From contig CAIRTR010000247.1 in NCBI GenBank assembly GCA_903881565.1, forward strand, positions 1-42,481: a stretch of 42,481 bases of DNA. The letters run 5' to 3'. Shown here piece after piece: positions 1 to 42,481 of the stretch. A model generated the notes under the pieces. The model saw only the letters and a list, made by a program, of their open reading frames with translations. It ran no database searches and was not told where the DNA came from. The first letter of the stretch is position 1. The number at the start of each line of letters is the position of its first letter. A program made the translations under genes and the position numbers. This stretch comes from Oligoflexia bacterium. Lineage in GTDB: Bacteria; Bdellovibrionota; UBA1018.

Positions 1-2826
1 ACCGAAGTTCGCATCGCAGCGGACGGCAGCCAAACGCGTAGGTCTTATCAAATGAGCATGGGGCTTGGGGGTCACGCCGCTATCGCCCGCGCCCGAATGC
101 TCACGAAGCTGGGCTACAACGTGGGCCGGCCCACCCATTTTGAAAGACTCAACGTAAGATTCAAAGACGAAAAAGAGCGAGATGATTTTTTGGCTGCCTT
201 AAGTGATCAGACCCTGACCGCCCGCAAGCGCTGGTTAGAACAAACGCCCGTGCGCGCAGAAGTTGAGCTTCACGATGTCGTGCTGGAACCTGCGCAGGTG
301 GACGTGCAGCGGGTGCATTGGGGGGCGATCCCTCGGGGTTTTCTTAACGGCAGGCGAGCCCTGCGTGCGTTGATTGTGCCGCTCGTGTTGATGGATATTC
401 CCGAAAGTATCAATCTTTTTGCCTGGGAGTTTGGCAAATCGGTCTCTGACCGCGTGCTGCTTAATCACGCCTATGCCGAAAACTTTGCGGAAGCCACTTA
501 TGAGGACGCGCGCTGGATTGCGCTGAAGATCGCTCGCTTGACGCGTGAGGACCTTGCCGCGTGTCTGGCTGAAGCAGGCTACCCTAGTGACGTCGCGGAT
601 CTTTTACTTGAAAAAATCGTTGCCCGAAGGAACCATCTGGCCGAGCTTTTTGGAATTGCAGGTAAACTTTTCTATGACTTGAAGCTTACACGCGGCGCAG
701 TTGTGAAGGGCAAGCTCACGCGCGAAGCCTACGATCATCACGCTGAGCGGTTTACCTATGGGGATCCTGAATCTCCGTTGAATAAGTGGGAACTGGGCCG
801 GTTGGCCGTTTTGAAGGGAATCTCAGGAATTCTGAAAACCTTAACTTCTCAGGCCAATAAGCAGCTCGTGTTCTCGGGTGCCGATCAAGTGGCGCAATCC
901 CATCAAAAGGAAATCGAAACAAAAGTCATGCAGCAACTCAGGGAGCATCCCAATTCTCCGGTTCAGTTTCCGGTGTCTTCATGGGGTGGGCCGGTGGGTG
1001 GATTTTCGATCACGGCGGATCGGGATGTGATCACGGGGACCTATTTTGGCAGTGAATCCAAAGTGCAGCTCGTGGATACCATCGGGTTTTCCGCACAAGC
1101 GGGCTGGTTTAGCGGGATCGACGGTTTTCCCGCGCTCTCTCCCACCGCGCTTGCTAACGTAAATATTCAACGCAACTACATTCACGTGCGTCCTTTGGCG
1201 GACATGAAGATGGCGCTCAAAGCGCCTTGGAGTTCTTTTTATGTTCCCAACTTCATGAGCAAGCTGGGCGATGTTTTAGCTGAAGACGCAAAAACGGGGG
1301 AGCTCAAGGATTTTCTAGATCAGTTAGCTGAGGGCGAAATCTTCATGGTCACCGATACGCTCGTTGCGGGCGTTCATGGGTCTGTGAAGCTCCCGATTGG
1401 ACCGCTAGCGGCGCTTGCGGTCGTGGGACCGATTCCGGCTGTGGGTGCGGCGGCAAATGTGCAGGCGACCATAATGCGGAGAACGACTTTTCTGCGTACT
1501 GCAAAGGGAATTCAAGTGTATGTCCAGGCGGCCGAGACGGCGCTCTGGGATGTCGCCTTAGATGTTAACTGGTGGATTAGTTTTGTGCGAGTGGCGCATG
1601 AACAGAAGTGGAGCCGCGGCAACACTCAGGCATTCAATTTTGATTTTCCGCGCGAGACGGTTGATGAGTCCGAAAGACTTGCCCGTGCGTTGAGCGTGTT
1701 GCTGAAGTCTAACGAAACGGAGCTTTTGGAAGACGGATTTGCGCACTTTAAGATCGCCCACCAGCTGGATGCGCAGGCGGAGCGTGCCAATCTGCTTTGG
1801 CATCGGTGGTTTTCGATCGCGGAGGACCACGTGTTGAAGATCCGGCCTGTTTTGAGTACGGGCGAAGAGGGTGTGGAAAAAACGCTGTTTTCCAGCAAAA
1901 TATCGGGAGTCATTGGCAAGGCGCTGCCGGCGTTCTTTTCGGAGTTTTTAGCGCGTATCTTTGGCTTCAACTCGGCGCCGAAGAGTGACTCGAATCCTGC
2001 CGATTCTTTTTTGGGCAGATCCCAATGGGATACGGTGAGCACCGAAGCAGATCTGACTGCCGGGGCGGAGTTTGCGCCTGTGGCTTCCATTGAAAAGAAT
2101 TGGTCGGGTTGGCTTTTGACCAAAGCCAAGATGTCTGGGATCTTTGATGAGCTCGAGGGCTGGGCTAAGCCTCTGAATGGGGGGCATGGGCTTATCAGGC
2201 GCGATGAATTTGCTTCGACAAAATGGCTGGAAATGTACGCCATTAACGGCCGTTTCGTGATCTACCCGTCTGGCTTGAAAACTTTGGAGAAGTCTTTTGT
2301 CGCACCCAAGGTTCGCGAGGTTTTGGCCCGCATGGTAGAGATTGAGGGCCGGACAAACTATAAAGTCTGGTGTCAAATGAATCACCGTGATCCGGATGCC
2401 GCCGACGAAACAAGCGGGAGCTTCGTCTATTCGGAGCTCGAGGGTAAGAGTCGGGTGTTTTTGCCTTGTGTGACACCTTGGATGAGAACCGTTCTTCAGC
2501 AGCGGCGCGAGTTATTAAAAGGCGCGGCCGTGAGCGAAAAGGATTCTCGGGATCGGGTCAGAGCTTATACTCAGATTCTAAACGCGCTTGAAATCAAAGG
2601 GGGCGTTGGAGCGATTGCAAAACTCCTGGAGCGTCGCGACTGGTTTTATCAAATCCGCGTTCAGGGTTATCGCAGAGGGGATGAAAACGGAGATACGGCC
2701 TATCTTTCGGATCTTTTGGGTGAACCGCAGACAGGCGCGACCGTAAGTTATTTTCAGGATCTCACGGATCGCTATCATTTGATGGGGCATGAGGTTTATG
2801 CCCGCTACCTGAGCGAGGGGTATTGA
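1..2826 (+). CDS. Large uncharacterised protein, 5' end cut by the window edge
   Basis: The reading frame is open to base 1 and reads through sensible codons before the first ATG at 52, so the gene probably begins upstream of the window; at least 941 residues are encoded here. I do not recognise a domain. The visible part alternates helical charged stretches (about residues 150-290) with a central glycine- and beta-rich section (about 330-420) and further helical segments; there is no membrane segment of convincing length. The stop TGA is one base before the ATG of the subtilisin-like protease gene, so the two are very likely co-transcribed and translationally coupled, which suggests a functional pair such as a secreted enzyme and an envelope partner. 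That role is inference only. A signal peptide cannot be judged because the N-terminus is missing. Confidence 0.8.
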   Translation, partial: TEVRIAADGSQTRRSYQMSMGLGGHAAIARARMLTKLGYNVGRPTHFERLNVRFKDEKERDDFLAALSDQTLTARKRWLEQTPVRAEVELHDVVLEPAQVDVQRVHWGAIPRGFLNGRRALRALIVPLVLMDIPESINLFAWEFGKSVSDRVLLNHAYAENFAEATYEDARWIALKIARLTREDLAACLAEAGYPSDVADLLLEKIVARRNHLAELFGIAGKLFYDLKLTRGAVVKGKLTREAYDHHAERFTYGDPESPLNKWELGRLAVLKGISGILKTLTSQANKQLVFSGADQVAQSHQKEIETKVMQQLREHPNSPVQFPVSSWGGPVGGFSITADRDVITGTYFGSESKVQLVDTIGFSAQAGWFSGIDGFPALSPTALANVNIQRNYIHVRPLADMKMALKAPWSSFYVPNFMSKLGDVLAEDAKTGELKDFLDQLAEGEIFMVTDTLVAGVHGSVKLPIGPLAALAVVGPIPAVGAAANVQATIMRRTTFLRTAKGIQVYVQAAETALWDVALDVNWWISFVRVAHEQKWSRGNTQAFNFDFPRETVDESERLARALSVLLKSNETELLEDGFAHFKIAHQLDAQAERANLLWHRWFSIAEDHVLKIRPVLSTGEEGVEKTLFSSKISGVIGKALPAFFSEFLARIFGFNSAPKSDSNPADSFLGRSQWDTVSTEADLTAGAEFAPVASIEKNWSGWLLTKAKMSGIFDELEGWAKPLNGGHGLIRRDEFASTKWLEMYAINGRFVIYPSGLKTLEKSFVAPKVREVLARMVEIEGRTNYKVWCQMNHRDPDAADETSGSFVYSELEGKSRVFLPCVTPWMRTVLQQRRELLKGAAVSEKDSRDRVRAYTQILNALEIKGGVGAIAKLLERRDWFYQIRVQGYRRGDENGDTAYLSDLLGEPQTGATVSYFQDLTDRYHLMGHEVYARYLSEGY

Positions 2827-2827
2827 G

Positions 2828-5686
2828 ATGAGAAATCTTTCCCCTCTTCGCCTTTTGCTTTTGTGCCCAGGTCTGTTCGTCTCGGTGGCATCGGCGCATC
2901 AGACCTATGAGCGCTCAGAACAATGGGGGCTTAAAAATCAAGGAAAGCCGATTTCAGTTTTTGCGGGAGATTTAAAGACGGATGTGCTCACGGCCCGAGT
3001 CGGCGAAGATATCGATCTTGAGGATCTCGATCTCTTTATTGTGGCCTCAAGGTTAAAGTCTGTTCGAGTCGCCGTGCTGGATTCGGGTGTCGACGTGACC
3101 CACCCGGGACTCCAGAACCGCCTTGTTTTAGATAAACAGCTCGGGGACGTCACCGATCAAGTGGGGCATGGCACTCATGTCTCAGGCATCATTGCCGCTC
3201 AAGATGACGGGCATGGCGTGGTGGGAGTTGCGCCCAATGCATTGATTTTACCCATTCGTGTGATTGATAAAGCGCCTCAGGCGCCTGTGCGGCCCCAAGC
3301 GCTTCAAAGTGGGGGATTCGGAGCATTCTTAGATCGAATTACCAAGGGAATCCGACTTGCGACGAAGCTTCAGGCGCAGGTCATGAACCTCTCGATGTCT
3401 TGGCCAGAGTTGCCGGATACGGCTGATTTTTCTGATTTTGAAAAAGCGGTGGCCGAAGCGCGAGCACAAGGCATTATCATTGTGGCGGCGGCTGGTAATG
3501 ATTCAACTCCGGCTCGCGTATCTCCTTGTCAGACGACGGGCGTGATTTGTGTGGCAGCCCACGGCCCTGATGGGGCTCTCTCTCATTTTTCAAATTACGG
3601 AAGTTTCGTGGAACTCGCGGCCCCCGGCGTTTCAATCTTAAGCGCCTGGCCTGTCGCGATTGCGCGCAAAAAGGGCTCGGTTTTTGGGGAGTTTTCGGGC
3701 TACGAGATCAAGGATGGGACTTCGATGGCGGCGCCGTTTGTGACGGGCGCTGCGGCTTTGCTTTTGGGAGCGGGGTATTCAAGCGACGAGGTGGTCGCAA
3801 GATTGTTACTGGGTTCGCGTGGTTTGCATTCGCTTTCGGAGAAATCCGTGCAGTTTGGCAAGCTCGATGTTCGGGGCGCGCTCAGCGTATATCCCAAACC
3901 TTTGATTTTGCCCCTTCAGAAGAGGCCGATTCGCTTGAGCTGGGATCAGGTGAGCGGGGCGTTGCCGTTTGAAGTGAAGCTGAAGAACAATTGGGTCGAG
4001 AGCGGAAAAGTGAGTGTGCGGGCACGGCTTTCGCAGAGTTCCGCGTTGGCCCAAGTGTCACTTGAAAATGCTGTTTTTGAGCACTGGAACTCCGGCGAGC
4101 AGAAAACATTGAAGGGCCGCGTGCAGATCTTGGATTCGGCACGTTTCGAAGGCCGGTTTGATCTTCAACTTGAGATTGTGAGTGAGGATGAAGAGGGAAA
4201 ACTTCAAGATCAGTCGTTGCAGCTTCCGATGGATGTGGTGGTGCCGGTGGGACTGAATTCCGCGGCGGGTTTTCGTGAAGTTCCGATTGAAAGTTGGCTT
4301 GGGTCAGCGGTGAAAAGTGGGGCTCAGTTTAGATCAGTTGTGGGGGATCCCAGGAGTTTGATTGCGCTTGAGGCTGATTCAAAAGGGTTGAAACTTTCCT
4401 GGCTTGAGCAGACGAAGGATTTGGACCACAAGTTTGTGGTTCGGGCGCAGACTCTAATGGCCGCGCCTAAGGGAGAGCTGTTTGCGATTCACAGACTTTT
4501 TTCGGGCGAAAAGAATGGATCTGCGGAATTTGTTTTTGTCTATCAAAAGTCCGCGCCTAACGGCGCGCAAGGGTTTCATTTTGAGGTTTTTGATTCGGGA
4601 CTAAAAGCCTCTGATGCGAACTCAAAACTTTTGCCAGATTATGTTCCACGTGCGGTGGCGTTTCCCGAGAACTTTCAATGGGGGCGTTTGAAGGGGGCAA
4701 AGGGAGATATGGCCAAGTTGCCGGTCTGGGTGGGGCTTGGACCTTCGGCTGATTCAATCGGAAAAACCCCTGTTTTGGATCCTTGGGACAAGATGGCGGG
4801 TCCGGAGCAGAATCCGGTGGCGGCAGAAAAAGATGCACCAGATTTGCGACTTTACGCTTTGGGGAGTGAGGGTCTTAAGGAGATTGCGGCTCCCAAAGAA
4901 ATGGGCGTGGTCTCACTTTTTCCTCAGAGTGAAGAATCTCGTCGGCGGGGAGAGGTTTTTGTTTTATTGCGAAAAGGGGAAGGGGCGTTGGTCTCCTATT
5001 TTCGTGGACGGTTTTGCGAGGGAGAGTGGGTAGGGATTGCGCCTCTATCGATGGATAAAACCAGGACACTGTTTGGTCTTCAAAATGTTTTAGAAGTGAC
5101 CCGTTTAGATGGGGATATGAGTGCCGCGGCACTGAGGGATCTCGTGTTTTTTGGGCCCAGCAACGAAGGCGTGATTCGTGCGACGATGCTTCCGGGGGGG
5201 TCGGCTTTGCCCGCCCTTCGCGATCAGAAACTTAAATCCTTAAGCTCAAGTGATGTGGCGCTCTCGGGTCTGGGTGCTTTTTTGAAGGATGGCGCGCCCT
5301 CGTACTTTATACAGACACTTTATGATTTGCAGTTTCATGATCTTGGGCAGGGTGAAGTCGCGCGAACGACGTTAGGGCGGTTTAGTTTCCTGCCGGGCCT
5401 TGTATCCAAAGCGAGATATTTTCCAGTCGTGGTGGGAGCGGCTTCAGGCGGCGAAATGCCCGCGATGCTTTTGCCCTCAGGATTTGGACCCTTTCCAGGG
5501 CTTGAAGTGATTGTGCCTCAATATCAAGAAGGGCATCTCCAGAGTTTGGTACGACCTGCGCGGTTTCGATTTGAAGAGGGGCAGGGGTGCGAAGGCCTTC
5601 CGACACCAAGACGGTTGGAGGGGGGCGCGTCTTCTCTTCTGTATTTTTGTGGGGATCGGTTTGTAGAAGTGAAGTTGGAGTTGTAA
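2828..5686 (+). CDS. Secreted subtilisin-family (S8) serine protease with long C-terminal extension
   Basis: A signal peptide (about residues 1-23, ending VASA) is followed by a short QWGLKNQG segment typical of the start of S8 catalytic domains, with no recognisable I9 propeptide. The catalytic triad is visible: Asp85 in VAVLDSGVD, His114 in GHGTHVSG and Ser299 in GTSMAAPFVTGAA, with the oxyanion Asn224 in AAAGND. The catalytic domain ends near residue 345. The remaining 600 or so residues are beta-rich and unassigned; they could be beta-sandwich or propeller-like binding domains. The protein should act outside the cytoplasm, cleaving proteins in the periplasm, at the surface or in the medium. 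It sits one base after the upstream large gene and probably belongs to its operon. All catalytic residues are present, so activity is expected; substrate unknown. Confidence 0.93.
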   Translation: MRNLSPLRLLLLCPGLFVSVASAHQTYERSEQWGLKNQGKPISVFAGDLKTDVLTARVGEDIDLEDLDLFIVASRLKSVRVAVLDSGVDVTHPGLQNRLVLDKQLGDVTDQVGHGTHVSGIIAAQDDGHGVVGVAPNALILPIRVIDKAPQAPVRPQALQSGGFGAFLDRITKGIRLATKLQAQVMNLSMSWPELPDTADFSDFEKAVAEARAQGIIIVAAAGNDSTPARVSPCQTTGVICVAAHGPDGALSHFSNYGSFVELAAPGVSILSAWPVAIARKKGSVFGEFSGYEIKDGTSMAAPFVTGAAALLLGAGYSSDEVVARLLLGSRGLHSLSEKSVQFGKLDVRGALSVYPKPLILPLQKRPIRLSWDQVSGALPFEVKLKNNWVESGKVSVRARLSQSSALAQVSLENAVFEHWNSGEQKTLKGRVQILDSARFEGRFDLQLEIVSEDEEGKLQDQSLQLPMDVVVPVGLNSAAGFREVPIESWLGSAVKSGAQFRSVVGDPRSLIALEADSKGLKLSWLEQTKDLDHKFVVRAQTLMAAPKGELFAIHRLFSGEKNGSAEFVFVYQKSAPNGAQGFHFEVFDSGLKASDANSKLLPDYVPRAVAFPENFQWGRLKGAKGDMAKLPVWVGLGPSADSIGKTPVLDPWDKMAGPEQNPVAAEKDAPDLRLYALGSEGLKEIAAPKEMGVVSLFPQSEESRRRGEVFVLLRKGEGALVSYFRGRFCEGEWVGIAPLSMDKTRTLFGLQNVLEVTRLDGDMSAAALRDLVFFGPSNEGVIRATMLPGGSALPALRDQKLKSLSSSDVALSGLGAFLKDGAPSYFIQTLYDLQFHDLGQGEVARTTLGRFSFLPGLVSKARYFPVVVGAASGGEMPAMLLPSGFGPFPGLEVIVPQYQEGHLQSLVRPARFRFEEGQGCEGLPTPRRLEGGASSLLYFCGDRFVEVKLEL

Positions 5687-5712
5687 AATCCACGAAATTC
5701 GGAGGACGCGCG

Positions 5713-5895
5713 TAAGGCGGCGCAAACCCGGCCGTGCGAAGTGAACTCAAAACTTTTCCCAGAATGGTGACGTCGATTCCGCGTGCGACTCCAAAAGTCT
5801 CTAAGAAGTTCTTGGTGAAATAGTTTGAGCGCACCCGAAATTCCCGTCCCCAAGTCACAAGCCTCGAATAGAGAACCTGAACAACCACCGAAGGT
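5713..5895 (-). pseudogene. C-terminal remnant of a Y1 (REP-associated/IS200-like) transposase, copy 1
   Basis: Read on the minus strand, this stretch encodes YSRLVTWGREF followed by YFTKNFLETFGVARG and LGKVLSSLR.AGFAPP. The combination of a WGREF-type motif and a following YFxKNxLExxG helix resembles, from memory, the C-terminal end of REP-associated tyrosine transposases found in deltaproteobacteria and relatives. The catalytic HUH and tyrosine region is absent and the frame has lost its stop, running on into antisense of the protease gene, so only a fragment survives. A second copy lies at 11427-11546. Differences between the two copies fall mainly in third codon positions, so both descend from translated genes. 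The family name is moderately secure; the shared coding origin is strong. Confidence 0.5.
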
Positions 5896-6083
5896 GCATG
5901 AGGCCCCCGCGTCCATAGGAACATGCTGGGGCAATCATACTCCCTTGTTTTGTGACGATATCTAGGTGCGCTGGCAGGCAAAGTCCCGCATTATTGCTGA
6001 AATATTGGAAAAATGACTTTGTGATTAATAATTGACCATTCAACTCTTGCGAAGCTGTTCGTCGAGGATTATGGTGTCCCAAA

Positions 6084-8027
6084 ATGCGTCGGTATACAGG
6101 CAAGCAGTATTGGATTACAGCATTTATTGGCGTGGCCTTGTTGCGTTTTGTCTCGATTATTCCGTTTGTAATCGATGATGACGAAGCGTGGTGGGCTGTA
6201 TCTGCACGCGCGCTTAAAACCCCCTGGGAGTTTTATTTCCGCGCCGTCGACGTGAAGCCCCCAGGGATTGTCTGGTTCTACTACTTTGTTGATCGTATCG
6301 TTCACTGTGCCTGTGATCCCCGGGTCACCCGGGCGGCTTTTATTTTGCTCCTTGTAGGGGCAGCATTGTGCCTCCGCTGGTTATTGCCGCGTTTGTCTGC
6401 AGGGGCGGCCGGGGCGGCAGGGAGCTCTAAAAAGGGATGGATCGCAGCGACTCTCTTTGTTCTAGGGACGGCAATGGGGCTTCCAAAGCTTTTTACGATT
6501 ACGGGCGAAGGCCTCATGACTCTATTCGTGGTTGCGGGTTATTCTCTGGCTTTTGTTCCGGCGGTCTCAACGGCAGTGCCTGGGATTTACCTTCTCTCAG
6601 GCGCTTTGCTCGGCTGCGCTATCCTGGTTAAACAAACTGCGATCCTGTTTGCGATTCCGATTCTTTTTTGCAGGTTTCCCAAACGATTTACGTCTTTCCA
6701 AATCGGGCAGTTTCTGTTGGGCTCTCTGCTCGTGGTCGTTCCTGCCCTCTGGGCGGTTGATCCCGCGACTTTTGTTTATTGGAACTGGACCTATCCGAGT
6801 GAGGTATTGATTTCGGTCCGCGACCGCCTCTTTGATTCGAACAAGCAGCTTGGGATAAGTCTGCTGCTTTTTGGGGTGGCACTTTTCCCGATGATTCAAT
6901 GGGCGAGCTCAGCACTAAGATCCGGAGCTGCTGGGGGAAGATCTGAGACCTCTGCGCCCGCCCTCAAGGCTTTGATCCCGGATTGGCTTCGGGATTTTAG
7001 AGTACTTTGGCTCGTATCAGCCACTTTCGTGATGTTGGTGGGCCGCGGGCTGTTTCTGCACTATTTTGTGCCGATGATTGCACCACTAGCCCTTCTTGCT
7101 GCGGAGTCGCCCGGGGCCGCTCGTGAAAAAAGTTTCGGATTGAAGTGGATGATGGGGTGCTACGGTCTGAGTGCGGCTTTTCTGCTTTTTCAAGAAACCG
7201 GGATCTTGTGGACCACGGATTTGCCTTACTTCAAGTCTGTGGGCGAAGTGATTCGGTCTAATGTGCCCGCGGATAAACGCATCTTGGTCTGGGGTGGATC
7301 CACCTTGCCTCTGAGCTATTCGGGTAGAAACTATGTGACGCGCTTTGTGGTACCGCGTTTCGGCACACTCCCTTATTCGACACGGGCTACTGAAGAAGTG
7401 TTTCATCGAGAGCTTCTTGAAGATCGCCCTTTTATGATCGTGGATCTGCATGAACGCGCTGATAATCGGTTTAACAATCCCATTGAGAGTGACACGGTTG
7501 TTACCGAGATGATCAAACAGGAATTTCATCCCTATTTTGCCACGAGGATTCCGTGGGCGAAATTTTATCTCAGGGAGGCGCCGCCTGCGGGCTCTGAGCT
7601 CAGGCCGGTTTTGAATTCCGCAGCACTTGAGGCTCTTTCAGAGCCCTTTCCTGCGGCTGAGAGGCCGTGGGAAGTGCTGGCCAATCCACCGCGCAAGGAC
7701 TCCATAGTGGCTTGGTGGGATTGGGAACGTCAGGTTCGTGCGCGCTATGGCGCTGAATTGCTGCAAGCTCAAGGTTCGAGTGCTGAGGTTCGTGCAAAAG
7801 CTCGCAGGTTGCTCCGGCAGCTGGATCGGGAGCCGGCGAGTTCATCAGCTGCCGACGAAATGGAGCAGTTTGTGGCTCAATCGGAAAATCTTCCTACCCG
7901 CTCAAGACTCTGGTGGCTGCAACTCGCGTTTGTCAAATTGACGCCCAAGGCTTGGAGCCCTGAAGTTCCCGCTATAAGGGCGATCAGTTCTATCGTGCCT
8001 CCCGGTGAGCGCATTCATCGCGAATAA
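6084..8027 (+). CDS. GT-C family integral membrane glycosyltransferase (ArnT/PMT-like, GT39/GT83 type)
   Basis: This 647-residue protein has an N-terminal membrane segment (about 11-30) directly followed by the acidic loop motif DDDEAWWAV (Asp31-Glu34), then VKPPGIVWFY. This is the usual first periplasmic loop of GT-C enzymes that take a sugar from a polyprenyl-phosphate donor. Roughly ten hydrophobic segments fill residues 11-380; a soluble C-terminal domain (about 390-647) faces the periplasm. The likely role is transfer of a lipid-linked sugar to an envelope acceptor (lipid A, glycolipid or protein); the acceptor cannot be told. No good Shine-Dalgarno lies before the ATG at 6084, but no in-frame start lies just upstream. 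It converges on the DUF3047 gene with a 3-base gap and no visible terminator. Confidence 0.85.
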   Translation: MRRYTGKQYWITAFIGVALLRFVSIIPFVIDDDEAWWAVSARALKTPWEFYFRAVDVKPPGIVWFYYFVDRIVHCACDPRVTRAAFILLLVGAALCLRWLLPRLSAGAAGAAGSSKKGWIAATLFVLGTAMGLPKLFTITGEGLMTLFVVAGYSLAFVPAVSTAVPGIYLLSGALLGCAILVKQTAILFAIPILFCRFPKRFTSFQIGQFLLGSLLVVVPALWAVDPATFVYWNWTYPSEVLISVRDRLFDSNKQLGISLLLFGVALFPMIQWASSALRSGAAGGRSETSAPALKALIPDWLRDFRVLWLVSATFVMLVGRGLFLHYFVPMIAPLALLAAESPGAAREKSFGLKWMMGCYGLSAAFLLFQETGILWTTDLPYFKSVGEVIRSNVPADKRILVWGGSTLPLSYSGRNYVTRFVVPRFGTLPYSTRATEEVFHRELLEDRPFMIVDLHERADNRFNNPIESDTVVTEMIKQEFHPYFATRIPWAKFYLREAPPAGSELRPVLNSAALEALSEPFPAAERPWEVLANPPRKDSIVAWWDWERQVRARYGAELLQAQGSSAEVRAKARRLLRQLDREPASSSAADEMEQFVAQSENLPTRSRLWWLQLAFVKLTPKAWSPEVPAIRAISSIVPPGERIHRE

Positions 8028-8030
8028 GAT

Positions 8031-8744
8031 TTAACGTACTAAAATGAAATCCGTGTAATCCGCGACGCTTTCACTCTGAGTCTGATCTCCATCGGTCGAG
8101 AGTCCGATTCCAACAAAATCCGGGACATCGCCTTTGGGATCTCCGCCGCGAAAATGTTTCAAAAAAGTTTCCCTGAGCTCCACTTTTTCCGTGCGCCAGG
8201 TGTTCAGTGGCCCGCCTGATTCACGAATGACCGTGTCCCGAACGAGAAACAGACCGTGCCTTTGATCGCAAATCGCGTTTTTAGGTCCCACTGCACTCCA
8301 GACGTATTTTAGCCCGTACCAACGCAGCCCACTTTTCCACATGAGATGCACGCCGGCAGCCGAGTCTGCCATGTCATGAACGCATTCATCTCCCCCTTTC
8401 GGGAGTACTTGCGCCCGCCATTTCCACTCGACCGCTTTGAGTTGCTTTTTATCGGTGCTCTCGATGGCGTAGCCGACCATGGCGCTATCCATTCCTGCCT
8501 GATAACGAGCGCGTAAGTAGGGGAGTGTGGGATCGTTGATAAAGGTGTAGTAATTAATATCGCCTGACTCGCGTTTGATCAGTTCCCACTTTGACATGTC
8601 CAGTTTGAGGTGGATTTTGAGAAGTTCTTCAGATGGCGTTGGGGATGGGGTAGGCGTCGGGGAGGCTGAAGCAGCAAAGGACAGTTGCGCCACCCCAAAA
8701 CAAGTTGCTATCAAGGTCAGAAGTGTGAGGCGAGAGCGGCTCAT
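8031..8744 (-). CDS. DUF3047 secreted protein
   Basis: A 237-residue protein with a signal peptide (residues 1 to about 25, ending SFAAS) and a short Pro/Thr/Ser linker. The mature part shows features I associate with DUF3047: an early WKWRAQVLPKGGDE segment, an acidic/alanine stretch (MADSAAGVHL), a central YVWS, a TVIRESGGP-like strand and a closing VGIGLSTDGDQTQSESVADYTD region. DUF3047 proteins are periplasmic or surface proteins of unknown biochemical role, probably lectin-like beta-sandwiches. The start codon overlaps the stop of the upstream MMPL exporter gene by four bases, so the two are translationally coupled; a periplasmic partner of that exporter is a reasonable but unproven guess. 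Confidence 0.85.
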   Translation of the reverse strand: MSRSRLTLLTLIATCFGVAQLSFAASASPTPTPSPTPSEELLKIHLKLDMSKWELIKRESGDINYYTFINDPTLPYLRARYQAGMDSAMVGYAIESTDKKQLKAVEWKWRAQVLPKGGDECVHDMADSAAGVHLMWKSGLRWYGLKYVWSAVGPKNAICDQRHGLFLVRDTVIRESGGPLNTWRTEKVELRETFLKHFRGGDPKGDVPDFVGIGLSTDGDQTQSESVADYTDFILVR

Positions 8745-11212
8745 GATTTTGTCCCCGTTGTTTTTCGTATTTTTTTTCGCACTTTTTCCAGGACCAGCAG
8801 AAAAGAGGGGAGCGCAAAAATCGCAGCTGCCACACAGGTCAATTCACCCATGACGGCCAAAGTGCCAAAGCTGACAAACCCTTGGTTGCTTGCGATCAGT
8901 AGCGAAGAGTACCCAATCACGGTCGTGAGACTGCAGAGCATCACCGCTCCGCCGGTGTTTCGGATTACGTTGATGATGTCTGCGCCTTTTTCCTGCCGGT
9001 AGCGTTGAAAGATATTCACACCATAATCGACTCCGATGCCAAAGGTAATGGGGAGTGCAATAAAGTTTAAGAAATTAATTTTATGGCCAAAGCCCAAGAT
9101 AAATCCAGCAAGCCAGATACCTCCAAGGATCAAAGCGAAGAGGCAAAGGTAAATGGTTCTAAAATCACGAAACAAGACAACAACCAGCAGGACCACGGCG
9201 AGAAACGCGCACAGAGTTGCTCGCGGTCCCTCGATCGCGATTGCAGTATTCATGTCGTACGTGATCGCAAGGGAGCCGGCAACTGGCGTCCCTGGCCTTC
9301 CAACATCTGCAGCGGCGCGAACATTTTCGGTAAATATCTTGAGGTTATCGCCTAAGGATAGGGATTCTTCCATGGGGGGCTCGACCAGCACCAAATTACC
9401 GATGGCGCCCGATCGTTCCTTGAATTTCTTCAGTATAAGCTGGGGCAGGTCAGATTCATGCACCTCTTGAAGAGCGGACGTGTTGAGTAAGGGTGCGACC
9501 TTGGCTTGGTCCGCGGGACTTAAACGCGCGAAAAGACTGGGGGGAAGAATGCGATGAATTTCGTTTAAGATTTTGATCTTGTTCGCCTGGTCTCTGGGGA
9601 TAAAATCTGCAAGGGTTTGGACGCTGGCAATTAAGGACGCGCGTCCCTCCGTTTGCTGCTTCTTGCGCAAAAATGCAGCAATCTTTTCTCCCTCATCACG
9701 CTCTTTTGCAAGAATGACGGTGGGGCTCATGTAGCGCTGAAAGATTTTGTCCAGATAATTCACGGCATAGTAGTAAGAACCTTGGGTCATGCAATGGCGA
9801 TCTCGTAACTTTGAGAGATCACTCTCAAGAATCGTGTGCTTGTCAAAGCGGCTGAAAGTGGCGACAGATACGAGGGTCAGAGTGAGGGTTGTTGCGAAAA
9901 CTATTCCAGGAAAACGAGCAACGCCATTTGCGATGAGTCCTGAAACAAAGTTGCGTTGGGGCTCGGGTTCTGCATGAAAAAGGGGTTTAAAGCGTTCAAA
10001 TAAAGTCAGATAGGCGGGGATCAACGTGTAGGAGCTCAGCCAACAAAGGATCATCCCCATGAGTCCGATGATCCCAAATTGGCTAAAGCCCCGAAAGCTT
10101 GTCAGGATGAGTGATCCGTAGGAGAGGCTTGCGGCAAGCGCCGCCGTTAGGGTGGCAGTTGCGGTTTGTGACATCGCCGTTTCAATGGCGACTTCGTGAG
10201 GTCGACCTGCACGGCGCTCTTCGACGTAGCGGGCGAGGAGGATGATGCCAAAATTGATTCCATTGCCGATCACAATGCTTCCCATGAAGGCGGAGTTGGC
10301 GTTGAGATAACCTACCGCAAAGTAGGAGACGCCAAAGCTCCAAAATACCCCTACCAGAAGACTCGCAATGAGCGAAATCGTGCTCCTTAAGTTTCGAAAA
10401 TAAAGTAGCATGGCTATTCCGACCAACAGGCAAACAATGGCGGTTGAAAGCTCAAGATCGGCAACCAGCGCGCCATGCTCTTCGATCATGTCCTCGACGC
10501 CGCCGGCGAAGTGGTACTCGAGATCGGGCGAGTAGGACTCAGGTTTTAGCTTTTGAATGGCACTGATGACCTGGTTCCTAAATTCATTGGAGTGGTCTAC
10601 GCCGAATGATTTTCCGGGCATATAGACCAGGATCGCTCGAGCCGTTTCGTCAGCGGTCGCGTAGTAGCCGCCCGGATATTTTGCGTAATCGCGGGTTCGA
10701 CCTTCGTACTTTGCTCTGAGTCCATCAATATCGATGTTGGGCTCGGGAATCACAATTCCGTTAAAAATATTTAGCGGATTGCGAAGCTCGCGCTCATAGC
10801 TGACTCGCTCCCGAAGGTAGTCGCGGACCCGGATCAGATCGGGGGTTTCGATGTAAAGGGCCAGGCGTTTTTTAAAGAACGCGAGCTCTTCGTCGATCTT
10901 ATATTCGACAATTGAAACCACTGAAGACGGCAATTGTTTCAAACTCCCGGCTAAATCATCAACGAACCGTTTGCTGGCCTTGGTGTCCTTGGAGAGGATA
11001 ACCACGATCAGGTTATCAACCGATTCAAGTCGACCGGATACTTCGTTGAGGTCGAGCACACTCCGAGATTTTGCAGGTAAGAGCTCTTCGAAATCAGTCC
11101 GCAGGTTTTTGAAGAGCTGGATCGAAAAATACCCGGCGGGCAGACAGAGCCCGGTGCCAAGGAGTGCGACAGCCAACGCGTGTTTAATTATGAAGCGTGA
11201 AAGACGTTTCAC
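8741..11212 (-). CDS. MMPL/RND-superfamily transporter (predicted lipid exporter)
   Basis: An 823-residue membrane protein with the duplicated RND layout: TM1 (about 13-33), a large periplasmic loop, five membrane segments (about 245-405), then TM7 near 435, a second loop and five more segments ending near 810. The second half has the family motif FGIGVDYGVNIFQRYRQE, whose Asp is expected to relay protons. The matching motif in the first half reads IGNGINFGIILLARYVEE, with Asn in place of that Asp. MMPL/HpnN-type proteins export lipids such as hopanoids or mycolates across the inner membrane; the substrate here is unknown. The start is GTG at 11212 with an AGGGA about ten bases upstream. It overlaps the DUF3047 gene by four bases. 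Confidence 0.92.
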   Translation of the reverse strand: MKRLSRFIIKHALAVALLGTGLCLPAGYFSIQLFKNLRTDFEELLPAKSRSVLDLNEVSGRLESVDNLIVVILSKDTKASKRFVDDLAGSLKQLPSSVVSIVEYKIDEELAFFKKRLALYIETPDLIRVRDYLRERVSYERELRNPLNIFNGIVIPEPNIDIDGLRAKYEGRTRDYAKYPGGYYATADETARAILVYMPGKSFGVDHSNEFRNQVISAIQKLKPESYSPDLEYHFAGGVEDMIEEHGALVADLELSTAIVCLLVGIAMLLYFRNLRSTISLIASLLVGVFWSFGVSYFAVGYLNANSAFMGSIVIGNGINFGIILLARYVEERRAGRPHEVAIETAMSQTATATLTAALAASLSYGSLILTSFRGFSQFGIIGLMGMILCWLSSYTLIPAYLTLFERFKPLFHAEPEPQRNFVSGLIANGVARFPGIVFATTLTLTLVSVATFSRFDKHTILESDLSKLRDRHCMTQGSYYYAVNYLDKIFQRYMSPTVILAKERDEGEKIAAFLRKKQQTEGRASLIASVQTLADFIPRDQANKIKILNEIHRILPPSLFARLSPADQAKVAPLLNTSALQEVHESDLPQLILKKFKERSGAIGNLVLVEPPMEESLSLGDNLKIFTENVRAAADVGRPGTPVAGSLAITYDMNTAIAIEGPRATLCAFLAVVLLVVVLFRDFRTIYLCLFALILGGIWLAGFILGFGHKINFLNFIALPITFGIGVDYGVNIFQRYRQEKGADIINVIRNTGGAVMLCSLTTVIGYSSLLIASNQGFVSFGTLAVMGELTCVAAAIFALPSFLLVLEKVRKKIRKTTGTKS

Positions 11213-11426
11213 AGGTGGGCCGTCCCTAGATATAGGGGGCTAAGCGGGCTGAGCATGGTTGGAGGTTACACCAAGTTTGGCGGGCTCAGCAATGGGTAAA
11301 CGGATTTTTGAATTAGGCAAAGTGAAGCTCATGTTGAAATAACCGAAACAAAGCAATATTCGATCGCCCCAAAAGAGTTTCGTAGCTTTCGCAGGCGCCT
11401 CGCAGGCGAGATTGCTTTTCAACTCA
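11213..11426. other. Intergenic stretch before the second transposase remnant
   Basis: About 210 bases between the GTG start of the exporter gene and the recognisable transposase remnant. It should hold the promoter of the minus-strand exporter operon, but I see no convincing -10/-35 pair. A frame joined to the downstream remnant begins after a TAA at 11340 and adds no recognisable sequence. Confidence 0.4.
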
Positions 11427-11546
11427 CTTGCCAAGTACTTCACCAAGAATTTTCTCGAGACTTTTGGGGTTGCTCGCGGAAGTGATGGCGTCATGCTTGG
11501 TAAAGTCCTGAGCTCATTGCGAGCCGCAGGTTTTGCTCCGCCTTAG
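11427..11546 (+). pseudogene. C-terminal remnant of a Y1 (REP-associated/IS200-like) transposase, copy 2
   Basis: The plus strand encodes KYFTKNFLETFGVARG, then LGKVLSSLRAAGFAPP and a TAG stop at 11544. Over 36 aligned codons it differs from copy 1 (5713-5895, opposite strand) in about 5 amino acids but about 18 silent changes, which shows past selection at protein level. Upstream of the match the frame no longer resembles copy 1 and is closed by a TAA at 11340, so this is a fragment. The family assignment rests on the WGREF motif seen in copy 1. Confidence 0.5.
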
Positions 11547-11622
11547 ATTTAGTGAGTAGATCGAATTATCCGCTTGATCCTTGCTCATGTGCTCAATATT
11601 GTTTGAACGAAGGAGATTATCT

Positions 11623-12435
11623 TTGAACAAAAACACCTTGAGTTGGATTCTCGCCGTTACTATCACCCTAGGCGCCGCGGCCTATCAGCGCCTCACTGGT
11701 CCCACTTATCCCTTGAGAGGCAAGGTTGCGCTCGCGGATCGAGAGCTCACCTACAAACTTCCCCGCAGTCACGGCGGCGAGGACGATCAAGAAGTAAAGA
11801 TCGATGATCCAGGTACCAAAGCTTTTCTGATCTATCGCCGGTACAAGACTCAAGACGATTTTACCCGAATTGAAATGAAACCGCAAAACCAGGAACTTCT
11901 CGCAGCCCTGCCTCATCAACCTCCCGCGGGTAAACTCGAGTACAATATCTTGATCGAAGATCGCGGCACCCTCGTCCCGGCCGTTGCGAAAGAATCCGTT
12001 GTCATCCGATTTAAGGGCGCGGTCCCGCCTTGGGTTTTAATCCCTCATATTTTCTTTATGTTTTCGGCGATGCTGCTCTCGAACCGAGCCGGGATCGAAG
12101 CGCTTTTTAAGGGCCAAAGTATGCGCAACTACGCGATTCGTACGACTGCTGCATTGTTCTTGGGTGGCATGATCCTAGGCCCTTGTGTGCAAAAGTACGC
12201 GTTTGGAGAGTTCTGGACGGGGATCCCCTGGGGTTGGGATCTAACGGATAACAAAACGCTTGTGGGGATGATCGGTTGGTTTGGGGCGCTTTTTATTGTC
12301 ACCCTTAAACCTCGTTTTGCGCGCTCGGCACTCATCACTGCGGCGCTGATTCTTTTAGGCGTATATTCAATCCCCCACAGCATGAAGGGATCGGAGCTCG
12401 ATTATTCAAAGGGCAAAATCGTAACCGGGCAATAG
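11623..12435 (+). CDS. Unknown integral membrane protein with N-terminal periplasmic domain
   Basis: I start this 270-residue protein at TTG 11623 because AAGGAG (11610-11615) lies seven bases upstream; the frame also extends to a TTG at 11581. An N-terminal membrane anchor (about residues 5-22) is followed by a soluble, probably beta-sandwich domain of about 120 residues (RGKVALADRELTYKLPRS and onward). Four membrane segments follow: one with PPWVLIPHIFFMFSAMLLSN, one around LFLGGMILGP, one around GMIGWFGALFIV and one around ALILLGVY. I do not recognise a named family. It converges tail to tail with the O-mannosyltransferase gene (one base between stops) and could be an envelope accessory protein, but nothing in the sequence proves this. 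Confidence 0.85.
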   Translation: MNKNTLSWILAVTITLGAAAYQRLTGPTYPLRGKVALADRELTYKLPRSHGGEDDQEVKIDDPGTKAFLIYRRYKTQDDFTRIEMKPQNQELLAALPHQPPAGKLEYNILIEDRGTLVPAVAKESVVIRFKGAVPPWVLIPHIFFMFSAMLLSNRAGIEALFKGQSMRNYAIRTTAALFLGGMILGPCVQKYAFGEFWTGIPWGWDLTDNKTLVGMIGWFGALFIVTLKPRFARSALITAALILLGVYSIPHSMKGSELDYSKGKIVTGQ

Positions 12436-12436
12436 A

Positions 12437-13795
12437 TTAAATCCAGCTCCGAAACCACATCCAATTCGTAAAGCTCGCAGCAGGGATTTTAAGGCCCGCA
12501 AGAATTGGAAAGAAATAAATGAAAAGCCCCAAGCTCGACCCCAGATACGCCCAACGGACCCAGGGAATAAACTCTTTGGAGAAGCGAGATTCGAGCCAAT
12601 CAAAAGTGGAGGCAATCGCAAACGAAAGCACCATCCCTGCGGGATAGTAATAATAGTAAAACGAAATTTTACGCGGAATCACCATCCAGCATACGAAAAA
12701 GGCGCCATAAAAAGCCAGAATCATAAAGGCACTCTTGCTGCGGGTGAAGAGCCACTGGAGCGCACAAACCAAGATAGCGAGAAGGCCCGTCCACATAATC
12801 AGAGGATTGCCCAGCAGTAGCACCCCGCGGACCCATTCTTTATTCGCACCTTCGGTGTTGTAGGCGTACCAAATCGGGCGATGAAGGGTTGGCCAATCCC
12901 ACCACTGACTCATATAGGGATGCGTGTTCACCACGCGCAATTGGCCACTATAGGCTTTGGTTTGCATCGTAAAAAGATCCCAGAAACCAAGATTGTTGCC
13001 GTCGACAAAATAATACGGGATATATGTCATGAAGTAGACGGTCAAAGGGATGAGCCCGAAACTTAGAATCCAGTCGCGCTTACGCATTCCGCTAAAAAGT
13101 TTAGGGGAATACCAATCCTGCTCCGAGGCATCTGAAAAGCTGACGCCCTGATGCTTGAGAAAATACACAAATCCGACAAGCGTCATGCAGGTAACCCAGG
13201 GGATCACGCCAAACCATTTGCAGGCCGTGGCCAAGCCCAGCATGAGGCCCGTGAAGCGAAAGAGTTTGCGGCTAGTGAGTGCAGGCATTTTGGACTTCCA
13301 GGCGGCGGTAAAGGCTGCGAGCCCGAAACTCAAAAAGGCGAACATAAATGTGTCGAGCATGCCGATGCGGGCCTGGACGTAAAGCAGTTGATTGCACAGA
13401 GTGAGCATCGCGACCCAAAGGGCCGTGGCTTCGGATTCAAATATAGCCAGGGCCCAGAGAAACATTCCGACCAAAGTGAGCGCGCCGAAAATGGTGCTCA
13501 TGATGCGCCAGCCTACAGGGTTATCGCCGACGATCCCGATGCCCACGGCCATGAGTTCCTTGCCCAGAGGAGGGTGTTCCCAGTTCTGGTTTTCGCGGAG
13601 GTCCAGGAGTTGCTTGGCTGAAGGCACATAGTGAAACTCATCAAAGTTATGAGTAGACGGATGCTGGATGTTGATGAGAAAAAAGATTTGGGCTATGGCG
13701 TAGAGGAGTCCACAGATTTTTAGCGTTCTTCGTGATATTGCCGTGCGTGATATTTCCACAAAGAATAAGTTAGAATGCCAGAGCCAAAGGGTCAA
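12437..13795 (-). CDS. Bacterial protein O-mannosyltransferase (PMT, GT39 family)
   Basis: The protein (452 residues from TTG 13795) has the PMT layout: TM1 (about 24-43), then the catalytic acidic pair Asp52-Glu53 in [16 protein letters not shown], then [10 protein letters not shown] (74-79 HPPLGK), multiple membrane segments, and a [13 protein letters not shown]-like loop typical of the C-terminal PMT domain. Members use polyprenyl-phosphate-mannose to mannosylate Ser/Thr of proteins emerging from the Sec translocon. Secreted Ser/Thr-rich proteins in this window, especially the giant lipoprotein, are plausible substrates (inference). The start is uncertain: neither the TTG at 13795 nor the in-frame GTG at 13759 has a good Shine-Dalgarno. 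A later start would leave more room for the promoter of the divergent SEC-C gene. Confidence 0.88.
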
Positions 13796-13815
13796 CCCTA
13801 AAGGAGATAGGCTTT

Positions 13816-14469
13816 ATGACAGAAAATATCGAAAACAAAACCATGGGGCGCAACGAACCCTGTCCTTGTGGAAGCGGCAAAAAATACAAGCGATGCCACG
13901 GGGTGGATGCCGCTCCAAAATTGTCGGTCCCAAAAGTGAATTTAGGCGGCGCACCACTCGGAATGCCTGCAGTCCCACCGGGCGCGATGCCCTTCGGGGC
14001 ATCGCCTCCGGGTTTTGATCCTTCGCAGATGGATCCGCAAATGATGCAGGATTTGGCGCAGCAATTCAAAAAATTACCCAAAGGCCAGATGCAACGACTT
14101 CAAAGCCTGGTTCAGAAGGCGATGGCCGGTCAGGATGTTTCCGAAGAAGCGGCGGCCCTTGAGGGCTCTCTGCCTGTGGAGCTTCAGACGATGCTGCAGG
14201 GTTTTTCGGGGATGGCGGCTGCCCAAGGCGCTGGCGGTGCAGGCGGTGCACAGGGTGCGCTTGCGGGTCCTGAATCTGCTTCTGAAATGTCTGAACCTAA
14301 AATGTCCGAAGAAGAAGCGCGCAAGCTCGTGGCCCAGGCGGCAGCAAAGGGCGAAATTTCTAAAGAAGAAGCCGAGAAGCTTTTGGGCGGAGACGCAACG
14401 GATGCTGCGTCTGGTGCCGCTTCAGCAGGCGCCGCTAAAAAGTGGTGGCAGTTGAAAGGGAAACGGTAA
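13816..14469 (+). CDS. SEC-C zinc-motif protein with Gly/Ala/Pro-rich tail
   Basis: A 217-residue protein whose N-terminus holds a complete SEC-C motif, [19 protein letters not shown], with zinc ligands Cys16, Cys18, Cys27 and His28. SEC-C is the metal-binding tail first seen at the end of SecA and in many small proteins; it mediates contacts with SecB or ribosomes. The rest is low-complexity: a Pro/Gly/Met-rich segment (about 38-75), a helical middle, an Ala/Gly-rich segment (about 130-150), a Glu/Ala-rich helix with [17 protein letters not shown], and a basic end. A good ribosome site (AAGGAG about nine bases before ATG) fixes the start. The stop overlaps the ATG of the next gene (TAATG), so the two form an operon. 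The N-terminal MTENIENKT closely matches that of the HD-GYP protein at 34834-36240. Confidence 0.85.
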
Positions 14470-15305
14470 TGGCCGGCAATAGCGCGATTAAAGGTGTGCC
14501 GAGACTCGTTGGCGTGATTCATTTGCCTGCCTTGGCCGGGGCGCCAGGGGCTCATGGACTGTCGCCCTCCGAAGCGCTGCAAAAAGCAGGAGCTTTGGCG
14601 GTCAAAGAAGCGCAGGTTCTGACGAAAGCCGGTTTCGAAGCGCTGATCATCGAGAATTTCGGGGATATTCCGTTTTATAAAGAACAAGTTCCGGCAGAAA
14701 CGATTGCCTCGTTAAGCGTGATTGCGGCCGCAGTGCGGGAAGTGACGAAGCTGCCGCTTGGGATCAATGTCCTTCGCAATGACGCCTTTTCGGCTCTCGC
14801 AATTGCCGCCGTCAACGACTTGGAATTCATGCGCGTGAATGTGATTTCAGGTGTCGCGGCAACGGATCAAGGGATGATCGAGGGAAAAGCTGCGGAACTC
14901 TTGCGTGAGCGGGTGCGCCTTCATGCTCATGTGGCGATTTTTGCGGATGTGCATGTGAAACATGCGAAAACGATTTCATCAGAAGATGTGGGTTTGGCCG
15001 TTGAAGAGGCGGCGTTGCGCGCCGGCGCGGATGCGGTTATTGTCTCGGGTGCGACCACAGGACGGGGCGTGACTCGCTCCGTGCTCGAAGCGGCCTCTAA
15101 AGTGGCGCGCGAGATTCACGTTCCACTTTACGTGGGAAGTGGGGCAAGCAAGGAGACGCTCAAAGACTTGGCTCCTTATCTTGATGGCGTGATCGTGAGT
15201 TCCACTCTGAGGCGCGGTGGCGCGGCGGGGGCGCCTTTGGATTCGGCCAGGATCAAGGCGTTTGTGAAGGAATTTAAGAAGGTTTTTGGGAAGAAGAGAC
15301 GCTGA
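14469..15305 (+). CDS. BtpA/SgcQ family TIM-barrel protein
   Basis: I start at ATG 14469, which overlaps the preceding stop and has AAAGGGA eight bases upstream; the frame also allows a GTG at 14442. The 278-residue product shows the BtpA family pattern: VGVIHLPALAGAPG near the start, LIIENFGDIPFYK, LPLGINVLRNDA, FMRVNVISG, IFADVHVKHA, ADAVIVSGATTGRGV and PLYVGSGASKETL, which mark the strands of a (beta/alpha)8 barrel. BtpA is named for a role in photosystem I stability in cyanobacteria and SgcQ for a sugar gene cluster, but the reaction is not established; a phosphate-binding barrel enzyme is likely. There is no sign of photosynthesis here. It is coupled to the SEC-C gene. Confidence 0.9.
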   Translation: MAGNSAIKGVPRLVGVIHLPALAGAPGAHGLSPSEALQKAGALAVKEAQVLTKAGFEALIIENFGDIPFYKEQVPAETIASLSVIAAAVREVTKLPLGINVLRNDAFSALAIAAVNDLEFMRVNVISGVAATDQGMIEGKAAELLRERVRLHAHVAIFADVHVKHAKTISSEDVGLAVEEAALRAGADAVIVSGATTGRGVTRSVLEAASKVAREIHVPLYVGSGASKETLKDLAPYLDGVIVSSTLRRGGAAGAPLDSARIKAFVKEFKKVFGKKRR

Positions 15306-15338
15306 GGCGTGCGGTGAGTCGGCTGAATTTCTCAAACA

Positions 15339-15400
15339 GCGAAGTTAGAGGGCTACCCTAGGGTAGGGTCGAGGTGTAACTTCGCGATCTGAGAAGTTAG
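15339..15400. repeat. Nested inverted repeats in front of the tyrosine recombinase
   Basis: A perfect 9-base inverted repeat, GCGAAGTTA (15339-15347) and TAACTTCGC (15377-15385), encloses a perfect 14-base palindrome CTACCCTAGGGTAG (15353-15366). A further direct copy, GAAGTTAG, lies at 15393-15400. There is no T-run, so this does not look like a simple terminator for the preceding gene. Position just upstream of the recombinase start suggests recombinase or repressor binding sites; this is inference. Confidence 0.6.
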
Positions 15401-15412
15401 CCGGGGGATTAC

Positions 15413-16492
15413 ATGAAACTGGGATCTTTGCTTCTCAAGCGACTTCAGCGACGGGTATCCCGCAAAGCGAAACCCAAAACGCGCGAGTCGCGCGCACTCG
15501 CCGTTGCAAAGCCCCCCGTGAACACCGACCCCCGCGTGCTGACCGTCGCACAATTTGTGCGCCCGAATGAAGAGCTCCGGGATAAAATCGAAGCATTTTT
15601 GCTGGATCAGCGATCCGAGCACACGAGACGAGCCTACGGAAAGGACTTGAAGCGTTTCGTGAAGTTCCTGCTTTTTCGCGAGTTCAAGCGCCAAGGCTCG
15701 CGTTCCACGAAGACACTAGATCACCTCGATCGCTCCACCGTCATTGCCTATAAAGACGCACTTCTAAGTGAAGGGCTTCAGCACACGACGATTGATCGAC
15801 ATCTGGCTACGCTCAGAAGTTTCTTTGGCTGGCTCGTTGAAGAGGGCGTTTTGGAGAAGAGTCCGGTCCAGAATGTGCGGTTTTTGAATCCGAAACGGAT
15901 TTCTAAGACTTCAGGCTTTTCAGATGAAGAAGTCATGCAGATTTTGGCGCAGCCGGATTTGTATAGCCGCGGGGGTGCGCAGCATTTTGCGATTCTCATG
16001 ATGCTGTTTTATTGCGGACTCAGGCGATCGGAACTGTGCGCACTTCGGACCTCAAATCTGGGTCTTGAGCGCAATCAGCGGGTGCTCAAACTGGTGGGGA
16101 AGGGGAATGCGGAACGCTTGATTCCGCTGGTGCCTGCGGTTTGGGGGGCTTTGGAAAAACACTTTAAGATTAGCCGCAAAGACCCCAGTATTGATGGGTT
16201 TTTGTTTTCGCCGACCCGAAACAATCGAACCAAAGAATTTGAGAAGGCGTTGGATCCCTCCGCGATCTTCTATTTAGTAAAGCGCTACGCCAGGCTTGCC
16301 GGAATTCAAAGGCGCGTGTCTCCCCATTCATGTCGGGCGACCGCGATTTCTAATGCGCGGGATCATAACGTGCCTGATCGGGCGATTCAAGAGTTCGCCG
16401 GTTGGGCGACACCCGACATGATAACGCGCTACGATAAACGAAAGAATGCGGTCGAAAAATCCGCCGCCCATTGGATCAAATACAGCAATTGA
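15413..16492 (+). CDS. Tyrosine recombinase (XerC/D-like or phage-type integrase)
   Basis: A 359-residue protein with a basic N-terminal extension (about 1-55), a SAM-like core-binding domain (about 60-150, containing HTRRAYGKDLKRF) and a catalytic domain. The active-site residues are visible: Arg204 in CGLRRSEL, Lys230 in LVGKGNAERLIPL, His305 and Arg308 in PHSCRATA, Trp331 in FAGWATPDM at the His/Trp position, and nucleophile Tyr340 in ITRYDKR. Such enzymes cut and rejoin DNA at specific sites, either resolving chromosome dimers or moving an element. It is longer than XerC/XerD (about 300) because of the N-terminal extension. No phage genes flank it. Inverted repeats lie directly upstream (15339-15400). 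Confidence 0.93.
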   Translation: MKLGSLLLKRLQRRVSRKAKPKTRESRALAVAKPPVNTDPRVLTVAQFVRPNEELRDKIEAFLLDQRSEHTRRAYGKDLKRFVKFLLFREFKRQGSRSTKTLDHLDRSTVIAYKDALLSEGLQHTTIDRHLATLRSFFGWLVEEGVLEKSPVQNVRFLNPKRISKTSGFSDEEVMQILAQPDLYSRGGAQHFAILMMLFYCGLRRSELCALRTSNLGLERNQRVLKLVGKGNAERLIPLVPAVWGALEKHFKISRKDPSIDGFLFSPTRNNRTKEFEKALDPSAIFYLVKRYARLAGIQRRVSPHSCRATAISNARDHNVPDRAIQEFAGWATPDMITRYDKRKNAVEKSAAHWIKYSN

Positions 16493-16523
16493 CACGACCG
16501 CTTGGGCCGGGTATTTCAGGCGA

Positions 16524-17027
16524 ATGTTTTTGAAGAATTTTTTGTTTATAAGTGGAATGTTATTTTTGGTTTCCGCCCCAAATGTCGGTGCGGCTTTGGT
16601 GCCTCAAGTACTTGAAGCGCCTCGCACAGGCTCATTGATCATGACCCCGGCTCTTGCGCTGAAGCTTGAAAATTCGAGTGAAGATTATGTTTTGTTGCAA
16701 GTCTGGACTCCGGCTTGTGCATTGTGCGCGCAACAGTTTGAAGAGCTGAACACGACGTTTGATCTGGCCGCCGAAAAAGGCAAAAGTCTGCTTGTTTTAG
16801 GCGTTCCCGTACAGGGCACCGAAGTGGAGTATCTTACGTTCCTGGAGCGCCATCGCCCCTCTTTTGATCAATGGGTTGCTGATGATGAGTTCTTAAAAAA
16901 TCTACAGGTCGTCTCACAGGGGGACAAGAACCCTTATCTTTTGCTCTTGGATCGGAGCCGTCACGTGGTGAAGCGTTGGCGGGGCGTGGTCGGGCACAAA
17001 GAGATCTTGGGCGCGATCAAGGGGTAG
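16524..17027 (+). CDS. Secreted thioredoxin-fold protein (TlpA/redoxin-like)
   Basis: I start at ATG 16524, which gives a clean signal peptide (MFLKNFLFISGMLFLVSA, mature from about residue 24); the frame is open to 16446, inside the recombinase gene. The 167-residue product has the thioredoxin redox motif in VWTPACALCAQQFEEL, Cys65 and Cys68, followed by LLVLGVPVQG and PYLLLLDRS, which match strands of the fold. It should act in the periplasm as a thiol-disulfide oxidoreductase or reductant carrier, in the manner of TlpA/ResA. The partner is unknown; there is no cytochrome-maturation gene nearby. It starts 31 bases after the recombinase stop and may share its transcript. Confidence 0.82.
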   Translation: MFLKNFLFISGMLFLVSAPNVGAALVPQVLEAPRTGSLIMTPALALKLENSSEDYVLLQVWTPACALCAQQFEELNTTFDLAAEKGKSLLVLGVPVQGTEVEYLTFLERHRPSFDQWVADDEFLKNLQVVSQGDKNPYLLLLDRSRHVVKRWRGVVGHKEILGAIKG

Positions 17028-17264
17028 CCTACTCCTAAGTTAAGGGTTCTCTCGACGACCGCAATAAACTGGGATCGCCATCTCCCATACTCCGCAACGC
17101 AACAGGGGTGCCGTACAGCATTAAGTGTCGTGTGGGTCGATTTTATGGTGTTTCTTAGTGGATCTAAAAGAGTTGCAAGTCTATAAACTGTCAATGTTTT
17201 TTCCATGCGACCATGAATTATGTAAAGCATGCCGCAGAGGATAAAGTCCATTGGTCTCAAATAC
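17028..17264. other. Intergenic region with no recognisable gene
   Basis: About 240 bases, locally more AT-rich toward the right. A minus-strand reading frame of 99 codons spans 16961-17260, but it has no visible ribosome site, overlaps the thioredoxin gene and matches nothing I know, so I do not call it. No tRNA or terminator was seen. Confidence 0.4.
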
Positions 17265-17312
17265 TTGACTAAATTTGTTTTATTTTGTTAACTCTGCTGC
17301 CCTGTCATGGCA
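17265..17312 (+). promoter_or_regulatory. Putative promoter(s) of the giant lipoprotein gene
   Basis: TTGACT (17265-17270) is followed after 17 bases by TTAACT (17288-17293). The latter could itself act as a -35 for CATAAT (17311-17316), again with 17 bases between. The first element closely resembles that before the LRR-hydrolase gene (26865-26893): both begin ATACTTGAC and have TTAA at the same spacing. No Shine-Dalgarno precedes the ATG at 17328. Confidence 0.4.
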
Positions 17313-17327
17313 TAATTTAGACTAGTC

Positions 17328-20300
17328 ATGACTGGGTTACTGCGGAACGTAATCTCAACCTTGTCTTTTGCCAAGTCCCGGGCGTCTTCTTGGACGTTTT
17401 CGGGCCTCGCCTTTTTCCCGCTTTTGGGTTCACTCACTCTCTTGTCCGGCCTCTCGGGTTGTAAATTTGAATCCTCCGATCAGCAAACTCCTCCGGATCC
17501 CAAAGCGGTCGAAATCACGAAAGACGTCAAATCGATTCCTTCAGTCACCGCGGCACTCACGACAATCAAAGGCAAGGACGGCGTTTCCTTAAGCTGGGAA
17601 CTTGCAAAAGATGGCAACGCCCAGCCAATCACGAAGTACAATATTTATCGGTTTTCGTCGGACCGTGTCTGCCCCCTGGATCCGGTGAAGATCAAGAAAC
17701 TCTCTCGTCTGGTCGAATCCAAATTCGAAGCCAAAGAATCTCCCGCAATCTATCTTGACGCCAAGGCCTCCGTTTCCAAATACAACTGTTACACGGTGAT
17801 TCCGATCTACAAGGCGCTTGAAGCGATTGCGGCTGCCAATGGCAGCGCGGTGCCACCCGTTGGATCAGTCCTCCCTTCGGTGAGCAGCGAGGATTTTGGG
17901 AACGTGTCGTTAGGAAATATTTCGACGAAGACCATCACGCTGAGTTCGGGCACTGCGGGGTATATCGCCGCTTTGTCGGTTTCTGTTACTGATCCGCAAC
18001 TCGCCATTGAAAATAATACTTGCGGTGACACCCTCGAACCCGGTGTGTTGGATCCCAGTTCCACGTGTTCGTTTGATTTGCTCTATGAACCATCGGCTGA
18101 AGCAACACAAGCGTTGCTCACGGATTCGCTCGTCGTTTCATTTACCAATGGCGCAGCTGTGAAGACCTTAAATCTTGCGATTAAGGGCAAACGCGTTTCG
18201 CCTGCGGTGCTGAATGCCTCCCCTTTGACTTACGACTTCGGTAATCTCACGCTGAATTCGGGTGGCACTCACGTCTTTACGCTCACCAACGGCGGGGATT
18301 CTCCTGCGACGGATGTTTACATCGCGCTCACGGGCTCAGGCTATGCGCTCTCAAGTTCAACCTGCGGGACACTTGCTGCGAAAAAGGTGATTGCACCTTT
18401 GGGCACTTGCAGGTTTACCGTCGCTTTTGAACCTAAAGCAGTTGGGGCTGCCACGGGGAGTGTGGCGTTACATTACAACGACGGGATTCAGGATCAGGCA
18501 AGTGCTGTGACGGCTTCGGGTGTGGGGATTATGCCTGCATCCCTTGCCTTTGCTCCCACGTTAAAGGATTTTGGAGAAATCACTTTGGGCGCAAGCGCCT
18601 CAGAGACCTTCACCCTCACCAATAGTGGGGGATCGAGCGCGTCGCTGACTGCGGTCTCGCTTTTGGGCGCTGGGTTTACACTGGGCGCGAATACGTGCGG
18701 AACATCGGGTGGGAAGGTGAGTCTGGCGCCAGCGGGAACGTGTAGTTTTTCAGTAGATTTTTCGCCCACCCAGGCCAGTGCTTTTACCGGCGCAGTGAGC
18801 TTGAGCTTTTTTGATGGGGCCCGCTCGCAAACCGGAACGCTTGCGCTAACCGGCTCGGGCCGGACGCGGGCGCAACTCGTGTTTTCTCCTGGTTCCAAGA
18901 GTTTTGGAAACGTCGTTTTGGGCCTGAGTGATTCAGCTGCTTTGACTCTCTCAAATACAGGCGGGACGGATGCCTCAGGAGTCTATGTCGGGCTCACAGG
19001 TAGCGGCTATTCACTGAGTTCAAGTAACTGCGGTGTTCTCGGAACGACAGTGGCGGTGGCGGCGCATTCCTCCTGTTCCTTAAGTCTCGTGTTCACCCCT
19101 GCGGCAGCAGGCCAGGCGTCAGGCAGTATTGCCTCTCATTATAATGACGGAGTTGCCGCACAGAGTGGGAGTCTCAGTTTTTCGGGCATAGGGCTTGAGC
19201 CTACGACGATGGCGTTTTCGCCGACAAGTTTTGATTTTGGCAATGTCACTATCGGTAATTCCTCGGCGCATTTGTTTACGTTGCTCAATCATAAGCCCGC
19301 AGCTGCGACAAATGTGTCATTGAGTATAGCGGGAGCGGGCTTCTCGCTTGCGTCCAATAATTGTGGAGTCAGCGGTTCAGCCGTTTCGGTGGCCGGTGGC
19401 TCAAGTTGTACGTTCTCCGTGGTGTATGCCCCGGGGGTGAGTGGCGCGGCTTCAGCTTCGATCAGTCTTTCGTATACAGATGGAATAGATGCTCAAACGG
19501 GCTCGCTTGCCGTGACTGCGGTCGGATTGACGCCAGCCTCTTTGGCGTTCGCGCCTGGGTCCAAGGCTTTTGGAGACGTGACGACGGGTGCGAGTTCGTC
19601 AGAGAGTTTCACCCTCACCAATTCGGGGCAAACGGGTGCGACGTCGGTTTACTTAGGTGTAAGTGGAGCAGGTTATTCGCTTACGTCCAACAATTGCGGT
19701 GTGACGGGATCGCGTGTGAGCGTGAGTGCGGGTGGAAACTGCAGCTTTAACCTGTTGTTTGCCCCGGTTTCAGCAGGTGCTGAGATCTCGAGTGTGAGTC
19801 TTAGCTATAATGACGGACACCAGAGCCAATCGGGGAGCGTCGGCGCAACCGGTACCGGGATCTTGCCTGCGCTTCTTGGTGCTTCTGAATCCTCTCACGG
19901 CTACGGCAACGTAACTTTGAGCCAGACGAGTGCTCGGACGTTTACCTTTACAAATTCGCAAGGCACCACCGCCTCTCAGATGTATGCTTCGCTTTCGGGT
20001 ACTGGGTTTACGATCACTTCAAATGGGTGCGGGACTTTAGGTGTGCGCGCGACGCTCGCTTTAAATGCGACCTGCGACGTTGAGGTGACCTTTACCCCCA
20101 ATGCTTCAGGGGCGTTTTCGGGTACGCTGAGTGTTTACTATAATGACGGTTCCCAGACCCAGCATACGACGACGATTTTGACCGGCACGGGGCAGACGGT
20201 GGCGTCGTTGGCATTTACGCCGACTTCTAAGGATTTTGGAAACGTCACGCAGGGGTTGAACGCTTCTGCGTCGTTTACGCTTACAAATTCCGGTGATTTG

Positions 20301-23300
20301 TCAGCGACTCTTGTCTCTCTTGCTTTGAGTGACAGTGGCTTTAGTTTAGCCAATAACACTTGCGGCGTTTCGGCCACGAAGGTGAGTGTGGCTAGTGGTG
20401 CAAACTGCACATTTGATGTGGTGTTTGCGCCTGGATCGCTTGGCAGCTTTTCTGGGAATTTGGCTTTGAGTTATAATGATACGCTTGCGGCGCGGGCGGG
20501 ATCGGTCGCACTAACGGGCGCGGCTCCTTTGGCCTCAGCCGTGACTTCGACGATTGTCGCGGATGCGGGAGGAATCGCTGATGGAGTGACGACCTCTGCG
20601 ATCACCGTAAGCCTCAAGGACGGTGCGGGCAACCCAGTAGGCTCGACACCTACTTTAAGTGTGAGCGGGACTTTGAACACGCTGGCGTGCGCGGCGACGA
20701 ATGCGACGACCGGGATCACGGCCTGCACGCTGAAGTCGACCAAAGCTGAGACCAAGACGGTGACGATCACGGCGCCTGCGGGATTAGGGGCGGTGAGTGC
20801 GGATATTGGGTTTGTTGCAGGTGATGCGAGTGTCGTCACAACAATGCTTTCTGCGACAACGCCCAAGACCGCCGACGGGAACGATGCTTCGACGGTGACG
20901 ATCACGCTTAAGGACGTGAATTCGAATTTGATTTCGGGCACGACACCGACGATTTCGGCAACGGGGACGGGTAATACGGTAAGTGCGTGTTCGAGTTCGG
21001 ATGCGAGCGGGGTGTCGACGTGTACGATCAAGTCGACAAAAGCGGAGAGCAAGACGGTAACGATTACTTCACCTGCGGGCTTGGGAGCTCTTAGCGCGCA
21101 AGCTGTGTTTGGTGCAGGAGTGGCCAGTTCAGTTACAACGACGCTTTCGGCGACAACGCCTAAGACGGCAGATGGCGCAGATACGTCGACGGTGACGGTG
21201 ACTCTTAAAGATGTGGATTCGAATCTGATCACGGGGACGACGCCGACGATCTCGGTGACGGGACCGGGCAATACGGTGAGTACGTGCTCGAGTTCGGATG
21301 CAAGCGGTGTCTCAATCTGTACTATAAGCACAACAGTTGCAGAGGGAAAAACGGTAACTGTTTTAACGCCTGCGGGCTTGGGATCCTTGTCCGCCAACGC
21401 GATGTTTGTCCCGGTTAGCGCGATGAAGTCTACAGTTTCGGGATTAAAGCTTTGGTATAAAGCTGATTCAATTCTGGGTTTAAGTAGCGGAAGTGCAGTG
21501 GTAAGTTGGTCAGATTCGAGCGGCAATTCGAATGCAGCCACTCAGGTTACTTCAAATTACGAACCTTTGTGGATTGCAAATGCCCTCAATTCTCAACCTG
21601 TTGTCAGGTTTGATGGCTCAAATGATACGATGAATCTTGCATCGGCCATGACGACGGCACGCACGGTATTTATCGTGGGGAAACATTCAACCGGAACTCA
21701 GGATTATGGGGCGATGCTGGGATCTGCGGCGACCTACTATGACTTTCACGGGGGGACCGCTACGGCGCTGTATCTTGCGGCAACGACGAATGCCAACATT
21801 TTGGGCGGGTCGGTTTATTCAGATGGTCTGAGTGTCTCTTCGGCTTCGATCTTAAAGCCAACGAATTATTCTTTGGTATCGCTCGTTACGGCCGGGAACG
21901 TTGGGTTTGATAATATTGCCAATGATCGGGGATTGGCAGGTCGTTATTGGAATGGGGATTTTGCAGAAATCCTTGTTTACAGCTCTGCCTTGAGTGCGGG
22001 CGATCGACAAGCGGTTGAGGCCTATTTGCAAGGTAAGTACGCGATGGCATCAGCGGGAAACTCAACGCTTACCGCAACTGCGAATGCAACCGCTGATAAC
22101 ACTGACCTCTCCACTGTGACGATCACGATGATGAATTCGATTAATAGTGCATTGGTTGGGGTGACACCGACGATCAATGTGAGCGGGACGGGCAATACCG
22201 TGAATGCCTGCTCTGCTTCTAATGGCTCCGGGGTTTCGACATGCACTTTCAAGTCCAGCAAGGCCGAGACCAAGGCGGTGACGATCACCTCGCCTGCGGG
22301 ACTCTCGGCCCTGGGCGCTCAGACTGTGTTTGGTGCGGGTGTGGCAAGTGCCGTTGCGACGACGCTTACGGCTACGACGGCAAAGACATCGGACGGCGCA
22401 GATGCCGCAACTGCGACGATTACCTTAAAAGATGTAAACTCGAATCCGATCGCAGGGGCGACGCCCACGATTAGCGTGACGGGAGCGGGCAATACGGTGA
22501 GCGTATGCTCCAGCTCACTTGCCTCTGGAGTTTCGACGTGTACCGTGACCTCTACCGTCGCCGAGTCAAAGACGGTGACAATCGCAACACCAGGCAGCTT
22601 GGGATCGTTGTCCGCTAACATTATGTTTGTGCCAGTGAGTTCGATGAAATCTGCAGCGGGAGGTCTTAAATTCTGGCTCAAGGCGGATGCGATCACCGGT
22701 TTGAGCAGTGGGAGCGCCGTTTTGAGTTGGCCTGATTCAAGTGGCTTTGGCAATAGTGCCAGCCAAGCAACGGCTAATCAACAACCTTTGTGGATTGCAA
22801 ACGCGCTCGGAGGGCAACCTGTTGTTAGATTTGATGGGTTGAATGATACCCTAAACCTCGCCTCACAGATTACGACGGCTCGTTCTGTTTTTATCGTCGT
22901 AAAGCATGCGAGTGGATTGCAGGATTATGCTCACGTGTTGGGATCTATAACGGCCAATGTATGGGATTTTCATGGTGGAACTGGGACGACGCTTTTCTAT
23001 AATAATTCAGTAGTCGCAAATGTGCTCAATGGTACGGCTTTTCTAAATGGTTTGAGTGCCACTCCTGTCGCGATGGTCAAACCCACAAACTACTCGGTTT
23101 TGTCTTTTGTTACTGCGGGCAATACTCGTTTTGACAATATTGGGAACGATCACGGTTACGCGGCAAGATATTGGAACGGGGACTATGCCGAAATAATGTC
23201 CTACGACACAGTGTTGGGCGATGCGGATCGACAGGCGGTTGAGTTGTATCTGAAAAATAAGTACGTCATTACCGCAAGCACGATTACCGCAACTACGGGG

Positions 23301-26300
23301 GTGCTAGCAAACAACAGTGATTTGTCGACCGTCACAATTACGATGAAAGACGTTGGAAACAGTGCTCTCGTGAGTGTAACTCCTGTGATTTCGGTGTCTG
23401 GGAACGGCAATACTGTGAGTGCGTGTAGTGCAAGTGATAGTTCTGGTGTTTCAACTTGTACCCTAAAGTCCAGTGTTGCCGAAGGTAAGGTCATTGCGAT
23501 TACTTCGCCGGCTGGTTTGGGGCCGATATCGGTCCGTTCTGTATTTGTTTCGACTTCCGGAATGTCGGCTGCGGCAGATCACCTGAAGTTCTGGCTCAAG
23601 GCGGATGCGATCACGGGGCTGAGTAGTGGCGGTGCCGTTTCGAGCTGGCCTGATTCGAGTGGCTACGGCAATAACGCTACCCAAGCAACGTTGATTCAAC
23701 GGCCTTTATGGGTTGCAAATGCGCTTGGGGGTCAACCGGTTGTTAGATTTGACGGGTCGAATGATACCTTGAATCTTGCTTCACAAATCACGGCGGCGCG
23801 TACGGTTTTCATCGTCGTAAAACATGCGACGGGAACTCAAGATTATGCTCACGTGTTGGGATCTATAACGGCCAATGTATGGGATTTTCATGGTGGAACT
23901 GGGACGACGCTTTTCTATAATAATTCAGTAGTCGCAAATGTGCTCAATGGTACGGCTTTCCTAAATGGTTTGAGTGCCACTCCTGTCGCGATGGTCAAAC
24001 CCACCGCCTACTCGGTATTGTCCTTTGTGCCGACGGGCAATACTCGTTTTGACAATATTGGGAATGATCACGGTTACGCGGCAAGATATTGGAACGGGGA
24101 CTATGCCGAAGTGATTACTTACGATACAGCGTTGAGCGATGTGGATAGACGAGGGGTGGAGTCCTATCTACAGAACAAGTACTCAATGGCTTCCGCCGCA
24201 AATTCGACGATTGCAAGCAGTGGTTCACCCACTGCCAATGCTTCAGACACCGCTACGATCACGTTGACGCTCAAAGACTCCACTGGCGCCGTGATGGTCG
24301 GGGTTACTCCCACAATCAGTGTTTCTGGCACAGGTAATACTGCGAGTAGTTGTACCCCTAGTGATAGCAATGGTGTTTCGATTTGTACGATTAGCTCAAA
24401 TGTCGCTGAAACTAAAACGGTGACTGTGGCCGCTCCTTCAGTTTTGACCGGCGTGACGACGACGGTGACGTTCGCTGCGGCCGTAGTCAGCGCTTCTCAG
24501 TCTACGCTTTCGATCTATCCTCGCTCGCTCGTGGCCGATGGCTCCTCTACAGCACAGGCTCTTGTGACACTTAAAGATGCCGGTGGGCATGGTATTTATA
24601 ACCGAACGGTATCTTTAGCATCGAGCCGGGGTGGAGCCGACACGATAGCGGTTGTTTCGGCGACCACGGATGCCACCGGAAGCGCCGTATTTACCGTAAA
24701 ATCCTCTACTCAAGGGATTCCCACTTTAACTGCGACCGATACGAGCGATTCAGTTGTCGTGACCCAAACCAGCGATATCACGTTCCTGGGTGCTACGCCG
24801 ATTGTGGACTATCAGGCAAGAATTGCAAATGCGGGAACAACGGCTGGGACCAATGCGGCATCGCTTACGAGTTGGAAGGATCTTGTACGCTCGGCGAACA
24901 GCTATAATGGAACTTTGTCCTATTTTGGGTTCAACAGTACAAGTGGATGGGGCGGAAACGGTGGGACGACGATTTCGTCCTCAACGGATGGGCCTTATCG
25001 TCTAATCTTCGATGGAGCGGATGATGCTGTTTCAGTCGGAAGCGCAGTCAGTGGCAATAATACCTTGAGCTTTGAGTCCTGGATCAAGCTCGATGCGCCG
25101 TCGCAAAAGGGAAAAGTCATTTTATCAAATGGCAGCTCGGACGGCAATGGGTTGACTTTAAGGCAGTCGAAAGTGACGGCTGGAGCGTTGGAGATATTGT
25201 TGGGTTCCTCGACCTATTCGGATGAAGTCATGCAGGATTCGCCTGTTGCCTACTGGAAGCTTGATGAAACCAGGGGCACCCGCGCGGTCGATAGTGTGGG
25301 CACAAACCATGGAACTTATCCTGCAACAGGAGTGAACAAGGGCCAAACCAGCGCCATGCAGGGTCTCTCAACTCAGCTTACAGGGACTTCTGCGGTGTCG
25401 TTTCCTGCCGTCGATTTGTCGGCTACGAATAGGGTCACCGTCGAATTTTGGTATCAGCCCGCAGTTTCTCCTCCCGCTGCAACGACGATTCTTTATGAGG
25501 TTTCCTCGGATTACAATAGTGTCACTAATGGACTGATTTTCACCCATGAAGCGAACGGCACTCTCACGGTCGGGATGAAAGGGAATGTTTATTATTCTCT
25601 TTGGAGTGGGGCGACGGCGCTTGTCGCAGGAAGCTGGTATCATGTCGTGGGGGTTTTTGATAAATCGCTTACGAGTTCTGAGTCCAAATTGTACCTTAAC
25701 GGAGTTTTGAATGGAGCAGTGCATGCCAGTTACAATAGTAATAACACCAACGCGTTTGGAAGCAGTCCGAGCTTTCTGGGGGCCCGCAATGGAGCAAGCT
25801 ATTTTACTGCGGGACGCTTTGATGAGCTTGCGATCTATAATACCGATATAGGTTCGACGCGAATTGCGGCTCACTATACTGCGGGTTCTAAGTCCAGTTG
25901 CCAAACTCCCCAAACGTTTACCTCCGGGGCCTGGTACGCTGTAGCTGGGGTTTTTGATTCAGTCGCAAAAAATCTCAAACTCTATGTGGATGGCGTTTTA
26001 CAATGTCAAACGACGCAGGTTGCGGGAACTTTTGCGACAGGTTCGAATTCCCTCTATATGGGTACCGACATCAGTCTCTCTAATGCTTGGAGCGGAGCGA
26101 TTGCCGATTTGAGGTGGTTTGCTTCTGAACTCTCGCAAACGCTGTTTAGACAAAATCAGGAAGTCACGAAGTCACGCTTCCCCGATGTTCCTACAAGCAT
26201 CACGGGGATTAAGCTTTGGCTAAAAGCCGATTCAATTGGCAACTTAAGTGATGGGGCTGCTGTTACGGCTTGGCCGGATAGCAGTGGGCTTGGACTTGAT

Positions 26301-26861
26301 TTTACGCAATTAACTCTGGCCAACAAGCCAACCTATAAGACCAACATTATTAACGGAAAACCTACTATTCGTTTTGCGGGATCACAATATTTGACGAACA
26401 CGTCAGCGAGTTTGAATCTGTCATCCACTTTTACGGTGTTTACGGTTTTGAAAGGGGCGTCGACTGCGCAGACCGGGCAGGCGTGGATGTGGGGCGAAGC
26501 GGCCAATGGAAAACGGCGCTCACTTTGGATGCAGCAGACTAATGGATATATAAACTTTAGCGGCTACAATGCGAACGTAACAACCACGACTAACGGAAAG
26601 GACAATTCCACGCATGTGATAACAGCAAGTCGTGACGGCAACGGTTTGGTCAAAGTCTATTCGGATGCGTTACTCTTAAGCTCGGGCACTCCCACTCTTG
26701 TTGCCTATACGTACTCTGCCTTTACGGTGGGCGCGAACGCAGATGGAACTGAAGGGTATGTTGATGATATTGCGGAGATTATCGCATTTAATTCTTCACT
26801 ATCTGATGCAGAGAGAACGAGAGTAGAGTCTTATCTTGCCGCAAAATATGCTGCCTATTAA
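17328..26861 (+). CDS. Giant mosaic surface lipoprotein (ASH repeats, Ig-like and lectin modules)
   Basis: A 3,177-residue protein. The N-terminus is a lipoprotein signal with lipobox LSGC (Cys45, followed by Lys). An Fn3-like module covers about 65-165. Eight ASH/HYDIN-like beta-sandwich repeats cover about 188-1065, each with a DFGNVTLG start, FTLTNSG, and two spaced Cys that may form a disulfide. Then come bacterial Ig-like (invasin-type) modules with TADG..ST.TITLKD motifs, arranged as three Ig, lectin, two Ig, lectin, one Ig, lectin, two Ig. The lectin modules begin LK.W.KADAI..LSSG and contain QPVVRFDGSNDT. A LamG pair (about 2540-2945) and a final lectin module (about 2955-3177) end the protein. 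No sorting signal is seen. It should be anchored in the outer membrane and bind sugars or other cells; repeats also invite phase or length variation. A typical adhesin by architecture, specific ligand unknown. Confidence 0.92.
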   Translation: MTGLLRNVISTLSFAKSRASSWTFSGLAFFPLLGSLTLLSGLSGCKFESSDQQTPPDPKAVEITKDVKSIPSVTAALTTIKGKDGVSLSWELAKDGNAQPITKYNIYRFSSDRVCPLDPVKIKKLSRLVESKFEAKESPAIYLDAKASVSKYNCYTVIPIYKALEAIAAANGSAVPPVGSVLPSVSSEDFGNVSLGNISTKTITLSSGTAGYIAALSVSVTDPQLAIENNTCGDTLEPGVLDPSSTCSFDLLYEPSAEATQALLTDSLVVSFTNGAAVKTLNLAIKGKRVSPAVLNASPLTYDFGNLTLNSGGTHVFTLTNGGDSPATDVYIALTGSGYALSSSTCGTLAAKKVIAPLGTCRFTVAFEPKAVGAATGSVALHYNDGIQDQASAVTASGVGIMPASLAFAPTLKDFGEITLGASASETFTLTNSGGSSASLTAVSLLGAGFTLGANTCGTSGGKVSLAPAGTCSFSVDFSPTQASAFTGAVSLSFFDGARSQTGTLALTGSGRTRAQLVFSPGSKSFGNVVLGLSDSAALTLSNTGGTDASGVYVGLTGSGYSLSSSNCGVLGTTVAVAAHSSCSLSLVFTPAAAGQASGSIASHYNDGVAAQSGSLSFSGIGLEPTTMAFSPTSFDFGNVTIGNSSAHLFTLLNHKPAAATNVSLSIAGAGFSLASNNCGVSGSAVSVAGGSSCTFSVVYAPGVSGAASASISLSYTDGIDAQTGSLAVTAVGLTPASLAFAPGSKAFGDVTTGASSSESFTLTNSGQTGATSVYLGVSGAGYSLTSNNCGVTGSRVSVSAGGNCSFNLLFAPVSAGAEISSVSLSYNDGHQSQSGSVGATGTGILPALLGASESSHGYGNVTLSQTSARTFTFTNSQGTTASQMYASLSGTGFTITSNGCGTLGVRATLALNATCDVEVTFTPNASGAFSGTLSVYYNDGSQTQHTTTILTGTGQTVASLAFTPTSKDFGNVTQGLNASASFTLTNSGDLSATLVSLALSDSGFSLANNTCGVSATKVSVASGANCTFDVVFAPGSLGSFSGNLALSYNDTLAARAGSVALTGAAPLASAVTSTIVADAGGIADGVTTSAITVSLKDGAGNPVGSTPTLSVSGTLNTLACAATNATTGITACTLKSTKAETKTVTITAPAGLGAVSADIGFVAGDASVVTTMLSATTPKTADGNDASTVTITLKDVNSNLISGTTPTISATGTGNTVSACSSSDASGVSTCTIKSTKAESKTVTITSPAGLGALSAQAVFGAGVASSVTTTLSATTPKTADGADTSTVTVTLKDVDSNLITGTTPTISVTGPGNTVSTCSSSDASGVSICTISTTVAEGKTVTVLTPAGLGSLSANAMFVPVSAMKSTVSGLKLWYKADSILGLSSGSAVVSWSDSSGNSNAATQVTSNYEPLWIANALNSQPVVRFDGSNDTMNLASAMTTARTVFIVGKHSTGTQDYGAMLGSAATYYDFHGGTATALYLAATTNANILGGSVYSDGLSVSSASILKPTNYSLVSLVTAGNVGFDNIANDRGLAGRYWNGDFAEILVYSSALSAGDRQAVEAYLQGKYAMASAGNSTLTATANATADNTDLSTVTITMMNSINSALVGVTPTINVSGTGNTVNACSASNGSGVSTCTFKSSKAETKAVTITSPAGLSALGAQTVFGAGVASAVATTLTATTAKTSDGADAATATITLKDVNSNPIAGATPTISVTGAGNTVSVCSSSLASGVSTCTVTSTVAESKTVTIATPGSLGSLSANIMFVPVSSMKSAAGGLKFWLKADAITGLSSGSAVLSWPDSSGFGNSASQATANQQPLWIANALGGQPVVRFDGLNDTLNLASQITTARSVFIVVKHASGLQDYAHVLGSITANVWDFHGGTGTTLFYNNSVVANVLNGTAFLNGLSATPVAMVKPTNYSVLSFVTAGNTRFDNIGNDHGYAARYWNGDYAEIMSYDTVLGDADRQAVELYLKNKYVITASTITATTGVLANNSDLSTVTITMKDVGNSALVSVTPVISVSGNGNTVSACSASDSSGVSTCTLKSSVAEGKVIAITSPAGLGPISVRSVFVSTSGMSAAADHLKFWLKADAITGLSSGGAVSSWPDSSGYGNNATQATLIQRPLWVANALGGQPVVRFDGSNDTLNLASQITAARTVFIVVKHATGTQDYAHVLGSITANVWDFHGGTGTTLFYNNSVVANVLNGTAFLNGLSATPVAMVKPTAYSVLSFVPTGNTRFDNIGNDHGYAARYWNGDYAEVITYDTALSDVDRRGVESYLQNKYSMASAANSTIASSGSPTANASDTATITLTLKDSTGAVMVGVTPTISVSGTGNTASSCTPSDSNGVSICTISSNVAETKTVTVAAPSVLTGVTTTVTFAAAVVSASQSTLSIYPRSLVADGSSTAQALVTLKDAGGHGIYNRTVSLASSRGGADTIAVVSATTDATGSAVFTVKSSTQGIPTLTATDTSDSVVVTQTSDITFLGATPIVDYQARIANAGTTAGTNAASLTSWKDLVRSANSYNGTLSYFGFNSTSGWGGNGGTTISSSTDGPYRLIFDGADDAVSVGSAVSGNNTLSFESWIKLDAPSQKGKVILSNGSSDGNGLTLRQSKVTAGALEILLGSSTYSDEVMQDSPVAYWKLDETRGTRAVDSVGTNHGTYPATGVNKGQTSAMQGLSTQLTGTSAVSFPAVDLSATNRVTVEFWYQPAVSPPAATTILYEVSSDYNSVTNGLIFTHEANGTLTVGMKGNVYYSLWSGATALVAGSWYHVVGVFDKSLTSSESKLYLNGVLNGAVHASYNSNNTNAFGSSPSFLGARNGASYFTAGRFDELAIYNTDIGSTRIAAHYTAGSKSSCQTPQTFTSGAWYAVAGVFDSVAKNLKLYVDGVLQCQTTQVAGTFATGSNSLYMGTDISLSNAWSGAIADLRWFASELSQTLFRQNQEVTKSRFPDVPTSITGIKLWLKADSIGNLSDGAAVTAWPDSSGLGLDFTQLTLANKPTYKTNIINGKPTIRFAGSQYLTNTSASLNLSSTFTVFTVLKGASTAQTGQAWMWGEAANGKRRSLWMQQTNGYINFSGYNANVTTTTNGKDNSTHVITASRDGNGLVKVYSDALLLSSGTPTLVAYTYSAFTVGANADGTEGYVDDIAEIIAFNSSLSDAERTRVESYLAAKYAAY
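17892..20530 (+). repeat. Eight tandem ASH/HYDIN-like repeats inside the giant lipoprotein
   Basis: Equivalent codons of the DFG motif fall at 17892, 18234, 18567, 18900, 19233, 19566, 19899 and 20232. From the second repeat on, the period is exactly 333 bp (111 codons) with no insertion or deletion, although the repeats have diverged in sequence. Each repeat carries a CG..C pair of cysteines. Confidence 0.85.
22923..24004 (+). repeat. Near-identical 164-bp direct repeats, 918 bp apart, in lectin modules
   Basis: The stretches 22923-23086 and 23841-24004 are identical except for one base (T to C in CTTTTCTAA/CTTTCCTAA). They code for the core of the second and third lectin modules (DYAHVLGSITANVWDFHGG and onward). 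Flanking parts of the same 918-bp unit (one Ig plus one lectin module) are clearly more diverged, which points to recent duplication or gene conversion. Confidence 0.85.
25212..25901 (+). other. LamG domain inserted inside another LamG domain
   Basis: The first half of an outer LamG fold (FESWIKLDAPSQKGKVILSNG) is interrupted after LEILLGSS by a complete LamG unit that starts TYSDEVMQDSPVAYWKLDE and ends FDELAIYNTDIGSTRIAAHY. The outer fold then resumes at CQTPQTFTSGAWYAVAGVFD and finishes with LYVDGVLQC and ADLRWFASELS. The insert is about 230 residues. Confidence 0.6.
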
Positions 26862-26864
26862 TAC

Positions 26865-26893
26865 TTGACCAATTCACTCAAGCTATGTTAATG
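26865..26893 (+). promoter_or_regulatory. Putative promoter of the LRR-hydrolase gene
   Basis: TTGACC (26865-26870), 17 bases, then TTAATG (26888-26893). It starts right after the giant lipoprotein stop and closely resembles the element at 17265-17293 (shared ATACTTGAC and TTAA at the same distance). Transcription starting a few bases downstream would give a nearly leaderless message, in keeping with the absence of a Shine-Dalgarno before ATG 26905. Confidence 0.4.
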
Positions 26894-26904
26894 TCTCGCC
26901 CGCC

Positions 26905-29790
26905 ATGATAAAAACATTCAAAAGTTGGCGGGTTGTCTCTTCATTATCCCTCGCAGCACTTTCTGCGTTTTCGGCGCTGCCGCTTTTTGCAGAAACCGCA
27001 ACCCCAATCCAAGACGTCGTCTCTATTTGCAGTCGGACGGAAGCCGTGAGGATCGCGATTCAAAAAGAAGTCGCCACCCAGCGATTCACCTCCGGAGTCG
27101 GCGGAGACGTGCGATGTAACTCAATTCGCGCGGCCGAATTGAAGAAGATATTTGGCCTCCAGATTATTGAAAAAGAAATTTCTCACCTGCAGCCCGGAGA
27201 TTTTGCGGGCCTTACCACCCTCAAAACACTCGATCTTGAGGGCAATAAACTTGTGGGGCTTGATCCCGCCGCGCTTGCGGACCTCACCGCGCTCGAAAAC
27301 CTGGTGCTTGCGCGCAATCCAATGACGGTGATCGGAGGTGAGCTTTCCGTGATTCCAAACTTGGTACGGGTTGATTATTCAGGTTGCAAAATCGACGCGA
27401 TCGCGGCCGATGCTTTTTCGGGGAACGCCAAACTTGAAGCGGTCTTCTTGCCCGACAATCAGTTGAAAAACCTCCCCGCCGGGATTTTTGCCCATAACGA
27501 CGCTCTTCGAATCATCGATTTGGCCGACAACTGGCTTGAGCAAATGCCTCGCGATTTTGTTTCGGACAAGGGCAATCTGCAAAGCATCGATTTATCCCAA
27601 AATATGATTGAGCGGATCGAAAGAACCCAAATTCCAAAGTTTGTAGGCCTCAGAGTTCTCAACCTCGCCGCCAATCCGATTGAAGACATCGACGAAGAAG
27701 GCGCTTATCTCCAGTTGTTTAACCCTGCAGTTGAAGTCATCACTTCTCGCAGCAGACCTGCAAAGCTGGCGAAGAGCGAGATCAAGGAGTCTGATGCCTT
27801 TGAAGCGGACTCTGAAAACCCCATTTCCCAAGGGGTCGAGAGAGTCCGTAGTTTTGTTCGCGAACACTGGCACATGCCTTTGGCCATTCATTATGCGTTT
27901 TCTTCGCCTGCGCAACTCGAAGTGCGAGATCCCGGACTTCGCGCTCGCGAAGCAAGGCTTTTGCTCCGACAACTTGAAGAGGTTCGTGAAGCGTATCGAA
28001 GAGCGGCCTTTGATTTCTTTGAGGTTCAAATTCGTTTTGTTTTCCCGGAGTCTCAAGAAGTGGCGCCGAGCGTGACTTTTGACCCAAAACGCCTAGGCTT
28101 TACAATCACCCTCAAGACGCCGGTGGGCGGCCTTTTTGCGGCGAGCCTTGTGACGGATGATCAGATTTTGGATGTTCTGGCCGAAAACTTTGATCGCGCT
28201 CATACGATTGCCTGGTACAAGAGCGAAGCTCCAAAGGAGCTTGAAGCGGCTCTGAAACGCGATTTTGAGAAGTTGGGCAAAATGGATGACGAACTTCGTC
28301 GGGACATCGTACGCCTGGGAGACCTGATCACGGCGGTCACCACGCGAATGGATATGGCTGATGAAAGAGCCCTTTATTCAAGCTCAGAGATGGTCGATGC
28401 GCGTTTTATTCAGTATCGGGTGATGCTGGCTTTTCAAAGAATTGAAAACACGCTGGCGCGTTGGAAACTTGCCGAGGCGGATTCCGAATTCGCTCAGCGG
28501 GCCGAAGTGCGTTTGTTACTCTCAGAATCCGCCGAAATCTATCGAACCTATTTGGATTGGTTCTTGGAAACCGTCGTGGGTGGGCGCGCGACGCTGAACG
28601 TCCTTAGCAAGTCCTTTTATCATCGCAATCCGATCTTTAAGATCTTGGATTCAGAAGTGCCTGCGGGATTCTTCAATCTCGAAGGGCGCATTTCGACAGG
28701 CATACCTGGTGGCGCGGTTCGAGACCTTTTGAAGAGTCGCCTCAGTTTCCCTTTGATTAATTTGCTGCATGATCTGCGCGGTCTTGACGAAAAAGTGTCG
28801 GATCTGGATATCAAGGATTCGGCATTGGGAATTGAGATGAATCAATCGATGGAGCGAATTGCCCGCGATCGTAAATCGCGCTCGGTTCACAAACTCACCT
28901 ACATGCGTGCACTCAAGGAACTTTGGGACGCGCGCATTAAGGACACCGTGAAGTTTCCCGTTTACCGCGTGATGGTGGGAGTTGCGAGCTGGATTGGCGA
29001 TACGCGCACCTCAAATCCGGCGCCGGCGATCACGAGCGATCAGATTGCCGAGATGAAGGCCACGCTCAAGCCTGGAGACCTGCTCATCGAGCGTACCGAT
29101 TATTTCCTCTCAAACTTGTTCCTGGGAGGTTTTTGGCCCCATGGGATTATCTACCTGGGCCCTAAAGAAGAGTGGTCCAAGATGAAGCTTGCTGATGGGA
29201 CGACCTTGGCTGAAGACCCTTGGATTGCGGATAATATTCTCCCCAATTATCATTCGGAAAAGGACAATAACCTTCCTTATGTGATCGAGTCAATTTCAGA
29301 AGGAGCCGTGTTTAACTCGATGGAAGAAGCGGTTCAAAAGGATTATATCGGCGTCTTCAGACCCAAATTTGCGCCGCAAGATCAAGAAGCAAAAGTGGCA
29401 GCAGCCATCAAGCGCGCGCTTAAATATCATGGCAGGGCTTATGACTTTGATTTTGACTTCTTTACGGATGACAAGTTGGTATGCACAGAGCTTTTGTATC
29501 GCGCTTATCATCCCGATATTAACTTCTTGGTTCAAAAAGAAGCCATTAATAAACCAACTCCCCGGGTGCCTGGCATGATCAACAAAGCAGGGCGCGATAC
29601 GATGCCTGCAGGAGAGATTGCAAGACTCGCCATCTATATGATGGAGCATCCAGAGCCTAATCCTTCAATTGGGTATGGTGGGCAGACGCTCGAGTTCATC
29701 AAGATCTATATGAAACAAGGAGCAGGCAAGCCCGCGCAGATGTTTGAAGGCGCCCGTGGCCTTGAAGAGTTAAAGCGTACGCTGCAATAG
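26905..29790 (+). CDS. Secreted leucine-rich-repeat protein with C-terminal YiiX-type papain-like (C92) hydrolase
   Basis: A 961-residue protein. A signal peptide (1 to about 29, ending PLFA) is followed by about seven leucine-rich repeats (about 100-265; for example LKTLDLEGNKL, LRIIDLADNWL, LQSIDLSQNMI, LRVLNLAANPI). A long, mostly helical middle (about 290-700) follows. The C-terminal domain begins LKPGDLLIER and shows the permuted NlpC/P60-like pattern of the YaeF/YiiX family: His746 in WPHGIIYLGP, an acidic YDFDFDFFTDDK stretch, and nucleophile Cys860 in LVCTELLYRAY. These enzymes are predicted cysteine amidases or acyl-transferring hydrolases in the envelope; the exact bond is not established. 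LRRs suggest a protein or surface ligand is recognised first. It is followed after 14 bases by a second secreted protein, probably in the same operon. Confidence 0.87.
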   Translation: MIKTFKSWRVVSSLSLAALSAFSALPLFAETATPIQDVVSICSRTEAVRIAIQKEVATQRFTSGVGGDVRCNSIRAAELKKIFGLQIIEKEISHLQPGDFAGLTTLKTLDLEGNKLVGLDPAALADLTALENLVLARNPMTVIGGELSVIPNLVRVDYSGCKIDAIAADAFSGNAKLEAVFLPDNQLKNLPAGIFAHNDALRIIDLADNWLEQMPRDFVSDKGNLQSIDLSQNMIERIERTQIPKFVGLRVLNLAANPIEDIDEEGAYLQLFNPAVEVITSRSRPAKLAKSEIKESDAFEADSENPISQGVERVRSFVREHWHMPLAIHYAFSSPAQLEVRDPGLRAREARLLLRQLEEVREAYRRAAFDFFEVQIRFVFPESQEVAPSVTFDPKRLGFTITLKTPVGGLFAASLVTDDQILDVLAENFDRAHTIAWYKSEAPKELEAALKRDFEKLGKMDDELRRDIVRLGDLITAVTTRMDMADERALYSSSEMVDARFIQYRVMLAFQRIENTLARWKLAEADSEFAQRAEVRLLLSESAEIYRTYLDWFLETVVGGRATLNVLSKSFYHRNPIFKILDSEVPAGFFNLEGRISTGIPGGAVRDLLKSRLSFPLINLLHDLRGLDEKVSDLDIKDSALGIEMNQSMERIARDRKSRSVHKLTYMRALKELWDARIKDTVKFPVYRVMVGVASWIGDTRTSNPAPAITSDQIAEMKATLKPGDLLIERTDYFLSNLFLGGFWPHGIIYLGPKEEWSKMKLADGTTLAEDPWIADNILPNYHSEKDNNLPYVIESISEGAVFNSMEEAVQKDYIGVFRPKFAPQDQEAKVAAAIKRALKYHGRAYDFDFDFFTDDKLVCTELLYRAYHPDINFLVQKEAINKPTPRVPGMINKAGRDTMPAGEIARLAIYMMEHPEPNPSIGYGGQTLEFIKIYMKQGAGKPAQMFEGARGLEELKRTLQ

Positions 29791-29804
29791 AAAAGGGTGT
29801 GCTC

Positions 29805-31211
29805 ATGCGAAACTTTATTGCTTTGGGACTCACTTCGGTTTTTCTTGGGCTGAGTCTGACCGTCGCTTATGCGGCCCAGGACCTGAAGACTGCCGTGAGC
29901 AGTTTCACTCACGAATTTGAAGTTTCGATTCTTGGCGGGAAACTCTATTATCGGGCCAAAGAGGGCTCCCCGAAATGGGAACTCTTGGGAGATAAGGGGC
30001 TTCCTAGTGCGCCTTCAAATTTTCTAGGCTTAGGCGGTTTTGAAGCGCCGGCAGCGGTCACGGAACTTTCGGCCGATGGCGACAATCTGATTGCGATCGG
30101 CAGTGACTCAATTGTCTATTATATGAAGTGGGGCACCCGCAAGTGGATCCACACCTGGGGCATGCCGTTTTCGAAACATTTGCAGCTTCCTGAAAATGTC
30201 CGTTCGTGGTCGATTTCACATCGCGGGCCCTTTGCCGGGGGCTATGATGACATCGATGGAAACTTTCACCCCGTTTCTGCAGGCGTGACAACAATGTATG
30301 TCTTGGAAGAAGGCGGACTCAGCATCCGCTACGCCGATCCGTGGTTGCCCGCGGATTTTTCACATGAAATCTGTGGGCCGCTCCGAAACCGTTTTCGGTC
30401 CCGCGCGATGACCTCAAGCGCATCAACCGTCTTTGTCATCAGTGATGGCGGCGAAATGTACACCCGTTTAGCCGACTTCGATACATTGGGGCACGACCCG
30501 TTCTTGGCTTACAGCTATGAACGTCGCGTGCGAGATATCCCAAACGAAAGGGATGTGCGCACGCTTCCTCCCGAAGAGTGGAAGCATCAGCCCTCGATAT
30601 CGCTCCTTCAGGGCCGCCCAACCTCCGCAATCACGATATTTCAAACAGGCAAAGGCAACGCGTCTCGAGAACTGCGAGTTGAGGGCATCAATGCGCAAGG
30701 CGAGCGCGGATATTTTGCAAAATCCATCAACGGCGAAACCTGGAGCTTCACCCAAACCGATGCGGAGCTCGGGCGCTCGCTCCTTTTTGCAAGTGACGGG
30801 GGCTCGGATCTGGGTCCTGATCATGATCAACATTTCTCAGGCAGCCTCAAACTTGGCCGCCTTTTCGGAGCTAAAAAATATCAGATTGCGCTCAAGGATT
30901 TTAATCCTCTGTGCTCGGGCGCGACTCTGGTGATAAAGATCGGATCGGAAACGCTCGAGTTCCCCCTTCATACGACGACGGCTTCTCAGCTCGCTCGAAA
31001 AATAAAGGGTGCCGTGACGTTGTCAGATGAAGTGAAGGCCAAGGCTGCAGGAAACAAAGAGCTGCAAGCGTTTGTTTCAAAATTCTTTGGCGAAAAATCC
31101 TTCGTCAAAATCAAGCTCAAGATCGCAGGTGATGGATCCGTTTCCGTTCGCAGCCGTTCTCTTTTTTCACTCTTTCCTAAGATCCAGATGCAGTTTTCAA
31201 AGATCAATTAG
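29805..31211 (+). CDS. Secreted protein of unknown function downstream of the LRR-hydrolase
   Basis: I start at ATG 29805 because AAAGGG lies seven bases upstream; an in-frame GTG at 29799 is less likely. The 468-residue product has a signal peptide (about 1-23, ending AYA). The body has repeated short beta-strand blocks (for example ELLGDKG, DSIVYYMKWGTRKW, MYVLEEGGLSIRYADPWLP, VFVISDGGEMYTRLADFD), suggestive of a beta-propeller or similar beta fold, followed by an alpha/beta segment (about 345-468). I do not recognise the family. The 14-base gap after the LRR-hydrolase stop implies co-transcription and possibly a working pair in the periplasm or at the surface. Confidence 0.85.
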   Translation: MRNFIALGLTSVFLGLSLTVAYAAQDLKTAVSSFTHEFEVSILGGKLYYRAKEGSPKWELLGDKGLPSAPSNFLGLGGFEAPAAVTELSADGDNLIAIGSDSIVYYMKWGTRKWIHTWGMPFSKHLQLPENVRSWSISHRGPFAGGYDDIDGNFHPVSAGVTTMYVLEEGGLSIRYADPWLPADFSHEICGPLRNRFRSRAMTSSASTVFVISDGGEMYTRLADFDTLGHDPFLAYSYERRVRDIPNERDVRTLPPEEWKHQPSISLLQGRPTSAITIFQTGKGNASRELRVEGINAQGERGYFAKSINGETWSFTQTDAELGRSLLFASDGGSDLGPDHDQHFSGSLKLGRLFGAKKYQIALKDFNPLCSGATLVIKIGSETLEFPLHTTTASQLARKIKGAVTLSDEVKAKAAGNKELQAFVSKFFGEKSFVKIKLKIAGDGSVSVRSRSLFSLFPKIQMQFSKIN

Positions 31212-31250
31212 AAATCTGCTTTATGGCGCGTTGCGCTAGCACAAAACACT

Positions 31251-31279
31251 TTGACAGCTCCTCCCATCTCATTTAAGAC
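31251..31279 (+). promoter_or_regulatory. Putative promoter of the pyrophosphatase gene
   Basis: A consensus -35 TTGACA (31251-31256) is followed after 17 bases by a weak -10 TAAGAC (31274-31279), leaving a leader of about 60 bases before ATG 31344. AGGGG(C)AGG in the leader provides ribosome binding. Confidence 0.4.
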
Positions 31280-31343
31280 CGATGGACATATCCCATTATA
31301 GCAGTTTGTTTTAACAATTAAGAAAAGGGGCAGGTAATCGCAC

Positions 31344-33758
31344 ATGAAGAATATCCTTGGGAAATTTCTAACGGTTTTCGCAGCATTTGCTGCAACTCCA
31401 CTTGCATTTGCAAGTGAAGCTGAGATCAAGATTCCAGAACTTACGACCCATTATACTTTATTCGGCACGAGCGTCGCTGGGACGACTTTGCTGGGTATTG
31501 GGATGGGCGTTTGCGTACTCGGAATGCTTTTTGGTTTCATCGAATATTTGAGAGTCAAGGCGTTGCCGGCTCACGAATCCATGCTGGATGTTTCGGCATT
31601 GATTTATGAAACCTGCAAAACCTATCTTTTTCAGCAAGGAAAATTGCTGATCTTGCTCGAAACCTTTATCGGCGCTTGTATTTTTTACTACTTCCTCGTG
31701 CTTCAGCACATGGAACTGCCTCGCGTGCTGCTCATTTTGCTCTGGTCGATCCTGGGTATCTTGGGCTCCTTCGGCGTCGCCTGGTTTGGGATTCGTATCA
31801 ACACTTTGGCTAACAGCCGTACCGCTTTTGCTTCGTTAAAAGGCAAGCCCTATGCTGTGATGGATCTTCCGCTTCGTTCGGGGATGTCCATCGGCGTGCT
31901 TCTGATTTGCGTTGAGCTCATCATGATGATTTTCATTCTGCTCTTCGTCCCTCGTGAAAGTGCGGGCGCATGTTTCATCGGATTTGCAGTAGGGGAGTCC
32001 TTGGGCGCCTCTGCTCTTCGTATCTGTGGCGGTATCTTCACCAAGATCGCCGACATTGGATCCGATCTCATGAAGATCGCTTTCAATATTAAAGAAGATG
32101 ACCCACGTAACCCAGGCGTGATCGCTGACTGTACCGGTGATAACGCTGGCGACTCGGTCGGCCCAACGGCTGACGGTTTTGAAACTTACGGCGTGACGGG
32201 CGTGGCCCTCATCAGCTTCATCTGCCTGGCTGTAGGCATGAGCTTGGGCGCTGATGGCAAGCCGGTCTTGAATCCTGGCGGCATTGAGCTTCAATCCAGC
32301 CTCATTATCTGGATTTTCGTCATGCGCGTGTTGATGATTGTGACCTCGATCCTCTCTTATTGGCTCAATGGCTTCATTTTCAGATCGATGTACGGCAAAG
32401 CCGATCATTTTGATTTCGAATTGCCTTTGACGTCTCTCGTTTGGATCACCTCGATTGTTTCGATTCTCGTCACTTACGGCGTGAGTTATGTGCTCATTGG
32501 CGATTTGAGCCCTGTGCTTTGGTGGAAGCTTGCGACCATCATCAGCTGCGGAACGCTGGCCTCTGCCGTGATCCCAGAATTGACGAAGGTATTCACTTCA
32601 TCCAAGTCTCAGCATGTTTCTGAAATCGTTTCGGCTTCACGTGAAGGCGGAGCGTCTCTCACGATTCTTTCTGGATTGGTTGCGGGTAACTTCGCGGCAT
32701 TCTGGACCGGGATCGCAATGGTCGCTTTGATGTTCGTCGCTTATTGGACTGCTCAGACGGGTTTGAATGAGTTCATGGTTTACCCTTCTGTTTTCGCCTT
32801 CGGCTTGGTTGCTTTCGGCTTCTTGGGCATGGGCCCCGTGACGATCGCAGTCGACAGCTACGGTCCTGTGACGGATAATGCTCAGTCGGTATTTGAATTA
32901 TCCCAAATCGAAGGGATCCCAAATATCAGCGCTGAAGTTGAGAAGAAGTTTGGTTTCAAGCCGAACTTCGAAAAGGGCAAACACTTGCTCGAAGAAAACG
33001 ACTCTGCAGGGAACACGTTCAAAGCAACAGCTAAACCAGTGCTGATTGGTACTGCCGTGATCGGCGCAACGACGATGATCTTCTCGATCATCTTGCTGCT
33101 CAATCTGAAGCTTGATCTCTTAGATGCTCGTGTGTTGCTCGGTCTGATCACCGGCGGCGCGGTCATTTACTGGTTCTCTGGTGCTTCGATGCAAGCCGTG
33201 ACAACGGGTGCTTATCGGGCGGTGGAGTATATCAAGAAGAACATCCGCCTGGATTCTTCTGCCAAGGCGTCTGTGGAGTCTTCCAAAGAAGTGGTCAAGA
33301 TCTGCACGCAATACGCGCAGGCCGGGATGCTTAATATCTTTGGCGTGATCTTCTCCTTCACTTTGGCTTTCGCCTGCTTTGATGCAACGTTCTTCGCCAG
33401 CTACCTCATCTCCATCGCAGCGTTTGGTTTGTTCCAGGCGATGTTTATGGCGAATGCCGGCGGCGCTTGGGATAATGCTAAAAAAGTCGTTGAAGTGGAC
33501 CTTAAAGAGAAGGGGACACCTCTTCATGCTGCAACCGTGATCGGCGATACCGTTGGCGATCCCTACAAGGACACGTCTTCGGTGGCTTTGAACCCGATCA
33601 TCAAGTTTACGACTCTCTTCGGTCTTCTCGCTGTCGAAATCGCTGTCAATGCACAAGAAGCGGCTTTTTACATCGGTTCCGTTTTGTTTGTTGTTGGATT
33701 ATTCTTCGTGTGGCGCTCGTTCTACGGAATGCGCATCAGCAAAGCGAAACTTAAGTAA
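31344..33758 (+). CDS. hppA: Membrane-bound ion-pumping pyrophosphatase (HppA family)
   Basis: An 804-residue protein of about 16 membrane segments that couples hydrolysis of pyrophosphate to export of H+ or Na+. Family motifs are plain: IADIGSDLMK, EDDPRNPGVIAD and GDNAGDSVGPTADGFETY in the catalytic core, GNTFKATAK later, and GDTVGDPYKDTSSVALNP near the C-terminus. The canonical sequence at the first site is DVGADLVGKVE, so this belongs to a diverged branch. Lys560 in GNTFKATAK occupies the position where Lys usually marks potassium independence. The N-terminus (ending TPLAFAS) resembles a cleavable signal, which fits an extra first segment. Ion specificity cannot be fixed by eye. A strong terminator follows the gene. 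Confidence 0.95.
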   Translation: MKNILGKFLTVFAAFAATPLAFASEAEIKIPELTTHYTLFGTSVAGTTLLGIGMGVCVLGMLFGFIEYLRVKALPAHESMLDVSALIYETCKTYLFQQGKLLILLETFIGACIFYYFLVLQHMELPRVLLILLWSILGILGSFGVAWFGIRINTLANSRTAFASLKGKPYAVMDLPLRSGMSIGVLLICVELIMMIFILLFVPRESAGACFIGFAVGESLGASALRICGGIFTKIADIGSDLMKIAFNIKEDDPRNPGVIADCTGDNAGDSVGPTADGFETYGVTGVALISFICLAVGMSLGADGKPVLNPGGIELQSSLIIWIFVMRVLMIVTSILSYWLNGFIFRSMYGKADHFDFELPLTSLVWITSIVSILVTYGVSYVLIGDLSPVLWWKLATIISCGTLASAVIPELTKVFTSSKSQHVSEIVSASREGGASLTILSGLVAGNFAAFWTGIAMVALMFVAYWTAQTGLNEFMVYPSVFAFGLVAFGFLGMGPVTIAVDSYGPVTDNAQSVFELSQIEGIPNISAEVEKKFGFKPNFEKGKHLLEENDSAGNTFKATAKPVLIGTAVIGATTMIFSIILLLNLKLDLLDARVLLGLITGGAVIYWFSGASMQAVTTGAYRAVEYIKKNIRLDSSAKASVESSKEVVKICTQYAQAGMLNIFGVIFSFTLAFACFDATFFASYLISIAAFGLFQAMFMANAGGAWDNAKKVVEVDLKEKGTPLHAATVIGDTVGDPYKDTSSVALNPIIKFTTLFGLLAVEIAVNAQEAAFYIGSVLFVVGLFFVWRSFYGMRISKAKLK

Positions 33759-33784
33759 TTAATTCTAGCTCTATAGAAATGAGG

Positions 33785-33820
33785 AGGGCCGTGTGTTCGA
33801 AAGAGCATGCGGCCTTTTTC
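33785..33820 (+). terminator. Rho-independent terminator after the pyrophosphatase gene
   Basis: GGCCG (33787-33791) pairs with CGGCC (33810-33814), with further partial pairing inside the loop, and is followed directly by TTTTT (33815-33819). Confidence 0.65.
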
Positions 33821-33846
33821 GTATGCGGCTGTGCGCGCCTTGCGTC

Positions 33847-33876
33847 TTGACTTGTTTGATATTGGGGTCATTATAC
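33847..33876 (+). promoter_or_regulatory. Sigma-70-type promoter of htpX
   Basis: TTGACT (33847-33852), 18 bases, then TTATAC (33871-33876). It lies between the terminator and the gene, about 40 bases before the start codon. Confidence 0.6.
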
Positions 33877-33916
33877 GAGGTAACTCTCGTTCAACTCTCT
33901 GGAAAGGGGTCCAATT

Positions 33917-34831
33917 ATGATGGCTTGGGGAAAACGAATATTCTTGTTCCTGGCGGTTAACGTTCTCGTTGTCTTGACGATTTCTCTTTTGCTGAATGTT
34001 CTGGGTATTGGACATTACTTGACGGCTTCGGGAATGGATTACAACGCCCTGATGGCCTTCTGCTTGGTCTGGGGTATGGCGGGAGCCTTTATCTCGCTTG
34101 CCCTCTCACGTTTCATGGCCAAGATGATGATGGGGGTCAAAGTCATTGATCCCAATACCGGCGACCCGCGATTGGCGGAGCTGGTCCAAACCGTTCATTC
34201 GCTGGCACGCAGCGCGCATCTGCCGGTCATGCCTGAAGTCGGGATTTATGACTCTCCAGAGATTAATGCCTTCGCCACCGGACCCAGCAAATCTCGGGCG
34301 CTTGTTGCCGTATCCAGTGGCTTGCTCCAGCGCTTGCGGGGCAACGAGGTCGAAGGCGTTTTGGGGCACGAAATCGCGCACGTCGCCAACGGCGATATGG
34401 TGACGATGACGCTCGTTCAAGGGGTGGTCAACGCGTTTGTGATGTTTCTCTCGCGTGCGCTTGCGTTTGTCATCGTGCAGGCGCTCAGGAGCCGCGATGA
34501 GGAACGGGAGGGTGGATTTTCACACGGCATTTATTTTGTCGTGTCTTTCTTGCTCGAAATCGTCTTCATGATCCTGGGCTCCATGGTCGTCGCTTGGTTC
34601 TCCAGACTCAGAGAGTATCGTGCGGATGCCGGGGGGGCGCGTCTTGCGGGTCGTGAAAATATGATCGACGCTCTGGAAGCCCTTCAGCGCACTTTTGATG
34701 AAGGGGTAAAAGAAACGCAGCCCGCGTTTCAGAATCTCAAAATTTCCTCCCGCGGCGCGGGGATTTTCAGGCTCTTCTCATCGCATCCCGCACTAGAGGA
34801 TCGCATTCAAAAGCTTCGTCAGATAGCTTGA
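33917..34831 (+). CDS. htpX: Membrane zinc metalloprotease HtpX (M48)
   Basis: A 304-residue protein, close to the usual HtpX length. Two membrane segments (about 8-30 and 42-64) precede the catalytic domain with the zinc motif HEIAHVANGD (His151, Glu152, His155). Two further hydrophobic segments (about 160-185 and 200-228) follow, then the third ligand Glu233 in REYRADAGGARL. HtpX degrades misfolded membrane proteins in the inner membrane and is commonly part of the envelope stress response. AAGGGG lies seven bases before ATG 33917; a second Met follows at once. It has its own promoter and ends 2 bases before the convergent HD-GYP gene. Confidence 0.96.
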   Translation: MMAWGKRIFLFLAVNVLVVLTISLLLNVLGIGHYLTASGMDYNALMAFCLVWGMAGAFISLALSRFMAKMMMGVKVIDPNTGDPRLAELVQTVHSLARSAHLPVMPEVGIYDSPEINAFATGPSKSRALVAVSSGLLQRLRGNEVEGVLGHEIAHVANGDMVTMTLVQGVVNAFVMFLSRALAFVIVQALRSRDEEREGGFSHGIYFVVSFLLEIVFMILGSMVVAWFSRLREYRADAGGARLAGRENMIDALEALQRTFDEGVKETQPAFQNLKISSRGAGIFRLFSSHPALEDRIQKLRQIA

Positions 34832-34833
34832 AC

Positions 34834-36240
34834 TTACTTGGGGAACAGTTCCAGGATCTTCGAAAGAAGCTTGGGGTTAAAAATCATTTTCGTTTCGCCT
34901 GACTCCATATCAGCCCGCATCTTCTTAATCGCTTCGGCCGGGGAGAGCATTTTTTGCCCCTCCACCGGAGTTGTAAATTTATCAAAATGTTCCGCCAGAG
35001 ATAAGATTTGTGCCTCTATCGGAATACGATCTCCCGCATATCCTTTGGGATAACCTGATCCATCATACGCTTCATGATGATGGAGAATCGCTTTTTGAAC
35101 CTTGTCATTGACGAGAATTTTTCGATGTTTGAGGATGTTAATCCCAAGCTCCGGGTGTTTTCGATAAGTGGTCTCTTCTTCAGGGCTGCGCTCGATGGCA
35201 GATTTGGTTTGAATCTCTGCAGAAATATCTGCCATGCCAATGTCCATGAGAATACCGGCCATCGCAAGGTCTTCGGGCTTTCCTAGACTTAAACCCATCG
35301 AGAAAAGTCCCGCAAAGGCTGAAATATTCGAAGCATGAGTATAAGCGTTTCGCTTCTCTCCTAAAAGGCCCTGAAAACGCGCATACCAATTAGTTTCGTC
35401 CGACGTCATGATGTAGGTCTTGACGATCTCCTGACAGTCCTTGGTGAGGCCCTGGCCTTGCTCGAATGAGAGTTCTTTGGTGGTGTCGACGTAAATGCCG
35501 CTGAGGAGTTCGCGGACAGCGGACTGGAGGCGATCTTGTTTTTCGGTGACACTGATCGTGGTGGATGAATTTAGTTCTTTGAGACGTTTGGCTGTGTATT
35601 GATAAAATTTGGTCATCTCGTCGGCGGAGACATAGACGGAGCTGACTTGATGGGTTTTCATCTTCGCTATGCGCGCCGGATCCAGTTCGTCACCCGCGGT
35701 GGACATTTTGATGTATTTTTTGTTGGCAGGCAGATAGATCGAGGTGTCAAAATCAAGCGTCTGCCCAGGTTGAATATCGACGAGCTTGACCGGCTTGAAA
35801 ACTTTAAGCGCGCCATTGCTGAGTTTGGCAAAAATATCTTCAAGTCGTTCAATGAGCAAGGTGAGCTCCAGCGGGAGCAAAAACGCGTCGGTAAATCCGT
35901 TTTTTATAAAATCTTTTCGATCATAGCCTTCTCGACTTTCGCAGATCAAAAAAATCGGAAATTCGCCGTAATTCATGCCCAAAGTTTGCGCGACTTCAGC
36001 AAAAGAAATTTTCTTGTCATTCACGCTACACAAAACAATGTGCGGCAGCGGATTGGCCGGTTCCATGATGAGCTCAAGATCCAAGGGGAGCGTTTGCACA
36101 GAAACCCGATCAAAAAAAGTTTGAAGGGAACTGCTGGCGTTTTGAGTCAGGCCGATAGCCAAAAGTTTTACATCCAGATTTTTACCTGAGTTTGGTTCAG
36201 CTTTTTTTGGGGCAGTTTTGGTCTCGATGTTTTCAGTCAA
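34834..36240 (-). CDS. Degenerate HD-GYP domain protein with REC-like N-terminus
   Basis: A 468-residue protein. Residues about 23-140 look like a response-regulator receiver fold without a convincing phosphorylatable Asp. A middle domain (about 145-225, with SIYLPANKKYIKMSTAGDELD) resembles modules found before HD-GYP domains in Bdellovibrio-type proteins. The HD-GYP domain (about 295-468) retains HASNISAF, KHPELGINIL, HHHEAYDGSGYPKGY (GYP at 396-398) and an AEHFDK stretch, but the signature HD reads MDIGM: Met332 replaces the metal-binding His, and Met336 the usual Lys. Cyclic-di-GMP phosphodiesterase activity is therefore doubtful; a binding or scaffold role is possible. The start is TTG 36240 with GGAG five bases upstream. 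Confidence 0.88.
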   Translation of the reverse strand: MTENIETKTAPKKAEPNSGKNLDVKLLAIGLTQNASSSLQTFFDRVSVQTLPLDLELIMEPANPLPHIVLCSVNDKKISFAEVAQTLGMNYGEFPIFLICESREGYDRKDFIKNGFTDAFLLPLELTLLIERLEDIFAKLSNGALKVFKPVKLVDIQPGQTLDFDTSIYLPANKKYIKMSTAGDELDPARIAKMKTHQVSSVYVSADEMTKFYQYTAKRLKELNSSTTISVTEKQDRLQSAVRELLSGIYVDTTKELSFEQGQGLTKDCQEIVKTYIMTSDETNWYARFQGLLGEKRNAYTHASNISAFAGLFSMGLSLGKPEDLAMAGILMDIGMADISAEIQTKSAIERSPEEETTYRKHPELGINILKHRKILVNDKVQKAILHHHEAYDGSGYPKGYAGDRIPIEAQILSLAEHFDKFTTPVEGQKMLSPAEAIKKMRADMESGETKMIFNPKLLSKILELFPK

Positions 36241-36255
36241 GTTGTCTCCAGTTCC

Positions 36256-36267
36256 TTAAACGTTTAA
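36256..36267. promoter_or_regulatory. 12-base palindrome before the HD-GYP gene
   Basis: TTAAACGTTTAA is a perfect palindrome 15 bases upstream of the TTG start, close to the ribosome site. TATACG further upstream (reading the minus strand) could be a -10. A repressor or regulator site is possible. Confidence 0.3.
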
Positions 36268-36383
36268 CCGCCATGATGATCGTATAGCCAGTGTAGCGGA
36301 TTTTTTGGGATTTATGGAGTGAGTAATCTTTGACACGTAGCGATCATGGAATGTTCGTCAAGATTGTGACGAGCTGGCGGAAT

Positions 36384-36881
36384 CTATTCTTCTCCCGCGA
36401 GTATGCAGGAATAATCTTCGGTAACCCCATCCAGCGTGAGAGTCGCGGGCATGGGTGGGGAGATCTTGCCCGTGATGCCCGGGAGGTTTCTCGGAAAACT
36501 AAATACAGTATGGCCGCTCGAGGAGGTGCCTACGCCGTTTGTGGCCGTGAGTTCGAGTTTAAGCTGGATGGCGAGTTTCTTTCCCGCCAAATTTGCGAGA
36601 GGTTGCAAAAATGTTTCAATCAAAAGGGCGTCATTGGATTGAGGAGAAGACGGGACTACTTCGCTGAAGAATTCAAGCGTGATCGGGAATCTCATGGTGG
36701 TGAGTGCGATTGTACGTGGCAAAAGCGACCGGATGTTCTGCTTGCAGTGGAGAAAATCGACAAAGGCGGTTTGGATTGATGGCGGGGGATCTTCGGCGCG
36801 TGCCGGTTCTCCGCCAAGAAGTTTAACAGACAATCCAACAATGATCCCGAATAGCAAGATGACGTTTTTTGGGTCTAACAT
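36384..36881 (-). CDS. Small secreted protein of unknown function
   Basis: The frame is open to 36980, but I prefer ATG 36881 because it gives a signal peptide (MLDPKNVILLFGIIVGLSVKLL, mature near EPARAED) and has a GGA element about ten bases upstream. The 165-residue product has two cysteines in the mature part (in LHCKQN and near the end in YSCIL), possibly a disulfide. Its middle has beta-strand-like blocks (MRFPITLEFFSEV, KLAIQLKLELTAT). No family recognised. It lies upstream of the HD-GYP gene on the same strand with a 143-base gap. A competing plus-strand frame (36330-36779) lacks any supporting signal. Confidence 0.6.
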   Translation of the reverse strand: MLDPKNVILLFGIIVGLSVKLLGGEPARAEDPPPSIQTAFVDFLHCKQNIRSLLPRTIALTTMRFPITLEFFSEVVPSSPQSNDALLIETFLQPLANLAGKKLAIQLKLELTATNGVGTSSSGHTVFSFPRNLPGITGKISPPMPATLTLDGVTEDYSCILAGEE

Positions 36882-37005
36882 AGATTTTTTTCCACAAGAT
36901 CCCTTCATGGGAGAACCTATATCGCATGGTGTTACCCGCTGCAAGGGGGCGGGAACTAATTTTTGTCGTTTTTCCGCCAAATCTTAAGTCTATGAAACTG
37001 TAGTG

Positions 37006-37776
37006 TTATGCGTTCATTTGAGCTGCCATAAAAATCCCTTTAAGCACAAGATCAGGCAGTTCTACATCGAAAACCCCTGCTCGATCCAAAAGACTGGCGA
37101 ATCCACCCGTTCCAATGATGATCGGTTTGTCGGTGCTGAAGGCCTCAGCGGTAATCCGTGAGGTGATCTCTTTAACCATCCCGATGTTGCCGTAGTAGAG
37201 CCCGGCTTGAATGCTTTCGATGGTGGAGCGGCCTATGATGGCTTCAGGGACGACGATCTCAACTGACGGCAGCCGCGCGGTCTTGGATTCGAGCGCCTCC
37301 ATCGAGATCCGCAATCCCGCCACGATGACGCCGCCTAGATAGTCTTTGTCGGCAGTGATGGCGCAGAAGGTGGTGGCAGTCCCAAAATCAATGACAATCA
37401 AGTTCTTGTTTGGATAAAGATGAGTGGCCGCAATGGCGGTCGCAATACGGTCGGAGCCGACTTCGAGTGGATTGCGGTATTTGATTTTCAGCCCGGTCTT
37501 CACGCCTGCTTGCAGGATAAAAGGCGCGCCTTTAAAATATTTGAGGCAGCAGTTCCTCAGCGAATGGACAAGATCGGGAACGACCGAGCAAACCGCGACG
37601 CGCTTGATCTGGGCCGGATCCAGGGCGTTTTCGCGCAAAACTGCGCGCAAAAAGAGCCCCATTTCATCCGACGAAGACCCATGCGCCGTCTTTTTTCGAA
37701 AGGTCATGCGAAGCTTATCGCCATCAAAAACGCCCCCATAAATATGACTGTTTCCAACATCAAGGGTGAGGATCAT
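37006..37776 (-). CDS. coaX: Type III pantothenate kinase
   Basis: A 256-residue ASKHA-fold kinase that phosphorylates pantothenate with ATP, the first committed step to coenzyme A. Diagnostic motifs are the N-terminal phosphate loop [15 protein letters not shown] (Asp6), [11 protein letters not shown], the DFGTATTF motif, LGGVIVAGL and [10 protein letters not shown]. Type III enzymes are not feedback-inhibited by CoA in the manner of type I (family knowledge) and depend on a monovalent cation. The start ATG overlaps the stop of coaBC (ATGA), so it is the last gene of the five-gene operon; it comes out of pathway order but within one transcript. Confidence 0.96.
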
Positions 37777-39002
37777 AAAGTTTCTCCGTTTTTTTCTTCA
37801 ATAAAGCGGGCTAGAGCTTGCGCAAGCTCGGTTTTGGTTTGGCTTTGAGCCCAGAGTTGAGTGCCCTGAAAAAGCGAGGCCATGTGCTGGTCGCCCTGAA
37901 TATTTGAGGCATCATTATGGACAATTAAATCCACCTTTGACGTGGCCTGAAGCTTTGCAATCGCCTGTTGCTGATGGGCAGGGTCTGAGGAGTGGGTCAA
38001 TTTGAAACCAATGATCTGGATCTTCTTGTTTTGGCTATATTCGCGGAGGTGATCAATGATTTTAAAATTCTTTTTCAGATGAAGAATGGGCGCGTCTGTC
38101 GAAGGCATTTTTCCAAAATTCTCAGGCGAAAAGCGCTGGCCCGCCGTTTCAATTTGATCCACCGAAAAATCACTGACTGCAGCGAGATGAATGACCGCAT
38201 CAAACGACTGGCGCTGAAGCTGCTCCCGCATCTTTTGATCAATATCTGAAAATCCCCCAAAGGTCTGGCACTCGCAGAAACGGGAGGGAGTTTTCGCGCC
38301 TTCGCCATGAAGGTAAACAACGTTGTGGCCACGCGCAAGCAGTTCATCCGCAATCACGGCGCCCGTCGCGCCGGTGCTGAGATTCGTAATGCACCTGACG
38401 CCATCGATAGGCTCCCGTGTCCCTCCGGCCGTGACGAGGATCCGGCGCGCGGGATGGGCGCTGGATTTTTTCAAAAGCGCATGGGTTATTTCGGTTAAAA
38501 GTTGGGAAGGTTCAAGCAGTCGGCCCAGGCCCACATCGCCGCAGGCAACGATTCCCTTTGCGGTTGCCAAGACCCGAACGCCGAGAGCCGCAAGTTTTGC
38601 CAATGAGGATTGCGTAATGGGATGGCCATACATCGCAGGGTTCATCGCAGGCGCGATTAGCCAGGGTTTTGAAAAATCATGAGCCAAGAAAAGCGCTCCC
38701 GTCGCAGTGTCCGCGATTCCGGCAGCCAATTTATTGATCAGATCTGCCGTCGCGGGGCACACGATTGAGAGATCGGCCCATTTGACCAGGCGGATATGAT
38801 CCATGTGGCGGCCGGGTTCAAAAAGATCGCTCAGAACCGGTTTCCCCGTGAGTCCTTCGAGAGTGGCGGGACCGATAAATTTAAGCGCAGAGGCCGTGCA
38901 AATGGGCTGAACTTCGTGGCCTTGCTTGATGAGAGCCGAAATCACCTCGCACGCCTTGAAGGCAGCGATAGATCCGGAGAGATGAAAATTAATACGCGAC
39001 AT
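37773..39002 (-). CDS. coaBC: Bifunctional phosphopantothenoylcysteine decarboxylase / phosphopantothenate-cysteine ligase
   Basis: A two-domain enzyme of about 409 residues. The N-terminal CoaC flavoprotein domain shows [11 protein letters not shown], the [11 protein letters not shown] motif and the active-site Cys154 in [13 protein letters not shown]. The C-terminal CoaB domain begins [20 protein letters not shown] and includes [19 protein letters not shown] and [12 protein letters not shown]. It joins cysteine to 4'-phosphopantothenate using CTP, then decarboxylates the product to 4'-phosphopantetheine. I choose ATG 39002 (GAGG about ten bases upstream); a TTG at 39008 is the alternative. 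The gene overlaps panC at its start and coaX at its end. Confidence 0.95.
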
Positions 39003-39750
39003 TGTCAATTAACCTCACGCTTCCCAATTGAACAGCGCCGAAGCGGCGACCGTTTTGCTCTTCGATATATTCGACTTTGAAACCGAGCTTCTCGAGGGCG
39101 GCTTTTACTTCAACGCTTGAAAATTCTGAGGCGAGCAGTAGCGGAAAATGCCTTGCGTGCGCGCGCTCCTCTGGAGTGAGAAACCGATTGCGAGAACTCA
39201 GCGCGAGCCCTGAATCATCCCGAATCGTGGGGCAGGCAATGATCTCGGTGGGCAGAAAAAACGCCTGCGCCATCTTCTGAATCAGTAAGAATTGTTGATA
39301 GTCTTTTTCACCAAAATACGCGCGGTGCGCTTGCACGAGGTTCAAAAGCTTCAAGACCACACTCAAAACGCCGTCAAAATGGCCGGGGCGAAACGCGCCA
39401 CACAAGGTCTTGCTGAACTGCGTTTCTTGAACGCGAAACGTATACCCATCGGGGTAAAGCTCCTGGGCCGTGGGAGCGAGAACGTAGTCGATCGCGCATT
39501 CGGTGGCGAGCTTCAGATCCGCATCCATCGTGGCGGGGTAGCGGCTTAAATCCTCAGGGTTATTAAACTGGGTCGGGTTTACAAAGATGCTCAACACGGA
39601 GACTGAATTTTCTGATTTGCACTTTCGAAGTAACGAAGCGTGTCCTTCGTGCAAAGCCCCCATGGTCGGGACAAAGCCCAGGCTTTGGGGCAAAGCACCT
39701 CTTACGGATTTCCATTCTGAAATAGTTTTGATGAGCTTAGGTTGCCTCAT
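38989..39750 (-). CDS. panC: Pantothenate synthetase
   Basis: A 253-residue adenylate-forming ligase that condenses pantoate and beta-alanine with ATP. Motifs visible are FVPTMGALHEGHASLL (the HIGH-type nucleotide site), SIFVNPTQF, YFGEKDYQQFLLI and CPTIRDDSGLALSSRNRFL. It is somewhat shorter than the usual 280 residues because the C-terminal domain is trimmed. The start overlaps the stop of panB by four bases and the end overlaps the start of coaBC, so expression is tightly coupled. The other substrate, beta-alanine, needs PanD, which is not in the window. Confidence 0.96.
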   Translation of the reverse strand: MRQPKLIKTISEWKSVRGALPQSLGFVPTMGALHEGHASLLRKCKSENSVSVLSIFVNPTQFNNPEDLSRYPATMDADLKLATECAIDYVLAPTAQELYPDGYTFRVQETQFSKTLCGAFRPGHFDGVLSVVLKLLNLVQAHRAYFGEKDYQQFLLIQKMAQAFFLPTEIIACPTIRDDSGLALSSRNRFLTPEERAHARHFPLLLASEFSSVEVKAALEKLGFKVEYIEEQNGRRFGAVQLGSVRLIDNVAY

Positions 39751-40562
39751 GAACTGTAACTCTCTTTATCCGCTGGAAACGCTGAAGCCTTCACATCCCG
39801 GCTGTAGTGATCAAGCGCTTCACCAATCAGGGTATTGAGATCAAGATAAGTGCGCAGGAACTTGGGTTTAAAGCCTGGGTTTGCGCCCAACATATCTTGC
39901 AATACCAAAACTTGGCCCGAGGTGTGCGGGCCTGCGCCGATTCCGATGGTGGGAATGCTGATCGTCTTCGTGATCTCTTTGGCTACTTCGGAGGGGACAC
40001 ATTCAAGAACGAGCGAAAAACAGCCCAATTCTTCAAGTTTTTTTGCATCAGCCAAGAGTTGGATCGCCTCGGCAGCGAGTTTAGCCTGAACTTTCATGCC
40101 GCCCAAAGAATTAATGGATTGGGGGGTGAGGCCCAGGTGGCCCATGACGGGCACTCCTGATTTTACGATGTGAGAGATGATAGATTCATGCCCTTCAACG
40201 CCTTCAAGTTTCACGCTGTGCGCGCCGGCTCGCATGAGCAACTCCACGCAGTTCATCGCATGCACAAGGCTTTTGCGATAGGATAAGAAGGGCATGTCTC
40301 CAATAATAAACTTGTGAGGCGCCCCACGCGCAACCGCTGCCGTGTGAAGGGCCATGAGCTCTGGCGTCGCCGGCAGGGTGGTCGAATGTCCGTGCATCAC
40401 CATTGCCCCGCTGTCGCCTACCAAAATACAATCAATCGGTGATTCGTTGATGATCCGTGCACTCCAGGTATCGTACGCGGTGACCATCGCGATTTTAGTT
40501 CCTTGGTCTGCAAGTTTTTTAAAGTCGTGGACGGTGAGTGGCGATCGAGTTGCGTGAGTCAT
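39747..40562 (-). CDS. panB: 3-methyl-2-oxobutanoate hydroxymethyltransferase
   Basis: A 271-residue (beta/alpha)8 enzyme that adds a hydroxymethyl group from methylenetetrahydrofolate to 2-ketoisovalerate, giving ketopantoate. Family motifs: MVTAYDTWSARI, CILVGDSGAMVMHGH, FIIGDMPFLSY, VKLEGVEGHE, PVMGHLGLTPQS and IGIGAGPHTSGQVLVLQDMLG. Metal ligands Asp in VGDSG and Asp in GDMPF are present. It overlaps the DUF2520 gene upstream and panC downstream by four bases each. Full length. Confidence 0.97.
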   Translation of the reverse strand: MTHATRSPLTVHDFKKLADQGTKIAMVTAYDTWSARIINESPIDCILVGDSGAMVMHGHSTTLPATPELMALHTAAVARGAPHKFIIGDMPFLSYRKSLVHAMNCVELLMRAGAHSVKLEGVEGHESIISHIVKSGVPVMGHLGLTPQSINSLGGMKVQAKLAAEAIQLLADAKKLEELGCFSLVLECVPSEVAKEITKTISIPTIGIGAGPHTSGQVLVLQDMLGANPGFKPKFLRTYLDLNTLIGEALDHYSRDVKASAFPADKESYSS

Positions 40563-41308
40563 GGTTGCGCTCCTGTGGTTTGATTGGCCTTCACAAAGGC
40601 TTTGTAAATTGTGGCAAAGGGGTCGGATCCCAATGCATCGAGATTGGCCTTAATTGTGGCCTTATCCCCTCTGGCGAGCGGGCCGGTGAGGGGAACTTTG
40701 CCTTCGGCGGCGGCATGGATTTCTAGGTTTTTGAAAATCGCACGAAGGTAAGGAATTGCAGCAGCGGCTGGAATCCCAAACGTTTTTGTCAGCTCGCTAA
40801 AAAGTTTTGCCCAGAGGATCGTGGTAAAGTTGCCACTTAAGACACACAGGCTATGGTAGAGGGGCTTTTGCAATGGATCAATGCTGTATTCGGGGTTCGG
40901 GAGGCCTGGCAAGGTTTCGGCCATTTTATAGGGTGTTTCGATCATGAAAGGGATTTGTCGATATTCAGCTTCATCAAACAGCGAATCTGAGAAACTTGAA
41001 AGCGGATGCGCGCCGATGGCATGCGGGGAGGTCAAGCAACCTGAAAAATGGACCCAGGTTTTTTCGCCAGATTTTGCTAAGCCCAAAAGGTCTTTAGCTT
41101 TAAGCGTGAGCTCGACAATGGCTGAATCGGAAACAAGGACGAGAACGTGGGATGAATTCTCAAGGCAACGCGAGAGTGCGTCTGAGTCTTGTGATCGATT
41201 CCATTGTTGAAAAGGAATATTGAGGAGCTTGAGATAATGGGCCGCGTGGCGGGCCATTCGACCGCCGCCTAAAAGCGCAAATTGCAAGAAGTGGGGTACC
41301 TGCCGCAT
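40559..41308 (-). CDS. Rossmann-fold DUF2520 protein, candidate PanG-type ketopantoate reductase
   Basis: A 249-residue protein with a dinucleotide-binding N-terminus (FALLGGGRMARHAA, strand-loop-helix with GGGRMA) and a helical C-terminal half of DUF2520 type (LSGNFTTILWAKLFSEL, AAAAIPYLRAIFKNLE, PLTGPLARGDKATIKANLDAL). The closing pattern GP.ARGD..T...H/N resembles DUF2520 proteins and the PanG ketopantoate reductases described from Francisella and Enterococcus. As first gene of an operon with panB and panC, and with no panE or ilvC nearby, it is a strong candidate to reduce ketopantoate to pantoate with NADPH. I am confident of the fold, less of the enzyme name. The stop overlaps the panB start by four bases. 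No clear ribosome site before ATG 41308. Confidence 0.85.
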   Translation of the reverse strand: MRQVPHFLQFALLGGGRMARHAAHYLKLLNIPFQQWNRSQDSDALSRCLENSSHVLVLVSDSAIVELTLKAKDLLGLAKSGEKTWVHFSGCLTSPHAIGAHPLSSFSDSLFDEAEYRQIPFMIETPYKMAETLPGLPNPEYSIDPLQKPLYHSLCVLSGNFTTILWAKLFSELTKTFGIPAAAAIPYLRAIFKNLEIHAAAEGKVPLTGPLARGDKATIKANLDALGSDPFATIYKAFVKANQTTGAQP

Positions 41309-41331
41309 AGGATCAAGTCCGTAGATTCAGC

Positions 41332-41360
41332 AGCTTAGACTAGATCGGATTAGAATTCAA
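41332..41360 (-). promoter_or_regulatory. Weak putative promoter of the pantothenate-CoA operon
   Basis: On the minus strand TTGAAT (41360-41355) is followed after 17 bases by TAAGCT (41337-41332), about 24 bases before the first start codon of the operon. The match to sigma-70 boxes is partial. Confidence 0.3.
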
Positions 41361-41708
41361 GTCGGAGTTGGGCGTTGCCCCCTTCCCAGCTTTGCCGGGT
41401 GAAAAAGCGATCAAGAGCCGGCGGGAGCGTAAATCTCTTGGTAAAACGGGGGGATGGACGGGAACGTGGATCTTAGCCAATAAGAGATGCGGATTTTTCG
41501 TTGGATCACTTTTTCACGGATATCGAGTTTCGTGCGCTTGGCTCCCTTGGGGCGGTCTTTGCTCTTATTTGCAGGGTCGTTTCCTCAATCGTGTTGAGAG
41601 GCGGGTTCAGGTTCTAAGTGCAACAAGCTCCCACCGCAATAGTTAGGGGTATGGTTTTTTAATCGAGTGCGGCCGATTTTTTCAGGCGTATTTGTGGATG
41701 AATTTTGG
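41361..41708. other. Intergenic region without a recognisable gene
   Basis: About 350 bases between the divergent pantothenate operon and the HNH-type gene. A plus-strand frame at 41368-41646 (92 codons) has no ribosome site and no familiar sequence, so I do not call it. The base composition becomes AT-rich toward the right end. Confidence 0.4.
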
Positions 41709-41812
41709 TTGCATAAAACGAATGTTTCTGCGATAAATAGCCTACTTTTACGCTGAAAAGTGCGACTTTTTAATACACTGCTTTTCCTCAACCACTCCTG
41801 TCGCGCACTTTT
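41709..41812 (+). promoter_or_regulatory. Leader of the HNH-type gene with putative promoter and inverted repeats
   Basis: A possible promoter is TTGCAT (41709-41714), 17 bases, GATAAA (41732-41737). Just after it, ACTTTT (41744-41749) pairs with AAAAGT (41756-41761), which also begins AAAAGTGCG (41756-41764), a perfect match to CGCACTTTT at 41804-41812. Another ACTTTT lies at 41765-41770. The elements allow alternative hairpins in the leader, or could be paired protein-binding sites. Confidence 0.35.
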
Positions 41813-41867
41813 ATTATTTTCATCCAAATCGTCTGAAAACGACCTCATAATAAAAGGAACCGCGCCC

Positions 41868-42481
41868 ATGTCGCTTAATCAATCTCCTCAACTCACCCAA
41901 CAAATCCATCTCCGGGCTTTGGAACTCAGCACTCGCTATAAAAGAGCGGAAGCTGAATTATTAGAAATTCTTGCGCAAGTCGATCGCCATCGCATCTATC
42001 TCAAGCACGGACACGCCAGCCTGTTCCTCTACGTGGTGCGTGAGCTTGGACTTTCCGAAGGGGTGGCCTACAATCTCATTACGGTGGCCCGCAAGGCCAG
42101 CGAAGTGCCCGAACTGCGAGAGCACATTGCCAAGGGGGCAATAACCCTGTCCAATGCCCGGCGGATTACGCCGATCCTCACGCCACAAAATAAAGACCTG
42201 TGGCTTGAAAAAGCCTCATCACTGTCGCAGCGGCAGCTCGAAAAAGAAGTCGCTAAGATCAGGCCCCAGGCCGCAACGCAAGAGCGTGCAAGTTACGTGA
42301 CCGAGAACCGCGTGAAACTCGAGGTGGGATTATTCGAAGCTGACATGCTAGCCCTAAGGCGCGTCCAAGATCTTTTGAGTCAAGCAAGGCGGCGCGCGGT
42401 TTCACTTGAGGAAACCATAACGACGATGACCCAGGCGCACCTAAAACGTTTTGATCCTGTACGTAGGGCAAAGAGACAAAT
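41868..42481 (+). CDS. HNH endonuclease-type protein (DUF222-like N-terminal region), 3' end cut by the window edge
   Basis: An open frame from ATG 41868 (AAAGGA seven bases or so upstream) to the window end, 204 codons visible. The N-terminal region shows LLEILAQVDRHRIYLKHGHASLFLYVVRELGLSEGVAYN, which matches the conserved opening of a multi-copy protein family in Bdellovibrio and related bacteria that usually carries an HNH nuclease domain at its C-terminus. A helical stretch (REHIAKGAITLSNARRI, SLSQRQLEKEV) follows, with a basic end. The HNH domain itself would lie beyond the edge, so nuclease activity cannot be confirmed. Confidence 0.75.
   Translation, partial: MSLNQSPQLTQQIHLRALELSTRYKRAEAELLEILAQVDRHRIYLKHGHASLFLYVVRELGLSEGVAYNLITVARKASEVPELREHIAKGAITLSNARRITPILTPQNKDLWLEKASSLSQRQLEKEVAKIRPQAATQERASYVTENRVKLEVGLFEADMLALRRVQDLLSQARRRAVSLEETITTMTQAHLKRFDPVRRAKRQ

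Follow-up and report, generated by a model that had tools for sequence, protein, structure and literature searches.

A leucine-rich-repeat C92 protein and a predicted beta-propeller partner: a possible two-gene unit for envelope-lipid remodelling in an Oligoflexia bacterium

Structures of two proteins from the C92 family, YiiX from Escherichia coli and BcPPNE from Bacillus cereus, have their catalytic residues in a permuted order (His/Glu/Tyr/Cys) and have a hydrophobic S1 pocket (PMC3142127). In YiiX, this pocket holds a fatty acid (PMC3142127). LnsA, which is a YiiX-like permuted enzyme, acts together with LnsB in the N-acylation of lipoproteins (PMC7387801). Other acyl-acting members of the permuted superfamily are Lnb/DUF4105 and the phospholipase Tox-Act1 (PMC12994826), and a review terms the C92 proteins lipid amidases (PMC10318531). 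Little is understood of what bacterial C92/YiiX proteins do (PMC7387801, PMC3142127).

We analysed a stretch of 42,481 nucleotides from an Oligoflexia bacterium of the phylum Bdellovibrionota (GenBank contig CAIRTR010000247.1), which we will call the window. Two adjacent genes in the window encode a protein with leucine-rich repeats (LRRs) and a C92 domain and a second protein that is likely a beta-propeller (Table 1). We judge the chances to be about even that these genes are a two-gene unit for remodelling envelope lipids, in which the enzyme is aimed by its LRRs and works with the propeller protein as a subunit.

Table 1. Positions of the two genes, their parts, and related loci in other genomes. 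Positions without a locus name refer to the window.
Feature	Position	Strand	Basis or remark
LRR-C92 gene, 961 aa, ATG start	26905..29790	+	ORF call
LRR array, residues 106-270, seven 23-24-residue units	27220..27714	+	LRR_8 match and unit count
Peptidase_C92 domain, residues 721-876, with His746, Glu795, Tyr846, and Cys860	29065..29532	+	PF05708 match, alignment, PDB profile search
Codon CAT of the predicted catalytic His746	29140..29142	+	Sequence, alignment
Codon TGC of the predicted catalytic Cys860	29482..29484	+	Sequence, alignment
Spacer, 14 bases, with Shine-Dalgarno-like AAAAGGG for the second gene	29791..29804	+	Sequence
Predicted propeller gene, 468 aa, with a C-terminal beta domain (~340-466)	29805..31211	+	ORF call, alignment, AlphaFold2
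G133 locus: C92 between two propeller paralogues that lie on opposite strands	L124:6220-12482	alternating	
G042 locus: propeller gene, then Lnb_N + DUF7840 + DUF7843 gene	L022 (=L031):560-3982		
C92 with small Ceramidase (PF05875)-like neighbours	L052, L054, L055, L057, L060, L065, L067, L076	three orientations	
C92-PLD fusions, lipoprotein-like, two PLD-like stretches	L088:5959-8958, L089:5673-8678, L091:3878-6856	-, +, - respectively	

The LRR-C92 protein has a signal peptide (residues ~1-30), an LRR N-cap with seven LRRs (~40-270), a long middle region (~306-700), and the C92 domain (721-876). The signal peptides of this protein and of the propeller protein, which we judged by eye only, are of the Sec type and lack a lipobox. 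The LRRs match LRR_8 from Pfam (E = 1.3e-24), and the units start at residues 106, 130, 153, 177, 201, 225, and 249. (This spacing of 23-24 residues lies within the 20-29 residues of tandem LxxLxLxxNxL repeats.) The AlphaFold2 model of the protein has a mean pLDDT of just 58: the C92 part (~720-960) is confident, the rest is poor, and the LRRs were left unmodelled. The middle region is predicted, with moderate to low confidence, to be a small alpha/beta part (~306-414) followed by helices to about residue 700. When we searched with the whole model using Foldseek, we found no significant match, only helical-bundle noise.

We then examined the catalytic residues. The C92 domain matches PF05708 with 38.5 bits (the gathering score is 27), and the orthologue from another Oligoflexia bacterium, LJ_bin-4497 (G010 in our genome set), matches with 48.3 bits. 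In an alignment of 29 C92 proteins, the four predicted catalytic residues (H746, E795, Y846, and C860) do not vary, and neither do D725, G752, D847, F850, and E862. A profile of the family (an HMM) had just one convincing match in the PDB, YiiX from E. coli (2if6, E = 8e-6). The GKPYDF...CSE segment of the profile aligned with YiiX, so Y846 and C860 correspond to Tyr115 and Cys128 of YiiX. As in other permuted enzymes, and in contrast to the canonical NlpC/P60 order of Cys before His, His746 precedes Cys860. A Pfam scan found no match to Lnb_N (PF13387) in this protein.

Where did the LRRs come from? Across 369 genomes from the phylum, the long middle region has detectable similarity only in G010 (36% identity across the part that the two proteins share); other C92 matches start at or after position 639 of the search profile. 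Of the LRR part, the G010 protein retains its N-cap and, perhaps, two or three repeats that have degenerated (LRR_8 E = 0.09, which is below the cut-off), so the length of the LRR array differs between the two proteins. Besides these two, we saw no LRR-C92 fusion among the 369 genomes of this phylum, to which the search was confined. Because similar N-cap and LRR stretches occur in the phylum as stand-alone proteins of 220-500 amino acids, the LRRs seem to be a module that was added to a phylum-typical C92 enzyme.

The second gene has an alternative GTG start at 29799 (ORF 29799-31211), which would give a protein of 470 amino acids. The ATG at 29805 is the likelier start because the Shine-Dalgarno-like stretch lies 7 bases before it, and the gap between the two genes is therefore 14 bases. 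Searches of Pfam, NCBIfam, PADLOC, and the PDB found no match to the protein. (A PDB search with a profile of the family returned solanesyl diphosphate synthases, which we rejected as chance matches.) An AlphaFold2 model that was built with 22 homologues is all-beta, with a pLDDT of 89 and a pTM of 0.89. Its strands are in a propeller arrangement, with about five blades as judged from the sequence and DSSP, and a C-terminal beta domain follows. The Foldseek results for this model were dominated by generic propellers, with TM-scores of only 0.2-0.3. The fold class is therefore likely to be a beta-propeller, and we found no specific structural relative. The sequence-only reading had described a secreted LRR protein of 961 residues that has a long helical middle and ends in C92 with Cys860 as the catalytic residue, and, 14 bases on, a secreted protein with an unknown, beta-rich fold. 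All of this agrees with our results, given that the signal peptides were judged by eye, that a small alpha/beta part precedes the helices, and that the gap depends on the start codon.

Homologues of the propeller protein, at up to 40% identity, are found in distant bacteria: Myxococcota, Elusimicrobia, Spirochaetia, Chlamydiae, Syntrophaceae, and Gordonia. Since both proteins have homologues, both ORFs are real genes. D178 and D224 are invariant in the propeller family, and R221, R288, and D149 are nearly so. The family is present in 17 of the 369 genomes from the phylum, with up to three copies. Some genomes (G117, G118, G165, and G133; loci L124-L140) have several diverged paralogues, of which some have 730-1016 amino acids and carry extensions that match no assigned domain. 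The homologues from Gordonia (Actinomycetota; L040:3263-4945 and L041:7752-9431) are remote from the other hosts, which suggests an old spread or a transfer. We found no homologues in plasmids, and a scan of the extended set of homologues for informative fused domains found none.

The GC content is 0.51 for the LRR-C92 gene and 0.52 for the propeller gene, as compared to 0.52 for the window, so base composition gives no sign of horizontal transfer, and there is no sign of an island around the pair. Promoter-like and terminator-like sites were no more numerous than in shuffled sequence. Just upstream, on the same strand, is a gene for a lipoprotein-like giant of 3177 amino acids (17328-26861), with HYDIN/Cep192-type Ig domains and Big_1 and Laminin_G_3 repeats; it is a possible adhesin. 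It ends 43 bases before the LRR-C92 gene, and the genes may be co-transcribed. Further upstream are a tyrosine recombinase (Phage_integrase) gene (15413-16492) and, at 52-5686 and 6084-8027, an S8 subtilase (2828-5686) that adjoins two large proteins (924 and 647 amino acids) with no match in Pfam.

Are the LRR-C92 protein and the propeller protein functionally linked? We have several pieces of evidence from gene order. First, in G010 (contig CAITVN010000205.1), the tightly coupled pair is kept, with 1 base between the genes, even though their order is reversed and the flanking genes are different. Second, the sole C92 gene of another genome (G133) directly adjoins one propeller gene and is one gene away from a second. 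(The intervening gene encodes an uncharacterised protein of 326 amino acids.) The propeller and C92 genes in G133 are on opposite strands, so they do not form an operon, and in a phylogenetic tree this C92 protein is on a long branch outside of the window protein's subfamily. Third, in G042, which has no C92 match, a propeller gene lies 9 bases before a gene that encodes Lnb_N, DUF7840, and DUF7843 domains. The linkage of propellers with permuted NlpC/P60 enzymes has thus arisen repeatedly and independently. Leaving out the window, this makes three linked loci among about 45 propeller genes, where about 0.1 would be expected (P ~ 2e-4) if there are 5 such enzymes per 4300 genes; with a generous density of 12 enzymes per 3500 genes, 0.3 would be expected (P ~ 0.004). 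A caveat is that the 45 and both densities are estimates. We gave no weight to co-occurrence across genomes, given how common C92 matches (170 of 369 genomes) and how rare propeller genes are.

Alternatively, the two proteins might act separately and have only a transcript in common. The LRR-C92 protein would then be a secreted lipase or amidase that works alone, and the propeller would bind a ligand or catalyse a reaction independently. In Myxococcota, Elusimicrobia, Spirochaetia, Chlamydiae, and Gordonia, most members of the propeller family are solitary, and the conserved polar residues of the family could form a site of their own. Because roughly 40 of the 45 propeller genes have no C92 or Lnb_N enzyme next door, propellers must also serve in other roles. 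But separate action fits poorly with the persistence of the pair in G010 and with the recurrence of propellers next to C92 or Lnb_N, which exceeds chance, and we consider it improbable. Overall, the link between the propeller and C92 is real but, as the family mostly occurs alone, it is optional: the partnership is modular, not obligate. The sequence-only reading had proposed a system for recognition plus hydrolysis. The fusion of LRRs to an intact hydrolase-type domain and the linked partner fit with that proposal. Both checks that the reading had set came out in its favour: the Cys/His pair is invariant in the 29 aligned proteins, and the two genes are also found together in other genomes.

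We then considered what the C92 domain acts on. C92 domains had been taken to occur mainly as short lone proteins, but in this phylum the usual form is a secreted protein of 480-600 amino acids with a long N-terminal extension, and fusions of about 1000 amino acids with PLD are common too. (Our "A2" profile search, which gave the 170 genomes above, also includes some matches to the LRR part only; genomes have 1-7 C92 genes.) A Ceramidase (PF05875)-like gene adjoins C92 in 8 of about 28 loci, and it may be upstream, divergent, or convergent. The genomes with this linkage have just 1-3 ceramidase genes each. A PLD-like gene adjoins C92 in 3 of the ~28 loci, and three proteins of about 1000 amino acids contain both C92 and PLDc_2. 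As predicted domain architectures, these fusions are direct evidence that ties C92 to phospholipid chemistry. The fusions and the neighbourhoods agree, which points to lipids.

In the tree, the window protein groups with the G010 protein (99/99) within a subfamily of 14 rows (99/97) that includes three ceramidase-linked members (from G181, G082, and G182). However, we could recognise no ceramidase in the window's genome or in G010, which means that the ceramidase context cannot be carried over directly to the window protein. Its relatives and context do support a lipid substrate. Because C92 proteins in the phylum are usually secreted enzymes, often encoded beside ceramidase-like genes and sometimes beside PLD genes or fused to PLD, the C92 domain most likely cuts or transfers acyl groups of lipids in an envelope, rather than peptidoglycan peptides.

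If the LRR-C92 and propeller proteins do form an envelope-lipid unit, we infer that it would work as follows. Both proteins would be exported by Sec. The triad of Cys860, His746, and Glu795, along with Tyr846, would attack a lipid, which might be a phospholipid, a lipoprotein, or a lipo-amino acid, and bind its acyl chain to the enzyme as a thioester. This acyl-enzyme would then be hydrolysed, or else the acyl group would be transferred to an acceptor. The LRRs at the N-terminus would bind a surface or a protein that presents the substrate, in the cell's own envelope or in a foreign one, and the helical middle would space and orient the LRR array and the C92 domain. The propeller protein would contact the enzyme as a separate subunit for docking or for presenting the substrate. 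A broader idea, which is speculative and rather unlikely, is that the propeller family is a general accessory subunit for permuted NlpC/P60 acyl enzymes (both C92 and Lnb), with targets that are set by exchangeable modules such as LRRs. These would then be two-component secreted acyl hydrolases or acyltransferases.

Another explanation is that the C92 protein is secreted as a phospholipase against other bacteria and that the propeller shields the producer. Tox-Act1 from Salmonella is a phospholipase toxin with a permuted NlpC/P60 domain (PMC12994826), and in the window the propeller gene comes immediately after the C92 gene, as an immunity gene might. But both proteins seem to have Sec-type signal peptides, the ORFs of the window that we scanned include no secretion-system gene, and the PADLOC library of defence genes gave no match. 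Furthermore, the propeller gene stands first in G010, propeller homologues are widespread without C92, and the C92 proteins of the phylum, at 1-7 per genome, resemble housekeeping lipid enzymes. A toxin and immunity pair is therefore very unlikely.

The pair might instead N-acylate the bacterium's own lipoproteins, as LnsAB or Lnb do. LnsA requires a second, different protein (PMC7387801), and the propeller is paired with Lnb_N in G042. But the window's genome already has Lnt (above the curated cut-off) and, elsewhere, an Lnb_N protein, so there is no obvious gap in housekeeping N-acylation to fill. Also, the propeller protein is not a CPBP membrane protein, and LRRs would be unexpected in such a housekeeping step. 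We give this explanation little chance. Finally, although C92 belongs to the papain-like superfamily and is filed as a peptidase family in MEROPS, a peptidase or cell-wall amidase that acts on proteins or on peptidoglycan (whose peptides the sequence-only reading had suggested as a target), like the canonical NlpC/P60 enzymes, is hard to credit given the permuted order with His before Cys, the hydrophobic S1 pocket of the solved relatives, which was judged unsuited to peptides (PMC3142127), the acyl-acting relatives (PMC7387801, PMC12994826), and the lipid-enzyme neighbours and fusions of C92 in the phylum.

The Bdellovibrionota are known for predators that must remodel the envelopes of other bacteria. 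C92 and LRRs are each known separately; in the libraries and literature that we searched, we did not find a description of their combination, of the propeller family, or of its pairing with two families of permuted NlpC/P60 enzymes, and nothing on this system came up when we searched the literature for Bdellovibrio sphingolipids or LRR proteins. The related pairs in two other genomes, together with the propeller beside Lnb_N in G042, suggest that membrane lipids or lipoproteins are recognised and remodelled in a modular fashion. The locus and its relatives offer a context that can be tested: the PLD fusions, the ceramidase-like neighbours, the LRR form, and propellers that neighbour C92 as well as Lnb. 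Should the pairing prove functional, the propeller would be an accessory subunit in a superfamily with lipoprotein acyltransferases and lipase toxins among its members.

How does this locus compare to known systems? Like Tox-Act1 and TseH (PMC12994826), which are permuted NlpC/P60 enzymes that act on phospholipids outside of the producer's cytoplasm, it encodes a permuted enzyme, but those are T6SS effectors with immunity proteins and the window has no such context. LnsAB from Staphylococcus (PMC7387801) is, like our pair, a YiiX-like permuted enzyme with a second, unrelated protein. However, LnsB is a membrane protein of the CPBP type and the genes for LnsA and LnsB are not adjacent, whereas the partner in the window is secreted and all-beta, with no match to CPBP or anything else in Pfam, in a genome that has Lnt. 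Lnb/DUF4105 (PF13387) belongs to the same permuted superfamily and, in G042, is encoded next to a homologue of the partner, but the window's enzyme matches C92 and not Lnb_N. The C92-PLD fusion lipoproteins are secreted and combine an N-terminal extension with C92, as the window protein does, but in place of its N-terminal LRRs they have two C-terminal PLDc_2 stretches. The window's C92 domain belongs to the YaeF/YiiX family (PF05708) and has the same permuted His/Glu/Tyr/Cys as YiiX (2if6) and BcPPNE (3kw0). Those are single domains of about 190-200 amino acids; the window protein adds LRRs and about 400 residues in front, and it has a coupled partner.
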